Notes under the pieces: generated by a model | What the model was told of the DNA's origin: nothing | The model's input: the letters and a program-made list of their open reading frames with translations, nothing else | Databases searched by the model: none | Program-made: the position numbers and the translations under genes | Shown here: positions 1-64,000 of the stretch, in pieces | Layout of the letters: every line of letters begins with the position of its first letter | How positions within the stretch are numbered: position 1 is the first letter of the stretch | Origin: an uncultured Synechococcus sp. | GTDB taxonomy: Bacteria > Cyanobacteriota > Cyanobacteriia > PCC-6307 > Cyanobiaceae | DNA: 64,000 nucleotides | Assembly: GCA_913057985.1 (NCBI GenBank) | Contig: CAJXPL010000002.1 | Span: forward strand, 62,001-126,000 | Direction: 5' to 3'

Positions 1-573
1 CAGCTGCGCAGCCTCGATCAGGAGATACAGCTTCAGGCCCTTGAGGTAGAGCGCTTCAGCAGAGCCGCCGATTGGGGTGCGGCCGAATTGACTCTGGTGG
101 ACAACAAGCGTGAGGAGCTGGTGCGTCTTCAGGGACAGCGGGATCAGGCCCTGGCGGAGCGCAAAGGGCTTCAGGCCGACCTCGTGCTCAGTCAGCTGAT
201 CTCGCCCCTTGATGGTGTTGTGCTCAAGCTGCATGCCCGTGCAGGCGAGCGCCCTGGTGCAGAGGGGGTGATGGATGTGGGGGCCAATCAGGCGATGCAG
301 GCCAGCATCGAGGTCTACGAATCCGACATCTCCCTGATCCGCCTCGACCAGTCCGTGCGCCTCATCAGCGAGAACGGTGGTTTCCGAGGTGAACTCGTCG
401 GGCGCGTCCTGCGCATCAGCCCGCAGGTGGAACAACGGTCTGTTCTCTCCACCGATCCCACCGGCGATGCCGACGCCCGCGTTGTGATGGTTGATGTGGT
501 GCTGAACCCTGAAGATGCCGCCAAGGTCAGCCGTCTGGCGGGTTTGAAGGTGATCGCCCGCTTCGATCCATGA
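1..573 (+). CDS. devB: DevB/HlyD-type membrane fusion protein of an ABC exporter (5' truncated by window edge)
   Basis: Periplasmic adaptor of a tripartite ABC exporter. The frame is open from base 1 to a TGA at 571-573, so the membrane anchor lies upstream and 190 residues remain. The first ~65 residues are charged, Glu/Gln-rich and look helical, as in the coiled-coil hairpin of HlyD proteins; a lipoyl-like segment follows around SPLDGVVLKLHARAGE, then beta-barrel sequence. The stop overlaps the start of the permease gene as ATGA, and a DevA-type ATPase follows, so this is a devBCA-like operon. In heterocystous cyanobacteria DevBCA exports glycolipid; the substrate here is unknown. Confidence 0.85.
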   Translation, partial: QLRSLDQEIQLQALEVERFSRAADWGAAELTLVDNKREELVRLQGQRDQALAERKGLQADLVLSQLISPLDGVVLKLHARAGERPGAEGVMDVGANQAMQASIEVYESDISLIRLDQSVRLISENGGFRGELVGRVLRISPQVEQRSVLSTDPTGDADARVVMVDVVLNPEDAAKVSRLAGLKVIARFDP

Positions 574-1739
574 ACCGGTTCTGGCGGGGGCGTCGGATTC
601 CCCTCTCCTGGCTGTTGCTGACGCGCCAGCCCGTTCGCTTGCTGGTGGCGCTTGCCGGCATCAGTTTCGCGGGAATTCTGATGTTCATGCAGCTTGGATT
701 CCGTGATGGCCTCTTTGACGCCAGCGTCACAGCGCACCGGCTGTTCGATGCTGATGTTGTTCTGATCAGTCCCCGCTCTGCCAGCTCCGTGAGCATGGAG
801 GCCTTTCCAAGACGGCGGCTGGTTCAGACCCTGGCTGATCCAGACGTCGATGGGGTGACACCGGTGCACTGGGGGCTGATGCTGTGGCGGAACCCGGAAA
901 CGCGGCGCAACCGGTCGATCCTGGCCTTGGGTTTCAATCCCGACGACCCCTTTTTTGTCGATCCCTCCCTGGCTGAGAAAACTGACGCTCTCAAGCAGAA
1001 GGGGCGGATCCTCTTCGATCAGCTGTCACGTCCTGAATTCGGACCCATTGCCGACTGGTATCGCGATGGCCGTGTGGTGGAAACCGAGATCGCTGGCAAC
1101 CGCGTCCGGGTGGCGGGTCTGGTGAGCCTGGGCACCAGCTTCGGTGCCGACGGCAACCTGCTCACGAGCACGGAGACGTTCCTCGATCTGATGCCTCAGA
1201 AGCCGCCTGGGGCGATCGAAGTGGGTCTGGTGCGGTTGAAGCCCGGCGCGGATCCTGAACAGGTGGTGTCCCGATTGAGACAGCGACTGCCCAAGGATGT
1301 TTCGGTGCTGACCAAGCAGGGCTTCATCGATTTCGAGCAGAACTACTGGAAGAGCAGCACCTCCATCGGTTTCATCTTCACGCTCGGCGCAGCCATGGGC
1401 TTCGTGGTGGGCTGCGTGATCGTTTATCAGGTGCTGTACACCGATGTGAGTGATCACCTGCCGGAGTACGCCACTTTGATGGCCATGGGCTATCGCCTCA
1501 GCCATCTGTTGGGAGTGGTGGTTCGTGAGGGCTTCTATCTGGCGGCGATGGGGTACGTCCCCGCTTACATGGCCGGTCAGGGGCTGTACTGGTTCGTTCG
1601 TGACGCCACCAAGCTGCCCGTCGGCATGGATCTGTCCCGGGCGTTGACCGTTCTGGTGATGATCCTGGTGATGTGCATGTTGTCGTCGTTCCTGGCCATG
1701 CGTCGTCTCATCGATGCAGACCCTGCGGAGATCTTCTGA
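570..1739 (+). CDS. devC: DevC-type ABC exporter permease (FtsX-like)
   Basis: Inner-membrane permease of the DevBCA-type exporter, 389 residues. One N-terminal membrane segment (about residues 20-42) is followed by a large extracytoplasmic domain, and three further membrane segments sit near residues 265-290, 310-335 and 360-380: the FtsX/MacB/DevC topology. The ATG at 570 overlaps the devB stop, and its TGA overlaps the devA ATG (TGATG at 1737-1741), so all three are probably translationally coupled. The exported substrate cannot be read from the sequence. Confidence 0.85.
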   Translation: MNRFWRGRRIPLSWLLLTRQPVRLLVALAGISFAGILMFMQLGFRDGLFDASVTAHRLFDADVVLISPRSASSVSMEAFPRRRLVQTLADPDVDGVTPVHWGLMLWRNPETRRNRSILALGFNPDDPFFVDPSLAEKTDALKQKGRILFDQLSRPEFGPIADWYRDGRVVETEIAGNRVRVAGLVSLGTSFGADGNLLTSTETFLDLMPQKPPGAIEVGLVRLKPGADPEQVVSRLRQRLPKDVSVLTKQGFIDFEQNYWKSSTSIGFIFTLGAAMGFVVGCVIVYQVLYTDVSDHLPEYATLMAMGYRLSHLLGVVVREGFYLAAMGYVPAYMAGQGLYWFVRDATKLPVGMDLSRALTVLVMILVMCMLSSFLAMRRLIDADPAEIF

Positions 1740-2416
1740 TGGCAGCTGTTGTTGTCGACAACCTCTCCCACGCTTTCGGCCAAGGGGAGATGCGCCGCGC
1801 GGTTCTTCAAAACATCAGCTTCATCATCGAGCCGGGCGAAGTGGTGTTGTTGACCGGTCCTTCGGGCTGTGGCAAGACGACACTGCTCACCTTGATCGGC
1901 GCCTTGCGGACGGTTCAGCAAGGTGAGGTGTCGGTGCTTGGTGAGTCCCTGCATGGTGCAGGCCGTCGGCGCCGCCAGCAGGTGCGCCGGCGCATTGGAA
2001 TGATTTTTCAGGGGCACAACCTTCTGCGCTGCCTCACGGCTGAGCAGAACGTGCAGATGGGAGCCGATCTTCTGCCTGATCTCAGTTACAGGGCGCGCCG
2101 GGATGAGGCTCGTCAGTGGCTCCGTGCCGTCGGCCTGGAGGACCACATGGCCAAAGTTCCCCATGACTTGTCCGGTGGACAGAAGCAGCGGGTCGCCATT
2201 GCCCGTGCCCTTGCCGCAAACCCCCGCCTTCTCCTGGCTGACGAACCCACCGCTGCCCTGGATAGCCGTACGGGCCGGGAGGTGGTGGAGCTGCTTCGCC
2301 GACTCGCCCGTGAACAATCCTGCGCGGTGCTGATGGTGACCCATGACCCGCGCATCGTTGATGTGGCCGATCGCCTGCTTCAGATGGAGGACGGGCGATT
2401 AAAGAATGCTGTTTAG
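1739..2416 (+). CDS. devA: DevA-type ABC transporter ATP-binding protein
   Basis: ATPase that powers the DevBC exporter, 225 residues. Walker [10 protein letters not shown] lies at residues 40-48, the signature LSGGQKQR and Walker B LLLADEPT follow, with the H-loop near the end (VTHDP). The frame extends upstream into devC, but the ATG at 1739 overlaps the devC stop and gives the normal family N-terminus. It resembles the MacB/LolD/DevA ATPases that partner FtsX-like permeases. Last gene of the operon before a 36-base gap. Confidence 0.87.
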
Positions 2417-2452
2417 TACGATGAAAGTTGACATCAGAGCCCGCAGTTCCGC

Positions 2453-2608
2453 ATGGCCAAGCGCAGAAACCTGAAGAAAGAAAAGCAGGAGCGGAACCGC
2501 GCCTACGCCCGCAAGTTCAAGAAGCGCAAGATGCGGAACGATGGCCGCGGTGAAGGCGCTGGTAACGGTGTGACCGGAACCGCCAACAACGGTGGTGCCG
2601 CCGACTGA
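2453..2608 (+). CDS. Small very basic conserved-looking protein, 51 aa
   Basis: Unrecognised. ATG at 2453, TGA at 2606-2608. The first 28 residues are dominated by Lys, Arg and Glu (MAKRRNLKKEKQERNRAYAR then FKKRKMRNDGRG), and the last ~20 are Gly/Asn/Ala-rich. A charged helix plus a flexible tail suggests nucleic-acid or ribosome binding, which is inference only. It lies 36 bases after devA and directly before a strong terminator, so it probably ends that transcript or has its own. Codon use looks like its neighbours and the reading frame is clean. Confidence 0.6.
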   Translation: MAKRRNLKKEKQERNRAYARKFKKRKMRNDGRGEGAGNGVTGTANNGGAAD

Positions 2609-2629
2609 TCAACGGATCAGACCATCCAT

Positions 2630-2658
2630 AAAAAAGGGGGCCTGCGGGCCCCTTTTTT
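2630..2658 (+). terminator. Rho-independent terminator after the devBCA/small-protein genes
   Basis: An A6G4 arm pairs with a C4T6 arm; the inner part adds two C-G pairs past a single G/G mismatch, with a 3-base TGC loop. The T-run ends the structure on the plus strand. Because the A-run mirrors the T-run it could also stop minus-strand transcription, but no minus-strand gene reads into it. Confidence 0.8.
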
Positions 2659-2699
2659 GTTGTTCGTAGGGTGGGTGGCCATTTGCATCGGCCGTCGCG

Positions 2700-3632
2700 A
2701 TGTTCGTCAGCGTCGTTATTCCGACCTACAACCGACGCCCGATCCTCGAGAAATGCCTCTCGGCACTGGAAGACCAGCAGCTTGCTGGAGCTCTTCAGGA
2801 CTACGAGGTTGTTGTGGTTGACGACGGTTCCACTGATGGAACGCCGTCATGGCTGATCGAGCAGTCTCAGCGTTTTCCCCATGTGCGCCTGATCGAGCAG
2901 GAGCACGGTGGTCCTGCCGAGGGCCGGAACCGCGGTGTGGATCACGCCCGTGGCGATGTGATCGTCTTCATCGACAGCGATCTGGTGGTCACAGAAACCT
3001 TTCTGGCCACCCATGCACGGGCGTTGCAGCAGTGCTGGCAACGGCGCGGTGATCGGCTCTGCTTCACCTACGGCGCTGTCATTAACACCGCCAACTTCGA
3101 AGCACCCTGCTCGGAGCGCCACAAATTACGAGACTTGTCCTGGGCTTATTTCGCCACTGGAAATGTGGCCATCGATCGGGAGGTGCTGGAGCGCTCAGGC
3201 CTGTTTGACACCGGTTTCCGCCTCTACGGCTGGGAGGACCTGGAACTGGGTGAGCGTCTGCGGCGGATGGGGGTTGAGTTGGTGAAGTGCCCGGACGCTG
3301 TCGGTTATCACTGGCACCCCGCCCTGAGTCTCGACCAGATTCCCCGACTTGTGGAAGTGGAGGGTGAACGGGCCCGTATGGGGCTTGTTTTTTACCGCAA
3401 ACATCCCACCAGGCGGGTGCGCTTGATCATCCAGTTCACCTGGTTCCATCGCATCCTTTGGGAAGTGCTCACCCTCGGCGGGCTGATCAATCCCTCCAGC
3501 CTTCGCCCGCTGCTCCGTTGGCTGATCCGGCATGGCTATCCCGGAACGGCGATGGAGTTGCTTCGTTTGCCCCTCAATCGCATCGGTGTGCGTGCCCTGT
3601 TCCGTGAAGCCAGAGCGGCAGGGCTTCGCTGA
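2700..3632 (+). CDS. Family 2 glycosyltransferase
   Basis: Transfers a sugar from a nucleotide-sugar donor, 310 residues, GT-A fold. The N-terminus has the typical SVVIPTYNRR strand-turn, then DDGSTDGTP (about residues 41-49), the metal-binding-type FIDSDL (about 81-86) and an acceptor-side WEDLELGERL (about 180). No clear transmembrane helix is seen, though the C-terminal region is partly hydrophobic. The acceptor is unknown. It stands alone between a terminator and the rpsB leader. Confidence 0.82.
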   Translation: MFVSVVIPTYNRRPILEKCLSALEDQQLAGALQDYEVVVVDDGSTDGTPSWLIEQSQRFPHVRLIEQEHGGPAEGRNRGVDHARGDVIVFIDSDLVVTETFLATHARALQQCWQRRGDRLCFTYGAVINTANFEAPCSERHKLRDLSWAYFATGNVAIDREVLERSGLFDTGFRLYGWEDLELGERLRRMGVELVKCPDAVGYHWHPALSLDQIPRLVEVEGERARMGLVFYRKHPTRRVRLIIQFTWFHRILWEVLTLGGLINPSSLRPLLRWLIRHGYPGTAMELLRLPLNRIGVRALFREARAAGLR

Positions 3633-3761
3633 TCAACGTTTTGATACCTTCTATAGGTCCTTTCATTCCGCACACCTGCCCGTTTCGGGTGCACGTGAGA
3701 CCAGCTCCTGCTGGTTGTTCAGGTCCCTGGCAGGTGGAGGCGAACCCGAAACCCTCAAACC
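3633..3761. promoter_or_regulatory. rpsB leader region with candidate hairpins
   Basis: A 129-base gap separates the glycosyltransferase stop from rpsB. It contains a 6-bp stem with a 4-base loop at 3700-3715 and a Pro-codon-like CCCG/CGGG inverted repeat near 3680-3690. Ribosomal protein S2 operons are often autoregulated through their leaders in other bacteria, so a structured leader is plausible. No promoter boxes can be assigned with confidence. Confidence 0.3.
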
Positions 3762-4478
3762 ATGGCTGTCGTCACCCTCGCCGAGATGATGGAGGCTGGT
3801 GCCCACTTTGGGCACCAGACCCGTCGTTGGAACCCCAAGATGTCGCGCTACATCTATTGCGCGCGCAACGGCGTTCACATCATCGACCTCGTGCAGACCG
3901 CCGTCTGCATGAACAACGCCTACAAGTGGACCCGTTCTGCGGCACGCAGCGGCAAGCGTTTCCTTTTCGTTGGCACCAAGAAGCAAGCCTCTGAAGTTGT
4001 GGCGCTGGAAGCCGCCCGCTGCGGAGCCTCCTACGTGAACCAGCGCTGGTTGGGCGGCATGCTCACCAACTGGACCACCATGAAGGCGCGGATCGACCGT
4101 CTCAAGGATCTTGAGCGGATGGAGTCCAGCGGCGCCATTGCCATGCGCCCCAAGAAAGAAGGTGCGGTGCTGCGTCGTGAACTCGAGCGTCTCCAGAAGT
4201 ACCTGGGTGGCCTCAAGAACATGCGTCGCCTTCCCGATGTTGTGGTCCTGGTGGACCAGCGTCGTGAGTCGAATGCGGTGCTCGAAGCCCGCAAGCTCGA
4301 CATCCCCCTGGTATCCATGCTGGACACCAACTGTGATCCGGACCTCTGTGAGGTGCCGATTCCCTGCAACGACGACGCCGTTCGTTCTGTGCAACTGATC
4401 CTCGGCCGTCTGGCCGATGCGATCAATGAGGGCCGCCACGGTTCCAACGATCAGCGTGGTGGCGACAGCGAAGGCTGA
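3762..4478 (+). CDS. rpsB: 30S ribosomal protein S2
   Basis: Component of the small ribosomal subunit, 238 residues, normal length for bacterial S2. The N-terminal [20 protein letters not shown] and the motif [11 protein letters not shown] near residue 89 are diagnostic, as is the C-terminal DTNCDP segment. It is followed by tsf, the usual bacterial order rpsB-tsf, with an 84-base gap containing a strong hairpin. Confidence 0.98.
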
Positions 4479-4500
4479 TCTCCTCTCACCGCTAAGTTCA

Positions 4501-4532
4501 CGCCGCTGATTCCAACCAGGGAATCGGCGGCG
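4501..4532 (+). terminator. Strong hairpin between rpsB and tsf (attenuator-like)
   Basis: Thirteen-bp stem with one G-T wobble (arms 4501-4513 and 4520-4532) around a 6-base loop, followed by ATTCAATTTC. The T content after it is low, so partial termination, processing or mRNA stabilisation is more likely than full termination. Its position fits uneven expression of S2 and EF-Ts. Confidence 0.55.
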
Positions 4533-4562
4533 ATTCAATTTCCCTTCTCACTGCTCCGACCG

Positions 4563-5225
4563 ATGGCTGCTGCCGTATCCGCCAAGCTTGTCAAAGAACT
4601 GCGCGACAAGACCGGCGCGGGGATGATGGATTGCAAAAAGGCCCTGGCCGCCACGGAAGGCGATGCCAATAAGGCCGTTGAGTGGCTTCGCCAGAAAGGC
4701 ATCGCCAGCGCTGAAAAGAAATCCGGCCGCACCGCCGCCGAGGGTGCCATCGGCAGCTACATCCACACCGGTGCCCGCGTGGGTGTGCTGGTTGAGGTGA
4801 ACTGCGAAACCGACTTCGTGGCCCGGGGCGACATGTTCCAGTCGCTGCTGCGTGATGTCTCCATGCAGGTGGCGGCATGCCCCAACGTTGAGTACGTCAC
4901 CACCGACGAGATTCCCGACGAGATCCGTGAGCGGGAAAAGGCGATCGAGATGGGTCGTGACGATCTCGAGGGCAAGCCTGAGCAGATGAAGGAAAAGATC
5001 GTTGAGGGCCGCATCGGCAAGCGCCTCAAGGAACTCGCCCTCATGGAACAGCCCTTCATCAAGGACAGCTCCATCACCGTTGCTGACCTCGTCAAGCAAA
5101 CCGCTGGCAAGATCGGCGAGAACGTCAAAGTTCGTCGCTTCACCCGTTACACCCTGGGCGAGGGCATCGAGGTGGAAGAGAACGATTTCGCTGCTGAAGT
5201 GGCGTCCATGCAGAACGCCGGCTGA
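4563..5225 (+). CDS. tsf: Translation elongation factor Ts
   Basis: Nucleotide exchange factor for EF-Tu, 220 residues, the short single-core form usual in cyanobacteria. The N-terminal UBA-like region (residues 1-50) carries the family signature [16 protein letters not shown], and [15 protein letters not shown] near residue 75 contacts EF-Tu. Follows rpsB; the next gene begins 5 bases after its stop, so downstream expression may be coupled. Confidence 0.97.
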
Positions 5226-5230
5226 TTCCC

Positions 5231-6367
5231 TTGTCCGACCCGGACGTCAGGCCTGCTTACGACCCGTCAGAACAGCTGGCACGCCTTCAACGGTTGTGCC
5301 GGCTGCGGGCCATCGCCCTTTACAGGGAGCAGGCTCTCTATCTTCAGGTGCTGCGGGAACTGCTGGAAGGAGCCACCCGTCAGGCCCTGTTCAATCTTCT
5401 CGGTGAGGTTGATCCCTCCCGTTTTGGTCGACTGCCGGAGTCGACCCGTCTGAATTTCCATGCAGCGGTCACAGACCTGATCGACCGCTGCAGCGTTCTG
5501 CTCACAGTTGAGCAGCTGATGCAGCTGGTGGGGCAGATGCAGCAGGAGCAACGGCGCCAGCAGGCCCATGCCAGCAGAAGCATGCTGCAGAAGCTCAGTC
5601 GCCAGTCCCAGGAGAGTGCGCCTGAACCCGAGCCACCCACCTCTGACCCACCCACCTCTGAGCTCCCACGGAACGAACCGAGCGGATCCATTCAGTTGAG
5701 CTTGGCTTCACCGCTTGAATCCCCCCCGAGGACCGCTTCCCCGGATCCCGTTAAAGAACCGGTCCCAGAACCCGCAGACAACAAATCCTCGGGCGATTTG
5801 GATGTGCTCCGCTCACTGTTCGAGCTGGTCGGTGATGCGATGCAGCAGGCCCAACAGCCCCTTGATCCCGGTGCTGTTCTTGATCCTTCGCTGGACGGCA
5901 ACGACCACTTTCTCCCGAATGAACCGGATGCGCTGTTGCACTGGATCCAGGCCATGGATCAGGCGCTTGAGCGACGCCTTCGCAACCTGTCCCATGCGGT
6001 GAATGTGCAGATGCTGCGGTCAGGACTGGCCCAGACCCTTCTTCCCATCAGCCTCCTGGATGCTGTCCTGAAGGGGCAGGTCGAAACGCAGCCAACCGCC
6101 ACGAATGTGCTTCGCCTGCGCCTCCCTCTGGCCGTCGGTGAGCTCGACCAGGGCATGGACGTGCTCTGTGTGCTGTTACGCAGCAACGATCTGGAGTTCG
6201 ACAGCCCACGTCTGCGTCAGTGCCGCAAACGATTGCGCGCTCACCACCATGCTCTGCTCACAATGGTGCGGCAGCAGCGTCATTGGCAGCGTCGCTCCCT
6301 GGATCGTGAGGCCCGGACCCATTGGCAGACCCCATCGGATTCAACGCAGCAGCTGAGCGGGGACTGA
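5231..6367 (+). CDS. Unknown helical protein between tsf and recG, 378 aa
   Basis: Not recognised. It starts with TTG at 5231, 5 bases after tsf. Residues 1-125 are predicted-helical, rich in Leu, Gln and Arg; residues ~130-190 form a Pro/Ser/Glu/Asp-rich linker with a short internal repeat (PPTSD-PPTSE); residues ~190-378 are again helical with LRLRLPL and ending in basic HHALLTMVRQQRHWQRR. No signal peptide or membrane segment. It overlaps the recG frame by 46 bases if the upstream recG start is used. The position suggests a housekeeping role but nothing more can be said. Confidence 0.75.
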   Translation: MSDPDVRPAYDPSEQLARLQRLCRLRAIALYREQALYLQVLRELLEGATRQALFNLLGEVDPSRFGRLPESTRLNFHAAVTDLIDRCSVLLTVEQLMQLVGQMQQEQRRQQAHASRSMLQKLSRQSQESAPEPEPPTSDPPTSELPRNEPSGSIQLSLASPLESPPRTASPDPVKEPVPEPADNKSSGDLDVLRSLFELVGDAMQQAQQPLDPGAVLDPSLDGNDHFLPNEPDALLHWIQAMDQALERRLRNLSHAVNVQMLRSGLAQTLLPISLLDAVLKGQVETQPTATNVLRLRLPLAVGELDQGMDVLCVLLRSNDLEFDSPRLRQCRKRLRAHHHALLTMVRQQRHWQRRSLDREARTHWQTPSDSTQQLSGD

Positions 6368-8838
6368 CCAGCGAGCAGCTGTCGCTGCTCCTCACCTGGA
6401 TGCTTCCCCTTCAGCGCTCGCTGGGGTTGGAGGCCGACCGTGGTTTTCAGAATCTGCAGGGTCGCCAGCAGCGCTTTCACGCCTTTCTGCAGCAGCAACT
6501 CGCAGCGCCTCCGGCCGTTCCCTTCCCCCAGGGGGTCAGTGAACGCATGTCCAAGCTCAGCTCTGGCTTTGCCGACTATCCGGAGCTCGCTGATCCTGCC
6601 CGCCGTCGCTTGGTCACCGATGCCCGTCAGTGGCTGCATGAGCTGCGCCATCGCCTGGAACCCTCGGCTCCGATGGCACCGCCAAGCCTCAAGGTTCAGG
6701 CGTCTCCCCAGCAGCGTTCCAGCTCACCGCTGCAGCTCGATAGTCCCATCACCCAGATCCGTGGTGTGGGTCCGAAATTCGCGGCACGGCTGGCTTCGAT
6801 CGGCCTGCTTCTGGTGCGTGACCTGCTCCGCTATTACCCCCGTGATCATGTCGATTACTCCGCGATGCGCCGCATTGAGGCGCTGGTGTCGGGGGAAACA
6901 GCCACGATCGTCGCCACGATTCGCCGTTGCAACGGATTCGTCAGCCCACGGAACACCAACCTCGCCATCATTGAGCTCCAGCTCCAGGACCCGACCGGTC
7001 GCCTGAAGGTGAGCCGTTTCCTGGCGGGCAAACGCTTCAGTTCTCCGGCTTACCTCAAAGGCCAGCAGCGTCTCTACCCCGTTGGTGCCACCGTGGCCGT
7101 CAGTGGTCTGGTGAAAGACGGCCCCTACGGCATCACCTTTCAGGATCCGTTGATCGAGGTGCTGGATAGCCCCTCGTCTCCGGTCAAATCCCCCAGCATC
7201 GGCCGGCTTCTACCGGTGTATCCCCTCACCGAAGGGGTTGGCGCGGATCGGTTCCGCAGCCTGATCGATCAGGTTCTGCCCCTAGCGGCATCGTGGCCTG
7301 ATCCTCTCCCCGCCGCGATGCTGCGGCAATTCCAGCTGCCGGCACTGTCGGAGGCCCTGCAGGCCCTGCATGCGCCCAAGGACCGCGAGAGCCTCGATCG
7401 GGGACGGCGCCGGCTGGTGTTCGATGAGTTTCTGCTCCTGCAGCTCGGTCTGTTGCGACGACGCCAGGCGCTGCGCTCCCGGACGGGTCCGGACCTGGAT
7501 CTCCAATCCAGTGCCAATGGGCTGGTGGGGGAGTTTATGGATCTTCTGCCCTTCCGCTTCACCGCAGCCCAACAACGGGTGTTTCAGGAGATCGAAGCCG
7601 ATCTGGCGCGCAGCGAACCCATGGCCCGTCTGGTGCAGGGTGACGTGGGCTCGGGCAAAACGGTGGTTGCCATTGCAGCGTTGCTCAGCACCATTGCCTC
7701 GGGCTGGCAGGGGGCCCTGATGGCCCCAACGGAGGTGTTGGCCGAGCAGCATTACCGCAACCTCTGTCAGTGGCTGCCGCAGCTCCATGTGAGCGTCGCT
7801 TTGCTGACGGGATCCACGCCGCGGCCCCGCCGTCGGGATCTGCTGGATGACCTGGCCAACGGTTCGCTGAAGGTGCTGGTGGGCACCCATGCCTTGCTCG
7901 AGGATCCTGTGGTTTTCAACCGCCTGGGGCTGGTGGTGGTGGATGAACAGCACCGTTTCGGTGTGCATCAACGGGATCGCCTGCTCAACAAGGGCTTGCA
8001 GCCCCATCTGCTCACCATGACGGCAACGCCGATCCCTCGGACCCTGGCGCTCTCGATGCATGGGGATCTCGATGTCAGCCAGATCGATGAATTGCCGCCA
8101 GGGCGAACACCGATTCGCACCCGCATGCTCACGGCCGCAAAGCGCGAGAAGGCCTATGAGTTGATCCGTGAGGAGGTGCAGCTGGGCCAGCGGGCCTATG
8201 TCGTTCTGCCTCTGGTGGACGAGTCTGAAAAGCTCGAGCTTCGCTCAGCCGTTGAAGTTCACGCTGAATTGGCCTCGGAGGTGTTCCCAGATCTGGCCGT
8301 TGGTTTGCTGCATGGGCGTCTCTCCAGTGCTGAAAAGCAGGCAGTGCTGACCGATTTCGCTGCTGGCACGACTCAGGTGCTGGTCTCGACCACGGTGGTG
8401 GAAGTGGGCGTGGACGTGCCCGAAGCCAGCGTGATGGTGATCGACCATGCCGAACGTTTCGGCCTGGCGCAGCTGCATCAGTTGCGGGGGCGCGTTGGCC
8501 GTGGCGCCGCTGCCTCCCATTGCCTGTTGATCAATGGCAGCTCCAATCCCCTGGCCCGCCAGCGTCTCGATGTGCTGGTGCGCTCCACCGATGGTTTCGA
8601 GATCGCCGAGATGGATCTGCGCCTGCGCGGACCTGGACAGGTGCTGGGGACCCGTCAGTCGGGCCTGCCTGATCTGGCTCTGGCCAGCCTCGCCGATGAT
8701 GGTGCTGTTCTGGAGGATGCACGAACAGCCGCCCAGGAGCTGTTGAAGACCGATCCTGAGCTCGAGCAGCACCCGTTGCTGCGCGAGACCCTGGATGCAC
8801 AGCAGCGTCGTCTCAGCGGCGGCACCCCCTTGAACTGA
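6322..8838 (+). CDS. recG: ATP-dependent DNA helicase RecG
   Basis: Helicase that remodels stalled replication forks and Holliday junctions, up to 838 residues. After a ~140-residue N-terminal extension, longer than E. coli RecG (693), come the wedge/OB region starting SPITQIRGVGPKFA, Walker A GDVGSGKT (about residue 438), the DEQH box VVVDEQHRFG, and the C-terminal motif VVEVGVDVPEA with the GR(V)GRG arginine motif. The TTG at 6322 overlaps the preceding gene by 46 bases; an ATG at 6400 (27th codon) is an alternative start. Confidence 0.93.
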   Translation: MADPIGFNAAAERGLTSEQLSLLLTWMLPLQRSLGLEADRGFQNLQGRQQRFHAFLQQQLAAPPAVPFPQGVSERMSKLSSGFADYPELADPARRRLVTDARQWLHELRHRLEPSAPMAPPSLKVQASPQQRSSSPLQLDSPITQIRGVGPKFAARLASIGLLLVRDLLRYYPRDHVDYSAMRRIEALVSGETATIVATIRRCNGFVSPRNTNLAIIELQLQDPTGRLKVSRFLAGKRFSSPAYLKGQQRLYPVGATVAVSGLVKDGPYGITFQDPLIEVLDSPSSPVKSPSIGRLLPVYPLTEGVGADRFRSLIDQVLPLAASWPDPLPAAMLRQFQLPALSEALQALHAPKDRESLDRGRRRLVFDEFLLLQLGLLRRRQALRSRTGPDLDLQSSANGLVGEFMDLLPFRFTAAQQRVFQEIEADLARSEPMARLVQGDVGSGKTVVAIAALLSTIASGWQGALMAPTEVLAEQHYRNLCQWLPQLHVSVALLTGSTPRPRRRDLLDDLANGSLKVLVGTHALLEDPVVFNRLGLVVVDEQHRFGVHQRDRLLNKGLQPHLLTMTATPIPRTLALSMHGDLDVSQIDELPPGRTPIRTRMLTAAKREKAYELIREEVQLGQRAYVVLPLVDESEKLELRSAVEVHAELASEVFPDLAVGLLHGRLSSAEKQAVLTDFAAGTTQVLVSTTVVEVGVDVPEASVMVIDHAERFGLAQLHQLRGRVGRGAAASHCLLINGSSNPLARQRLDVLVRSTDGFEIAEMDLRLRGPGQVLGTRQSGLPDLALASLADDGAVLEDARTAAQELLKTDPELEQHPLLRETLDAQQRRLSGGTPLN

Positions 8839-8858
8839 TCCCATCTGTTGCCGCCTCG

Positions 8859-9560
8859 ATGCGTCCCTGGAGCCCGATTCCCATCGAAGATTGCGGCGAG
8901 CCGATGCAAGAGCTGCCTCCAGCTTTGTTGCGGATGGAGCCTCATCCGTACATGGCGCTTGGGGCGCCCTATGGGGCATCGGGGACTCCCTTCAAACTGC
9001 GCCTGGGGGTGGTTCAGCGCCTGCTTGACGCCCAGCAGCAGCTGGTTGAGCACGATCCCAGTCTGCGCCTGAGCATTTTTGATGCCTGGCGGCCCATCGC
9101 CGTGCAGGCCTTCATGGTGAAGCACAGCATCTCGGAGCTTTGCCGCGAGCGCGGCGTGGAAGCGCGCTCGGGGGACGCCTTCGATCGGGTGGTGGCCGAT
9201 GTGGGGCGCTTCTGGGCCGACCCCAGTCGCGATCCCGCGACGCCGCCCCCCCACAGCACCGGTGCGGCGGTCGACCTCACCCTCAGCAGCTGTGATGGAA
9301 CGCCGCTGGCCATGGGTGGAGAGATTGATGCCATTGGTGCGGTGTCTGAACCGCAGCACTACGCCGCTCGGGAGGATTTCGAGGCTCGCTGTTGGCATCA
9401 ACGCCGGCAGTTGCTGGCTGATGTGATGGAAGCGGCCGGCTTCGCCCAGCATCCCAACGAGTGGTGGCACTACTCGTTCGGTGATCAGCTCTGGGCCTGG
9501 CGAAGGGGTGAAGTGGTGGCGCTCTATGCCGAGGCCGTCAGCAGCGCGCTCACTTCCTGA
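8859..9560 (+). CDS. D-alanyl-D-alanine dipeptidase (VanX/DdpX family, M15D)
   Basis: Zinc dipeptidase likely to cleave D-Ala-D-Ala, 233 residues. The catalytic pattern is intact: Arg in DAWRP (about residue 76), the zinc ligands in PHSTGAAVDL (about 131-140), and the Glu base and third ligand in NEWWHYSF (about 193-200). No signal peptide is evident, so it would act in the cytoplasm. In non-pathogens VanX homologues are thought to recycle or scavenge D-Ala-D-Ala. No vanHA-like ligase genes are nearby. Its 3' end overlaps the opposing sulfite reductase gene by 37 bases. Confidence 0.88.
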   Translation: MRPWSPIPIEDCGEPMQELPPALLRMEPHPYMALGAPYGASGTPFKLRLGVVQRLLDAQQQLVEHDPSLRLSIFDAWRPIAVQAFMVKHSISELCRERGVEARSGDAFDRVVADVGRFWADPSRDPATPPPHSTGAAVDLTLSSCDGTPLAMGGEIDAIGAVSEPQHYAAREDFEARCWHQRRQLLADVMEAAGFAQHPNEWWHYSFGDQLWAWRRGEVVALYAEAVSSALTS

Positions 9561-11260
9561 TCCCCCAGCTTCTCGATGTGGTCCCCGAAGCTGCATCGGC
9601 CGCCGGCGGCTTTCCAGCTCAGGAGGAGCGGCTCAAGGGTTGTCTCCAGATCATCCAAGGGCAGCTTCTCCATGTAGGGGCGCGCCAGACGCTGGAGGTT
9701 GGGGGTGCCGCCGAGCCAGAGCTGGTATTGGTTAACCCCATTGCCCACCAAGCCCAGCTCGGCCATGTAGGGGCGGGCGCAGCCGTTGGGACAGCCGGTC
9801 ATCCTCACCAGCAGGGACTTCTCAATCTCAAGCCGCCGCAGCTGGGCATCGAGGCGGTTCAGAACATCCGGGAGGATGCGCTCCGATTCAGTGATCGCCA
9901 GCCCGCAGGTGGGCAGAGCCGGGCAGGCAATGGCATGCCTGGCCAGGGGGGCTGGGGCTTCAGGCACCTCAAAACCGAGAGCTTCCAGCTGGGTTCGAAT
10001 GCTGGCCCGCTGGGAGGTGCCGATGTTGCAGAGCAGCAGGTCCTGGTTGGCGGTGAGACGGATCTCCAGCTGATACGTCTCCACGAGCTGCCTGAGGCCG
10101 GCCTTGAGATCTCCATTCAGGCGACCGCAGAGCAGGGGCAGCCCCACGAACCACATCCCTGCCTTCTGGCGATGCCAGCCGAGGTAGTCCAAAAGTTTGG
10201 CCTTGGGCTCATTGCGCAGCCCCTTGAGGTTTCCTTTGAAGTAGGTCGCGCACAGGGTGTCGCGGAACCATTGGATTCCCTTGTCGTGCAGCAGGTACTT
10301 CATGCGGGCGTGCTTGCGCACCTCCCGATCACCGTGGTCCCGTTGCAGCGCCAGGATCGCCTGAACCACATCCAGAACGTCGGCGGCATCGACGTAACCC
10401 AATGGATCCGCCGTGCGGGCGAAGGTCTCCTCCTTGTTGTGGGTGCGGCCCATGCCACCGCCCACGTAAACGTTGCAGCCCCGCAGACCGCCGGAGGGGT
10501 CGGTGAAGGCCACCAGGCCGATGTCTTGGGTAAGCAGGTCAACAGAGTTGTCCCCGGGCACGGTGACGGCCACCTTGAATTTCCGGGGCAGGTAGGTGTC
10601 TCCGTAGAGAGGCTCCTCAGTGCTTCCGGAAAACACGCCGTCTTCGCTCTGCCGCTTCCTGGCCTTCTGCACAGCGCGACTGGGCTTGAAGCGATAACTC
10701 AGGTCACCATCCACCCAGAGGTCGAGATAGGCCCCTTCGGCCGCCTCGGGGCTGAGCAGATCGGCAATTTCATCGGCCAGACGCCGTGCCACGGGATAGC
10801 CGCCTTTCTCAAAGGGAGCTGGTGGTGCCATCACATTGCGGTTGATGTCCCCGCAGGCCGCCAGGGTCGAGCCCATGTTGCGAACGATGGTGCCAATCAC
10901 CTCTTTCAAGTCGGCCTTGGCGATGCCGTGCATCTGGAAGGCCTGACGGGTGGTAGCCCGCAGGGTTCCGTCCCCAAGGCGGTTGGAGAGGTCATCGAGG
11001 GCGAGGAACAGCCGGGCAGGGATGCGTCCGCCCGGACTGCGCAGCCGCAGCATCATTTGCCAGCTGCGGACCTTGTCTGTCTTGCGCAGTTCGCGGTGGT
11101 GCTGTTGGTAGCTGCCGTGAAACTTCAGCAGTTGAACGGCATCTTCCGTGAAGCGCACATCGTCGTTGCTGAGCTCGCTCAACAACGGGTCGCGCAGATG
11201 GTCGCTGTCCAGCTTGCGCTGCTCCGCCTTGGACAGCGATTGAGTTCCTGTTTCCGCCAC
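9524..11260 (-). CDS. sir: Ferredoxin-dependent sulfite reductase
   Basis: Reduces sulfite to sulfide with electrons from ferredoxin, using siroheme and a 4Fe-4S cluster, for assimilatory sulfur metabolism. About 578 residues. The cluster/siroheme Cys ligands are seen as ACPALPTCGL (C-x5-C) and the signature TGCPNGCARPYMAELG (C-x3-C). The open frame continues upstream past glyS, so the start must be chosen: GTG at 11260 has GGGGAAGG about 10 bases upstream; TTG at 11266 and GTG at 11281 are alternatives. Divergent from glyS with a ~95-base shared region. Confidence 0.93.
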   Translation of the reverse strand: MAETGTQSLSKAEQRKLDSDHLRDPLLSELSNDDVRFTEDAVQLLKFHGSYQQHHRELRKTDKVRSWQMMLRLRSPGGRIPARLFLALDDLSNRLGDGTLRATTRQAFQMHGIAKADLKEVIGTIVRNMGSTLAACGDINRNVMAPPAPFEKGGYPVARRLADEIADLLSPEAAEGAYLDLWVDGDLSYRFKPSRAVQKARKRQSEDGVFSGSTEEPLYGDTYLPRKFKVAVTVPGDNSVDLLTQDIGLVAFTDPSGGLRGCNVYVGGGMGRTHNKEETFARTADPLGYVDAADVLDVVQAILALQRDHGDREVRKHARMKYLLHDKGIQWFRDTLCATYFKGNLKGLRNEPKAKLLDYLGWHRQKAGMWFVGLPLLCGRLNGDLKAGLRQLVETYQLEIRLTANQDLLLCNIGTSQRASIRTQLEALGFEVPEAPAPLARHAIACPALPTCGLAITESERILPDVLNRLDAQLRRLEIEKSLLVRMTGCPNGCARPYMAELGLVGNGVNQYQLWLGGTPNLQRLARPYMEKLPLDDLETTLEPLLLSWKAAGGRCSFGDHIEKLGDQEVSALLTASA

Positions 11261-11354
11261 TGCCAAGGAGCCTTCCCCCACCCCGAAAAGGATTTCTTGA
11301 TTTGAACGTAGCGAAACGGCTTCCAATACAGTCGCTTCCGGCTTTGACCTTGGC

Positions 11355-13520
11355 GTGACGGCAACCTTTCTTCTGGAAATCGGCACCGAGGAGCTTCCTG
11401 CTGATTTCGTCCGGCAAGCGCTTGACCAGCTGCAGCAACGGGTGAGCCGTGACCTGCGTGAGGCAAGGCTGGGCCATGGAGCGGTGTCGGTGTTCGGCAC
11501 CCCCCGGCGATTGGTGGTCTCCGTCGCTGAGCTGGAAGACCGCCAACCCGATCTTGAGGAAGACCGCAAGGGCCCTCCCGTGGCTCAGGCTTTCAAGGAC
11601 GGCGTCCCAGGGCCAGCGGCGATCGGTTTCGCCAAGCGCTGCGGTGTTGACCCCTCAGATCTTGAGCAGCGTGACACTCCCAAGGGGCCTTGCGTCTTCG
11701 CCACCGTTCTCACTCCGGGGCAAGCCAGTGTTGAACTGCTCCAAGGGCTGATTCCTCAATGGATTGATGCTCTTCAGGGTCGGCGGTTCATGCGCTGGGG
11801 CACTGGAGCCCAGCGCTTCAGCCGCCCCATCCGCTGGCTGCTGGCGCTGAAGGGTTCAGAGGTGATCCCGGTGGTGCTGGGCGGCGCTGACCCTGAGGTC
11901 CGCAGCGACCGTTTCAGCCGTGCCCACCGTCTCCATGGTGACGAGCCCCTCTCCATCGCATCAGCGGAGCAGTTTGGAGAGACCCTTGCCGCCGCCGGTG
12001 TTGTTGTTGATCGTGCGGATCGGGCCAAACGAATTCGCACCAGCCTGGACCAGTCGGCACAGGCCGCCAACGGAACTCCCGACTGTCCGGAGCAGCTGTT
12101 TGAGGAACTGGTGGACCTGGTTGAAGACCCCAGGATTCTCGAGGGAACCATTGCTGAGCGGTTCCTCCAGCTTCCTCCGGAGGTGATCAGCACGGTGATG
12201 CAGGCCCACCAGCGTTATGTGCCGTTGCAGGTGCCTGGTCTGGAGGCTGATCCGCTCCGACTCACCGCTGATGCTGTGCTTCGGCCCCAGTTCCTTTTGG
12301 TGGGTAATGGCCTGGCCCCGGCGTCGTCCTTGATTGTTCGCGGCAATGAACGCGTGCTTGGAGCTCGCCTGGCGGATGCCGAATTTTTCCTCGATGTTGA
12401 CCGGCGTCAGTCCAGCGAATCCCGGCGTGAAGCCCTCGACCGTGTCACCTTCGCCGAAGGCCTGGGAAGTCTTCTGGACCGCTCCGAGCGAATCGAGCGG
12501 CTCACGGGCCTGCTGTTGAAGCAACTCGGTCTGGATCAGAGCGTGGTGGATGCGGCCCAGCGTGCCGCTCATTTCTGCAAGAACGATCTGGTCAGCCAGA
12601 TGGTGGGTGAGTTCCCTGAACTTCAGGGCCTGATGGGGGGCAAATACCTCCTGGAGGAGGGAGAACCCCGCGATGTTGCTCTTGCTGTGGTGGAGCACTA
12701 TCTGCCCCGAGGAGCCGGTGATGCTCTGCCCGCAACCCCCGCGGGAGCCGTTGTGGCCTTGGCGGAACGGCTCGAGCTGCTGCTCAGCATCTTTGCCAAG
12801 GGAGAGCGACCAACCGGATCCTCCGACCCCTATGCCCTGCGGCGGGCCGGCAATGGTGTTGTGCAGATTCTCTGGGGCATGGCCTGGCGCCTAGACTTCA
12901 TGGCCTTCCTCAGCAACGCCGTGGAGGAGTGGGCTGCTCTGTTCCCGGCCTTTGCGGTGGATGCCAGCCAACTGCACAACGACCTCTGTCAGCTGATGCG
13001 GCAGCGGATCGTGTCTCAACTGGAAGACGACGGCTTTGCGCCTGATCTGGTGCAGGCTGTGGCTGGCGATGCCGTCTCCAGTCAGCGTCTGCTCAGTGAT
13101 CCCCTGGATGCGAAACAGCGGATTCAACTGTTGCGTGACCTTCGGGACAGCGGTCAGCTGGATGCCGTCCAGGCGGTGGTCCAGCGGGCAGCGAAGCTTG
13201 CCGAAAAAGGTGATCTGGCACGCGATCAGCTTGTGGTCGGCGAAGTGGTTGAGCCCGAACGGTTCGAGTCCGCCAGTGAGAAGGATCTGTTCGCAGCTCT
13301 GGAGCAGCTGCAGCCATTGGCTCAGCAGCGGTCGTATCAAGCCCTTGCCGATGCCCTCGTCGCGGCAACCCCGGCGCTCCAGGCCTTCTTTGATGGTGAC
13401 ACCAGCGTGATGGTGATGGTCGACGATGCCGCGCTGAGGCTCAATCGCCTCAACCTGTTGGCGGTCCTGCGCAATCAGGCTTCGGTCTTGGCCGAATTTG
13501 AATCGATTCAATCCAAATGA
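11355..13520 (+). CDS. glyS: Glycyl-tRNA synthetase beta subunit
   Basis: Beta subunit of the tetrameric glycyl-tRNA synthetase, 721 residues, normal length. GTG start; the N-terminus ATFLLEIGTEELPADFV is the family hallmark and the C-terminal region resembles the anticodon-binding/DALR part (FFDGDTSVMVMVDD). The alpha subunit (glyQ) is not in this window. Its TGA overlaps a possible ATG of the next small gene. Divergent from sir. Confidence 0.96.
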   Translation: MTATFLLEIGTEELPADFVRQALDQLQQRVSRDLREARLGHGAVSVFGTPRRLVVSVAELEDRQPDLEEDRKGPPVAQAFKDGVPGPAAIGFAKRCGVDPSDLEQRDTPKGPCVFATVLTPGQASVELLQGLIPQWIDALQGRRFMRWGTGAQRFSRPIRWLLALKGSEVIPVVLGGADPEVRSDRFSRAHRLHGDEPLSIASAEQFGETLAAAGVVVDRADRAKRIRTSLDQSAQAANGTPDCPEQLFEELVDLVEDPRILEGTIAERFLQLPPEVISTVMQAHQRYVPLQVPGLEADPLRLTADAVLRPQFLLVGNGLAPASSLIVRGNERVLGARLADAEFFLDVDRRQSSESRREALDRVTFAEGLGSLLDRSERIERLTGLLLKQLGLDQSVVDAAQRAAHFCKNDLVSQMVGEFPELQGLMGGKYLLEEGEPRDVALAVVEHYLPRGAGDALPATPAGAVVALAERLELLLSIFAKGERPTGSSDPYALRRAGNGVVQILWGMAWRLDFMAFLSNAVEEWAALFPAFAVDASQLHNDLCQLMRQRIVSQLEDDGFAPDLVQAVAGDAVSSQRLLSDPLDAKQRIQLLRDLRDSGQLDAVQAVVQRAAKLAEKGDLARDQLVVGEVVEPERFESASEKDLFAALEQLQPLAQQRSYQALADALVAATPALQAFFDGDTSVMVMVDDAALRLNRLNLLAVLRNQASVLAEFESIQSK

Positions 13521-13570
13521 AGGCAGCCCTGGCCTCTGCGGCTAAGCAGGGGCCAGTCCAAGCAGCCTCA

Positions 13571-13795
13571 ATGTCTGATCAACAGACGAACACCACCCAG
13601 CAGCCTGTGGTGATCCGCCAGGGAGGAAATGGTCTGGGCAGCGTGATTGCGGCGCTGATCTTGGCTGCTGCCGCCGTTTACGCCGTCAACGTCTGGTCGA
13701 CGATCAAGAAAGAAACATCCCCCGCCAAGAACATTGAGCAAGGGATTGAGCGGATCAAGGATGCCGCTGGCAAGGCGATCGAGTCGCGCAACTGA
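13571..13795 (+). CDS. Small single-pass membrane protein, 74 aa
   Basis: Unrecognised. A Gln/Thr-rich N-terminal tail (residues 1-25), one hydrophobic helix (SVIAALILAAAAVYAVNVW, about residues 24-44) and an amphipathic, charged C-terminus. An in-frame ATG at 13517, overlapping the glyS stop, would add 18 residues; the ATG at 13571 begins the more natural MSDQQTNTTQQ tail, and neither has a strong ribosome site. A terminator follows. Probably co-transcribed with glyS. Confidence 0.65.
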   Translation: MSDQQTNTTQQPVVIRQGGNGLGSVIAALILAAAAVYAVNVWSTIKKETSPAKNIEQGIERIKDAAGKAIESRN

Positions 13796-13836
13796 CCAGC
13801 AGCATTGTTGATGGTGTTGGAGTGATGTTGAGGGCC

Positions 13837-13864
13837 GGCCTCCGTCAGGAGACGGCGGCCTTTT
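13837..13864 (+). terminator. Terminator for the glyS/small-protein transcript, overlapping the chlP 3' end
   Basis: Ten-bp stem with one mismatch (13837-13846 with 13851-13860), loop AGGA, then TTTT on the plus strand. Its right half lies inside the last codons of the minus-strand chlP gene, so the two convergent genes share this DNA. Confidence 0.65.
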
Positions 13865-15227
13865 CCTTCGACTCGGAACCTTTGGAGTTCCCCTCCTTGG
13901 ATTCGCCAGCCTGTGCCTTGATCTGCTGGGCCGCTTCCTCCGCCAGGAAATCGCCGTCGGAACGGCCAACGGCCGAAGGAACAGGGTTGTAATCGGACGG
14001 AGCTAGGGCCTCGCCTCGAATCAGGCTGCCCAGGGTGCGGAGGGTGAGCTTGATCTGCTGCCAGGGGTTCATCATCACCACCCGCTTGTACAGATAGCTG
14101 TCGAAGGTCAGCTTCTGCACGTCCTTGTCGTCGCACATTTCGACGAAGGCTTCCCGGGCAGCGTCGTTGCGGTAGAAGATTCGCTGCAGGATGTCGAGCA
14201 CCGCATAAGTGGCGCCGTATTTGCGGTCCCAGCGTTTGAGATAGGTCGACTTGATCTGCTTCTCAGTGGGGATGGAAGCACCGTTGTTGGAGATTTCCAC
14301 AATCGCTTCGGCACACATCCGGCCGCTCTTGGCTGCGAAGTAGATGCCTTCACCGGAGCTCTTGGTGACGTAGCCGGCGGCATCGCCCACCAGCGCCATG
14401 CGGCCCACAACGCGTCGGGGACGGGGGTGCTCAGGAATCGGGTGGGCTTCCACCTTGATCACTTCACCCTGGAACAGACGCTTGTTGGCCCGCTCCCGGA
14501 TGCCCCTTTGCAGACCCTTGATCAGGCTCTGGTTTTGCTGCATGGTTCCCGTTCCAACGGCCACGTGGTCGTATTTGGGGAACACCCAGGCGTAGAAGTC
14601 AGGTGAGACGTCAGTTCCGACGTACATCTCAGCCAGATCTTCGTAGTAAGTCATCTCCTCAGCAGGAAGCTTGATCCGCTCCTGGAAGGCGATGGCCACG
14701 TTGTAATCCCCGGCGTCCATGGCTTTCGCCACCCGGGAGTTGGCGCCATCGGCACCAATGATCAGATCCACAGCCAGGGTCTTCTGCTCACCGGTTGGGC
14801 CACCGCCGCTGTAGTCGGCGTAATGGATGGTGTATGGGCCCTGACGGTCTGCGCCGGTGTCGATCTTTTGCACCAGGCCATTGATCAGGGTTGTGCCCAG
14901 ATCGGCAGCCCGGTTGCGCAGGAAGGCATCGAACACCTCACGACGGCACATGCCGATGTAGGCGTTTTCGTCGTAGCCGAGGGGATCGAGCTTGATGTCC
15001 ACCTCCCTGTTGGAAGGGGAAATCATCTTCATGTTGCGGACCTTGCGGTCGATGATTTCGTCGGGCAGGTCGAACTCCTCGACCATGCAGAGCGGAATGG
15101 CCCCACCACAGGGTTTGGCGTTGTCGAGTTTGCGCTCGAACAGCCAAGTCTCAATTCCCGCCTTGGCCAAAATTTCGGCAGCGCAGGAGCCACTGGGGCC
15201 ACCACCGATCACCGCAACTCGCAACAT
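13845..15227 (-). CDS. chlP: Geranylgeranyl diphosphate/chlorophyllide reductase ChlP
   Basis: Reduces the geranylgeranyl side chain to phytyl for chlorophyll a and tocopherol, using NADPH, at the thylakoid membrane. 460 residues with an N-terminal FAD-binding Rossmann motif VAVIGGGPSGSCAAEILAKAG, the substrate-side KPCGGAIPLCMVEEF, and the second FAD motif GRMALVGDAAGYVTKSSGEG near residue 275. The C-terminal ~45 residues are Lys/Glu/Ser-rich. It is transcribed alone on the minus strand. A phototroph marker. Confidence 0.97.
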   Translation of the reverse strand: MLRVAVIGGGPSGSCAAEILAKAGIETWLFERKLDNAKPCGGAIPLCMVEEFDLPDEIIDRKVRNMKMISPSNREVDIKLDPLGYDENAYIGMCRREVFDAFLRNRAADLGTTLINGLVQKIDTGADRQGPYTIHYADYSGGGPTGEQKTLAVDLIIGADGANSRVAKAMDAGDYNVAIAFQERIKLPAEEMTYYEDLAEMYVGTDVSPDFYAWVFPKYDHVAVGTGTMQQNQSLIKGLQRGIRERANKRLFQGEVIKVEAHPIPEHPRPRRVVGRMALVGDAAGYVTKSSGEGIYFAAKSGRMCAEAIVEISNNGASIPTEKQIKSTYLKRWDRKYGATYAVLDILQRIFYRNDAAREAFVEMCDDKDVQKLTFDSYLYKRVVMMNPWQQIKLTLRTLGSLIRGEALAPSDYNPVPSAVGRSDGDFLAEEAAQQIKAQAGESKEGNSKGSESKEKAAVS

Positions 15228-15335
15228 CTCAGCCCGTCTCCGCTGGATTGTTTTTTGAAGCTATCACTGTCACAACAACCATTGCGGGCTGACCTGGCTG
15301 CTGCCTTTACGATCGAAACAACACGCATCAGCGCC

Positions 15336-16088
15336 TTGGTTCGGGCCTCCTCTGCGCGACGCACCGAGCGGGAGGACATTCCGGTCGCCCGTCGAACACG
15401 ACAGCCGCGCCAACGCAAGGGAAACAGCGCGGCTGGTCTGCTGTTCGGGCTTGTTCTTGTCTGTGCCGGAAGCCTTGCTGTTGTGGTGCTGGTTCCCACC
15501 CTGCTGTCCCGTCGTCAGCCCACGCAGAGCCTCGAGATTTCAGGCTTTCGCGAACGTCCCGACGCCGATGGCCGTCTCCTGGGTCACTTTCCCTATGACG
15601 AAGCGGATGCTGATCAACTCATCGTGTTTGAGCCAGGGATTGAGCTGAATGTGGAGGCCGCCGATGCCCTCGACACGATGATGCGATCCGCCTCGGCAGA
15701 CGGGGTTGATCTGCGTCTGCTCAGCGGATTTCGCTCCCTGGCCCTCCAGGAATCGATCTTTTTTGACGTGGCCTCCGAACGGAACCAAACCGCCGAAGAA
15801 CGAGCTCAGGTTTCGGCTCCACCCGGCTACTCCGAGCACAGCACCGGTTATGCCGTGGATCTCGGTGATGGCCGTTTTCCTGAGACCAACCTCTCCCAGA
15901 GCTTTCAAGACACCGCGGCCTTTCGCTGGTTGCAGGACCATGCGGCCCGGTATCACTTCGTGTTGTCCTTCCCCGAAGGCAACAAACAGGGTGTGATGTA
16001 TGAACCCTGGCATTGGCGCTACCAGGGCAATGCGGATGCACTGCGTTTGTTCGAGCCGGCCAGTCGGTTCTCCAGGCGCGACCCTTGA
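15336..16088 (+). CDS. VanY-like D-alanyl-D-alanine carboxypeptidase, membrane anchored
   Basis: M15B-family peptidase that would trim the terminal D-Ala of peptidoglycan stem peptides. After a basic N-terminus there is one membrane segment (AGLLFGLVLVCAGSLAVVVL), then the periplasmic domain with the zinc motif SEHSTGYAVDLGDG and the C-terminal EPWHWRY. The open frame runs far upstream into chlP, so the start is uncertain; TTG at 15336 (about 250 residues) is the most economical choice, TTG at 15282 another. The TGA at 16086-16088 overlaps the next gene's TTG. Confidence 0.8.
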   Translation: MVRASSARRTEREDIPVARRTRQPRQRKGNSAAGLLFGLVLVCAGSLAVVVLVPTLLSRRQPTQSLEISGFRERPDADGRLLGHFPYDEADADQLIVFEPGIELNVEAADALDTMMRSASADGVDLRLLSGFRSLALQESIFFDVASERNQTAEERAQVSAPPGYSEHSTGYAVDLGDGRFPETNLSQSFQDTAAFRWLQDHAARYHFVLSFPEGNKQGVMYEPWHWRYQGNADALRLFEPASRFSRRDP

Positions 16089-18616
16089 CCGTGCCCGAAC
16101 TGCTGTCACCTGCCGGCGACTGGGCTGCGATGAAGGCGGCCGCTGCCTCCGGTGCCGATGCGGTGTATTTCGGCGTTGATGCCTTCAACGCCCGCCAGCG
16201 GGCTGAGAATTTCCGACTGCAAGACCTTCCTGAAGTGATGCAGTGGCTGCATCAGCGGGGGGTGAAGGGATTCCTCACCTTCAACGTGTTGGTGTTCAGC
16301 GATGAATTGGAGGCAGCGGCTCAGTTGCTGATCGCTGCAGATCGAGCCGGTGTGGATGCGGTGATTGTCCAGGACGTGGGGCTCTGTCGCCTGGCCCAGC
16401 GGCTGGTGCCGAACCTCTGTGTGCACGGCTCAACCCAGATGTCGATCACCAGTGCCGCGGGTATTGCCCAGGCTGCGGCGCTCGGTTGCGAGCGGGTGGT
16501 GCTGGCCCGTGAGCTGGCCCTGCGTGATCTCGAGCGCCTGCAGACACAACTGATCCAGCGGAACCTTGCGATGCCGTTGGAGGTGTTTGTGCACGGCGCC
16601 CTTTGCGTCGCCTATTCCGGTCAATGTCTGACCAGTGAATCCCTCGGGCAGCGCAGTGCCAATCGAGGTGAGTGTGCCCAGGCCTGTCGCCTGCCCTACG
16701 AAATGGTGGTGGATGGTCAACCCCACCCCCTTGAAGACCAGCGCTACCTCCTCTCGCCCCAGGATCTGGCGGCATGGGAGCTGCTGCCGGAGTTGCAGCG
16801 CATCGGCGTGGCCAGCCTCAAGATCGAAGGGCGTCTGAAGGACGCTGCCTACGTGGCTGCCGTCACCGACGCCTATCGCCAGCGCCTGGATCAAACCCCC
16901 GCTTCGGCGCCGCAGGTGCAACGCCAGCTTGAGCTGGCCTTTTCCCGAGGCCTGTCCACCGGTTGGCTTGAAGGGGTGAACCATCGCCGTCTGGTGCATG
17001 GCCGCTGGAGCAAGAAGCGGGGCCCGCTGCTGGGGCAGTTGCTGCGGGTGGAACGGGGTGGTTGGTTGCATCTGCGCAGCCGGGAACAGCTGCATCCCGG
17101 GCAGGGCCTTGTGCTGGAACAACTGTCGTCCGACCCGCTGCAGCCGCCTCGGGAGATCGGTGGCCGGATCATGGTGTGCGAGCGGATGGGCGACGAACGC
17201 TGGAAGCTGCGCCTGGGGCCCGATCGTGTGGATGGCTCTGGCTTGAGAGCTGGCGCCTCGGTCTGGCTCACCAGTGATCCCGATTGGCAGTCCCGTTGGC
17301 AGCGTGCCGCCCGTCGCACGGTGGAGGCTCGGTCCAGGGATCTGGCGCTGCGGGTGTCCGGTCGGCTGGATGCCCCGCTGGAGTTGCAGGTGCTGGAGCC
17401 CCAGGGATTTGAGCTGAAGCTCTGCAGCACCATGCCGCTGCAGAGAGCTTCGCAGCGCCCCCTTGACCGGGTACGGCTTGAGCAGCAATTGGGACGCCTT
17501 GGGGGAACCGGTTGGTCGCTTCAGCATCTGGAGATCGAACTGGAGGGCGATCTTTTTCTGCCCGTGGCGGAACTGAACCGCATGCGCAGGGCTCTGCTTG
17601 AGCAGTTGGAGGCCACAGGGGATTGCAGCACCGATTCAGGCCCTGTCCCTGCAGCCACCAAAACGGCAGACCCAACGGAGCTGCTGGCTCAGATGTGCCC
17701 ACCAGCTGTCGCTCCCCTCAGCGCGACCAAGCCAGGCTTGGTGGTGCTGGTGCGCAGCCTGGAGCAGCTGCAGGCCTTGGTGGATCTCTCCGGCACGGAC
17801 CTGCCGATTCGCTCGGTGGTGGCGGATCTCGAGCAGCCTCGGGAGCTGCGGGAAGCGGTGGCGATCGGTCTAGGCTGCTGGCCTGAGGGTGTATGGCTGG
17901 CCGGTGCACGGATCACACGGCCTGATGAACGCTGGTCGCTTGAGCCACTGATTAGGGCCCGCCCTGACGGTTTCCTGGTGCGAAATGCCGATCAGCTGGA
18001 GGTGCTCACGCCGCTGGCCCCCTGCATTGGTGACTTTTCCCTCAACACCTCCAACCCCCTCAGTTTCCAATGGTATCGCGACCACTGGAATCTGCAGCGG
18101 CTCACGGCCAGTTACGACCTCAACCTTCAGCAACTGCTGGATCTGGCCGCCGCCGTTGATCCAGCGTTGCTGGAGGTCACCCTTCATCAGCACATGCCGT
18201 TGTTCCACATGGAGCATTGCCTGTTCTGTGCGTTTCTCTCCGATGGCAAAGACCACACCGATTGCGGTCGCCCCTGTGAGAAGCACCACGTCACTCTGCG
18301 GGACCGCAGTGGCGTTGAACATCCCCTGCGGGCTGATCTGGGTTGTCGCAACACGCTCTTCAATGGAACGGCACAATCCGGCGTGGAGGCGCTTCCATCG
18401 CTGCTTCGGGCTGGCGTGCGCAGGATCCGGCTTGAACTTCTCGATGAGGATGCCGCTGCGACGCACCGGCGCGTCAGCCTTTATGCCGAGGCTCTGGCGG
18501 GTCGGATGGCCACCCAGGAGGTCTGGGCCCAGGAGCAGATCCACCACCAGCTGGGCGTCACCCGCGGCAGCCTGCGCAGCAAGGGTCCGGAGCGCACCAG
18601 CCGATTCTCACGTTGA
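16085..18616 (+). CDS. U32 family peptidase (COG0826, RlhA/YdcP-like)
   Basis: U32 proteins include collagenase-like peptidases and RNA-hydroxylation factors such as E. coli RlhA; the exact role here is unknown. 843 residues from TTG 16085, with GTG at 16091 as alternative. The N-terminus PELLSPAGDWAAMKAA and the U32 signature EVFVHGALCVAYSGQCLTS near residue 167 are clear. Further Cys residues (ECAQAC; CLFCAFL; CGRPCEKHH) probably bind a metal cluster. A C-terminal DUF3656-like part makes it longer than RlhA. Overlaps the VanY stop as TTGA. Confidence 0.85.
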   Translation: MTVPELLSPAGDWAAMKAAAASGADAVYFGVDAFNARQRAENFRLQDLPEVMQWLHQRGVKGFLTFNVLVFSDELEAAAQLLIAADRAGVDAVIVQDVGLCRLAQRLVPNLCVHGSTQMSITSAAGIAQAAALGCERVVLARELALRDLERLQTQLIQRNLAMPLEVFVHGALCVAYSGQCLTSESLGQRSANRGECAQACRLPYEMVVDGQPHPLEDQRYLLSPQDLAAWELLPELQRIGVASLKIEGRLKDAAYVAAVTDAYRQRLDQTPASAPQVQRQLELAFSRGLSTGWLEGVNHRRLVHGRWSKKRGPLLGQLLRVERGGWLHLRSREQLHPGQGLVLEQLSSDPLQPPREIGGRIMVCERMGDERWKLRLGPDRVDGSGLRAGASVWLTSDPDWQSRWQRAARRTVEARSRDLALRVSGRLDAPLELQVLEPQGFELKLCSTMPLQRASQRPLDRVRLEQQLGRLGGTGWSLQHLEIELEGDLFLPVAELNRMRRALLEQLEATGDCSTDSGPVPAATKTADPTELLAQMCPPAVAPLSATKPGLVVLVRSLEQLQALVDLSGTDLPIRSVVADLEQPRELREAVAIGLGCWPEGVWLAGARITRPDERWSLEPLIRARPDGFLVRNADQLEVLTPLAPCIGDFSLNTSNPLSFQWYRDHWNLQRLTASYDLNLQQLLDLAAAVDPALLEVTLHQHMPLFHMEHCLFCAFLSDGKDHTDCGRPCEKHHVTLRDRSGVEHPLRADLGCRNTLFNGTAQSGVEALPSLLRAGVRRIRLELLDEDAAATHRRVSLYAEALAGRMATQEVWAQEQIHHQLGVTRGSLRSKGPERTSRFSR

Positions 18617-18673
18617 GATAACCTGTCGCACTGCGCCTTTGGCGTTCTTCACAAATACTTACGGTCAGCCCGC

Positions 18674-20482
18674 ATGAGCGCCAACAACAAGGCGATCCGC
18701 AACATCGCGATCATCGCCCACGTTGACCACGGCAAGACGACTCTGGTCGATTCGCTGTTGGCGCAGTCAGGAATTTTCCGCGACAACGAGGCCGTCCCCA
18801 CCTGTGTGATGGACTCCAACGACCTGGAGCGTGAGCGGGGCATCACGATCCTGTCGAAAAACACGGCGGTCACCTACAACGACACCCGGATCAACATCGT
18901 TGACACCCCTGGTCACGCCGATTTCGGTGGAGAAGTGGAGCGGGTGCTGGGCATGGTTGACGGTTGCCTGCTGATCGTGGATGCCAACGAGGGGCCGATG
19001 CCCCAGACCCGTTTTGTGCTGAAGAAGGCCCTCGAGCAGGGTCTTCGTCCGATCGTCTTCGTCAACAAGATCGACCGGGCCCGGGTGGATCCCGAGACCG
19101 CCGTCGACAAGGTGCTCGACCTCTTCCTCGAACTCGGCGCTGACGATGATCAGTGCGATTTCCCCTACCTGTTCGGCAGCGGTCTCGGAGGCTTCGCCAA
19201 GCCCGACATGAAGACCGACAGCGACAACATGCGTCCGCTGTTCGATGCCATCCTGCGCCACGTTCCGCCCCCGGTTGGTGATCCGGAGAAGCCCCTCCAG
19301 CTGCAAATCACTACCCTTGACTATTCCGACTTCCTCGGCCGGATCATCATTGGCCGCGTTCACAACGGAAAAATCAAGCAGGGTCAGAACGCTGCGCTGA
19401 TCAAGGACGACGGCAGCATCAAGAAGGGCCGCATCAGCAAGCTGCTGGGCTTCGAGGGTCTGCAGCGCGTCGAGATCGAAGAGGCGTCTGCCGGTGATCT
19501 GGTGGCCGTGGCTGGCTTTGACGACGTCAACATCGGCGAAACCATCGCCTGCCCCGATGAGCCCACCGCTCTGCCGCTGATCAAGGTGGATGAGCCCACC
19601 CTGCAGATGACCTTCGTCGTCAACGATTCACCCTTCGCGGGCAAGGAAGGCAAGTTCGTCACCAGCCGTCAGGTGCGTGACCGCCTGCAGCGTGAGTTGC
19701 TCACCAACGTTGCCCTGCGTGTGGAAGACACCGATTCACCGGACCGTTTTGCGGTGAGTGGTCGCGGTGAGCTGCACCTCGGCATCCTGATCGAGACCAT
19801 GCGCCGTGAGGGCTATGAGTTCCAGGTGTCCCAGCCGCAGGTGATTTACCGCACCATCGATGGCACCCCCTGCGAGCCGGTGGAAACCCTGGTGATGGAT
19901 GTGCCTGAACCAGCGGTGGGCAGCTGCATCGAAAAACTGGGCACCCGCAAGGGAGAGATGCAGAACATGGAAACCAGCGCTGATGGCCGCACCCAGCTGG
20001 AGTTCATCGTTCCCTCCCGCGGTCTGATCGGTTTCCGCGGTGAATTCATCCGGGCCACCCGCGGCGAAGGAATCATGAGCCATTCCTTCTATGAATACCG
20101 GCCGATGATGGGTGAATTCGACACCCGCCGGAACGGTGTGCTGATCGCCTTCGAAGAGGGAACAGCAACGTTCTATGCCCTTAAGAACGCCGAGGACCGC
20201 GGCCAGTTCTTCATCAGCCCGGGCACCAAGGTCTACAAGGGAATGATCATCGGGGAATACAACCGGCCTCAGGACCTCGAGATCAACGTCTGCAAGACCA
20301 AGCAGCTCACCAACATGCGTTCCGCGGGCGCTGAGGAACTGGACACGCTGCAAGCACCGGTGCAGATGACGCTGGAGCGCGCGCTGGAATACATCGGTCC
20401 CGATGAGATGCTCGAAGTCACGCCCGAGTCGATCCGTCTGCGCAAACTTCCCGGCAAGAAGCCTGCCAAGTCCAAGCGCTGA
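18674..20482 (+). CDS. typA: Translational GTPase TypA/BipA
   Basis: Ribosome-associated GTPase, 602 residues, with G1 [10 protein letters not shown]2 region ERERGITI, G3 [11 protein letters not shown]4 NKIDR, followed by EF-G-like domains and the BipA-specific C-terminal domain ([20 protein letters not shown], about residues 533-552). It acts in ribosome assembly and stress translation. Its TGA overlaps the ATG of the DUF309 gene. Confidence 0.97.
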
Positions 20483-20838
20483 TGCCTCAGGCGGACCCTC
20501 GCTTTCAGCAGGGTGTGGAGCTCTTCAATGCGGGTGAGTGGTACGCCGCTCATGATCTGTTTGAGGAGCTCTGGCATGAAACAGCTGATCCGGAACGGCG
20601 CAGCCTTCAGGGGATCCTGCAGGTGGCGGTAGCGCAGTTGCATCTGCAACGGGGCAACCGGCGCGGTGCCACGATTCTTTTCGGTGAAGCTCTGGGTCGT
20701 CTCAAACGTCCTGGAACCCCGGATCTTGGCTTGGATCTTGCGTCTCTGTGCCGTGCTGTGCAACAGCGGCTTGAGGAGCTTCAGCAGGATGGGGATCCCG
20801 AGTCATGCACTGTCCCTGTTCTTGAGTTCATGCGCTGA
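20482..20838 (+). CDS. DUF309 domain protein
   Basis: Small helical protein, 118 residues. The family motif is present: GVELFNAGEWYAAHDLFEE, with LWHE following, then GILQVAVAQLHLQRGN. The biochemical function of DUF309 is unknown. Start overlaps the typA stop (TGATG), so it is probably translated from the typA message. Confidence 0.85.
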   Translation: MPQADPRFQQGVELFNAGEWYAAHDLFEELWHETADPERRSLQGILQVAVAQLHLQRGNRRGATILFGEALGRLKRPGTPDLGLDLASLCRAVQQRLEELQQDGDPESCTVPVLEFMR

Positions 20839-20873
20839 AGCGCCGGTAATCTCGGCGAACTTAGGCAGGTGGT

Positions 20874-21326
20874 GTGGCAGTGAAAGCAATGCTCCGTTCT
20901 CGGGGGCTTCTATTAGCTCTGCACCTTCTGGCCACCCTGTGGCCCCTGTTGTCGGCCCAGGCTCAGCAAACAGCTGACGCAGGCGTCATCACGATTGAGT
21001 CTGATCTTCAATCGGCCGACAACGCTAACGGTGTGATCACCGCCAGCGGCAATGTTCGCTTGGTGCATGCCGGTCGCGGTTTGGTGGCCACCAGCCGACA
21101 GGCCCAGTACTTCACGGAAGAAGACCGGATTGTGCTGAGTGGTGATGTGGATGTGATCCAGGCTGATGGCAACCAGCTGCGCGCTGATCGCTTCACCTAT
21201 TTGCTGGACGAAGGTCGTGCGATTGCTAGCCCTGTTCCCGGCCAGCAGGTGTTCAGTCAGTGGTCGCTCACTACCGGTCAACCCGTGCTCGACGTTCAGG
21301 CCGAGACAAACCCGGTGACTCCATGA
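20874..21326 (+). CDS. LptA/OstA-like periplasmic lipopolysaccharide transport protein
   Basis: Probable periplasmic bridge protein for lipopolysaccharide export, 150 residues. GTG start at 20874 with AGGCAGG upstream. A signal peptide (positively charged MAVKAMLRSRG, hydrophobic core, cleavage after AQA near residue 30) is followed by an OstA-type beta-jellyroll region (NGVITASGNVRLVHAGRGLVA; DRIVLSGDVDV). The identity rests on this pattern plus its position before lptB and lptF/G, with an ATGA overlap into lptB. Confidence 0.8.
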   Translation: MAVKAMLRSRGLLLALHLLATLWPLLSAQAQQTADAGVITIESDLQSADNANGVITASGNVRLVHAGRGLVATSRQAQYFTEEDRIVLSGDVDVIQADGNQLRADRFTYLLDEGRAIASPVPGQQVFSQWSLTTGQPVLDVQAETNPVTP

Positions 21327-22051
21327 CCCTGGAACTGTCGAATGTCTCCATCACCCTTGGGGGCCGCCAGTTGGTGAAGGGCTTGGATCTGAAGCTTGCC
21401 CCCGGCGAGGTGGTCGGCCTTCTCGGTCCCAATGGAGCTGGAAAAACCACCACCTTCAATCTGGTGATTGGTTTGCTCTCCCCTGATCAGGGCGAGGTGA
21501 CCGTGAACGGTGAGCGGGTCACCCATCTGTCCATGCCGGAGCGAGCCCGGCTTGGTGTGGGTTACCTACCCCAGGAAGCGAGTGTGTTTCGCAATCTCAC
21601 GGTGCGTGAAAATCTGGATATCGCTCTTGAACAGACCGATCTCAGCTCCGAGCAGCGTCGCGATCGGCGCCAGCAGCTAATCGAGGACTTTCACCTCAGC
21701 GCGTTCATCAACCGTCTTGGCTTCCAACTCTCCGGGGGTGAACGTCGCCGTTGCGAAGTGGCCAGGGCACTTGCCTCGGGTGCCAACGGACCGACGTATC
21801 TGCTTTTGGATGAACCCTTTGCCGGCGTCGACCCCCTTGCGGTGGCGGATTTGCAGCAATTGATCGAGGGGTTGCGCTCCCGGGGCATGGGGATTCTGAT
21901 CACCGATCACAACGTGCGCGAAACACTGGCCACCACCGATCGGGCTTACATCCTCAACGACGGTGCAGTGTTGGCCGCAGGACGTTCCGAGGAGGTGGCA
22001 GCTGATCCACAGGTGCGTCGTTATTACCTCGGGGAGGGATTCCAACTGTGA
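21323..22051 (+). CDS. lptB: Lipopolysaccharide export ATP-binding protein LptB
   Basis: ATPase of the Lpt machine that lifts lipopolysaccharide from the inner membrane, 242 residues. Walker A GPNGAGKTT, the LptB-typical GYLPQEASVFRNLTV, signature LSGGERRRCEVARAL, Walker B LLLDEPFAGVDP and the ITDHNVRET switch are all present. The ATG at 21323 overlaps the LptA-like stop; the open frame upstream of it is not used. Its TGA overlaps the next gene's GTG. Confidence 0.95.
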   Translation: MTLELSNVSITLGGRQLVKGLDLKLAPGEVVGLLGPNGAGKTTTFNLVIGLLSPDQGEVTVNGERVTHLSMPERARLGVGYLPQEASVFRNLTVRENLDIALEQTDLSSEQRRDRRQQLIEDFHLSAFINRLGFQLSGGERRRCEVARALASGANGPTYLLLDEPFAGVDPLAVADLQQLIEGLRSRGMGILITDHNVRETLATTDRAYILNDGAVLAAGRSEEVAADPQVRRYYLGEGFQL

Positions 22052-23211
22052 TTTTGGATCGTCTCAAACGGGCAACCTGGATGCGGCTGGATCTTCTGGA
22101 TCGTTGGTTGCTCAAGGAGCTTCTTGGTCCGCTTCTGTTCTTCATTGCCCTGTTCACTCTGCTGCTGCTCACGGGTGGCGTGATGTTTGAACTGGTGCGG
22201 CAGATGGTCGACAAGAACCTGCCGATCACGATCGCGGTTCAGGTGCTGCTGTTCAGCATTCCGCGTTGGCTGGCCTTCTCAGTGCCGATCGGAACGCTGA
22301 TGGCATCCCTGTTCGTGTTCACCCGTCTTTCTGCAAACAACGAACTCACCGCCCTGAGAAGCCTCGGCATCACCACGAAGCGGATAATCAGTGCCGCTCT
22401 CGCCCTCTCGATGGCGATGACCCTGTTCACCTTCGTTCTCAACGACGTGGTGGTGCCCCGCAGCCAACGCTATGCAGAGGTGAGCTTGAAGCGCGCCTTG
22501 GGGCGTTCTCTCGCCAGTGAGACTGGACGCGACGTCATTTATCCCCGCTTCGGCAGACGCATTGGTTCAGATGGTGAGAAGGGTGACAAGGGCCTGCTTC
22601 AACTGTTTTATTCCCGCAAATTCCAGAACGGCCAAATGCTGGATGTGACGGTTCTGGATTTCACCAGACCCGGTCTTACCCAGATGTTGCGTGCTGATCG
22701 AGCCATCTGGAATGAGGCCCAAGCCAGCTGGGATTTCATGGGTGGCCAGATTCTGACTTTGGCGGCGAATGGCAGTTCAACCAAGGCCGATTTCGATCGT
22801 TACGTCTATCCCCTGGGATCTGGGCCGCTGCGTTTGGCGGGGATTGAGAACGATGCCGTGAACATGACCGTTGCTGAAGCACTGCAGGCCCAAAGGGTGT
22901 ACGAAGAGGCCGGCAGCATCAAGGAAGCCCGCAAAATCCGTGTGCGGATCCAGGAGAAGTTCACGGTTCCGATGGCCTGTCTGGTGTTTGGCTTGTTTGG
23001 AGCCACCCTCGGCGCTCAGCCCAGCTACCGAAGCAGCCGAAGCTTCTCGTTTGTGCTCACCCTCGGCATCATCGCTGTCTATTACGTGATTGGTTTCAGC
23101 TTCAGTTCCCTCGGGGTGAAGGGAACCCTGCCGCCGATCCTGGCGGCCTGGCTGCCTGTGATGTTGTTTCTCGGGGCGGGTGGTCTGTTGCTGAAACAGG
23201 CCAGTCGCTGA
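22048..23211 (+). CDS. LptF/LptG family permease (YjgP/YjgQ)
   Basis: Inner-membrane permease of the lipopolysaccharide exporter, 387 residues. Three N-terminal membrane helices (about 24-48, 68-90, 108-130), a periplasmic jellyroll region (about 145-290) and three C-terminal helices: the LptF/LptG layout. The coupling segment [19 protein letters not shown] near residue 75 is characteristic. GTG start overlapping the lptB stop. Only one copy is here; cyanobacteria often carry a single gene, which would form a homodimer. Confidence 0.9.
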
Positions 23212-23231
23212 TTGGCCGGGGCAGAATCGAC

Positions 23232-24164
23232 GTGTCTTCAGGAAATGGTGTGCTGAACACGCCCTTTGAGCTAGTCACCAGTCTTGGTTTCGCTGGCTTT
23301 GTGTTGCTGCTGCTGGCCATGCCCCTGGCTTTCTGGGCGGTGTCCAGCCAGTCCCGGGCGGGCTTGGTGCGGCTGCTGGTGGCCGTCGCCAACCTTCTGT
23401 TCACGGCTCAGCTCATTTTGCGTTGGTGGCAATCCGGCCACTTCCCGATCAGCAACCTGTACGAATCCCTGTGCTTTCTCGCCTGGGCTTGCACCCTCAC
23501 CCAGCTGCTGGTGGAACGGGCCTGGCCTTCTCCCGTCGTTGCGGCTGCGGCCACCCCCATGGGCCTTGGTTGCATTGCCTTCGCCAGCTTTGCCTTGCCC
23601 GATCAATTGCAGTCAGCGGCTCCTCTGGTTCCCGCCCTGCGCTCAAGCTGGTTGGTCATGCATGTGAGCGTGATCATGGTGAGTTACGCCGCACTGCTGG
23701 TGGGATCCCTGCTCTCTTTGGCGGTGTTGGTCACCCATCGCGACCAATCCCTGGAACTGCGGAGCAGTTCCATTGGCAGTGGTGGATATCGTCAGGCGGC
23801 CTCGATCGCGAATGGTGGTTCTGTTCAGCTGCAATCGGTTCAGCTGAGCACCAATGAGCAACTCGATAGCCTCAGTTATCGCACGATCACGGTTGGGTTC
23901 TTGATGCTCACAGTGGGTATCGTGAGTGGTGCTGTTTGGGCGAATGAAGCCTGGGGCAGCTACTGGAGCTGGGATCCCAAGGAAACCTGGGCCTTGATCT
24001 GCTGGCTGGTGTATGCCGCTTATCTGCACACCCGCCTCAGTCGCGGTTGGCAGGGCCGACGCCCAGCTCTTGTGGCTGTGGTTGGTCTTGTGGTGATCGC
24101 TGTTTGTTACATCGGGGTGAATCTGCTGGGCATCGGTTTGCATAGCTACGGATGGTTTTTTTAG
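23232..24164 (+). CDS. ccsA: Cytochrome c biogenesis protein CcsA
   Basis: Haem-handling membrane protein of the system II c-type cytochrome assembly complex, 310 residues. The tryptophan-rich WWD-type motif is [20 protein letters not shown] near residue 240; conserved His residues occur near [14 protein letters not shown] and LHTRLSRGW. About eight membrane helices are visible. GTG start at 23232. It supplies cytochromes c6, cM and f. The partner Ccs1 is not in this window. Confidence 0.94.
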
Positions 24165-24195
24165 CGAGCCGTAGCTGTCTGAACTCAATAGAGGC

Positions 24196-24672
24196 TCAAC
24201 CGCCATCCACCTGACATCCAACAAGGGCACCGCCAACAGCCCCGGCAGGAATCGACCAGATCCAGTTGTCTTTCGTGGCTAGTACACCACCTAAGGCTCC
24301 ACCAAGTACACCGCCAGCGAGAGTTCCTTCTAGACAGGAATTGTCGTCTTTGGTTGAAGGATGCTCAACAATGGTTTGGTTACCCGAGTTCCCCGGTGAA
24401 TGAACATGATGGTCATGAGCAAGTTGACCTTTCTGGTGTTTATGGCTTTTTCGTCCATGGAAGTGAAAATTCTTTGGGCAAGGGCGCTCAACTTTTTCCT
24501 CGCGACTGCTGACGTATCCAGGCTTATCTCGAGTGCCAGGGTGGTAAGTCTCAACGTAATGGCTTTTGTAGCAAGTTTTCGCTTGAGAATATGTTTTGTG
24601 AGCTAATGCCGGTTCACTTATGGCTGTTGCTAATGCTGCAACTGCCATAAGTACGGGCAAATGATTATTCAT
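24196..24672 (-). CDS. Secreted His-rich protein with C-terminal glycine-zipper segment
   Basis: Unrecognised, 158 residues. A signal peptide (hydrophobic VLMAVAALATAISEPALA, cleavage near residue 24) precedes a region rich in His, Lys and Cys (KNFHFHGRKSHKHQKGQL; AHDHHVH), then a glycine-zipper-like hydrophobic hairpin (TLAGGVLGGALGGVLA and IPAGAVGGALVG). The fold suggests a small periplasmic or outer-membrane-associated protein, possibly metal binding. ATG at 24672 is preferred; a TTG at 24678 is in frame. It is AT-richer than its neighbours and borders a gene-poor stretch. Confidence 0.6.
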   Translation of the reverse strand: MNNHLPVLMAVAALATAISEPALAHKTYSQAKTCYKSHYVETYHPGTRDKPGYVSSREEKVERPCPKNFHFHGRKSHKHQKGQLAHDHHVHSPGNSGNQTIVEHPSTKDDNSCLEGTLAGGVLGGALGGVLATKDNWIWSIPAGAVGGALVGCQVDGG

Positions 24673-24678
24673 GATCAA

Positions 24679-25760
24679 TAGAATAAATCGCTCAAATTAT
24701 TCTAGATCCTCTAGTTGCATCAGACATCTCAGCTTCAGTTGGATCTGTTGCAGGATGCATCCATTTGCGAATTTATTGGTTCTTGCTGTACGTTTTTAAT
24801 GTGAATTTTGCCTTTAATCAATCCCTGGGATGCGGGATTGATCCTTTGGCCTAGATCCCTTATTCCAGGGATGTTTCGCCCGGGCTCATCCGTGAAGACC
24901 GCGCAACAACAGTGGAAGAGATTCTTGAGCTGTAAGCCTGAAGCTGTGGATGGAGAGCATGGTGGAGATGTGGGCCTGGCAGCGCAAGCGGCCGCCACAA
25001 GGGGATCGAGGCCTTACGGACTCTCCCCACCACTCAGGGGGGATCGAGGTCCACTTGGACTCTCCCCCCACATCAATCAACTCTGGGTTGTGATTACAAC
25101 CCTCTCCTGTGCAGTAGGAACGAACAAAGCAGCGCCTGCAGGGACATTCCTCACTGAGACGAGCGATGCCGGGTCGTTTGTTGGGAGGTGTCGCTCTCTT
25201 CTGCTTCTGAACGCAGATAACGCTTCCGCTGCGCCGATTCCAGGCCAGACAGCAAGACAGCGCGTCTTGAAGGTGCGACCCGCTGGGGCCGATCAAGACC
25301 CCGAAGCAGTGGATGAATGCCTCGCCTGCTCATGCTGTTCTCCCGGTTATGCGTGAATCTCGCGCCGTGACCTGTGGTCCATCGCGTGACTCAATCATTC
25401 CATGATCTTCAGTCTTGTTTTGTGATCCACGTCACTGATTGGCGTGATGCCCTTCCAAGCTGTTGTTGGCTTCTCAGGACATGCATCAAGCCAACGTGCA
25501 ATAAGGAAGGCCACCCCTGCAAAGGGATGGCCTAAACCTTGTTGGCGTTCTTTGAAGCTGAACGAAGCGTCTGGCTGTATGGCTTGTCAGACCAGTCAGG
25601 CAGCTTCTAGATCTTGCTCAGTTGGACCGTCGTCACGCATTGGACGCCTCCCACTTCGACTCTTCCAGTCTCCTCCAGAGGAGATGCTTTCATCATCCGT
25701 ATTTCAACTCAGTGCCAGGTAGGGGAGCCTGGCACTGCCCGCTGCGCAAAGTCATCGGAA
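24679..25760. other. Gene-poor stretch with a ~38-base imperfect direct repeat
   Basis: No convincing gene in about 1.1 kb. Open frames on either strand lack recognisable composition. At 25001-25030 and 25039-25069 two imperfect copies share GGGGATCGAGG and GGACTCTCCCC at a 38-base period. On the minus strand a 14-codon frame starting with ATG at 25649, behind GGGAGG, runs into a stop, and a different frame downstream ends at TAG just before a hairpin at 25506-25531; this looks like a small decayed gene. A 60-residue basic frame (25151-25333, minus) is also possible. Confidence 0.35.
25711..25736 (-). terminator. Perfect 9-bp hairpin downstream of the 42-aa membrane peptide gene
   Basis: Arms AGTGCCAGG and CCTGGCACT enclose an 8-base loop. 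It lies 25 bases past the stop of the small minus-strand gene at 25761-25889. There is no T-run, so termination by this hairpin alone is uncertain. Confidence 0.35.
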
Positions 25761-25889
25761 TTATTGAGCCAGATGTTGAAGGACTGCACCGATATTCATG
25801 CTCCCTTTGAGATATCCGGCAAAAGCCAATGCGATTACACCAGCATTCAGCGCCAGGAAGGCGGCAACCAGTTTGACGTCATCATTCAT
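25761..25889 (-). CDS. 42-residue single-pass membrane peptide
   Basis: Unrecognised. ATG at 25887-25889, TAA at 25761-25763. A short acidic start (MNDDVK) is followed by one hydrophobic helix (LVAAFLALNAGVIALAFAGY, residues 7-26), then KGSMN and a short amphipathic tail. This is the shape of small thylakoid or complex-associated subunits, but I cannot match it to any named Psb, Psa, Pet or Ndh subunit. The ribosome site is weak. Support comes from the coherent membrane segment and a hairpin 25 bases downstream. Confidence 0.5.
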   Translation of the reverse strand: MNDDVKLVAAFLALNAGVIALAFAGYLKGSMNIGAVLQHLAQ

Positions 25890-25986
25890 CCGTTGATTAT
25901 CGGAGGCCTGTTCGCATCACTGTGGCCATCAAATCTTTGGAGATGTTGAAACTGCTCAAGCGCTGGGCTCTTTCTTGAAGTGCGCA

Positions 25987-26016
25987 TAAAAAAAGCCCGG
26001 CATCGGCTGCCGGGCT
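25987..26016 (-). terminator. Rho-independent terminator of rpe
   Basis: Nine-bp perfect stem (AGCCCGGCA with TGCCGGGCT) around a 5-base loop, followed on the minus strand by seven T residues (A-run at 25988-25994 on plus). It lies 28 bases after the rpe stop. Confidence 0.9.
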
Positions 26017-26043
26017 TGTGGCGGTCAGTTGACGGTCTGCTGA

Positions 26044-26727
26044 TCAGGCAAGAACAGCTTCCTTGCTGCTGCTGTTGCGGATGCCCTTGATTGCTTCAGC
26101 GTAATCAGGCTGGTTGAACACACCGGAGCCGGACACAATCGCGTTGGCACCTGCTTCGATCACCTTCCAGGCATTGCCGGCTTTGATGCCGCCATCCACT
26201 TCGATCCAGGGATCGAGACCCTTCTCATCGCACATGCGGCGCAGGTCGCGAATTTTCTGAACCTGGTTCTCGATGAAGCTCTGGCCCCCGAAACCGGGGT
26301 TCACGCTCATGATCAGCACCAGATCGCAGAGTTCGAGGCAGTACTCGAGGGTGTCGATCGGTGTTGATGGGTTCAGGACTGCACCTGCTTTTTTGCCCAG
26401 GTCCTTGATCTGAGCCAGGTTGCGGTGCAGATGAGGGCAGGCTTCAACCTGCACGGAAATGATGTCGGCACCGGCTTTGGCGAAGTCGGGGACGTACTTC
26501 TCTGGCTCAACGATCATCAGGTGAACGTCCAGGGGCTTCTGGGTCACCGGCCGCAGCGCCTCAACAATCAGCGGTCCAATGGTGATGTTCGGAACAAAGC
26601 GGCCGTCCATCACATCCACATGGATCCAATCCGCACCGGCTTCGTCCACGGCTTTCACTTCTTCGCCGAGGCGTGCGAAGTCAGCCGACAGGATTGACGG
26701 CGAGATCACCAGGGGCTTGGTGCTCAT
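26044..26727 (-). CDS. rpe: Ribulose-phosphate 3-epimerase
   Basis: Interconverts ribulose 5-phosphate and xylulose 5-phosphate in the Calvin cycle and pentose phosphate pathway, 227 residues. TIM-barrel family motifs are intact: [44 protein letters not shown] and EVDGGI. An upstream ATG at 26862 is in frame, but ATG 26727 ([11 protein letters not shown]) gives the normal N-terminus. Divergent from glpX with ~150 bases between starts. Confidence 0.96.
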
Positions 26728-26877
26728 GGATGAGGAGCGCGAAGTGCCGGGAGATTTTAGGGACTCCTGCAACCACTGATACACTGAGCCGCGCTCATAC
26801 GTCGAGATCCACTGCGGCGACGGCCAACTGCCCGTCCAGGAGATCTCGCCAACCCGTCCCACCTCATCCGGAGTCCC

Positions 26878-27882
26878 GTGGATCAGACCCTCATTCAGGA
26901 AATTCTCGAGATCGTCGAGCAGGCCGCCATCGCTTCCGCCTCGCTCTCCGGCAAAGGCCTGAAGGATGAAGCCGATGCACTGGCCGTTGATGCCATGCGC
27001 AAGCGCATGAATCAGATCCAGATGCAGGGCCGCATCGTGATCGGCGAGGGGGAACGTGATGAAGCCCCGATGCTCTACATCGGAGAAGAGGTCGGCACCG
27101 GCACCGGCCCCGGCGTTGACTTTGCTGTTGACCCTTGCGAAGGCACCAACCTCTGCGCCTTCAACCAGCGCGGCTCCATGGCTGTTCTCGCCGCTTCCGA
27201 CCGTGGCGGTCTGTTCAACGCCCCCGACTTCTACATGAAGAAGCTGGCTGCTCCTCCGGCAGCCAAGGGCAAGGTGGACATCCGCAAATCAGCCACTGAA
27301 AACATCAAGATCCTCAGCGAGTGCCTGGGTCTCCCCGTCGACGAACTGAACATCGTGGTGATGGATCGCGCCCGTCACAAGGACCTGATCGCTGAGATCC
27401 GTGCCACCGGCGCTCGCATCCAGCCCATCTCTGACGGAGACGTTCAGGCCGCCATTGCCTGCGGTTTCGCTGGTACCGGAACCCACTGCCTGATGGGCAT
27501 CGGTGCCGCCCCTGAAGGTGTGATCTCCGCCGCTGCCATGCGCGCTCTTGGTGGTCACTTCCAGGGCCAACTGGTGTATGACCCTGCGATTGCTCAGACC
27601 TCCGAGTGGGCTGACATGACCAAAGAGGGCAACCTGGCGCGTCTCGCTGAGATGGGCATCGCCGATCCCGACAAGGTCTATGAAGCTGAGGAGCTGGCCT
27701 GCGGCGAGCATGTTTGTTTCGCTGGCAGCGGCATCACGGATGGTCTGCTCTTCGATGGCGTTAAGTTCGAAAAGGATTGCACCCGCACAAGCAGCCTGGT
27801 GATCAGCAACTTGGACAACACCTGCCGCTTCACCAACACCGTGCACATCAAAGACGGCGCCCAGAGCATCGCTCTGAGCTGA
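26878..27882 (+). CDS. glpX: Class II fructose-1,6-/sedoheptulose-1,7-bisphosphatase
   Basis: The GlpX-type bisphosphatase is the dual-function Calvin-cycle FBPase/SBPase in cyanobacteria; it acts in the cytoplasm on fructose 1,6-bisphosphate and sedoheptulose 1,7-bisphosphate. 334 residues. Metal-site motifs [10 protein letters not shown] (about residue 58) and VDPCEGTN (about 85) are intact. GTG start at 26878 with GGAG five bases upstream. It is followed by hemA after 31 bases. Confidence 0.96.
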
Positions 27883-27913
27883 TCGTCATCAACTGGTTGA
27901 GAGGAACGTCTTC

Positions 27914-29212
27914 ATGCATATCTCCGTCGTCGGCCTCAGTCATCGGACGGCACCGGTGGAGATCCGGGAACGGCTCAGCATCCCTGAGCAGACCATGGAG
28001 ACGTCCCTTCAATCCCTCCGCGGTAATGAGCAGGTGCTCGAAGCATCGATCCTCAGCACCTGCAACCGCCTTGAGATTTACACCCTGGTCCGCAATCCGG
28101 ACCTCGGAGTGTCTGCTGTCAGCGACTTCCTCAGCAGCCACTCCGGTCTTGAGACAGGGGAGCTGACGCCCCACCTGTTCAGTTACCACCACGAAGACGC
28201 TGTCGACCACCTGATGAGGGTGGCAGCTGGTCTCGACAGCCTTGTGCTGGGGGAAGGTCAAATCCTCTCCCAGGTGAAAAAAATGATGCGGCTCGGCCAG
28301 GAGCACAAATCCCTGGGTCCGATCCTGAACCGCTTGCTCACCCAGGCTGTTTCCACCGGCAAACGGGTGCGCAGTGAAACCAACCTCGGAACGGGTGCTG
28401 TTTCGATCAGCTCAGCTGCCGTTGAGCTCGCCCAGCTCAAGCTCGGTCAATCACGAGGTCTGGATCAATTGGTCACCCTGGAAAGCGAGCAGATCGCCGT
28501 TGTTGGTGCAGGGCGCATGAGCCGTCTGTTGCTCCAGCACCTTCAGGCCAAAGGTGCCTCGGGTGTTGTTCTGCTCAACCGCACCGTTGAACGGGCCGAG
28601 CAGCTGTCGGCTGATTTCCCTGATCTTCCTGTTCAGTGCAGGCCGCTTACGGATCTGGATCAGTACCTGAGCACCTGCTCGCTGATGTTCACCAGCACCG
28701 CCGCCGATGATCCGATCATTGATGCCGCACGTCTGGCTCCTCTGAACCGGCGCAGCAAGCTGCGCTTGATTGATATCGGTGTGCCGCGCAACATCGCTGC
28801 GGATGCTGCCGATGTGGACGGCGTTGAATCCCACGATGTGGACGACCTGCAAGAGGTCGTTGCCCGTAACCAGGAAGCCCGTCAGGCCATGGCCCGCGAG
28901 GCTGAGCAGTTGCTTCAGCAAGAAGCGCAGCAGTTCCTTGAGTGGTGGGACAGCCTTGAGGCTGTGCCGACCATCAACCAGCTGCGCTCTTCGATGGAGT
29001 CGATCCGTTCGGAGGAACTCCAGAAAGCCCTCAGCCGAATGGGCCCTGATTTCTCAGCCCGGGAACGCAAGGTTGTCGAAGCGTTGAGCAAGGGAATCAT
29101 CAACAAAATCCTCCACACGCCGGTGACCCAGCTGCGGGCTCCCCAGACCCGTCAGGATCGCCAACAGGCCCTCCGAATTGTCGAACGACTGTTCGATTTG
29201 GAAGCTTCTTGA
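27914..29212 (+). CDS. hemA: Glutamyl-tRNA reductase
   Basis: First committed enzyme of tetrapyrrole synthesis: reduces glutamyl-tRNA to glutamate-1-semialdehyde with NADPH, feeding haem, chlorophyll, phycobilins and B12. 432 residues. The catalytic Cys is in ILSTCNRLEIY (residue ~50), then GEGQILSQVKKM, the Rossmann motif VVGAGRMSRLLLQHL and the C-terminal dimerisation helix. GAGGAA lies just upstream of the ATG. Confidence 0.97.
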   Translation: MHISVVGLSHRTAPVEIRERLSIPEQTMETSLQSLRGNEQVLEASILSTCNRLEIYTLVRNPDLGVSAVSDFLSSHSGLETGELTPHLFSYHHEDAVDHLMRVAAGLDSLVLGEGQILSQVKKMMRLGQEHKSLGPILNRLLTQAVSTGKRVRSETNLGTGAVSISSAAVELAQLKLGQSRGLDQLVTLESEQIAVVGAGRMSRLLLQHLQAKGASGVVLLNRTVERAEQLSADFPDLPVQCRPLTDLDQYLSTCSLMFTSTAADDPIIDAARLAPLNRRSKLRLIDIGVPRNIAADAADVDGVESHDVDDLQEVVARNQEARQAMAREAEQLLQQEAQQFLEWWDSLEAVPTINQLRSSMESIRSEELQKALSRMGPDFSARERKVVEALSKGIINKILHTPVTQLRAPQTRQDRQQALRIVERLFDLEAS

Positions 29213-29222
29213 GCTCTCGATC

Positions 29223-29243
29223 GATTCAGTCGCGATCTGAATC
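29223..29243 (+). other. Short inverted repeat after hemA
   Basis: Seven-bp arms GATTCAG and CTGAATC around a 7-base spacer, 10 bases after the hemA stop. No T-run follows, so it may be an mRNA-stabilising hairpin or a protein site in front of glgC rather than a terminator. Confidence 0.3.
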
Positions 29244-29333
29244 CCAGTAATCTCGACTGATTCTTCCGAAAGACGGTTGCGAAGCCAAAAACTCCGGTAA
29301 GTTCTTGCGGCAACGCCGATTTGGGACAGCGGC

Positions 29334-30629
29334 ATGAAGCGGGTCTTGGCCATCATTCTGGGCGGCGGAGCAGGCACGCGCCTGTATCCGCTCACAAAAA
29401 TGCGCGCCAAGCCGGCCGTCCCTCTGGCAGGCAAATATCGACTGATTGATATTCCAATTAGCAACTGCATCAACTCCGACATCAACAAGATGTACGTGAT
29501 GACGCAGTTCAACAGTGCGTCACTGAACCGTCACCTCAGTCAGACCTACAACCTCAGCAATTCCTTTGGTGGCGGTTTTGTTGAGGTGCTCGCAGCTCAG
29601 CAAACCCCCGACAGTCCCACTTGGTTTGAAGGCACTGCAGACGCTGTACGCAAATACCAGTGGTTGTTCCAGGAATGGGATGTTGATGAATACCTGATCC
29701 TTTCCGGCGACCAGCTCTACCGGATGGATTACAGCCTCTTCATCGAGCACCACCGCCGCTCAGGTGCTGATCTCACCGTTGCTGCCCTTCCCGTTGATCC
29801 CAAGCAGGCAGAGGCTTTCGGTCTGATGCGGACCGATGAAAACGGCTCGATCAAGGAGTTCCGCGAGAAGCCCAAGGGTGATTCGCTGCTGGAGATGGCT
29901 GTCGACACCTCTCGCTTCGGCCTCAGTGCCGATTCAGCCAAGAAAAGGCCCTATCTGGCCTCGATGGGCATTTACGTCTTCAGCCGTCAGACCCTCTTTG
30001 ATCTGCTCGACAAGCATCCCGCGCACAAGGATTTCGGCAAGGAGATCATTCCCGAGGCTCTCGCGCGGGGGGACAAGCTTCAGAGCTATGTGTTCGACGA
30101 CTACTGGGAAGACATCGGCACCATCGGTGCGTTCTATGAAGCAAACCTCGCGCTGACCCAACAACCCACGCCCCCCTTCAGCTTCTACGACGAGAAATTC
30201 CCCATCTACACCCGTCCTCGCTATCTGCCCCCCAGCAAGCTGGTTGACGCCCAGATCACCAACTCGATTGTTGGCGAAGGCTCGATCCTGAAGTCCTGCA
30301 GCATCCACCACTGTGTTCTCGGTGTGCGCAGTCGCATTGAAAGTGACTGCGTGCTTCAGGACACGCTGGTGATGGGGGCCGACTTCTTCGAATCTTCAGA
30401 CGAACGCGCTGTCTTGAAAGAGCGCGGAGGCACTCCTCTTGGCGTGGGCAAGGGCACCACGGTGAAACGCGCCATTCTCGACAAGAACACCCGCATTGGT
30501 TCGGGTGTCTCGATCATCAACAAGGACAACGTGGAAGAAGCCGACCGTTCCGATCAGGGCTTTTACATCCGCAACGGCATTGTGGTGGTTCAGAAAAACG
30601 CCACCATCGCTGATGGAACGGTGATCTGA
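29334..30629 (+). CDS. glgC: Glucose-1-phosphate adenylyltransferase
   Basis: Makes ADP-glucose from glucose 1-phosphate and ATP, the committed step of glycogen synthesis; cyanobacterial enzymes are activated by 3-phosphoglycerate. 431 residues. Nucleotide-binding [31 protein letters not shown], the glucose-phosphate site region EFREKPKG and the C-terminal left-handed beta-helix with allosteric residues are all recognisable. 121-base leader after hemA; a strong terminator follows. Confidence 0.97.
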
Positions 30630-30645
30630 GCGCTGGGTGCGTTCC

Positions 30646-30693
30646 CAGGAATGAGCCGACGTCTTTCCGCTGATGGCTCATTCCTGACTTTTA
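30646..30693 (+). terminator. Terminator after glgC
   Basis: Twelve-bp perfect stem (CAGGAATGAGCC with GGCTCATTCCTG), a 17-base loop, then ACTTTTATT on the plus strand. Located 16 bases past the glgC stop. Confidence 0.75.
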
Positions 30694-30763
30694 TTGGTTG
30701 ATTTGCGGTCGAGACCAGGCGAGATCAACACACTGAGATCAGTCCTCAGTGGTCCTTCAGGCC

Positions 30764-32182
30764 ATGTCCAAGTCTCACTTCGGCCTCATCGGTCTTGGCG
30801 TGATGGGCGAGAACCTCGTCCTGAATGCTGAACGCAACGGTTTCTCCAGCGTTGTCTACAACCGCACCTACGCCAAAACCGAAGACTTCCTCCAGGGGCG
30901 TGGCAAGGACAAGAACATTCAGGGCGCCACTGACCTCGAAGATTTCGTTGGCAAGTTGGAACGCCCCCGCCGGATTTTGATGATGGTGAAGGCTGGGCCT
31001 GCCGTGGATGCTGTTGTTGATCAGCTCTCCCCCTATCTCGAAGAAGGCGATCTGCTGATTGATGGAGGCAACTCCGATTACCACGACACCGAACGTCGGG
31101 TGAAGCAACTCGAGAGCAAGAGCTTCGGTTTCATCGGTATGGGTGTGTCCGGTGGCGCCAAAGGTGCCCTGGAGGGGCCGAGCATGATGCCCGGAGGAAC
31201 CAAGACCTCCTACGAGGCCATCGAGGGCCTTGTGAACAAGATGGCGGCTCAGGTCGAAGACGGACCTTGCGTGACCTACATCGGTCCCGGCGGGTCAGGA
31301 CACCTGGTTAAGACCGTCCACAACGGGATTGAATACGGCATTGAGCAGATCCTTGCCGAGGGCTACGACCTGATGAAGCGGGTCAAAGGAATGACCGGTG
31401 TGCAGATGGCCGACGTTCTCGGTCAATGGAACGCCACAGAAGAGTTGTCGTCGTATCTGGTGGAAATCACCGAGGTGTGTCTCCGCACCAAGGATCCCGT
31501 CGATGGCACTGATCTGGTGGAAAAAATCACCGATCAGGCTGGCCAGAAGGGCACGGGCCTCTGGACCGTGGTGACGGCGCTGCAGATGGGTGCTTCTGTT
31601 CCCACCATCTATGCCTCTCTCAATGCAAGGGTGATGAGCTCGATGAAGCCCCAACGCGTGGCGGCCGAATCGATCCTCAAAGGACCAACCATCAAGGACT
31701 TTGACCTGGGAACGCCTGACGATGCCATGGCTCCGCTGATGGATGCCACGGTGCTGAGCTGCATCGCCAGTTATGCCCAGGGCATGGAGCTTCTGCGAAT
31801 CGCCTCCCAGGACCTCGACTATGAACTCCACATGCCGTCGATCGCTCAGATCTGGAAGGGTGGCTGCATCATTCGGGCCCGTCTGCTGAAGCGCATTCAG
31901 GATGCTTTCCACGCGGATCCCCAGCTGCCCAACCTGATGGTTGATCCCTGGTTCGCTGAACAGATCAACCGACGGCTTCCCGGACTGGCTCAAGTGGTGG
32001 CCGGTGCCGCCGAGGCCGGCATTCCCGTTCCCTGCTTCAGCAGCACCCTCGACTACATCAACAGCTACCGCTCCGGTCGCCTTCCTCAGAACCTGGTTCA
32101 GGCGATGCGCGATTGCTTCGGCTCCCACACCTACCAAAGGGTCGACAAGGAGGGCACGTTCCACACCGAATGGCTCAGCTGA
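30764..32182 (+). CDS. gnd: 6-phosphogluconate dehydrogenase, decarboxylating
   Basis: Third step of the oxidative pentose phosphate pathway: 6-phosphogluconate to ribulose 5-phosphate, CO2 and NADPH. 472 residues, normal length. NADP motif GLGVMGENL, GVSGGAKGAL, and the catalytic lysine region HLVKTVHNGIEYG are intact. A GTG at 30749 is in frame, but ATG at 30764 gives the standard N-terminus. pgl follows after 11 bases. Confidence 0.97.
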   Translation: MSKSHFGLIGLGVMGENLVLNAERNGFSSVVYNRTYAKTEDFLQGRGKDKNIQGATDLEDFVGKLERPRRILMMVKAGPAVDAVVDQLSPYLEEGDLLIDGGNSDYHDTERRVKQLESKSFGFIGMGVSGGAKGALEGPSMMPGGTKTSYEAIEGLVNKMAAQVEDGPCVTYIGPGGSGHLVKTVHNGIEYGIEQILAEGYDLMKRVKGMTGVQMADVLGQWNATEELSSYLVEITEVCLRTKDPVDGTDLVEKITDQAGQKGTGLWTVVTALQMGASVPTIYASLNARVMSSMKPQRVAAESILKGPTIKDFDLGTPDDAMAPLMDATVLSCIASYAQGMELLRIASQDLDYELHMPSIAQIWKGGCIIRARLLKRIQDAFHADPQLPNLMVDPWFAEQINRRLPGLAQVVAGAAEAGIPVPCFSSTLDYINSYRSGRLPQNLVQAMRDCFGSHTYQRVDKEGTFHTEWLS

Positions 32183-32193
32183 GTGGTTGAGCG

Positions 32194-32907
32194 ATGACCA
32201 ACTACCGCATCGAGCGGGCCAAGGATCCTCAGGACCTCGCCCGTCAGGCCTGTGAAACTGTTGCCGCCCAAATTGATCTAGCCTTGGATCAACGGGACCG
32301 CTGCCAGATCGCTCTCTCCGGTGGGAGCACCCCCGCCAGTGCCTACTCCCTGCTCGGTCAGGAACGGTTGCCCTGGGACCGGGTGGACGTTGTGCTGGGT
32401 GACGAGCGCTGGGTGGCTGCCGACGATGCGTCCAGCAACGCCGGCATGCTGCGCCGCACCCTTCTCGCCCCCGGGCCTGGAGCTTCAGCTGCTTTTCATC
32501 CCGTGCCCACCGTGGAACTGGAGAGCCCTGAGGCCAGTGCCCAGGCTTTTGCTGACCAGCTTTCTCAGCTGTGCTCAGGAGCCCCACCGGTGTTCGATGT
32601 GATGCTGCTGGGCCTGGGGGATGACGGCCACACCGCATCCCTGTTCCCCGGCACCGAGGCTCCATCGGTGCTGGATCGCTGGACGACCATCGGGCGCGGC
32701 AAGGGGTTGGATCGCATCACCATGACGGCTCCTGTGCTCAGTGCCGCCCGTCAGGTGATCTTCCTCGTCAGTGGGGCCGGTAAACAGGAGGCCCTCCGGA
32801 GACTGGTCGATCCCTCCGAATCCTCCGATCGCACTCCTGCTCGGCTGGTTCAACCTGCTAGTGATGTGCTGATCCTTGCTGATCAGGATGCAGCCGCCGG
32901 CCTCTGA
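32194..32907 (+). CDS. pgl: 6-phosphogluconolactonase
   Basis: Hydrolyses 6-phosphogluconolactone, the step before Gnd. 237 residues; family motifs ALSGGSTPASAYSLL (about residue 42), LGDERWV (about 66) and LGLGDDGHTASLFPG (about 135) are clear. Co-directional with gnd and almost certainly in one operon. Its last 20 bases overlap the next gene. Confidence 0.95.
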   Translation: MTNYRIERAKDPQDLARQACETVAAQIDLALDQRDRCQIALSGGSTPASAYSLLGQERLPWDRVDVVLGDERWVAADDASSNAGMLRRTLLAPGPGASAAFHPVPTVELESPEASAQAFADQLSQLCSGAPPVFDVMLLGLGDDGHTASLFPGTEAPSVLDRWTTIGRGKGLDRITMTAPVLSAARQVIFLVSGAGKQEALRRLVDPSESSDRTPARLVQPASDVLILADQDAAAGL

Positions 32908-33448
32908 ACAGATCCTTTTCCAGGGCAGCGATTTTGCTGACTGGGCCAGCCTGAACGACACGATCATGGGCGGCCGATCCCGTGCCGGTTGCCGCGTGAC
33001 CTCCGATGGACTCGTGCTGGACGGGGAACTGGTGGAGACCGGCGGTGGTTTCGTGAGCTGCCGATCCCCTCGCCTGCAGCCCCCGCTCGATCTGTCCCCT
33101 TATTCAGCACTTCAGCTGGATGTTGAGGGTGAGGGACGCACCCTGAAGATTGCCCTTGGTTGCCGGGATGGAGCCATGGGACTCACGGAACTGATTCCCG
33201 GTGGTCTCCGCTGGGTGGTGGATGTTGCGACCAAACCGTCCGGTTTGACCCCTGTTGTGGTGCCATTCGCCGACCTCAGACCCACGGTGCGTGCCAAGCC
33301 CGTTGGCTTACCGCTGCGCTTCGATCCCAGTGGCATCACACGCATTCAGGTGCTGCACTCCAAATTCAGTGATGCTGGGGATCTCAATCCGGGGTTTCGC
33401 TCCGGCGCCATCCGGCTGCTGATCCGCTCAATCCGCGCCTTGCCTTGA
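32888..33448 (+). CDS. CIA30-like protein (complex I intermediate-associated family)
   Basis: Resembles the CIA30 / NADH:ubiquinone oxidoreductase assembly-factor family, a galactose-binding-like beta domain. 186 residues from ATG 32888; a TTG at 32876 is also in frame. Family-like features are WASLNDTIMGGRSRAG near the N-terminus, FVSCRSP, and the C-terminal HSKFSDAGDLNPGFRSGAI. In cyanobacteria its role is not established; a link to NDH-1 assembly is inference. It overlaps pgl by 20 bases. Confidence 0.75.
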   Translation: MQPPASEQILFQGSDFADWASLNDTIMGGRSRAGCRVTSDGLVLDGELVETGGGFVSCRSPRLQPPLDLSPYSALQLDVEGEGRTLKIALGCRDGAMGLTELIPGGLRWVVDVATKPSGLTPVVVPFADLRPTVRAKPVGLPLRFDPSGITRIQVLHSKFSDAGDLNPGFRSGAIRLLIRSIRALP

Positions 33449-33452
33449 GTCC

Positions 33453-33821
33453 ATGGACCTTCTGGTGTTGATTGCCAAGGCGGCTGACGTCTGCCTCAAG
33501 CCCTGGAGCCATGCTGTTGTTCTGATCGATCCTTCGGCTCCAGAACAGATCGACGATCTGCACGTGCGGATTGAATGCCGTGATGGCGACGGCCAGCGTT
33601 GCTCTGCTCAGGATCTTGAACTGGAGATCTACCGGAGTGGCAATGAGATCAACCTGATGCTGAGCTGGTGGGACCAACCGGAACGCCCAATGCTCTGGCA
33701 CGGGCGCCATCCGGTCTGGATGGATGGCGCTTCGGGTCAGCGTTGCTCTGCTCCGCAGGATGCCGCTCCGCTGGAAGCATTAGGTCGGCGCCTACGGGCT
33801 CTGGTGCAACCGGCGTCTTGA
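33453..33821 (+). CDS. Conserved-looking hypothetical protein, 122 aa
   Basis: Unrecognised. Soluble, mixed alpha/beta, no signal peptide. Two Trp-rich patches (LMLSWWDQPERPMLWHGRHP) and an acidic middle stand out. It starts 4 bases after the CIA30-like stop, so it closes the gnd-pgl-CIA30 operon. It converges on ilvD with an 11-base gap. Confidence 0.65.
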   Translation: MDLLVLIAKAADVCLKPWSHAVVLIDPSAPEQIDDLHVRIECRDGDGQRCSAQDLELEIYRSGNEINLMLSWWDQPERPMLWHGRHPVWMDGASGQRCSAPQDAAPLEALGRRLRALVQPAS

Positions 33822-33832
33822 TGCCACCGAAT

Positions 33833-35506
<1,674 letters not shown>

Positions 35507-35550
35507 GGAACGGAGCGGACCAGTGGCAATCAAGCCAACCTACCGAGCGC

Positions 35551-35829
35551 TCATCCTTCGCTACCGAGTCCCTCGAGTTGGGCGCGAACGCGGGCGATCT
35601 CCGCGTTGAGTTTTTCCACCCGCTCCTCGAGGTGTCCGTTGCCTGCGCTATCCAGCACTTCGGAACCGTCCTGCATCCGCGGTGCGTGCAACATCGACTT
35701 CTGCGCGCCGTAACGCCTGCGCCTGTCGGCTTCGTTGAGGAGCCACCAGGCCAGGCCTGCAGCACCGAGCACTGCTCCGGTGACCAGAGTTGCCAGGGTG
35801 CCTGAGCCCGTGTCGTGCTGCTGGGCCAT
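35551..35829 (-). CDS. Small membrane-anchored coiled-coil protein, 92 aa
   Basis: Unrecognised. ATG at 35829 (an in-frame TTG at 35841 adds four residues). An N-terminal membrane helix (LATLVTGAVLGAAGLAWWLL, about residues 12-31) is followed by a basic stretch (NEADRRRRYGAQK) and a C-terminal charged helix (EERVEKLNAEIARVRAQLEG) typical of a coiled coil. Positioned between the UPRT-like gene and ilvD on the same strand. Confidence 0.6.
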   Translation of the reverse strand: MAQQHDTGSGTLATLVTGAVLGAAGLAWWLLNEADRRRRYGAQKSMLHAPRMQDGSEVLDSAGNGHLEERVEKLNAEIARVRAQLEGLGSEG

Positions 35830-35865
35830 GGGTGCGTTCAACCTGCCTGAAGGTTAGTCATGCCT

Positions 35866-36471
35866 TCAAGATCTGAGGTTCAGCCGTCGCACAGGGTCAC
35901 CGATTCCCGGACGAATCTCACCCTGCTCCCCCACGCCTTCGTCAATGCAGGCGGTGTGCAGCGTTAGGTCTGGAATCGCTTCACCCAACAGCTTCAGTCC
36001 AGGACTGGCGCACAGGGCAGTGATCAGCCGCAGCCGCCGACCATCCACACCCTTGCTCTGGAGCTCCTGCAGAAGTTTGAGGGTGGCCTCACCATCACTG
36101 ATCTGATCAACAAACAGAATCACCCCGGCGTTGGCTTCGATCTCCTGTGGGCACGACCCCAGGCAGAGGCAGGAATCGGGTAGGACGGATCGTCCTCCCT
36201 GCCAAAGCTCGAGGCCTGCTGGCAGCACTGGAATGGCGATCAGCGGTACCGATGCTTCAACGAGGGTGCCTTCGGTGTCCCCATGGAGTCCGGGCACCAT
36301 CTCCCGGCGATGGGGCAGCCAGTCCCGCAGGGCTTCGTAGGTGAGCCACCGGCCCAGTTCCTGCAGGGCTGTGGCGTAGAGGGCCGCAGGGGTTTCCCGA
36401 TGCCGAAGCATGGTCAGCCAATGGCCGATCAGGGGATGGGGTGGAACCACCACCCGCAAGCTCATGGCCAT
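35866..36471 (-). CDS. Uracil phosphoribosyltransferase-like protein with altered PRPP loop
   Basis: Homologue of uracil phosphoribosyltransferase (UMP from uracil and PRPP), 201 residues. N-terminal PPHPLIGHWLTMLRHRETP and the C-terminal uracil-site-like CIDEGVGEQGEIRPGIGDP match the family. The PRPP loop, normally D-x-M-x-A-T-G-G-S/T, reads VDQISDGEAT here, so the TGG core is missing. It may be inactive, use another substrate, or be regulatory. Divergent from the pentapeptide gene with 55 bases between starts. Confidence 0.78.
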   Translation of the reverse strand: MAMSLRVVVPPHPLIGHWLTMLRHRETPAALYATALQELGRWLTYEALRDWLPHRREMVPGLHGDTEGTLVEASVPLIAIPVLPAGLELWQGGRSVLPDSCLCLGSCPQEIEANAGVILFVDQISDGEATLKLLQELQSKGVDGRRLRLITALCASPGLKLLGEAIPDLTLHTACIDEGVGEQGEIRPGIGDPVRRLNLRS

Positions 36472-36526
36472 ATCGACTCGCTCCGCGGACAGTTGCCATA
36501 ACGTGATTGCTCAAATTACCGGTCTC

Positions 36527-37036
36527 ATGGGCGCCCTTCGACGTATGGCCTCGCTGCTGGCGGTGATCACGCTGGCGTTCAGCACTGTTGTTTGGGCTGA
36601 ATCAGTGCAGGCCATCACCGCTCCCGAGCTGCGTGGTCAGTTCGCAGTTCAGGAGATCAGCGCTGATATGCACGGTCTTGACCTCAAGGAAAAAGAGTTC
36701 CTCAAGGCCGATTTGCGCGAGGTGAATCTCAGCGGCACAGACCTGCGCGGCGCTGTGATCAACACCTCTCAATTGCAGGGGGCCGATCTCCGGGATGCTG
36801 ATCTTTCCGATGTTGTGGGCTTTGCCAGCCACTTCGAGGGCGCCGATCTCCGGGGGGCCAATTTCACCAACGCGATGATGATGCAGAGCCGTTTCACGGA
36901 CGCGCAGATCGACGGTGCTGATTTCACCAACGCCGTGATCGACCTTCCCCAACAGCGGGCCCTCTGTGCTCGGGCGGATGGATCCAATCCGATCAGTGGA
37001 GTCTCCACCCGTGAGAGCCTGGGCTGCCGCCCTTAA
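36527..37036 (+). CDS. Exported pentapeptide-repeat protein
   Basis: 169 residues: a signal peptide (LRRMASLLAVITLAFSTVVWA, split by its charged N-region; cleavage near residue 25-30) and then consecutive pentapeptide repeats of the A(D/N)LxX type (ADLREVNLSGTDLRGAVI; GADLRDADLSD; GADLRGANFTNA) forming a right-handed beta-helix. Such proteins occur in the thylakoid lumen or periplasm; their function is unknown. The frame is open upstream to 36410, but ATG 36527 gives the signal peptide. Confidence 0.8.
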   Translation: MGALRRMASLLAVITLAFSTVVWAESVQAITAPELRGQFAVQEISADMHGLDLKEKEFLKADLREVNLSGTDLRGAVINTSQLQGADLRDADLSDVVGFASHFEGADLRGANFTNAMMMQSRFTDAQIDGADFTNAVIDLPQQRALCARADGSNPISGVSTRESLGCRP

Positions 37037-37041
37037 TCGTC

Positions 37042-38160
37042 ATGGCTAAGCGTCTGCCGGTGACCGTGATCACCGGGTTTCTTGGGGCCGGCAAGACCAC
37101 GGTGCTCCGCCATCTGCTCACCCGTGGCGGTCAGCGATTGGCCGTGATGGTCAACGAATTTGGCAGCGTTGGGCTTGATGGTGATCTGATTCGCAGCTGC
37201 GGCTTTTGTCCTGAGGAGGAGGTGGACGGCCGTTTGGTTGAGCTGAACAACGGCTGCCTCTGCTGCACGGTGCAGGACGACTTCCTGCCGACCATGGAGA
37301 CGTTGCTGGAACGGGCGGATCAATTGGATGGGATCGTTGTTGAAACGAGCGGTCTCGCTTTGCCAAGGCCTTTGCTTCAGGCCCTGGATTGGCCGGCCAT
37401 CCGCAGCCGTGTGCATGTGAATGGTGTTGTGACGCTGGTGGATGGCGAAGCTTTGGCTGCAGGCAGCCCAGTGGCTGATGCTGAAGCGCTGGAGCGGCAA
37501 CGGGCCGAGGATCCCAGCCTCGATCACCTCACAGCGATCGACGACTTGTTTGAGGATCAACTCCAGGCCGCTGACCTGGTCTTGATCAGCCGGGCTGATT
37601 GCCTGGACGCATCAGCGATGGCTGAGGTGCAGGGGCGGATCAAAGACAAAGTGCGCCCGGGTACCGCTCTGCTTCCTGTGTCTCAGGGAAAGTTGGAGAC
37701 ATCCGTTGTGTTGGGCCTCGAGCACAAGCCCACCCCCCAGGAGGCCCACACTCATCACGACCACCACGAACACGACCATCACGACCACAGCCATCACGAC
37801 CACAGCCATGTCGACATGGTCGGCAGCAATGTGCGCGTTGAAGGGGCATTCGACCGTCACGCCCTCGAGCAGCTGTTGCCAAGCCTCGTGAGCAATCTCC
37901 AGGTGGTTCGACTCAAGGGGCGTGTCTGGCTGCCCAGCAAAACGCTTCCGCTTCAGATCCAGATGGTGGGTCCGCGGTTGAACAGCTGGTTCGAAGCAGC
38001 TCCCAGCCATGCCTGGCGTCCCGATCAGGGCTGTGGTGCTGATCTGGTGGTGCTGGCTTTGAATGAGGCTGCAGCTTCTGATCTGGAATCCGGCCTTCAG
38101 AGGCTGGTGCAGGCCACACCGGCCAAGGCCAGCCCCGCGGCAGCCACGCCGGAGAGCTGA
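37042..38160 (+). CDS. CobW/COG0523 GTPase with His-rich metal-binding loop
   Basis: P-loop GTPase that delivers a metal (zinc, cobalt or nickel) to a client, 372 residues. Walker A GFLGAGKTT, the metal motif CLCC (LNNGCLCCTV), Walker B-type ETSGLALP and base-specificity motif RADC are present. Around residues 234-256 a stretch alternates His and Asp, with about 13 His. The C-terminal CobW domain follows. A zinc chaperone or a B12-related role are both possible; the absence of cob genes nearby favours neither. Confidence 0.88.
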   Translation: MAKRLPVTVITGFLGAGKTTVLRHLLTRGGQRLAVMVNEFGSVGLDGDLIRSCGFCPEEEVDGRLVELNNGCLCCTVQDDFLPTMETLLERADQLDGIVVETSGLALPRPLLQALDWPAIRSRVHVNGVVTLVDGEALAAGSPVADAEALERQRAEDPSLDHLTAIDDLFEDQLQAADLVLISRADCLDASAMAEVQGRIKDKVRPGTALLPVSQGKLETSVVLGLEHKPTPQEAHTHHDHHEHDHHDHSHHDHSHVDMVGSNVRVEGAFDRHALEQLLPSLVSNLQVVRLKGRVWLPSKTLPLQIQMVGPRLNSWFEAAPSHAWRPDQGCGADLVVLALNEAAASDLESGLQRLVQATPAKASPAAATPES

Positions 38161-38963
38161 ATCGGGTCTCCTTCTATTCGGCTCACAAAAAGAGCCATCA
38201 CTGGTGCCGTAGCCATCAGGGTCACCCCTTCTCCAACGGGCATCGTTTGCAGCACCACCTGTTGCAACAGGATTCCCCCGTTGGTCCCGACCACGGTGGC
38301 GATCACAAGCTTCCATTGCTCCCGTTGCTTCAGCTTGGTCTGTCTCCAGATCCCTTTGAGGAAGGGAAGAAGACCAAGCCATCCGCCCAGCAGCCGGATC
38401 GATGCCGTCTGCAATGGGGTGAGGTCGCTGCTGATCAGCACGTGACGGGCCAGAAAGGCTCCGCTCAGGCCACAAACCACGGCGGTGAGTGCCAACAGCA
38501 GCCCGATGCCGAAGTCAGCAGCGCTGCCCCCCCGCTCCCCTTGGCTCGTCTCTTTCGCCTGCATGGCAATGAGAACCACTGCGCTTGAAACCAAAAGCGC
38601 GCCGAGACCGTTCTTCACGGCCAGGCTGTCCCCCATCACCAGAACCCCAGCGATGCTGGCCAGCACCGGACCGCTGGCTTCCACGGTGAGGGTTCGTCGG
38701 GTGCCAAGTCGCCGCAACGCCCCGAGATAGAAGCTGTCGCCGGCCGCAATGCCGATCAAGCCGCTGATCAACAGCAGCAGAACAGCATGCACTTCGGTGT
38801 TGTGCGTAAGTGTGAGCAGAACCGGCAGAAACAGCAGGCTGGCCAAGCCGTTCTTCATGGCGTTGAGCCGGATCGCCGTGACTCGCCCTGATAGCGATCG
38901 CCAGAGTGCACTGGCTCCCGTCCAGGCCATGGCTGCTCCAAGGGCCGCCAATACACCCGTCAT
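38097..38963 (-). CDS. EamA/DMT-family membrane transporter
   Basis: Drug/metabolite-transporter superfamily permease, 288 residues with about ten hydrophobic helices in two EamA halves (GVLAALGAAMAWTGASALW at the start; ADFGIGLLLALTAVVCGLSG starting the second half). Substrate unknown. Its 3' end overlaps the CobW gene by 64 bases in the convergent direction. The recombinase remnant begins directly beyond its start. Confidence 0.85.
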   Translation of the reverse strand: MTGVLAALGAAMAWTGASALWRSLSGRVTAIRLNAMKNGLASLLFLPVLLTLTHNTEVHAVLLLLISGLIGIAAGDSFYLGALRRLGTRRTLTVEASGPVLASIAGVLVMGDSLAVKNGLGALLVSSAVVLIAMQAKETSQGERGGSAADFGIGLLLALTAVVCGLSGAFLARHVLISSDLTPLQTASIRLLGGWLGLLPFLKGIWRQTKLKQREQWKLVIATVVGTNGGILLQQVVLQTMPVGEGVTLMATAPVMALFVSRIEGDPIQLSGVAAAGLALAGVACTSL

Positions 38964-38969
38964 GGTCTG

Positions 38970-40120
38970 GTGTTGATCGTTGTGCAGTCTGCTGCGCAGA
39001 CCTCGTTGAATCAGCGCAGCCAGTCTCTGCCGAGCAATAACAGTCCTTCCCTGGCAAACCTTTTTGCAGGGTCAATCTTTTGCCGCCATTGCGGGTCACC
39101 AATGATCCTCAGGCCAGTGGTGGAGTCCCGCACAAATATCTTCGTTGCCGGAACGACTACAGCGTCTGCACCCACCGCGGTCATCAGTACCGAGAGGATT
39201 TCCTCCTTGGACATCTGGCCCAGTACCGGTGGGAAGCATTTTTCAATGCTGGTGTTCAGGAAGCAGCGTTGACGTCAGCAAGGTCATCGCTCATCGAAGC
39301 GGAGAAAGCTTTGAGGTCGGTCGATGAGGCCATTGGCAGAGTCAGCGCCAACATGAGCGAATTCATCACCAGTGACGACCCATCAGCCAAAACAGTGCTG
39401 TTGAAGGCTGCTCAAAAGATGGAAGATCTGATGGCAGACCGCAACCTGGCTCAGCTTGAAGTCGATAACTGGAAGGCTGAGGTCAGCAAGTTGACGCACC
39501 AGCAAACCGGACGTGAGGCAGAACGTGCATTGAAGCGTCAGATCGATGGCTTCCTCAGCGGTCAGGACAACAGCCTTGAGCAGCGTGTGACTTTCAATAA
39601 TTGGCTGAGGGACCAAGACCTTGTGCTCTGCATTGAGGATGCACATGATCTTGTTGCTGCCAGTGGCGAGCCATATCCATCTAATGAGATGCAAGCCCTG
39701 ATCCACATGGGACAGCCAGTCTTCGAACAGGGCAGGTTGGTGATGGTTAATTGTTTGCTGGAGACGATGAAGTCCGAGCCAGACTTCGAAGGCATGTCAA
39801 ACGGCTTTATGCAGGAGGTGCATGACCGTTATCAATTTGAATCCAATCGGTCAGACCCAGCAGAATTCGACAAGTTCTGGGAACAGACCGTAGATAGAGG
39901 CTGGCCAGCGGTTGATCTGATTGGCGTCAGAACGTATGAGGAGCACCGCTTCTGGAAGGACTTTGTCGATGCTGGCGGTGATGACCCATCAGCCACCTTT
40001 GATGGCGGTATTGGCCTCATCCACCATCCGTTGACATACGACACTGAGATTGTTGGGAAATGGACGTCGCGTGAAAAGCGCAAACGTGGCCGACCGGCCA
40101 AACGCAAGAGGTCGAGCTGA
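38970..40120 (+). pseudogene. Large serine recombinase, C-terminal fragment, frameshifted
   Basis: Remnant of a large serine integrase/recombinase. The recombinase zinc beta-ribbon is split between two frames: frame 3 carries LANLFAGSIFCRHCGSPM (first Cys pair), and frame 2, from about 39095-39130 onward, carries PHKYLRCRNDYSVCTHRGHQ (second pair), then a helical region to the TGA at 40118-40120 ending in a basic tail (KRKRGRPAKRKRSS). The catalytic serine domain is absent, and upstream DNA belongs to the EamA gene. The stop overlaps the ATG of the HNH-like gene. Confidence 0.75.
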
Positions 40121-41055
40121 TGGCAAGGTCAACAGGGAAATCCGAAAAACCAGAACGAGCAGACGAAGAATTTTTTGATCTATCAAAAACCCCCGAAAGC
40201 TGGGCACAACTACCGAAAACTCGAGCAGAAGCAAAGAGCCAAGACAAAAAGTATTACTTCACTCAAAAACCATGCACAAAAGGCCATTACAGCCCAAAGC
40301 TAACTTCAAGCTACGGATGCTGCGCATGCAACTATATCAAGGCAAATTCACCTGAATACAAGAAAAAACAAAGTGAATATGTAAGAGCAAATAGAGAGAA
40401 AATAAATGCACGGGCTCGAGAGCGAAGAGCTGACCCAAATGATTCGTTTTCCCAAGAAGAAGCTGCTAGATCAAAGAGGAGTAGAAACAAAGATATTGAA
40501 TTTACTCGAGCAAGAGCCAGGGCTTACCAGCGAAGGTACAACGCAGAAGACCCAGAAGCAGCACGGGCTTACGCAAGGCGCCAAGCTCAGAAGGCAGAGG
40601 CCAAGGCTCAGCGGAATAAACGACTCGGTGAAAGAAGGAAAGAGGACCCAGCATTCCTTGTTGAACAAAGATGCCGGTCACGAATTGGTGGCGTCTTCAG
40701 AAGGGCGTCAATCCCCAAACAAGGCGAAACAAAAGAGCTAATTGGCACCGACGACTGGAGCCATGTAGAAGCACATATAGCCTCAATGTTTGAAGATTCA
40801 ATGACCTGGGAGAACAGAGATCAATGGCATGTCGACCATGTACGGCCTTGCGAATCTTTCAATCTGTTAATAAAATAGCAGTGCTTAGTAGCTTTTAATT
40901 GGAGAAATTTAAGACCAATGTGGGGACCAGAGAATGTATATAAGAACGATGAATACGAACCTCATCATGAGGTCGAATGGGCACGACGAATGAGAGAGCA
41001 GGGATACGACGGCGAATTGTTCATTCTGTTTGAGGAAGGACTCGGAGGGTTATAG
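40120..41055 (+). pseudogene. HNH endonuclease-like gene interrupted by an in-frame TAG
   Basis: Reading from ATG 40120 gives 252 residues to TAG at 40876-40878. The same frame then continues cleanly to TAG at 41053-41055. The join has the order of an HNH nuclease C-terminus: WHVDHVRPCESFNLL, stop, then VAFNWRNLRPMWGPENVYKN. The N-terminal part has Cys pairs (KPCTKGHYSPK; YGCCACNYIK) and a long Lys/Arg/Ala-rich helix. Base composition is clearly more A-rich than its neighbours, consistent with transfer. Coupled to the recombinase remnant by TGATG. Confidence 0.7.
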
Positions 41056-41165
41056 GGACAGGAGGCGGCTAGCGATGTCCCAGAGTACGTTTATTAACTT
41101 CTCAGCTTCTGCTAAGCCACACCCTTCAATCCAGGAAGTAGAATCAAAGAAGTTGAGTTATAAAA

Positions 41166-41558
41166 TTGAAAAACTTTATAGCAATGGGGCTCATCTTTTT
41201 TTCGTCATCATTGGCTTCAACTGCTGTTAATGCAGGGCCTCAGTGGGCATACAACATGGCTTCATACGAATGCAAGTTGTACCGTCAGGGTATGTCTACC
41301 GCAGAAGTTACCAGGAAATCAGGCGAGAGATTTCCTGAATACAAACAATATGTTGACGAGTATGGGCTGGGTCCGATGGTGACAGAGTTATTTAATCAAT
41401 GCCCTGAGTCTTTGCCAGAAAGTAGTTCATTGCCTAGTGGCAGTGGTGGTTCAGGTGGATGCACACCCAGTCATCAACAGATCTACAACCTGGCAAACAG
41501 AGGCGGAAGTATCAGTCTTCAAGGAGAGAACTGCTACTTCTATCTCTCAGTCAACTGA
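41166..41558 (+). CDS. Small secreted Cys-containing protein, 130 aa
   Basis: Unrecognised. TTG start at 41166 gives a proper signal peptide (KNFIAMGLIFFSSSLASTA, cleavage after VNA near residue 23); the ATG at 41184 would lack the positive charge. The mature part has four Cys (YECKLY; NQCPES; GGCTPS; GENCYFYL), a Ser/Gly-rich linker (SLPSGSGGSGG) and ends in ENCYFYLSVN. Possibly disulfide-bonded. It belongs to the AT-richer segment that also holds the recombinase and HNH remnants. Confidence 0.55.
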   Translation: MKNFIAMGLIFFSSSLASTAVNAGPQWAYNMASYECKLYRQGMSTAEVTRKSGERFPEYKQYVDEYGLGPMVTELFNQCPESLPESSSLPSGSGGSGGCTPSHQQIYNLANRGGSISLQGENCYFYLSVN

Positions 41559-41645
41559 CGATAAGAAGAAACTTCAGATGGTTTATACGTCGATCACGTT
41601 GGGCGTTCCACTGCAATGGACGCTGGTTGGTGAACGGTTTGGCGA

Positions 41646-42599
41646 TCAGCGGGATGGCGTCAAAAAAGAGTTGATCAGCTTGTTCGACAACATCCAGAGC
41701 ATCGTCGCTGTGTCGCTGTTCTTCGCTTCCTCGGAGGGTTCCGTTGGTTTGAATTGATGCCGGCCAGGGCCCAACAGGGCATTGCTCCAGTACCTGAATC
41801 CCGGTTGATCAAGTTGTTCATCGATGAGCTGCACCAGCAGTGCCCCTGCCCGCTCAACGCTTTCCGTCAATCGCAAGAGATCCCGAGCGACCAACCCAAA
41901 CAAGGCCTGCCCAAGTGGATTGGCTTGGCGACTGTTTCTGAAAAACCCTTCTGACGTGCGGGGAATCACCAGTCCCGGACTCCAGGCCACGACAGGCAAA
42001 TCCTGACGCTGCTGGTGGATCTGCAGGGCCATCAGCAGATTGCACAGCTTGCTGTCTTTGTAGGCCTTGTCTGCATTGAACGGACTGTCTCCATCCACCA
42101 TCGGCGCCCCGGGGCCCTGGCGCAGTCCCTGTAGCGAGCCCAGCCCTGCAGGCTGGCCAACCCGTCCTCCGCCGGTGGCTGGATTGTGCACCTCAGAGGC
42201 GGTGATCACGATGGCTTGGGTTTGCTCCTTCAATCCTTCAGCCAGAAGTTGATGGGCCAGGTGGTTCACCGCAAAGGTGAGTTCAATGCCCTGTGCACTC
42301 CAGCGGGGGGAATCATGGCCGGCGTATTGCAACCCTGCATTCAGCACCAGTGCATCGAATGGCGTCCCGTCACGGCGAAGTTCTTCGATCGCCTTGGCCA
42401 CAGACGCAAGGTCCGCCAGATCGGCGATACACGTTTCCACGGAATCCGACAGAGCCGTGCGGGTTCGTTCGGCCCGTTCTGCATTGCGGCAAACAACGGT
42501 GAGTGCATCACCACGGGCCAGCAGGATTTTTGCCGCTTCAAGGCCAATGCCGCTGCTCGCACCGGTGATCAGAACGCGGCGCTGTTCAGCAGTCGTCAT
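41646..42599 (-). CDS. Short-chain dehydrogenase similar to light-dependent protochlorophyllide reductase
   Basis: SDR oxidoreductase, 317 residues. NADP motif TGASSGIGLEAAKIL, the NAG-type VLNAGLQY, and the active site NADKAYKDSKLCNLL, which is the POR-type YKDSK. The overall length and the C-terminal WMLSNKL also follow POR, but the POR N-terminal substrate region differs, so it is a POR-like paralogue rather than Por itself. It is downstream of, and overlaps by 14 bases, a beta-propeller-like gene on the same strand. Confidence 0.8.
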   Translation of the reverse strand: MTTAEQRRVLITGASSGIGLEAAKILLARGDALTVVCRNAERAERTRTALSDSVETCIADLADLASVAKAIEELRRDGTPFDALVLNAGLQYAGHDSPRWSAQGIELTFAVNHLAHQLLAEGLKEQTQAIVITASEVHNPATGGGRVGQPAGLGSLQGLRQGPGAPMVDGDSPFNADKAYKDSKLCNLLMALQIHQQRQDLPVVAWSPGLVIPRTSEGFFRNSRQANPLGQALFGLVARDLLRLTESVERAGALLVQLIDEQLDQPGFRYWSNALLGPGRHQFKPTEPSEEAKNSDTATMLWMLSNKLINSFLTPSR

Positions 42600-43398
42600 G
42601 GAGTTTGAACACGTAGAGATCAGCGTCTCGATCGCTCACCGCGTACAACCTTTTTCGCCCGGGATCGAAGGCAACACCCTCCGGTTTGCGGATCCGTTGT
42701 GGCTTGTCTCCCGTGCTGATGGTGAGATCGAGGCGCTGGAGAACAGTTTCGCCTGCCCAGTCGTACTGGAACAGGCACCGCCCCTTGTCGCTGACGATCC
42801 AGAGGGTATCGCTGCTGCTGTCGTAGCTCAGGCCCGAGAAATCCAGCTTCTCGGACTTCAAGTCGGGATGCATGAACCCCTGGCTGGCTTGCAGCATTCG
42901 TGTGGAGAGGATTGTGGTGAGTGTGGAATCCAGTTCGATCAGCAAACCGGGCTGGCGCTCTTTCACCACAACCACATGGTTGTTTCTGGTGTTCACAGTG
43001 ATGCCCTCCAATCCGTTGTTGTCCGGAGGGTTGGGGAAGTGGTGCGCGATCGTGCCGTAGTTGGTCATGACTGACAGCGGTCGCCGAGACCGTTCGCTCC
43101 GGCTGTTCAGATCCACCACCACCACAGAATTGCTCCGCTCCTGCACCACGAGCAGCTCGCTGTCATCGCCACGGAGTGCAATGCCTTCCAAGTCGTCGAG
43201 GCCGATGAAGAACGAGTCGCTCACCGACACCCTGCCTTTGAGATCCAAACGAAAAATCGCCTTGGTGTCATCACTGACGGTGTATAGCGCTGATCCATCC
43301 GCGTTCAGCGTCAGTCCGGATGGTTCATTCAGGCCGAGGCCTGGGTCTCGAATCCTGTGACGGCTCAGCAGCTCAAGGCGCATCGAGGTCATCCTCAT
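42586..43398 (-). CDS. SdiA-regulated/phytase-like beta-propeller protein
   Basis: About 270 residues, made of repeated beta-rich segments: LNEPSGLTLNADGSALYTVS, LEGIALRGDDSELLVVQE, NNGLEGITVNTRNNHVVVV, FSGLSYDSSSDTLWIVSD and PEGVAFDPGRKRLYAVSD. These are typical of the SdiA-regulated family and related esterase-like phytase propellers. No clear signal peptide in the chosen frame. Three ATGs (43398, 43392, 43383) compete as start. Its stop lies 14 bases inside the POR-like gene, so they are co-transcribed. Confidence 0.72.
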   Translation of the reverse strand: MRMTSMRLELLSRHRIRDPGLGLNEPSGLTLNADGSALYTVSDDTKAIFRLDLKGRVSVSDSFFIGLDDLEGIALRGDDSELLVVQERSNSVVVVDLNSRSERSRRPLSVMTNYGTIAHHFPNPPDNNGLEGITVNTRNNHVVVVKERQPGLLIELDSTLTTILSTRMLQASQGFMHPDLKSEKLDFSGLSYDSSSDTLWIVSDKGRCLFQYDWAGETVLQRLDLTISTGDKPQRIRKPEGVAFDPGRKRLYAVSDRDADLYVFKLHDDC

Positions 43399-43484
43399 CG
43401 GGACCCGTTTCTGGTGATTCTCGAGGCTTGGCTCGTTTTTGCCAGCCATCGCAGGTGAGGATGAAGGCATCACGGCCAGGCGCC

Positions 43485-44027
43485 ATGAATCGAATCGCTG
43501 TGTATTGCGGCTCCTCGAGCGGCGACTCGAGCCTGTTCAAGCTTGCTGCCACTGAGCTGGGTGCACTGATCGCCACTCGGGACATGGCCCTGGTTTACGG
43601 CGGCGCTCGCATTGGTTTGATGGGCGCTGTTGCTGATGCCGCTCTGGCGGCTGGAGGGGAGGTGATCGGGGTGATCCCCGAGGCGTTAACGCAGGATGAA
43701 GTGGTGCACTCCGGTTTGACCCATCTCGAGGTTGTGGGATCGATGCACGAGCGCAAGGAGCGAATGCTCGATCTGGCCGATGCAGCCGTTGCCATGCCCG
43801 GAGGCCTGGGAACCCTCGACGAGTTGTTTGAGGCCTTGACCTGGGCTCAGCTTCGTTTTCATGCCAAGCCGATCGGCATGCTCAATATCGATGGCTACTT
43901 CGATGCGTTGCTGGGCTTTTTGGATCAAAGCGTTTCGACGGGCTTTCTCTCGCAGCGAAATCGCCAGCTCCTCCTGGATGCAACAACGCCAGAATTGCTG
44001 ATGGATCGATTCCTCAACGCGTCCTGA
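43485..44027 (+). CDS. LOG family nucleoside-5'-monophosphate phosphoribohydrolase
   Basis: Removes ribose 5-phosphate from nucleoside (cytokinin-type) monophosphates; older annotations call it lysine decarboxylase. 180 residues. The motifs YGGARIGLMGAVADAAL and PGGLGTLDELFEALTWAQL (PGGxGTxxE) are intact. The ATG at 43485 starts the canonical NRIAVYCGSSSG; the longer frame upstream is discarded. Its stop overlaps the next SDR gene as TGATG. Confidence 0.9.
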   Translation: MNRIAVYCGSSSGDSSLFKLAATELGALIATRDMALVYGGARIGLMGAVADAALAAGGEVIGVIPEALTQDEVVHSGLTHLEVVGSMHERKERMLDLADAAVAMPGGLGTLDELFEALTWAQLRFHAKPIGMLNIDGYFDALLGFLDQSVSTGFLSQRNRQLLLDATTPELLMDRFLNAS

Positions 44028-44722
44028 TGCAACGCACGGTTTTGCTTACCGGAGCCAGTCGTGGCATCGGACGTTCCATTGCCAGACGGTTGCTCAAGGA
44101 TGGTCACCGCCTCAGCCTTGGTCTGCGGGATCCGCAGGCTCTAAGGGGAACAGAGCTGGACGTTGAGACGGTGTTGCATCACGCCTACGACGCCAACGAT
44201 CCAGCCAGTGTTGAAGCCTGGATCGACAGCACCGTTCGTCACTGGGGTGCCATCGACACCGTGATCCACTGCGCGGGGATTTTGCATCGAACCCCGTTGT
44301 TGTTTGCGGATGGCGAAGAGCAGCAGCTTGATGAACTGTGGGCGATCAACGTGAAGGGGCCCTGGTGGCTGACCCGTGCGGCCTGGCCGTATCTGGCGAC
44401 CAGTGGCCATGGACGAATCCAGGTTTTGGTGTCGATGAGTGGCAAACGCGTCAAAGGTCGAATGGCGGGTTATCCCGTGAGCAAATTCGCCTTGATGGGG
44501 CTCTGTCAGAGCATGCGCAATGAAGGGTGGGACAAGGGAATTCGGGTGACCGCCATCTGTCCCAGTTGGGTCAACACCGATATGGCTCGTGCGGTGACGG
44601 CCGTTGAACCTGCCGCGATGACCCAACCCGAGGATCTTGCGTCTCTCTCGAGCAGCCTGTTGTCGATCCCCAACGCCGCCGTTCCGTTCGAGTTGGCGAT
44701 GAATTGCTCGCTCGAAACCTGA
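44027..44722 (+). CDS. Short-chain dehydrogenase/reductase
   Basis: NAD(P)-dependent oxidoreductase, 231 residues. TGASRGIGRSIARRLL, NNAG-equivalent IHCAGIL, catalytic Ser in VSMSGKRV and YPVSKFALMG (YxxxK) are present. Substrate unknown. Translationally coupled to the LOG gene. Confidence 0.88.
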   Translation: MQRTVLLTGASRGIGRSIARRLLKDGHRLSLGLRDPQALRGTELDVETVLHHAYDANDPASVEAWIDSTVRHWGAIDTVIHCAGILHRTPLLFADGEEQQLDELWAINVKGPWWLTRAAWPYLATSGHGRIQVLVSMSGKRVKGRMAGYPVSKFALMGLCQSMRNEGWDKGIRVTAICPSWVNTDMARAVTAVEPAAMTQPEDLASLSSSLLSIPNAAVPFELAMNCSLET

Positions 44723-44767
44723 ATCTTCCGGTGAGGACGAGGTCGCCTTCAGAAGACGTCGCTATGG

Positions 44768-45079
44768 ATGACCCAGCGTCCCAGCCTTGCGATGTGTCTT
44801 CTGGCGGCGATTGGCCTGCTGGCTCCACGCCTGGTTTTGGTGTTGATGTGGTTGATCAACAGCAGTTTCGTGCTGCAGCCCTTCAGTGGCACCAGTGTTC
44901 CTAACCCGGTGCTGCCGGTTCTTGGACTCCTGTTTCTCCCCACCACAACCCTCGGCTATTGCTGGTCTGTGTCCTCGTTCGGAGGTGTGTCGTCGTTCAG
45001 TGGCCTGTTGGTGGTGTTGATCGGACTGATCATTGACTTCGGCTTGATCGGTAATGGCCGTGGTGCTGTTCGTCGTTGA
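44768..45079 (+). CDS. Small three-helix membrane protein, 103 aa
   Basis: Unrecognised. Three hydrophobic segments: LAMCLLAAIGLLAPRLVLVL, VLPVLGLLFLPTTTLGYCW, and FSGLLVVLIGLIIDFGLIG, ending NGRGAVRR. The spacing resembles small cyanobacterial membrane proteins of unknown role. Its TGA overlaps the TTG of the HIT gene. Confidence 0.7.
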   Translation: MTQRPSLAMCLLAAIGLLAPRLVLVLMWLINSSFVLQPFSGTSVPNPVLPVLGLLFLPTTTLGYCWSVSSFGGVSSFSGLLVVLIGLIIDFGLIGNGRGAVRR

Positions 45080-45543
45080 AGATCAACCCCGTGGATAACT
45101 GTGCCATCTGTCAGCTGCATCTCGATCCACAAGCGCAAGAGCGGTATGAGATTCAGCGCTCCGAACTCTGGGTTTTGCGCCATCACCCCGACCCGGCACC
45201 TCTGCCTGGCTGGCTTCTGTTGGATTCAATTAGGCACTGTCCAGGGCCCGTGGATTTCACGGTGGCTGAGGCTTCCGATTGGGGGAGAGCAGTTCGCGAT
45301 GCCAGTGATCTCGTGAACCAGATCACCGGATGCGATCGCGTTTATGCCATTGCCTTTGGTGAGGGAGCCCAGCACCTTCATCTGCATCTCATTCCTCGCC
45401 ATTTGAATGAGCCGGCCTCCAAGGCCTGGGCGGTTGCTGACCTGTACCGGGCGATGGATCGTGGGGATCGCGCCGCTGCTGAACCTGCTGCTGTGGCTTC
45501 AATGGTTCAACGCTGTCGCGCGTTGATCAGCGTTCCGGATTGA
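45076..45543 (+). CDS. HIT-family protein
   Basis: Histidine-triad nucleotide hydrolase or transferase, 155 residues. The triad motif is HLHLHLIPRHL near residue 105; an N-terminal CAICQLHLD may bind zinc. TTG start overlapping the preceding stop. Substrates of HIT proteins are usually nucleoside phosphoramidates or dinucleoside polyphosphates. Converges with the next gene, overlapping by 17 bases. Confidence 0.85.
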   Translation: MKINPVDNCAICQLHLDPQAQERYEIQRSELWVLRHHPDPAPLPGWLLLDSIRHCPGPVDFTVAEASDWGRAVRDASDLVNQITGCDRVYAIAFGEGAQHLHLHLIPRHLNEPASKAWAVADLYRAMDRGDRAAAEPAAVASMVQRCRALISVPD

Positions 45544-45949
45544 AGCGTTTGAGTGTCTTTGAGCTGTTGGCGCCTCGCTTGAGGTTGCCCAAGGGCCAGC
45601 CGAGGTGCATGAGATGGTTCACCGTGTTAGGCGATGCGGTGAAGCAGTTCTCGCTGTAACTGCTGACAATTCCAATCTCTTTGAGGGTGAGCAGCAGCAA
45701 CCTCTGCTCCCGCCGTGTGCCCCGCCGGCTCGCGAGCAGCACGAAGTCGCGTTCGCGAAGTTGTTCGGTGGCCGCATCGATGCTGTCGGAATAACCCAAG
45801 GACAGGGTCTGATCAATGGCGCGATAGGCGGTGTAGATCCGTCCCTCAGGATTGTTTTCAAGGGTTTGAACCCGTTCGCTCAGGGCAATCACGGCGTCCA
45901 TCACCGACGCCTGGAGCGCCTGCTCGATCTGTTCAAGTTGCACGTTCAC
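45527..45949 (-). CDS. Unknown protein coupled to an RHH-like gene, 140 aa
   Basis: Unrecognised. GTG start at 45949 overlaps the stop of the upstream RHH-like gene (GTGA). The N-terminal half is helical with a possible coiled coil (LSERVQTLENNPEG), the middle is basic (LLASRRGTRREQRLLLL), and the C-terminus ends NLKRGANSSKTLKRFNPER. It could be a DNA-binding partner of the small protein. No membrane segment or signal peptide. Confidence 0.6.
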   Translation of the reverse strand: MNVQLEQIEQALQASVMDAVIALSERVQTLENNPEGRIYTAYRAIDQTLSLGYSDSIDAATEQLRERDFVLLASRRGTRREQRLLLLTLKEIGIVSSYSENCFTASPNTVNHLMHLGWPLGNLKRGANSSKTLKRFNPER

Positions 45950-46182
45950 AACCCTCCCACGGCCAAACGTTCATCACAGGCAGCCTCATAGGCGCGGATG
46001 GCTGCGCTGGGAATGGAGCCATTGCTCTTGAGTTGGCGCACCGACAGCTCCACGCACTGAAGCACAACGCTGGTGAGCTCGCGTCCTTCGCACAGGGCCC
46101 AGCCGCGAAGCAGCACATGAAGGCTCGGGGGAACGGAGACCGTGAGCTTGACCTGGGTCTCGCGGGTTGAGGTTTTGATCAT
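45946..46182 (-). CDS. Small ribbon-helix-helix-like protein, 78 aa
   Basis: The N-terminal strand QVKLTVSVPPSLHVLLRGWA followed by two predicted helices fits the ribbon-helix-helix fold (strand pairing plus VPPSLH turn). RHH proteins of this size repress their own operons. It is the first gene of a two-gene unit with the 140-residue protein. Identification is by fold-level resemblance only. Confidence 0.55.
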   Translation of the reverse strand: MIKTSTRETQVKLTVSVPPSLHVLLRGWALCEGRELTSVVLQCVELSVRQLKSNGSIPSAAIRAYEAACDERLAVGGL

Positions 46183-46499
46183 GGCCCGTTTGCTGCCAGA
46201 GCACTCTCAAGGTAGCTCCATGACACCTGTAAAGCAACTGCTGGGTAGCTGCTGGGTGTCTTATGGGTTGCTTCGTGGTTGCTTGGAAGTGCTCCTGCGC
46301 TTGCTGAGTGCTGGATCATGGGTCCCTGTTGATTCGGCCGCGCTTGTTATGTCTTTGTGTCGTCATTCAGCCATTCCTGGAATGTCACTCTTGCTCTCTG
46401 GGTGATTTGAGGTAATAAATATTTTCGAATCGATGAAGAGCCTTTGATGCAGATATTGCATGAATATGGATAAAATGGACTCTTAGAAACATTGGCTCG
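46183..46499. other. Intergenic region between two RHH-like genes
   Basis: 317 bases. No convincing gene; a plus-strand frame from 46181 to 46405 is hydrophobic in the middle but has no recognisable features. The right end is AT-rich, with an ATGCA-5-TGCAT inverted repeat at 46447-46461 and GGATAAAATGG at 46468-46478 that could be a -10 element for the gene at 46500. The GCTGGGTAGCTGCTGGGTG duplication near 46238-46258 is a short direct repeat. Confidence 0.3.
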
Positions 46500-46895
46500 A
46501 TGGGCGCTGCTTCTGTTCAGGCTGACAAGGTTGTCAACGTCAGAATGTCTGAATCAGAGCACACTCTGTTGAAGGCCTATTGCACTTCGTTGAACCGCAG
46601 CATGCAAGATGTGCTCCGTGATTTCGCGTTGATGCAAATCCAGAAGCAACGCTTCTGTTGCCGCCTTGTGCGCTCCTTGATGGAAGTGCATGGGATCGAA
46701 CAAGACCCCAGAGTTGATAAGCCTTGTTTTGGCTATTCCTGTTATTACTGCCGTCATGCAGAGGCATGCACGGCTGGAGCAACAGATCTGCTTTATATCC
46801 CCCGCCAGGAGATCCGCGAACTGGTTGCTGAGGAGGCGTCTTACATTTTCGACTTTGACGGTAGCAGCATCGAGCCCCCGCCCCATGCCTTTTAG
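46500..46895 (+). CDS. RHH-like protein with C-terminal Cys cluster, 131 aa
   Basis: Unrecognised as a named gene. Residues ~10-50 (VVNVRMSESEHTLLKAYCTS then LNRSMQDVLRDFAL) have the strand-helix-helix pattern of RHH regulators. The second half holds a Cys group, KPCFGYSCYYCRHAEAC, that could bind zinc or an Fe-S cluster, then LLYIPRQEIRELVAEEAS. A regulator sensing metal or redox state is a reasonable inference. It is preceded by an AT-rich, palindromic promoter region. Confidence 0.6.
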   Translation: MGAASVQADKVVNVRMSESEHTLLKAYCTSLNRSMQDVLRDFALMQIQKQRFCCRLVRSLMEVHGIEQDPRVDKPCFGYSCYYCRHAEACTAGATDLLYIPRQEIRELVAEEASYIFDFDGSSIEPPPHAF

Positions 46896-47092
46896 GCAGG
46901 AGTCACTGCAAGTCTTGTTCGCAAGTTGTGGATGTTGAGAAATCCGCGCACAACCCCTTCAACAATCCGGACGATTCGACGCATCGTCACTCTGGCCAGT
47001 CGCTCATCGGGCTTGGAATCCAGACAGCGCGATTTTTCAGGCGTTGGTGTTTGAGTTTGACCCCTGCTTCGGCGGGGGCGAATCCGTTTCAT
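46892..47092 (-). CDS. Possible small basic protein, 66 aa
   Basis: Minus-strand frame with ATG at 47092, highly basic (MKRIRPRRSRGQTQTPTPE and RVTMRRIVRIVEGVVRGF). It converges with the RHH-like gene, overlapping by 4 bases. Composition is plausible for a real small protein, but there is no ribosome site or homologue I recognise. Confidence 0.3.
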   Translation of the reverse strand: MKRIRPRRSRGQTQTPTPEKSRCLDSKPDERLARVTMRRIVRIVEGVVRGFLNIHNLRTRLAVTPA

Positions 47093-47253
47093 TCTTAAGA
47101 AATCTGGTTGTGTATCCCTGCGTACGGATCAGTCCGTCAGTCTGATCACGTGGTCGAATCGCTCCGGTGGTGCATCACCGTCGGCCACACAACATTCCCA
47201 GATTGATATCAAGAAGATCGGTCATCGGGATCGACGTTTGATCTTGTTCGAAA

Positions 47254-47340
47254 CGGAGAGGGTGGGATTCGAACCCACGGTGCCCGTGAAGACACGCTGG
47301 TTTTCAAGACCAGAGCCATAAACCACTCGACCACCTCTCC
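47254..47340 (-). tRNA. trnS-UGA: tRNA-Ser (anticodon UGA)
   Basis: 87-base class II tRNA. On the minus strand the acceptor stem is GGAGAGG pairing with CCTCTCC plus discriminator G; the anticodon arm CTGGT-CTTGAAA-ACCAG gives TGA; a long variable arm follows (GTGTC-TTCACGGGCAC region), then GGTTCGAATCCC. CCA is not encoded. The 5' end lies 6 bases from a 28-bp palindrome. Confidence 0.95.
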
Positions 47341-47346
47341 AGAGGG

Positions 47347-47374
47347 TGTCAGGTGTCCCGCGGGACACCTGACA
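47347..47374. repeat. 28-bp perfect palindrome between nrdJ and tRNA-Ser
   Basis: Two 14-base arms, TGTCAGGTGTCCCG and CGGGACACCTGACA, with no spacer. On the minus strand it lies 24 bases after the nrdJ stop and 6 bases before the tRNA 5' end. No T-run follows on either side, so a canonical terminator is not formed. Confidence 0.85.
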
Positions 47375-47398
47375 ACTGTATCGGGGCGTGACCCCAGC

Positions 47399-49729
47399 TC
47401 AGTTTTCGGGCTTGGCCAGTGGCAGCAGGCACTTGTCGGAATCACAACCAGCGGGGCCGGCTTCCGTCAGCTCACCCTGGTCGTAACGCTGCAGTGCTTC
47501 GAAGAAATCACTGCTGACGCGACGCTTCACCACAGCCGATTGCAGCTCCTCGTAGGTGGCTGCATCGATCGGCTCAAAGGGCAGGCGGGGGAAGGTGGCA
47601 TTGGCATCGAAGCGGGCCAGAAGTGCTGCTGAGATGTAGCCCTCGCCCTTCTCCATGGCTTGATGCAGAGCATCAGCCAAGGGTTCGATTTCGTGCTCGC
47701 GGAATTCGATGGTGGCGGAGGTGTTGTGGGCGGTGTAATGCCGCTGCACTTGCATGTAGAAATCGAATTGCGCCATGGCACTGAAGCCGTTGATGTCAAC
47801 AGCATCAGCACCGGGCAGGTTGGCCCAGCTCACCTCGGTGGGAATCTCCACCAGCCATTCGGTGCAGCGGGGATCGAAGGGGTCATTCAGCAGACGGCCT
47901 TCCTCATCCTTGTCGGACTGGGAGGGAACGATGGTGTAGCCGTAGTCCATGCAGGCCATGGCCACGGGGTCGTTCTTGCGGAAGGTGATCCGGCGGATGA
48001 AGCGCTGGGCTTTGGGGGGATGCCAGCCGGGGGCGGCACCGGTGAGCAGGCTCTTGGTGCCTGCAGGCTGAACGGTGGTGCAGCGGTTGGGGCGACGCAA
48101 ACCATGGCGGTCGCAGTAGTCCCAGACCGTTTGATTGACGATCTCTTTCCAGCGGCTCAGGTAAGCGGCTTCCTGCTCCTTGAAGCGCAGACCCTCCTTG
48201 GTATCAGGCCGGCCAGCCTCCCACCAGCGCAGCCATTCCGTGCCGAAGGCATGGACGAAGAAGTCGAACAGGCCGGTGAAGCTGACGCCCACGATCGGAT
48301 CCCACTCACGGCTCTGGCGGTAGCGCTCCACTTCAAAACGATGGTTGAGCAGACAAGCAACCGACAGGGCACCCGCACGGAAGGCATCGGCCTGGCCTTC
48401 CTCGTCGCTGGGGTCGATCTGGTTGAGGTGCACCTCGGCCAGATTGCAGTGGAAGTCGGCACCCAGGATCTCGCCGCAGGGATTCAAGCCGTAACGACTG
48501 AGGCGGTGCTCCAGCTCGTCAGCTCCGATAGGGCCATGGTTGTCGGACAGCCAACGTCCCGCTTCCTCACGCCCCTGATCACAGTAGATCTCAATGAACT
48601 CGCTGCGCAGTTCAGGGGTTGTGAGCAGATCAGCATTGGAGCGAGCGATCGCCTCGGGTGCGAACTGGATGGCACCTTCACCGGAGTGGAACTGCTTGGT
48701 CACCGCTGCGTGCACAACGTCCTTGCTGGGACGGGTGTGATAAACGCGGGTGTGGTTGGCCATCCGCAGCGCATCACGCTCGGGATCGATCCTCCAGTTG
48801 CCCTCCTCGTCCTGCTGCCAGAGGTTGTCCTTGGAGGACGCAGCAGCCTGGTCGTCGGAGGCGAACTGGCGCATGCCGGCGCTGCGACGGATGTTTCCGG
48901 CCACGATCGTGACGGCGGCTTCGTCGATCAGCAGGCAGCACTCCACGGAGGTGAGCCGACGGCCCTGGGCCTTGTTGAGCAGACGAGCAACGCGCCCGTA
49001 AAGATCCTTCAGTTTGACGGGGTTGGCCATGCCACCGAACCCCTTCAGCGTTTCCCCAACAGGGCGCACATCGCTGAGGTCCACTTCGATCTGAATGGGA
49101 CCGCCGTTGAACCGCTCATCGCTGCTGAGCTCGAGCATCAGCTGATAGCTGTCCACCCAGCCACGGCGGGTGTCGCCCACCTTGATGGTCACCTTGTTGC
49201 CATCAATGCTGTGGGTGCAGTCGTCCTGGCGCTCAGCCGCAGGAGTGATGCCGATTTCGCTGACGCTGGGGACTTCAAAGCTGTTGCGCACCACCGGAAG
49301 CCGGTCGATCAGGTGCGGCTCGATGATGGCGCCGGTGCCGCAGCCCATCATCGCCAGGTCCATCATCAGACCGAAGGCCTGCCAATCCACCAGATTGGTG
49401 GAGGTGCAGTTGTAGGAGCCCGAGAAGTTTTCGGGCTGTTCGATCCAGCGGGTGCCACCGATCCAGAGCCAGCGGCCTGAGGGAAGAGCTTTTTTCTCGG
49501 CCTGCATGCGAGCCAGCAGGGCCACTTCCGCATCGCTCAGGTTGCCCAGCTGACGAAGGCCTTCCAGGTTTCGCGCGCCCACCTGACTCCAGCTCTCACG
49601 GCCGCTGGGGGTTTTGCGGCTGTAGGTGCGATAGAAGACCGGGTTGGCAGCAGGAGCGGTTGCAGGGAAGTCGCCGAACCCGGCGATAGCTCCCGCAGAG
49701 GTCTCCACACGATTTGGAGTGAGGGTCAC
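47399..49729 (-). CDS. nrdJ: Adenosylcobalamin-dependent ribonucleoside-triphosphate reductase (class II)
   Basis: Makes deoxyribonucleotides with a B12 radical, oxygen-independent, 776 residues. Features: NCTSTNLVDWQAF with the first active Cys, FGGMANP, the finger-loop region NPCGEILGADFHCNLAEVHL, and C-terminal TVQPAGTKSLLTG and the redox Cys pair GCDSDKC. The frame is open up to 49888, but GTG at 49729 gives the family N-terminus. Its presence makes DNA synthesis depend on cobalamin. Divergent from a methyltransferase gene. Confidence 0.94.
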   Translation of the reverse strand: MTLTPNRVETSAGAIAGFGDFPATAPAANPVFYRTYSRKTPSGRESWSQVGARNLEGLRQLGNLSDAEVALLARMQAEKKALPSGRWLWIGGTRWIEQPENFSGSYNCTSTNLVDWQAFGLMMDLAMMGCGTGAIIEPHLIDRLPVVRNSFEVPSVSEIGITPAAERQDDCTHSIDGNKVTIKVGDTRRGWVDSYQLMLELSSDERFNGGPIQIEVDLSDVRPVGETLKGFGGMANPVKLKDLYGRVARLLNKAQGRRLTSVECCLLIDEAAVTIVAGNIRRSAGMRQFASDDQAAASSKDNLWQQDEEGNWRIDPERDALRMANHTRVYHTRPSKDVVHAAVTKQFHSGEGAIQFAPEAIARSNADLLTTPELRSEFIEIYCDQGREEAGRWLSDNHGPIGADELEHRLSRYGLNPCGEILGADFHCNLAEVHLNQIDPSDEEGQADAFRAGALSVACLLNHRFEVERYRQSREWDPIVGVSFTGLFDFFVHAFGTEWLRWWEAGRPDTKEGLRFKEQEAAYLSRWKEIVNQTVWDYCDRHGLRRPNRCTTVQPAGTKSLLTGAAPGWHPPKAQRFIRRITFRKNDPVAMACMDYGYTIVPSQSDKDEEGRLLNDPFDPRCTEWLVEIPTEVSWANLPGADAVDINGFSAMAQFDFYMQVQRHYTAHNTSATIEFREHEIEPLADALHQAMEKGEGYISAALLARFDANATFPRLPFEPIDAATYEELQSAVVKRRVSSDFFEALQRYDQGELTEAGPAGCDSDKCLLPLAKPEN

Positions 49730-49850
49730 GTGCGGTGCTGGGGCGAAGGACAAGTATCGAAACCCTAACGCCACAGATGGGGGTAGCAAGGTCTCCTTAC
49801 CACCATCAACAGTGTCCTGTTCAAACTGAGCGCTAAATCGACAGCAAATC

Positions 49851-50528
49851 ATGCAGCGGCGGCTCGAGCCTGAGTTGATGAACGGCATTGCACAGGTGCA
49901 GGCCTATGCCGCTGCCGACTTCAGTTCCGGCGATCAAGCCACCATCGAAGCGATTCAGCGTCTCCTCTCACGCACATCGCCTTTGCCGCCAGATCCACTG
50001 GTGGTGGATCTGGGTTGTGGGCCGGGAAACATCACGCTTCGCTTGGCTGGCCTCTTCCCCAAGGCTCGAATCATCGGCATCGACGGTGCCGAATCGATGC
50101 TGGCTCTGGCCCGGGAGCGGGCGCAGCATCAGCAACTGGAGATCTCATTCCTCTGTCAGACCCTTCAGGAGGTTCTTGAAGGTCCTCTGCTTGGGCAGGC
50201 TGATCTGATCGTCAGCAACAGCCTTTTGCATCACCTGCATCAACCCGATCTGCTCTGGACGGTCAGTCGAGCCCTGGCAGCACCTGGGTGTCGTGCCTTG
50301 CATCGGGATCTGCGGCGTCCGGCCTCCGACGCTGAGATTCAACAGCTGCTGCTGAAACACCTGCCATCGGCGCCAGAGGTGTTGCAGCACGATTTCGCTG
50401 CCTCGCTGGCGGCGGCCTTTGAGCCTGATGAGGTGATTGCCGAGCTCCACCGGCTGGGACTCAACCAGTTGACGGTGTCGGCAGAGGACGACCGTTATCT
50501 GGTGGTGTCAGGCTTGGTGAAGTCCTGA
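49851..50528 (+). CDS. SAM-dependent methyltransferase
   Basis: Class I methyltransferase, 225 residues. Motif I VVDLGCGPGNITLRLAGLFP, the acidic loop GIDGAESMLALARER and post-motif NSLLHHLHQPDLLW are clear. Substrate unknown. ATG 49851 (alternative ATG 49878). prfC follows after 6 bases, so they are probably co-transcribed. Confidence 0.88.
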   Translation: MQRRLEPELMNGIAQVQAYAAADFSSGDQATIEAIQRLLSRTSPLPPDPLVVDLGCGPGNITLRLAGLFPKARIIGIDGAESMLALARERAQHQQLEISFLCQTLQEVLEGPLLGQADLIVSNSLLHHLHQPDLLWTVSRALAAPGCRALHRDLRRPASDAEIQQLLLKHLPSAPEVLQHDFAASLAAAFEPDEVIAELHRLGLNQLTVSAEDDRYLVVSGLVKS

Positions 50529-50534
50529 AATCCG

Positions 50535-52181
50535 ATGAGCGGCAGTCAAGCGACCACTGATGGTGATCTGGCCCAGGTTCTGGCCTCGGCGGTGGATCGC
50601 CGTCGCAACTTTGCGATCATTTCCCACCCGGACGCGGGAAAAACAACTCTCACTGAGAAGTTGCTGCTCTACGGCGGTGCCATTCAGCAGGCCGGTGCGG
50701 TGAAAGCCCGGGGCGAGCAGCGCAAGGTGACCTCCGACTGGATGGAGCTTGAAAAGCAGCGGGGGATTTCGATCACCTCAACGGTGCTGCAGTTCGATTA
50801 CGACGCCACCACGATCAACCTCCTGGACACACCAGGTCACCAGGATTTTTCCGAAGACACCTATCGAACGCTGGCAGCGGCTGACAACGCCGTGATGCTG
50901 GAAGATGCCGCCAAGGGCCTGGAGCCTCAGACGCGGAAGCTGTTCGAGGTCTGCCGCATGAGGCAGATCCCGATCTTCACCTTCATCAACAAGATGGACC
51001 GCCCGGGGCGGGAACCGCTCACCCTGCTCGATGAAATCGAGTCGGAACTCGGCCTCACCCCCTGGGCAGTGAACTGGCCGATCGGCAGTGGCGAGCAATT
51101 CCGTGGTGTGATCGATCGCCGCAGCAAGGAGGTGGTTCTGTTCAGCCGTGCTGAACGCGGCAAGCAGGCCAGTGAGCAACGCCTCTCGCTGGACGACCCT
51201 GCCCTGCGCGAATTGGTGGAAGAGGACCTGCTGGATCTGGCCATTGAAGAAATGGAGTTCCTGGAGGCGGCTGGCGCCGAGCTGGACATTGAGATGGTCC
51301 ATGCCGGTGAGCTCACCCCGGTGTTCTTCGGCTCGGCCATGACCAACTTCGGGGTCCGTCCGTTCCTCGATGCCTTCCTTGAGATGGCACAACGGCCGAT
51401 CGCCCGATCCAGCAGCGAAGGTCTGGTGGACCCGTTGCGTGAAGGGTTCAGCGGCTTCGTGTTCAAGCTTCAGGCCAACATGGACCCCAGGCACCGCGAC
51501 CGGGTTGCCTTCGTCCGTGTCTGCAGCGGCCGCTTCGAAAAAGACATGACGGTGAAGCACGCCCGCACGGGCAAAGCGATCCGTCTCTCACGTCCTCAAA
51601 AGCTGTTCGGTCAGGACCGAGCCGTGGTGGAAGACGCCTATCCGGGTGATGTGATCGGTCTCAACAACCCCGGCATGTTTTCCATTGGCGACACCCTTTA
51701 TGTGGGTTCGAAAGTGGAATACGAAGGCATTCCCTGTTTCAGCCCGGAAATTTTCAGTTGGCTGCGCAACCCCAACCCTTCAGCCTTCAAGAACTTCCGC
51801 AAAGGGGTGAACGAGCTGCGGGAAGAGGGGGCTGTGCAGATCCTTTATGACACCGACGAGAGCAAGCGGGATCCAATTCTGGCGGCCGTTGGACAACTCC
51901 AGCTTGAGGTGGTGCAGCACCGCCTTGAAAACGAATATGGCGTGGAAACCCGCCTTGAGCCCATGGGTTTCCAGGTTGCCCGTTGGATCAACGGCGGTTG
52001 GGCTGAACTCGAAAAGGTGGGCCGGATTTTCAATTGCAAGACCGTGCGTGATACCTGGAATCGGCCTGTGCTGTTGTTCAAGAACGAGTGGAATCTCAAC
52101 CAGCTTCGGGAAGACCACCCCGACCTTGAACTCAGCAGTGTTGCCCCGGTGGTGAGTGGAGTGGAGCCGATCAGTCTCTGA
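50535..52181 (+). CDS. prfC: Peptide chain release factor 3
   Basis: GTPase that ejects RF1/RF2 after termination, 548 residues. G1 [20 protein letters not shown]2/G3 KQRGISIT and [14 protein letters not shown], and G4 [10 protein letters not shown] are intact, followed by RF3-type C-terminal domains. Ends with two further in-line small genes. Confidence 0.97.
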
Positions 52182-52250
52182 ACCGCGCCGATCACCCCAT
52201 CCACACCTCCACGGCTCTCTCGCCAGAATTGTGCCGCGCTTTCAACTTCC

Positions 52251-52472
52251 GTGAGTACGTTCTGGCTGCTGAGGAATAGCGCTGACGGCGGCACCGAATA
52301 CGTGTGTTTCCGTGGTGATGACGAATCGGTGGAAATGCTGGAGGGCTACCACCTTCCTCCGCAGATGCCGTTGATCAAGCGCCGCTCCTGGATGAACCGG
52401 GTGGATGCCCTCAGCTGCCGGAGCAGGCTGGAACGCAGCGAGGGTTTTCGTCACGGTGCGCCCCTCTTCTGA
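52251..52472 (+). CDS. Small conserved-looking protein, 73 aa
   Basis: Unrecognised. GTG start at 52251. Trp/Phe-rich start (STFWLLRNSADGGTEYVCFR), acidic middle (DDESVEMLEGYHLPP) and basic end. It looks like a folded small soluble protein rather than a spurious frame, and lies between prfC and the CPP1-like gene on the same strand. No function can be assigned. Confidence 0.5.
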   Translation: MSTFWLLRNSADGGTEYVCFRGDDESVEMLEGYHLPPQMPLIKRRSWMNRVDALSCRSRLERSEGFRHGAPLF

Positions 52473-52514
52473 ACAGGCCCCGATACGCTCATCAAAAGGA
52501 ACCCGATCGACGCA

Positions 52515-53210
52515 ATGGCAGCCCTGGGTGAATCTGGTCCCGATGCAAACGCAGATGATCCATTCGCCCGTCTCGGCCTGAGCCGTGATGCGGGCTTTGA
52601 TCAGGTTCAGGCGGCCAAAGCACGCTGTCTCGCCGAGGTTTCCGGTGATGATCAGGCCCGAGCCAAGATTGAAGCGGCCTACGACGCCGTCCTGATGGCG
52701 CGTCTTCGGGACCGGCAACAGGGTCAGGTGAGTGCGGCTGCAGCGACGGCATCGGAGCGGGAGGCCATGGCGGGATCCATGCCTTCTCCGCCAGCTCAGG
52801 CACCGATGGGCAACGTGTTGGCGAATCTCCGCAACAGGCTGCCCGATCCCTCCCCGACCCTCTCCGGCCTCAAGCCCGACTGGGCCCTGGTGGAAGGGCA
52901 GGGGCGTTCCGTTCGCCTGATTGCAGGGATCGTCGGCGTTGCTCTGTTGCTGATCTCGGCCGGGAGCATTCAGTTGGTGCTGGCCCTGGCAACCATCGGC
53001 GTTTTTCTCAGTCAGGTTCGCCGTGGTCGCCGCCCACTGGCATCCCTGGGCTGGACGTTGCTGGTGCTCATTCTGGGCTTGGCGGCAGGCTCTTTGCTGA
53101 ACCTGGCGCTCTCTCCCACTGCTGTTGAACAGCTGGCTCTCAGTCCTCTGCAGATCCAGGCTCTGCCTGCAGCTCTGCTGCTGTGGGCTGCAGCCCTGTT
53201 CCTGGCTTGA
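52515..53210 (+). CDS. CPP1-like (J-like domain) membrane protein
   Basis: 231 residues. The N-terminal DPFARLGLSRDAGFDQVQAA and IEAAYDAVLMARLRDRQQ form a J-like domain without the HPD motif, followed by a Pro/Ala linker and three to four C-terminal membrane helices (LIAGIVGVALLLISAGSI; LGWTLLVLILGLAAGSLL; LPAALLLWAAALFLA). This is the layout of the CPP1 family, in plants a chaperone-like protein of protochlorophyllide oxidoreductase. Its cyanobacterial client is not known. Confidence 0.82.
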   Translation: MAALGESGPDANADDPFARLGLSRDAGFDQVQAAKARCLAEVSGDDQARAKIEAAYDAVLMARLRDRQQGQVSAAAATASEREAMAGSMPSPPAQAPMGNVLANLRNRLPDPSPTLSGLKPDWALVEGQGRSVRLIAGIVGVALLLISAGSIQLVLALATIGVFLSQVRRGRRPLASLGWTLLVLILGLAAGSLLNLALSPTAVEQLALSPLQIQALPAALLLWAAALFLA

Positions 53211-53213
53211 GCA

Positions 53214-54131
53214 TCAGGCCGCCGTCGGTAGGCCGTCAATCAGCTCCTGCAGCTCCGCAGCGGTCACGTCATAACGGTCGTTGCAGAAGTGGCACGTCAG
53301 TTCCGCGCCACCGTCCTTGTCACGCATGTCGGTGAGTTCGTCCCTGCCCAGCAGGAGCAGGGCTGCTTTGCTGCGTTCACGGCTGCAAGGACAGAAAAAA
53401 CGAAGCTCCTGGCTGGCCTCGGCATCGTCGAGGGGTTTGGGATCAAGGTCGGGGAAGACGTCCCGAAGCAGATCCTCCAGCTGGTCGCCACTTGCCGCCA
53501 GCCGCTGACTGAATCCAGTGATCTCGCGGCAACGCTGTTCAATCAGCTCCACCAGGGCCGGCTCTTCCGCCGCTTTGGGAAGGATTTGAACCAGGAGCCC
53601 ACCGCTGGCATGGATGCCGGCGCTGTTCACTTGCTCACCCACAAACACGGCTGAAGGGGTCTGTTCGGAGTGGAGCAGATAGGAGGCCACATCCTCACCA
53701 ATGCCTCCACTGACGAGCTCAACGGTGCTGTTGAAGGGCTCACCCTTGCCGTCATCACGCATCACATGGAGGTACCCGGTGCCAGCGGCCTCCTTGAAGT
53801 TGAAGCTGAAATGCCCAGCTTCATCCTGAATGGGATCGAGTTCGAGGGCCGGCTCGCCGACGTAGCCACGGACGGTTCCGTTGCGTCCGGCATCCACCAT
53901 CAAGTTCTTGATTGGTCCGTCGGAACCGAGACGCAGGTTCACCCGGCCGTGGCGAACCTTCATCGAACTGGCGAGCATCAATCCAGCGGCCATGGCTCGT
54001 CCAAGCATCACGCTGGTGAGGAACGACAGACCATGGCGCTCCCTCGCCTCACGCACGATGTTGGTTGTCGATACCGCCACCAACCGGATGCCGCCCTCAG
54101 CGGCTGTTGCGCGAACCAGCCGGTCGGCCAT
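53214..54131 (-). CDS. hslO: Redox-regulated chaperone Hsp33
   Basis: Holdase activated by oxidation and heat, 305 residues. The zinc-binding redox switch is intact at the C-terminus as FFCPCSRER (CxC, about residue 250) and TCHFCND (CxxC, about 283). It lies 14 bases downstream of an ABC ATPase gene on the same strand and converges with the CPP1-like gene, 3 bases apart. Confidence 0.95.
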
Positions 54132-54145
54132 ATCCCATCGGAAGC

Positions 54146-54784
54146 TCAGGGCAATGTAGTCATCGGTTCGAGCCGCCCGCCCTGCAAGCGCAGTCTTTGG
54201 CAGTCCCAGTCCTGAAACAGCTCGGGTTCATGGGTGACCACGATCAACACCTGTTCACGGGCGAGGCCAGCGAGCAGATCAAGCACGTCCCGTCGCACCG
54301 ACCAATCCAAACCTGCGGTGGGTTCATCCAGGAGGAGAACTTCAGCGCCGCGGAGCATTTGCACGGCGAGGGCAAGCCGCCGTTGCTGCCCGCCGCTCAG
54401 CCGTTCTGGTGCCGTTGTGGAGGCGATGCTGTCGAGGCCAACCCGTTCGAGCACGCTCTGTTCGCGCTCATGACCGAGCCGCCGATGCCCCAGCCGCAGT
54501 TCCTGAGCCACGCTCAGCCCGAGGAAATGGCGCTCGGGAAACTGGAAAACGATGCCGCAAAGCCAGCGCAGCTGCCGTCGTTTCATCGTGCTCCCGTTCC
54601 AGCGGATGCTGCCGGATGTGGGTGATGCCAAGCCGCTGATGATTTCCAGCAGCGATGTCTTTCCGGATCCACTGGCGCCAGCAATCAGCAGCGGCCGTCC
54701 CTTCTGCGTCTGAAAACCGACGCCGTCGAGGATGGGGGCACCAGCAGTCGCAGGTGCATAGGTGATTCCTGAGAGCTCGAGCAT
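54146..54784 (-). CDS. ECF/CbiO-type ABC transporter ATP-binding protein
   Basis: 212 residues. Walker [11 protein letters not shown]-loop [11 protein letters not shown], which is the ECF-type (CbiO/EcfA) motif, signature [16 protein letters not shown], and Walker [17 protein letters not shown] ATPases energise vitamin, cobalt or nickel importers. No EcfT or S component is adjacent, so its partners must be elsewhere. hslO follows in the same direction. Confidence 0.85.
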
Positions 54785-54825
54785 GCGTTCAGCTTGAACG
54801 ATGATGACGGAGTCGCGATGGCCCC

Positions 54826-55275
54826 ATGGACATTCGTTTTCGTGAAGTCGATCCCTTCAATTGCTGGTTATGGATCCGTTTCTCGGAACCCCCCAGTCAG
54901 GGGGAACGGAATTACGTCGATGGTGTCTTCGACAGCTGGTATGTGATCGGGCGTTTGGGCGGTTTCAACGCAGAAAACCTGCAGGTGAATGACGCGGGCT
55001 CCGATCTCAGTTGGATGGGCTACGACAACGATGGGGCTGAGTCGGCGATGCCGGCCCTGATGCACAACATGGGGCAACTGGAATATCAGAACGAATGGGG
55101 ACGTTGCTGGGTGGATCTCGGCACGTCGGATGGAGTTGCCATCGATGTTCTGATCAATGCCCTGCGTCAACTGGACTCTGACGTCGTTCAGATCGAAGAG
55201 CTCGTCGTTGGTGGGGTCAATGAAAATTGGCCGGTTGAAGACCATCCCGACAGCGTTTTCCCTGCCGGTGGCTGA
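54826..55275 (+). CDS. DUF3531 family protein
   Basis: 149 residues, acidic. N-terminal MDIRFREVDPFNCWLWIRF and repeated Trp/Tyr-Asp motifs (VFDSWYVIGRLGGFN; WMGYDND; YQNEWGRCWVDLGTSD) match the cyanobacterial/plastid DUF3531 family. Function unknown. No membrane segment. Start 41 bases from the divergent ABC ATPase gene. Confidence 0.8.
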   Translation: MDIRFREVDPFNCWLWIRFSEPPSQGERNYVDGVFDSWYVIGRLGGFNAENLQVNDAGSDLSWMGYDNDGAESAMPALMHNMGQLEYQNEWGRCWVDLGTSDGVAIDVLINALRQLDSDVVQIEELVVGGVNENWPVEDHPDSVFPAGG

Positions 55276-55999
55276 ACGCCGGCGCTTGCTTCTGTCGCCG
55301 GATCGCCTGCAGCAGGGTGGATCGGTTCTGCTCAACACCGAAGAGCAGCACTACCTGCGGCGAGTGTTGCGTCTGCGCTGTGGCGAGCAGGTGGATCTGA
55401 TCGATGGTTGCGGCCGGCTCACGACAGCAACCCTGGTGGAGCCGCAGTTGCTTGGGCTCGACAGGTCAGCGCAGCACGTTGAACCTTCGCCCAAACCCCA
55501 GCTGGGCCTGGCCGTTGCCTTGATGCGGAGGGGGATGGATGAGGTGGTGCGAATGGCCTGTGAGCTTGGGATTGATCGGATCCAGCCCCTGCGCTGCCAA
55601 CGCTGTGTTCCCCAGGCCGACCATCGACCGCAGCGCTGGGCCACGATCATTCGTGAGGCGGTGGAGCAGTGCGAGCGGTTGTGGATACCGCAGCTGCATG
55701 AGGTGAACGGTTTATCCGAATGGATAGGACAACAGGACGGTCTGCGTCTTGCAGGGGTCACACGCGAGTCGGCCGCTCCATCGTTGGGTCAATGTCTGCG
55801 CCAACAGGGGAATGCAAGTCAGCTCACTTGGGTGGTAATCGGTCCTGAAGGGGGATGGACCTCAGCAGAGCAGATTCTCTTTGACGAAGCGGGGGTCCGG
55901 CCTGTGCGGATGGGGGCGACCATCCTGCGCAGTTCGACTGCCGCGGTGTCTGGTGCCGTTGAACTGGTTCGTTGGCGTGATGGGCTGATCAGCTCTTGA
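55268..55999 (+). CDS. rsmE: 16S rRNA (uracil-1498-N3)-methyltransferase RsmE
   Basis: SPOUT-class methyltransferase of 16S rRNA, 243 residues from GTG 55268, which gives the canonical RRRLLLSPDRL start. ATG 55220, with a better GGTGGGG ribosome site, would add 16 residues. Family motifs: HYLRRVLRLRCGEQV, IGPEGGWTSAEQILFDEAG and MGATILRSSTAAVSGA, the knot that binds SAM. Overlaps DUF3531 by 8 bases (56 with the ATG). Converges with the Ala-rich gene, 11-base overlap. Confidence 0.93.
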   Translation: MAERRRLLLSPDRLQQGGSVLLNTEEQHYLRRVLRLRCGEQVDLIDGCGRLTTATLVEPQLLGLDRSAQHVEPSPKPQLGLAVALMRRGMDEVVRMACELGIDRIQPLRCQRCVPQADHRPQRWATIIREAVEQCERLWIPQLHEVNGLSEWIGQQDGLRLAGVTRESAAPSLGQCLRQQGNASQLTWVVIGPEGGWTSAEQILFDEAGVRPVRMGATILRSSTAAVSGAVELVRWRDGLISS

Positions 56000-56405
56000 A
56001 GAGATCCTGAGCGATCCCCCGGAAGGATTTCAGAGCTGCTCCAGGCCGGCGGCTACGCTGGCGTAGTCCGCCACCAGGCATGAGGTTGCTGGGGGCAAAG
56101 GTGGAATAGGTCACTTCTGGGCGGGCTGCCTCTGCTGCAGCCAGTTCAGCAGCGATCGCTTCTGCTGTGGTGAGTGAGGCTGCGGGCTGAGCGCTGGATG
56201 CAGCGCTGGCTTCTGCAACGGTCTCTTCAACAGCTTCTGCTGTTGAAGGCTGGGCAATCACCGAAGGCTCTGAGGCTGCGACGACGGCTGCCTCGACCGG
56301 TGCATCTTCGGTGGCTGCAGTCTCTTGTTGAGGCAGCTCGAGGGTGGCCGGAGCGGCGGCGTCATCCAGGGTGAGGAAAAAGCCCTTGTTGCGGTTGAAC
56401 ACCAT
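55989..56405 (-). CDS. Ala/Glu-rich protein of unknown function, 138 aa
   Basis: Unrecognised. N-terminal MVFNRNKGFFLTLDDAA, then ~75 residues almost entirely Ala, Glu, Val, Ser and Thr, likely disordered, and a basic, more ordered C-terminus (GGGLRQRSRRPGAALKSFRG). Low complexity makes homology unreliable. It has its own ATG and sits divergent from the VTE6-like gene. Confidence 0.6.
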   Translation of the reverse strand: MVFNRNKGFFLTLDDAAAPATLELPQQETAATEDAPVEAAVVAASEPSVIAQPSTAEAVEETVAEASAASSAQPAASLTTAEAIAAELAAAEAARPEVTYSTFAPSNLMPGGGLRQRSRRPGAALKSFRGIAQDLFKS

Positions 56406-56464
56406 CCGGTCGACCAGAGAACGAACGCACCCGATTCTCCCTCTGCAATGGCTGCAGGCAGGAG

Positions 56465-57211
56465 ATGCTTAGAGCACTGCAACACGGTGTGATGTCCGCA
56501 CTCTGGATTCAGGCCCTGCTGGTGAACACGGTTTTGATTGCCCTGGCGCAGCGCACAACCGTGCTCACCCGTAGTGGTTGGGTCCACGCAGCTGCCTTGG
56601 GCACGATCCTGTGGGGTTGTTTGGGGTGGTCGGGCTGGTTGGCCGTGGTCGTCTATCTCTGTTTGGGGAGTCTGGTCACCAAGATCGGCTTTCAAAACAA
56701 GCAAAGCCGGGGTCTTGCCGAAGCCCGCGGCGGTCAGCGCGGCCCTGAAAACGTCTGGGGTTCTGCGGCCGTGGGAACCTTCCTGGCACTGCTTATCGGT
56801 GCCGGTGTCGAACCCCGTGAGCTGTTGTTGGTTGGCTTTGCGGCGAGTTTTGCCGCCAAGTTGGCCGACACCTTCGGCAGTGAGATCGGCAAACGATTCG
56901 GGCGCACCACGGTGTTGATCACCAGCCTTCGGGTGGTTCCACCAGGAACCGAAGGAGCCATCAGCCTTGAGGGAACCCTGGCCAGCGCCGCCGGCAGCAT
57001 CGCCATGACCCTGGTGATGCTGGCCCTGCAGCTGGTTCCTTCATGGCCTGTGGCAGTGCTGGTGATGCTGGTTGGCCTGGTGGCAACCCTCGGCGAAAGC
57101 CTGCTCGGTGCTCTGGTGCAGGATCGCGTGGCCTGGTTGAGCAATGAGCTGGTCAATGCTCTCCAGACCCTCCTGGCCGCAGTTCTGGCGATGCTGCTAA
57201 TGGCGCTCTGA
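56465..57211 (+). CDS. DUF92/VTE6-like membrane protein (probable phytyl-phosphate kinase)
   Basis: 248 residues with about six to seven membrane helices. The DUF92 hallmarks are LGSLVTKIGFQNKQSRGLAE, GGQRGPENVWGSA, AKLADTFGSEIGKRFG and PGTEGAISLEGT. The plant and Synechocystis homologue VTE6 phosphorylates phytyl phosphate for tocopherol and phytol recycling; the same role here is inferred. ATG 56465 or 56492. Confidence 0.87.
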   Translation: MLRALQHGVMSALWIQALLVNTVLIALAQRTTVLTRSGWVHAAALGTILWGCLGWSGWLAVVVYLCLGSLVTKIGFQNKQSRGLAEARGGQRGPENVWGSAAVGTFLALLIGAGVEPRELLLVGFAASFAAKLADTFGSEIGKRFGRTTVLITSLRVVPPGTEGAISLEGTLASAAGSIAMTLVMLALQLVPSWPVAVLVMLVGLVATLGESLLGALVQDRVAWLSNELVNALQTLLAAVLAMLLMAL

Positions 57212-57967
57212 TCAGCGGGTTTGGATGGGCATCAGACCATCGCGCTGGGCCCATTGCCTTAGCAGTCGAACGCCCTCATGGAGATGAAGGCGCAGGGATG
57301 AGCGGCTGCAATTCAGGGCCTGAGCCAGATCCTTGAGGGTCTGGCCTTCGATCAAGTGGGCTTTCAGCACCGTGCCGGCCAGGCCATCCACCTGGTGCAG
57401 CACGCTTTTCAGCCAGTCCAGGTGTTCATCATCCGCCCTCGAGCTTGCTGGCTCTCCAGGGCTGGCAGACAAGTCGACGACCTGGCTGGCCTCATGGCTC
57501 AGAACGGCGGCTGCCCAGCGCTCCGGGTGAACCGAGAGTGCGTCGGCCAGCTCCTGATCGCTGAGAAGCGGTTGCCGGTTCTGTTCGCGTTCCCGCTGGA
57601 TCTTCATTCCGGCTGCGTAAAGATCACGCAGTCGCCAGGGAATCCGAATGGTGCGTGATCGATCCCGGCGGTAGTGGAGGATTTGGCCGGTGGCCCGCGA
57701 GAGCAGATAGCTGCTGGGGCGGAGGCCTCGTTGTTGATCAAACCGTTCAAGGCCACGGATCAATCCAACCCGGGACTCCTGCAGCAGGTCGTCGAACTCT
57801 TCAGGCCCGCGTTGCTGTTGGCGACGGGCCGCGCAGTGGGCCAGGCCCAGGTGCTTGAGAGCCTGCTGATTGCGTCGTGCAATGCAGGGCGGCAGTCCAC
57901 GCCGGGACTCCTGGTGCAGGTGACGTTGAGAAATCAAGGGATCAGTGCAACTGATCCAACGGTTCAA
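57212..57967 (-). CDS. Alternative RNA polymerase sigma-70 family factor
   Basis: About 251 residues. Region 2: FDDLLQESRVGLIRGLERFD and LRPSSYLLSRATGQILHYRR; region 3: DQELADALSVHPERW; region 4: LKDLAQALNCSRSSLRLHLH. Region 1 and the N-terminus are short, fitting a group 2/3 accessory sigma of marine cyanobacteria. The TTG at 57967 is the annotated start; later starts are possible. Nothing shows which genes it controls. Confidence 0.82.
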   Translation of the reverse strand: MNRWISCTDPLISQRHLHQESRRGLPPCIARRNQQALKHLGLAHCAARRQQQRGPEEFDDLLQESRVGLIRGLERFDQQRGLRPSSYLLSRATGQILHYRRDRSRTIRIPWRLRDLYAAGMKIQREREQNRQPLLSDQELADALSVHPERWAAAVLSHEASQVVDLSASPGEPASSRADDEHLDWLKSVLHQVDGLAGTVLKAHLIEGQTLKDLAQALNCSRSSLRLHLHEGVRLLRQWAQRDGLMPIQTR

Positions 57968-58050
57968 CGATCAGCCCCGAAGCGGTTGGCCCTTTGGTGC
58001 CGCAGATCGGCACTTTCGTGCCGGATCATGGATGCAACGGTTTTGGATGG

Positions 58051-58215
58051 ATGGACTGGCAACCAGAAGCACTGGCAGCACTCAAGAAAGATGTTCCGTT
58101 CTTCGTACGGCCTGCTGTTCGTAAACGGGTTGAGGCGATGGCGGATTCAGACGGACGTTCCGACATCGATCTGGATTTCTACAAATCCGCCAAGCAGGCC
58201 ATGGCCCCGAGCTGA
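58051..58215 (+). CDS. Stand-alone PCP_red domain protein, 54 aa
   Basis: Matches the PCP_red domain otherwise found at the C-terminus of the light-independent protochlorophyllide reductase subunit ChlB: WQPEALAALKKDVPFFVRPA, VRKRVEAMA, and FYKSAKQAM. ATG 58051 starts the domain; the longer frame from 57994 is unlikely. No ChlB-like part is attached. Two genes on opposite strands end 3 bases apart here. Confidence 0.75.
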   Translation: MDWQPEALAALKKDVPFFVRPAVRKRVEAMADSDGRSDIDLDFYKSAKQAMAPS

Positions 58216-58218
58216 TCC

Positions 58219-58386
58219 TCAGGAGGGGTCGAGATCGCAGCGCTGCAGTTCCGGCTGGGTCAAGCGGTCAACGATGCGTGCCATATCCAGGGCTGTGAGT
58301 TCACCGTTTTCATCCCACTTGAGCGTGGTTTTGCGCTGGGCAGGGGGGTGGCCGGCAGCGCGTCGTGCAGAGCGGTCAGGTCCCAA
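58219..58386 (-). CDS. Small protein, 55 aa, TTG start
   Basis: Unrecognised. Stop TGA at 58219-58221, TTG at 58384-58386 with GGTGA upstream; an in-frame stop precedes it closely. Basic N-terminus (RRAAGHPPAQRK), then a folded-looking segment TLKWDENGELTALDMARIVD and a short acidic tail. Its clean composition and exact fit between the PCP_red gene and the GDSL gene support it. It is shorter than the usual length cut-off. Confidence 0.5.
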   Translation of the reverse strand: MGPDRSARRAAGHPPAQRKTTLKWDENGELTALDMARIVDRLTQPELQRCDLDPS

Positions 58387-58440
58387 GTCCGATCACCAAT
58401 GTCAGGAGATCCACACATTAGTCGCCGCTGCGGGTCTCGT

Positions 58441-59127
58441 TTACATGCTGATTGGTGTTGATGTGTTGAAGGCAGCGAGTCCGGCCCACTCCTGCAGAGG
58501 CGCCCACTGACCCAAGCGCTGGTCGAGCCAGCGGTGGCCATCGGCATTGAGGTGGATCCCATCGGGTTCCATCCAGGTCAACCAGTCGGGCTCCTCCTGC
58601 ATCTCCTGATGCATGGACAGGAAGGGCACATCAGCCTCACGGCACTGTTCGGCCATCACGGCCTCCGTGGCCGCGATCTGGCTGTTGCTGTACCAGAGGC
58701 AGCCGGCAAAGGGCATCACGTGTTCATCCACCGCAGTGAGGCCCAGCACAAACACCTGCACCTCCTGGGTCATCTCATTGAGAAGTTGTCCCAGGCCAAA
58801 CGAAAAGGCCTCCACATCCAGTTGGGGTCTGCCGTCGATCCGACCAACGCGGGCGGTGTCATTCAGCCCGACACTGAGCAGAAGTCCTCCCGGTGTTTGG
58901 CGCCGCAGTTCGCCGCGGCAGCTCCACTCGCTGCGCCAGCGGGCGGCCACGCGTTCCAGACCATCCCCGCGGATGCCAAGGGGGTACACCACTGGAGCGC
59001 TGGGCAGGTTCATCCAGCGCAGGCGCAGCCGCTGGCACCAGCCACCCGATTCACGATCACCCCAACCATGCACGCCACTGTCCCCGAGCACGATCAGCTG
59101 ACGGGGGGCGTCGTTCGCACCGCTCAT
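58441..59127 (-). CDS. SGNH/GDSL-type hydrolase
   Basis: Probable esterase or acylhydrolase, 228 residues. Block I VLGDSGVHGWGDR holds the Ser nucleophile, block III GLNDTARVGR the Asn, and block V DGIHLN the catalytic Asp-His pair. No signal peptide is visible, so it is probably cytoplasmic. Its ATG overlaps the phnE stop (ATGA), making it the last gene of the phn operon. What it hydrolyses is unknown. Confidence 0.88.
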   Translation of the reverse strand: MSGANDAPRQLIVLGDSGVHGWGDRESGGWCQRLRLRWMNLPSAPVVYPLGIRGDGLERVAARWRSEWSCRGELRRQTPGGLLLSVGLNDTARVGRIDGRPQLDVEAFSFGLGQLLNEMTQEVQVFVLGLTAVDEHVMPFAGCLWYSNSQIAATEAVMAEQCREADVPFLSMHQEMQEEPDWLTWMEPDGIHLNADGHRWLDQRLGQWAPLQEWAGLAAFNTSTPISM

Positions 59128-60656
59128 AAGGCCATGGCCCGGCTGTTCCAGCTCCCCTGAAGTCTTTCCCCCAGGCTCTCACCCAGCAGTGTGAGCACTG
59201 CGGAAATGAGCACGATCCAGAGCACCAACCACCAATGAAACGAGCTGAGGGCCTCCATCAGCTGCCAGCCCAGACCAGCTCCCCCCACCATGCCGATGAT
59301 CGCGGTGTCGCGCAGGATCACATCCAATCGGTAGGTCGCATAGGTGAGGTAAGCGCGACTCACATCCGCCAGGGGGCCGTAAAGCCAGCTCACCCGGTTG
59401 GGGGCGCCGCAGGCCTTCATGGTCTGGGCGGAACCCAATCCCGTGCTGCGGATGTCGTCGATCAACACCCGACCCATCACACCGCCGTGGTGCAGCCCCA
59501 GGGCTAGCCCCGCCAGGCTCAAACTTGGTTTGGCCAGCATCAGCAGCAGCAGTGCGGTGAGAGGGGCCGGGATCAGTCGCAACGCCCCCCACACCACTCC
59601 CTGCAAATGAAGGCTGGCCTGGCTGGGCCAAACCAGCAGCAACAGCGGTGGAAGGCCGGTGGCAACACAACCGGCGATCAGGGTGATCCACACCGTGGCA
59701 CGAATCACCCCGGGCCAGGAGATCTCAAGGGCAGCATTGAATCCCTGGGATCCGTCGATGAGGTTGCCGACAACCATCGACCACTCAGCCACTGGCCAGG
59801 CCAGCTGCAGATCCAGCTGTGTTCCCCAGCCGAGGGCAACCCAGGGGCTGGCCATGGCCACGGGAAGAATCAGCATGCGTGACCAGCTGCGCAGCGTTCG
59901 CAGCAGTCGGTCGAGCACCACCATGGCGATGGCCAGCATCCAAAGCCCACTCCACAGCTCCTGAAATTGGAGCGAGCGCAGGCTGAGGCTGAGGTCTGTC
60001 CCCAGTCCTCCGAGGCCGAAAACACCCAGAATCAAGGCTGAACGAACTGCGCAATCGAGGCGGTGGCCGATGTGGTCGCTGATCGGCTCCGCCAGCGGTG
60101 GGACCAGCCCGGTGAGCATCACGGCCCATGGCGTGGCGCCGGCTCCCTTGAGGACGGGAATGGCCGGTGAAACGTGGCAATCCACCTGATCGGCGATCAC
60201 CCGCGCCATCAGAACCGTGAAGGGAATCGCGATGGCGCAGATCGCAACCCAGCCATTCAGCCCGAACACCTGCAGCAGCAACAGCCCCCAGATCAGTTCA
60301 TGCACAGCGCGCAGGGGCGCCAGCCAACGGCGCAAGATCACGGCAGGCCAACGCACGCCCGCTTGGATTTCCCAGAAGGTGCTTGAGCTCAGGAGTCCGA
60401 GACCCACGCCGAGAACACTGCTGATGCCCCAGGACATCACGGCGATCACCAGGGTGATCTGGAGCCCCTTGAGCAAGCTGCCCAAAACGATGGGGTCGAT
60501 GGAGGGCTGCACGGCCCCAGCCGCGAACTGTTGAAGAACTGAAATTCCGCCGCCGTGACCATCGCGCAACAGCACCCCAAGAACGCCGAGCAGGCTGAGG
60601 CCCGGCAGCAATGGGATCAGCGGCAGGGCTGGCTTCAGGCTGATGCGTAGAGCCAT
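59124..60656 (-). CDS. phnE: PhnE-type phosphonate/phosphite ABC permease, two fused domains
   Basis: 510 residues, about twice a normal PhnE. The first permease half (about residues 60-270) carries the coupling segment ISDHIGHRLDCAVRSALI; the second (about 310-500) carries RSTGLGSAQTMKACGA and YATYRLDVILRDTAIIGMVG, the usual PhnE EAA-type region. About twelve membrane helices in all. Overlaps the phnC frame by 22 bases and the GDSL gene by 4. Substrate: phosphonate, phosphite or phosphate. Confidence 0.88.
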   Translation of the reverse strand: MALRISLKPALPLIPLLPGLSLLGVLGVLLRDGHGGGISVLQQFAAGAVQPSIDPIVLGSLLKGLQITLVIAVMSWGISSVLGVGLGLLSSSTFWEIQAGVRWPAVILRRWLAPLRAVHELIWGLLLLQVFGLNGWVAICAIAIPFTVLMARVIADQVDCHVSPAIPVLKGAGATPWAVMLTGLVPPLAEPISDHIGHRLDCAVRSALILGVFGLGGLGTDLSLSLRSLQFQELWSGLWMLAIAMVVLDRLLRTLRSWSRMLILPVAMASPWVALGWGTQLDLQLAWPVAEWSMVVGNLIDGSQGFNAALEISWPGVIRATVWITLIAGCVATGLPPLLLLVWPSQASLHLQGVVWGALRLIPAPLTALLLLMLAKPSLSLAGLALGLHHGGVMGRVLIDDIRSTGLGSAQTMKACGAPNRVSWLYGPLADVSRAYLTYATYRLDVILRDTAIIGMVGGAGLGWQLMEALSSFHWWLVLWIVLISAVLTLLGESLGERLQGSWNSRAMAL

Positions 60657-61339
60657 TCCAGCTGATCCCGGTGAATGGTGTTTGGAGCCGCATCGATCAC
60701 CAGGGCACCACCACGGAGCCCCAGAACCCGATCAAACCGATGAATCAGATCCGGCCGATGCAGGCTGATCAGACAGCCCGGCAAGAGAAGCAGGGTGTTG
60801 AGAACGTCTTCGGCGAGGCTGGGATCAAGGGCGGAGAGGGGTTCGTCCGCCAGCACGAGTTCAGGCCGCTGATGCAACAGACGGCCCAAAGCCACCCGTT
60901 GGCGCTGCCCTCCGGAGAGCTCACGCACGGGCTGTTCAAGCAGATCGGCCTCCAGTTTCACCTGGTGCATCAGCTCCAGGCAGGTGTTTGGGTCCAGCGG
61001 ACCCAACAGGTTTCGAATCGCCCAGAGCAGCCCATGGCGTCCCAGGGCACCGCTGTTGATGTTCTGGATCACACTCAGTTCCTCCACCAGGCGCAGGTCC
61101 TGCCAGAGCGTGCCGATCTGGCGCCGTTGCCGGCGGGACAACTGCTGATGGGGGCGACCGCACCAGTGCACGGATCCTGCATCGGGGCTTAAGGCCCCGT
61201 TGCAGAGCTTCAGCAACGTGGTTTTGCCGGCGCCACTGGCACCGAGCAAAACCACACGCTGGTCCGCACGAAGGGTGAGGGTGATCGGTTGGAGCCGTTG
61301 CCCCAGGCAGGCCTGGTGCAGCTCCAGCAGCGCCGTCAA
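60635..61339 (-). CDS. phnC: PhnC-type ABC transporter ATP-binding protein
   Basis: ATPase of the phosphonate/phosphite importer, 234 residues. Walker A GASGAGKTT, signature LSGGQRQRVALGRLL, Walker B LVLADEPLSALDP. TTG start overlapping the phnD stop (TTGA). Signature, spacing and neighbours place it in the PhnC subfamily. Confidence 0.92.
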   Translation of the reverse strand: MTALLELHQACLGQRLQPITLTLRADQRVVLLGASGAGKTTLLKLCNGALSPDAGSVHWCGRPHQQLSRRQRRQIGTLWQDLRLVEELSVIQNINSGALGRHGLLWAIRNLLGPLDPNTCLELMHQVKLEADLLEQPVRELSGGQRQRVALGRLLHQRPELVLADEPLSALDPSLAEDVLNTLLLLPGCLISLHRPDLIHRFDRVLGLRGGALVIDAAPNTIHRDQLEWLYASA

Positions 61340-62259
61340 CGGATCTTTCCGAGTTGGCGACCCACCGTTTCGATCATCACGTAGTCCTCGTCCTTGGCGG
61401 GGATGAAGCGTTCGGCACCGAACAACTCGAGAATCGTGGCGCCGTTCTCTGTGTCTGCCGACAGGTCCAGCAACGCGCTCTGCAGCTTGTCGGTGAAACC
61501 ATCGCCAAAGCGATCATCCAGACCGGGTCGTACAACCCAGTGGTAATCCACGTAGGGCGGTGTCCTCCAGATCACCGACACCTTGCCGGGATCCACGCGG
61601 CCGTCCGCCACATTGCTGCGCCAGACCTGCTCGTTCAAGGCGCCCACCTCGTAGGCACCGCTCTGCACCACAGCAACGGTGGCGTCGTGGCTTCCGCTGA
61701 AGCCAGGGCCGCCCCCCGCCATATCCTCAGGTTTCACGCCGTTTTCCCCCATGAAGAACTGGGGCATCAGGCGGCCGGAGGTGGAACTCTCCGAACCGAA
61801 GGCCAGTCGGCGTCCCTTCAGCTCAACCAGTTGGTCGGCACTGGTGAAGGGGCGCAAACCACTGGCGCCATTGGCGATGAACACACTGGTGAACTCTGCA
61901 TCGATGTCCCGTTGCGCCAGCACCCGGGCTCCAGGCGTCTGCAGCCGGGCCTGCACACCGGTGAGTCCACCGAACCAGACCAGATCAAGGCTGCCGGTGC
62001 GGAAGGCACTCACCGCCGCCGCGTAATTGCTCACCGGCGCATACCGCACGGGAACATCCAGCTTTTCGCTGAGTTCCGTAGTGAGCGTGCCGTAGAGACG
62101 ATTGAGTTTCTCGGGGTTCTGGTCGGGGATGGCACCGATCTGCAGAACGGCCTGTTTGGCGTCGTTCTGGGGTGCGCCGCAACTGGAAACACTGGCCGTG
62201 AGTGCGAGTCCGGCAATCAAACCGGTGGCCAACACGGCCCTGCGTTCTCGTGCAGACAT
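61336..62259 (-). CDS. phnD: PhnD-type phosphonate/phosphite-binding protein
   Basis: Periplasmic solute-binding protein, 307 residues. The N-terminal signal (RERRAVLATGLIAGLALTA) ends in SVSSC, a lipobox, so it is likely a lipoprotein. The family core is recognisable: IGAIPDQNPEKLNRLYGTL, DLVWFGGLTGVQAR, and SSTSGRLMPQFF. Characterised picocyanobacterial PhnD homologues bind phosphite, methylphosphonate or phosphate; which applies here cannot be read. It follows the aminotransferase gene by 26 bases. Confidence 0.9.
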   Translation of the reverse strand: MSARERRAVLATGLIAGLALTASVSSCGAPQNDAKQAVLQIGAIPDQNPEKLNRLYGTLTTELSEKLDVPVRYAPVSNYAAAVSAFRTGSLDLVWFGGLTGVQARLQTPGARVLAQRDIDAEFTSVFIANGASGLRPFTSADQLVELKGRRLAFGSESSTSGRLMPQFFMGENGVKPEDMAGGGPGFSGSHDATVAVVQSGAYEVGALNEQVWRSNVADGRVDPGKVSVIWRTPPYVDYHWVVRPGLDDRFGDGFTDKLQSALLDLSADTENGATILELFGAERFIPAKDEDYVMIETVGRQLGKIR

Positions 62260-62285
62260 TCAGAAAAGGAAGTGATCAGATCGGA

Positions 62286-63464
62286 TCAGAAGGAGCGAAG
62301 CAGCCGCTTCAGTCGCATCAGTCCATCGTTGATCGTCTCATCCGCTACGGCACAGGAGAGTCGAATGCAGCGGTCATCGCCGAAGGCCAGGCCCGGAACC
62401 ACGGCCAGGCCTTCCTGTTCCAAGGCTTGCCGGCAGAACTCCATCGAATCGGGCACGCCGTCCGGCAGGCGGGGGAAGGCGTAGAAGGCCCCTTGAGGGG
62501 GCGTCAGGGTGATGCCCTCCAGAGCCTGCAGCCCTTCAGTGAGCAGAGTTCGGCGGCGGTTGTAGCTGATGGCCATCTCGCGGACGCAATCTCGGGGCGC
62601 TTCGATCGCCGCCAGTGCGCCCCGTTGAGCAAAGCTGCACACATTGCTGGTGCTCTGGCTCTGAAGGGCTGAAGCAGCTTTGATCACGGCAGCATCTCCA
62701 GCCAGATAACCGAGGCGCCAGCCGGTCATCGCCCAGCCTTTGGCAAAGCCGTTCACGGTGAAGCAGCGCGAACGGATTTCTTCGGCAATGGCCGCAAAGC
62801 TGCAGTGCTCCTGACAATCGGCCAGGAGATATTCATAGATCTCATCGCTCATCACCATCAGCTGGGGGTGACGGGCCACCAGCGCGGCCAGGGCCTCCAT
62901 TTCGGCCCGTGTCATCACCTGGCCGCTGGGGTTGCCAGGGGAATTGATTACCAGCAGTCGGCTGCGGGGGCTGATCTGCTGCTCCAGCAGATCGAGGTCG
63001 AGACGGAAGCCTTCCTCCGCTTTGGTGGGGATGATCCTGGTGCTCGCCCCGGCCAAGGCCGCCATCTCGGGATAGCTCAACCAGTAGGGCGCCGGCACCA
63101 GAACTTCGTCGCCGGGATTGAGCAGCACCTGGAACAGGTTGTAGATGGCTTGCTTGCCACCGTTGGTCACCAGCACCTGCTCCGGCTGGGTTGGAATCCC
63201 GTTTTCGACGCTCAGTTTGTGGGCCAGAGCAGCACGAAGATCGGGGTCCCCCGCGGCGGGGCCGTAGCGGGTGAAGCCGGATCCCAGAGCATGCTGGGCC
63301 GCTTCAACGATGAATGCAGGCGTCGCAAAGTCCGGCTCACCTGCACTGAGGCTGCAGATGTCCTTACCGCTGTCGCGCAGTGCTTTGGCCTTGGCGCTGA
63401 TCTCCAGCGTCAGCGACGGTTTGAGGGCGACAGCCCGGTCGGAAAGTTCTGGCGGGCGCGGCAT
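62286..63464 (-). CDS. aspC: Class I aspartate-type aminotransferase
   Basis: PLP enzyme transferring amino groups between aspartate or other amino acids and 2-oxo acids, 392 residues. GEPDFATP, NGGKQAIYNLFQVLL, NSPGNPSGQV, the PLP-Lys region NGFAKGWAMTGWRLGY and RLSCAV are family-typical. ATG 63464 gives the common N-terminus; a longer frame is open upstream. It precedes phnD, with 26 bases between. Confidence 0.93.
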   Translation of the reverse strand: MPRPPELSDRAVALKPSLTLEISAKAKALRDSGKDICSLSAGEPDFATPAFIVEAAQHALGSGFTRYGPAAGDPDLRAALAHKLSVENGIPTQPEQVLVTNGGKQAIYNLFQVLLNPGDEVLVPAPYWLSYPEMAALAGASTRIIPTKAEEGFRLDLDLLEQQISPRSRLLVINSPGNPSGQVMTRAEMEALAALVARHPQLMVMSDEIYEYLLADCQEHCSFAAIAEEIRSRCFTVNGFAKGWAMTGWRLGYLAGDAAVIKAASALQSQSTSNVCSFAQRGALAAIEAPRDCVREMAISYNRRRTLLTEGLQALEGITLTPPQGAFYAFPRLPDGVPDSMEFCRQALEQEGLAVVPGLAFGDDRCIRLSCAVADETINDGLMRLKRLLRSF

Positions 63465-63550
63465 CGGTAACGCACCTCCCCGCGGTGCGTTTAAAACGTC
63501 ATCATCCTGCCGCAGATGGTGTCGCACACAACCTTGATTTCTCAGCGCCC

Positions 63551-63952
63551 ATGAATGCGATACAGATCAGCTGGGTCTTGGCCGCAGAAGACAGCGCCAG
63601 ATTGGCGACGTTCTACAGCGAGCTGTTTCAAGCCACGTTGAAGCCTGGGCTGGCGGAGCACCACTGCATCGTTCAGTTCAGCGATGGCACCCAGCTGGAG
63701 ATCTACAGGCCCTCACGCCGGCGCTCTTTTCCAGCCCGAGGGCGAGCGCTGGCGCCCTGCTTGCGGCTCTCCCCATCGCAGCAACCCCTGCCTGAACTGC
63801 AACGGCTGCTCAGCAACGCCCTGCAGCTTGGTGGATCGCTCCTCGAGGAGGCGCGGCTTGAGCCCTTTGGTGCAGAGGCCTGGATCCACGATCCGGAGGG
63901 CAACCCCGTGTTGCTCCTGGCTCCACTGGCTTCTGTTGCTCCGATGTCATGA
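63551..63952 (+). CDS. VOC-superfamily protein
   Basis: 133 residues, one vicinal-oxygen-chelate domain: VLAAEDSARLATFYSELFQA starts the first half, and WIHDPEGNPVLLLAP ends the second. Such proteins include glyoxalases, dioxygenases and resistance proteins. The ATG at 63551 is chosen over a frame open to 63485. Its stop overlaps the next gene's ATG as ATGA. Confidence 0.78.
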   Translation: MNAIQISWVLAAEDSARLATFYSELFQATLKPGLAEHHCIVQFSDGTQLEIYRPSRRRSFPARGRALAPCLRLSPSQQPLPELQRLLSNALQLGGSLLEEARLEPFGAEAWIHDPEGNPVLLLAPLASVAPMS

Positions 63953-64000
63953 CTCTCTCCAGCCTCGAGGCCTGCAGTTCTTGCACAACCTGCGACTTGG
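63949..64000 (+). CDS. Cys-rich protein start (cut by window end)
   Basis: Only 17 codons: MTLSSLEACSSCTTCDL. Two CxxC steps (CSSCTTC) suggest a metal or Fe-S site. The ATG overlaps the VOC stop. The family cannot be told from this. Confidence 0.5.
   Translation, partial: MTLSSLEACSSCTTCDL

Follow-up and report, generated by a model that had tools for sequence, protein, structure and literature searches.

Does an in-frame TAG in an HNH-like gene mark a recent inactivation, a wrong base in the assembled sequence, or a codon that is read through? The question is raised by one locus in a 64,000-nucleotide stretch of DNA from an uncultured Synechococcus sp. (the window, meaning here the whole stretch that was analysed), and its named relatives and genome context point to a marine picocyanobacterium as host. 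A sequence-only reading of the window had left the three options side by side. Comparison of the locus with related genes indicates that recent inactivation fits best, that a base error is a possible explanation and that read-through is unsupported. The gene is very probably an ordinary case, a phage-type HNH nuclease gene that became a pseudogene not long ago and lies in a decaying integrative element.

The interrupted frame and its protein family

The frame that opens with the ATG at 40120 runs for 252 codons to the TAG, stays open for 58 more and closes with a final TAG at 41053-41055, giving a joined frame of 311 residues that is otherwise free of further stops or frameshifts. Its features, all on the plus strand, are as follows.

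40120..41055, plus strand: endonuclease VII-like HNH gene, probable pseudogene (from the frame, a PHROG profile, blastp with the tail and the stop survey)
40273..40329, plus strand: N-terminal Cys/His motif (CTKGH at 40273-40287, CCAC at 40318-40329)
40825..40842, plus strand: first half of the nuclease motif, WHVDHV, before the stop (from alignments)
40876-40878, plus strand: in-frame TAG (from the reading of the frame; no stop at the aligned codon in 136 loci)
40894..40935, plus strand: second half of the nuclease motif, FNWRN to PEN, after the stop (from alignments)

The TAG sits in a variable stretch that separates the two halves of the nuclease motif, and the second half is cut off. HxDH followed by N and N, which we take to be the residues defining the HNH motif, are all present in the joined frame, with the TAG dividing them. 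W236, H237, D239, H240, N263 and N272 were invariant in a four-sequence alignment; when 24 sequences were aligned, N263 and N272 were again invariant and each of the other four was conserved in at least 90%. A structure model of the joined protein, examined for a strand-strand-helix metal fold and serving as a guide only (mean pLDDT 78.2, pTM 0.35), places a strand (236-240) before the stop and a strand (264-268) and a helix (269-275) after it. A fold search of the PDB with this model returned 53 matches at E<=10, some weak ones being HNH or related nucleases and none reaching E<=0.001, and the best sequence match among solved structures had an E value of 0.072. Loss of the tail should leave the nuclease with an incomplete site; the N-terminal Cys/His motif and a predicted helical region are unbroken. 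A restart after the TAG was rejected as a candidate, the first in-frame start (ATG at 40918) yielding 45 residues that lack the first half of the motif.

The tail was compared with other proteins on its own. By blastp, the 58 residues matched the corresponding gene of a related genome, G007, at 65.5% identity over 58 aa (86.3 bits, 5e-27) and a second copy in the same genome at 67.2% over 58 aa (87.4 bits, 2e-26), with weaker matches to other relatives. The best of 500 shuffled tails scored 24.6 bits, and a chance open frame after the TAG is ruled out by scores so far above the shuffles. The 58 post-stop codons are, on these alignments, a real HNH C-terminus, as the sequence-only reading had proposed when it described the gene as broken by a single TAG with an intact downstream frame; a lack of similarity, which would have spoken against it, was not observed. 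Against the same proteins, the pre-stop part showed 25-39% identity over longer alignments and nothing significant with G085, a short remnant. The post-stop tail (40879-41052) is better conserved (65-67%) than the part before the stop. It includes an extension that is common to the cyanobacterial copies and absent from the phage proteins aligned, and small fragments of the tail recur in other genomes of the genus, G014 and G001.

The family assignment differs from the one that had been suggested. The joined translation, for which HNH profiles such as PF01844 had been named, matched no Pfam family at E<=1 and no NCBIfam model at E<=0.01. Among the relatives, neither an uninterrupted copy in G068 nor the G007 copy, in its open C-terminal part, matched anything in Pfam at E<=0.01, and the second copy matched only families of helix-turn-helix type at that threshold. 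The scanned relatives likewise lack a Pfam HNH match, so the miss of the joined frame reflects the limits of the profiles rather than decay. PHROG 1035, annotated as 'endonuclease VII', was matched by the joined frame (E=4e-13) and by the pre-stop part (4.9e-10), and no PHROG profile was matched by the tail alone. The PHROG profile and the alignments thus identify an endonuclease VII-like family (PHROG 1035) rather than PF01844. Relatives were found in 108 of 50,697 phage records, all below 60% identity and 7 of the 108 covering at least 80% of the query; single-protein scans of the genome and viral collections returned no relatives.

The stop codon and the state of related copies

Whether relatives share the stop was surveyed by searching 137 loci with the window protein: 80 viral loci kept of 532 relatives, 43 genome loci and 14 others, some genes occurring twice (for example, that of G068 as L007 and L250). 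The TAG codon was aligned in 136 of the 137, with 135 sense residues of 14 kinds, one gap and no stop. When the G007 piece served as the query, all 137 loci spanned the codon, with 136 sense residues, one gap and again no stop. Comparison with homologues lacking the stop had been proposed, and it shows the disrupting lesion to be missing from relatives, a feature by which pseudogenes are recognised. A stop conserved as a regulatory feature was also considered and is ruled out by the same 136 loci. Stops away from the TAG codon were held by 9 of the 136 matches; in phages L127 and L129 they result from an alignment that overruns the annotated gene end, and two others, L034 (G007) and L126 (G017), are both broken genes.

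The closest parallel is found in G007. Its pair resembles that of the window in gene order, in the recombinase C-terminus RGRPAKR, in a one-base overlap (TAATG) between recombinase stop and HNH start, and in HNH length (310 against 311 codons). The two differ in that the G007 serine recombinase (622 aa) is intact, and its HNH gene carries a TAG at codon 46 and a TAA at codon 58, with a sense codon at the position of the window TAG. In this region (L034, G007:C1:1408000-1427900, about 7678-14675), a capsid gene, a DUF3854/helicase gene, the broken HNH gene and the intact serine recombinase adjoin one another, a cluster that resembles a small phage-derived or satellite element.

The second copy in the same genome (G000:C3, about 48690-50690; L035 / L002) is uninterrupted, encodes 358 aa and shows 46% identity to the window protein over query residues 149-311. 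Unlike the window gene, it has a tyrosine recombinase as its partner (PHROG 1 integrase, E=3.1e-10) and an extra N-terminal helix-turn-helix region; its start overlaps the stop of that uninterrupted recombinase by one base.

Among 148 genomes (its own included, and G017 counted once), the nuclease half was present at nine loci. Two are uninterrupted, namely the second copy and G068 (274 aa, also L250), where 242 bases separate the end of a tyrosine recombinase from the HNH gene that follows. Another six are broken or reduced to remnants (the window, G007, G057, G017, G014 and G085); in G057 the frame changes near the end and the N-terminal motif is unrecognisable. The ninth, in G077, is a fragment. 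At that locus (L123, G077:C1:735000-743000, 1583-4219), the N-terminal motif and the nuclease half are matched at points about 2.2 kb from each other, which may reflect an insertion or unrelated ORFs. A search of 201 family genomes with another query yielded two more pieces, a weak partial match in G253 and a scrap of 24 residues in G001.

A recombinase remnant in a variable chromosomal site

The gene upstream and the surrounding island bear on how the HNH gene came to be stranded. The features concerned are listed below.

38998..41612, no strand assigned: island flanked by an EamA transporter gene and a short-chain dehydrogenase gene (approximate ends, the right one at 41613-41671 depending on the relative)
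39057..39113, plus strand: first piece of the zinc ribbon of the recombinase, in a frame that differs from the rest (weak; Pfam Zn_ribbon_recom E=0.0032, under the cut-off)
39080..40120, plus strand: C-terminal part of a large serine recombinase, a remnant (blastp to the G014 and G007 recombinases; catalytic domain absent at the locus)
40118..40122, plus strand: TGATG, recombinase stop and HNH start sharing one base
41166..41558, plus strand: small ORF of 130 aa in the same island, possibly secreted (judged by eye)

By blastp, 39080-40120 matched residues 345-619 of the G014 recombinase and residues 345-533 of that of G007 (E values of 2e-16 and 1e-15, respectively), and the zinc-ribbon piece matched the same two proteins at 0.046 and 0.081. 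Those proteins (650 aa in G014) have Resolvase, Recombinase and zinc-ribbon domains, the zinc ribbon of G014 being under the cut-off, and no Resolvase domain was detected by Pfam in either frame of the window locus at E<=1. From these comparisons, the upstream gene is judged to be a truncated, frameshifted remnant without the catalytic N-terminal half, a break that had not been noted in the sequence-only reading. The zinc-ribbon piece matches only weakly (E values from 0.003 to 0.08), which makes the frameshift less certain than the truncation. Lacking its catalytic half and being frameshifted, the recombinase should therefore not move this copy. The two genes had been assigned to one element because they overlap; the overlap of the TGA (40118-40120) with the ATG (40120-40122) by one base, at 40120, is confirmed, and G007, where gene order and one-base overlap recur, supports their membership of one element.

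The island of about 2.6 kb is missing in all eight relatives compared. In each of them, alignment with the left flank (EamA side) stops at 38994-38999 and resumes in the right flank (dehydrogenase side) at 41613-41671, with no aligned sequence in the interval. Its GC content is 48.7%, against 60.3% for the window, and no flanking repeats marking its ends were found. In five of the eight, about 1.15-1.34 kb with a DUF389-type membrane gene is present at the site. This gene reads as a single frame in L078 and L079, is split between frames in L077, L080 and L083, is shortened in L076 and L082, and is gone in L081 (about 10 bases at the site) and the window; the L078 copy was identified by Pfam (DUF389, 6.5e-37) and the other copies by eye, from their translations. 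The site (window 38963-41646, L076-L083) appears as a spot of repeated gene loss. The 130-aa ORF in the same island has no PHROG or Pfam match, and its relatives occur in 2 of the 33 other genus genomes searched, in G029 as two pieces.

The overlap of recombinase and HNH genes was also surveyed beyond these loci. One-base overlaps with the HNH start were seen for serine recombinases (the window and G007) and a tyrosine recombinase (the second copy), and in Prochlorococcus L252 the HNH start overlaps the stop of a tyrosine recombinase by 4 bases. Of 132 loci with an HNH frame, 69 have an ORF on the same strand that is 120 codons or longer and stops close to the HNH start. Two of these ORFs, those of the second copy and L252, resemble recombinase or capsid queries; G007 was missed in this survey because its own stops cut the frame walk, its pair having been seen separately. 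Ten of the 69 ORFs were scanned with Pfam, with one integrase match, in L252, below the cut-off (25.2 bits vs 27.1). Seven were unrelated (terminase twice, a chaperonin, a tRNA synthetase, a DNA polymerase, a PD-(D/E)XK nuclease and planctomycete domains), and two had no match, one of which is the tyrosine recombinase of the second copy, recognised by PHROG. The arrangement is not general. It is mildly notable that an HNH gene of one kind overlaps the stops of two unrelated recombinase types; no description of such an overlap in picocyanobacteria was found in the literature as judged by titles and the starts of abstracts, which does not prove its absence.

Homing-type nucleases degenerate once they are fixed. 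A tentative and rather doubtful reading of the overlaps is that, in picocyanobacterial elements, the HNH nuclease might be a swappable, translation-coupled partner of integrases that serves transfer or insertion, and that it might become a liability once the element has settled in the chromosome, to be knocked out by different stops in different copies.

Explanations of the stop and known systems

In the favoured reading, the source would have been an integrative element in which the gene of a large serine recombinase preceded an endonuclease VII-like HNH gene, with overlapping stop and start. The element may have inserted, lost half of its recombinase and stayed, leaving a piece in a variable chromosomal spot. 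Selection on the nuclease would then have ended, and a recent nonsense mutation followed, probably after the stranding of the element; the stop is taken to be recent because the frame is otherwise free of stops and frameshifts. Ordinary translation would end after 252 residues, short of the second half of the metal-binding motif, and hence yield no nuclease. A pseudogene is strongly favoured by the homology of the tail, the absence of shared stops, the uninterrupted second copy, the broken recombinase, the absence of the island from relatives, the different stops of G007, the six broken or remnant loci among nine and the lack of a CTA anticodon among the 37 tRNA genes found. On the other side, the lesion is only one substitution, and the well-conserved nuclease residues and tail would also be expected of a functional gene that is read through.

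A sequencing or assembly error at the TAG, with an HNH gene intact in the real genome and the recombinase still truncated, is unlikely. A single base difference would suffice for it, the assembly is a 61-contig draft, and the remaining frame looks sound. However, other copies of the family in related genomes are broken too, which makes a broken copy unsurprising, and an error would leave the recombinase without its catalytic half unexplained. The reported completeness of 99.58% and contamination of 0.06% also speak for the assembly, though they carry little information on single bases.

Read-through of the TAG to a full-length nuclease, either by a suppressor tRNA or as a programmed event, is very improbable. 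Conservation on both sides of the codon in an otherwise open frame would be in line with it. Suppression by a tRNA is rejected, none of the 37 tRNA genes found having a CTA anticodon, in a set that is incomplete (no tRNA-Ile). In addition, TAG terminates 6 of the 62 genes that were selected by composition from two stretches of this genome, and 2 of the 36 ORFs that reach 250 aa or more. The HNH gene itself ends in TAG at the point where G007 and the alignment end, and any suppression would therefore need to spare this final TAG while acting on the first. The codon aligned with the first TAG is a stop in none of the related loci, and G007 stops elsewhere. Retention of the 252-residue product for a new use, such as DNA binding by its N-terminal part, has equally little probability: the Cys/His motif and the helical region are intact and N-terminal-only ORFs are common in relatives (many matches lie within about residues 9-103), but the HNH start shares a base with the stop of a dead recombinase, no other locus stops at the TAG point, and the G007 stops fall in the N-terminal part.

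As a pseudogene, the window gene is of little weight, adding another decayed gene of a mobile element at a variable place in the chromosome. The window locus shows a pair that appears to be decaying piecemeal, and it points to a coupling of recombinase and HNH nuclease in picocyanobacterial elements that can be tested.

The island resembles tycheposons and the integrase element of PMC10187409 in that these are recombinase-bearing variable islands in marine picocyanobacteria. According to that source, the element has a tyrosine integrase beside tRNA-Phe or tRNA-Cys. A tyrosine integrase next to a tRNA was not found at the window locus, where the neighbour matches serine recombinases. Unlike that element, the island has a large serine recombinase remnant, and the nearest listed tRNA (G000:C2:109254-109340, window 47254-47340) is about 6 kb away.

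Among phage systems, the window protein is like those of PHROG 1035 in having an N-terminal Cys/His motif and a C-terminal HNH motif, and the gp48 region of Pseudomonas phage PS-1 matches it at 27.5% over 85% of the query (2e-19, tblastn). The HNH nuclease of HK97, as described in PMC10448857, is encoded upstream of terminase and works with it in cos cleavage in vitro. PS-1 gp48 precedes the terminase small subunit, whereas the window gene comes after a recombinase. Unlike the phage proteins, it is interrupted by a TAG and has the C-terminal extension of the cyanobacterial copies.
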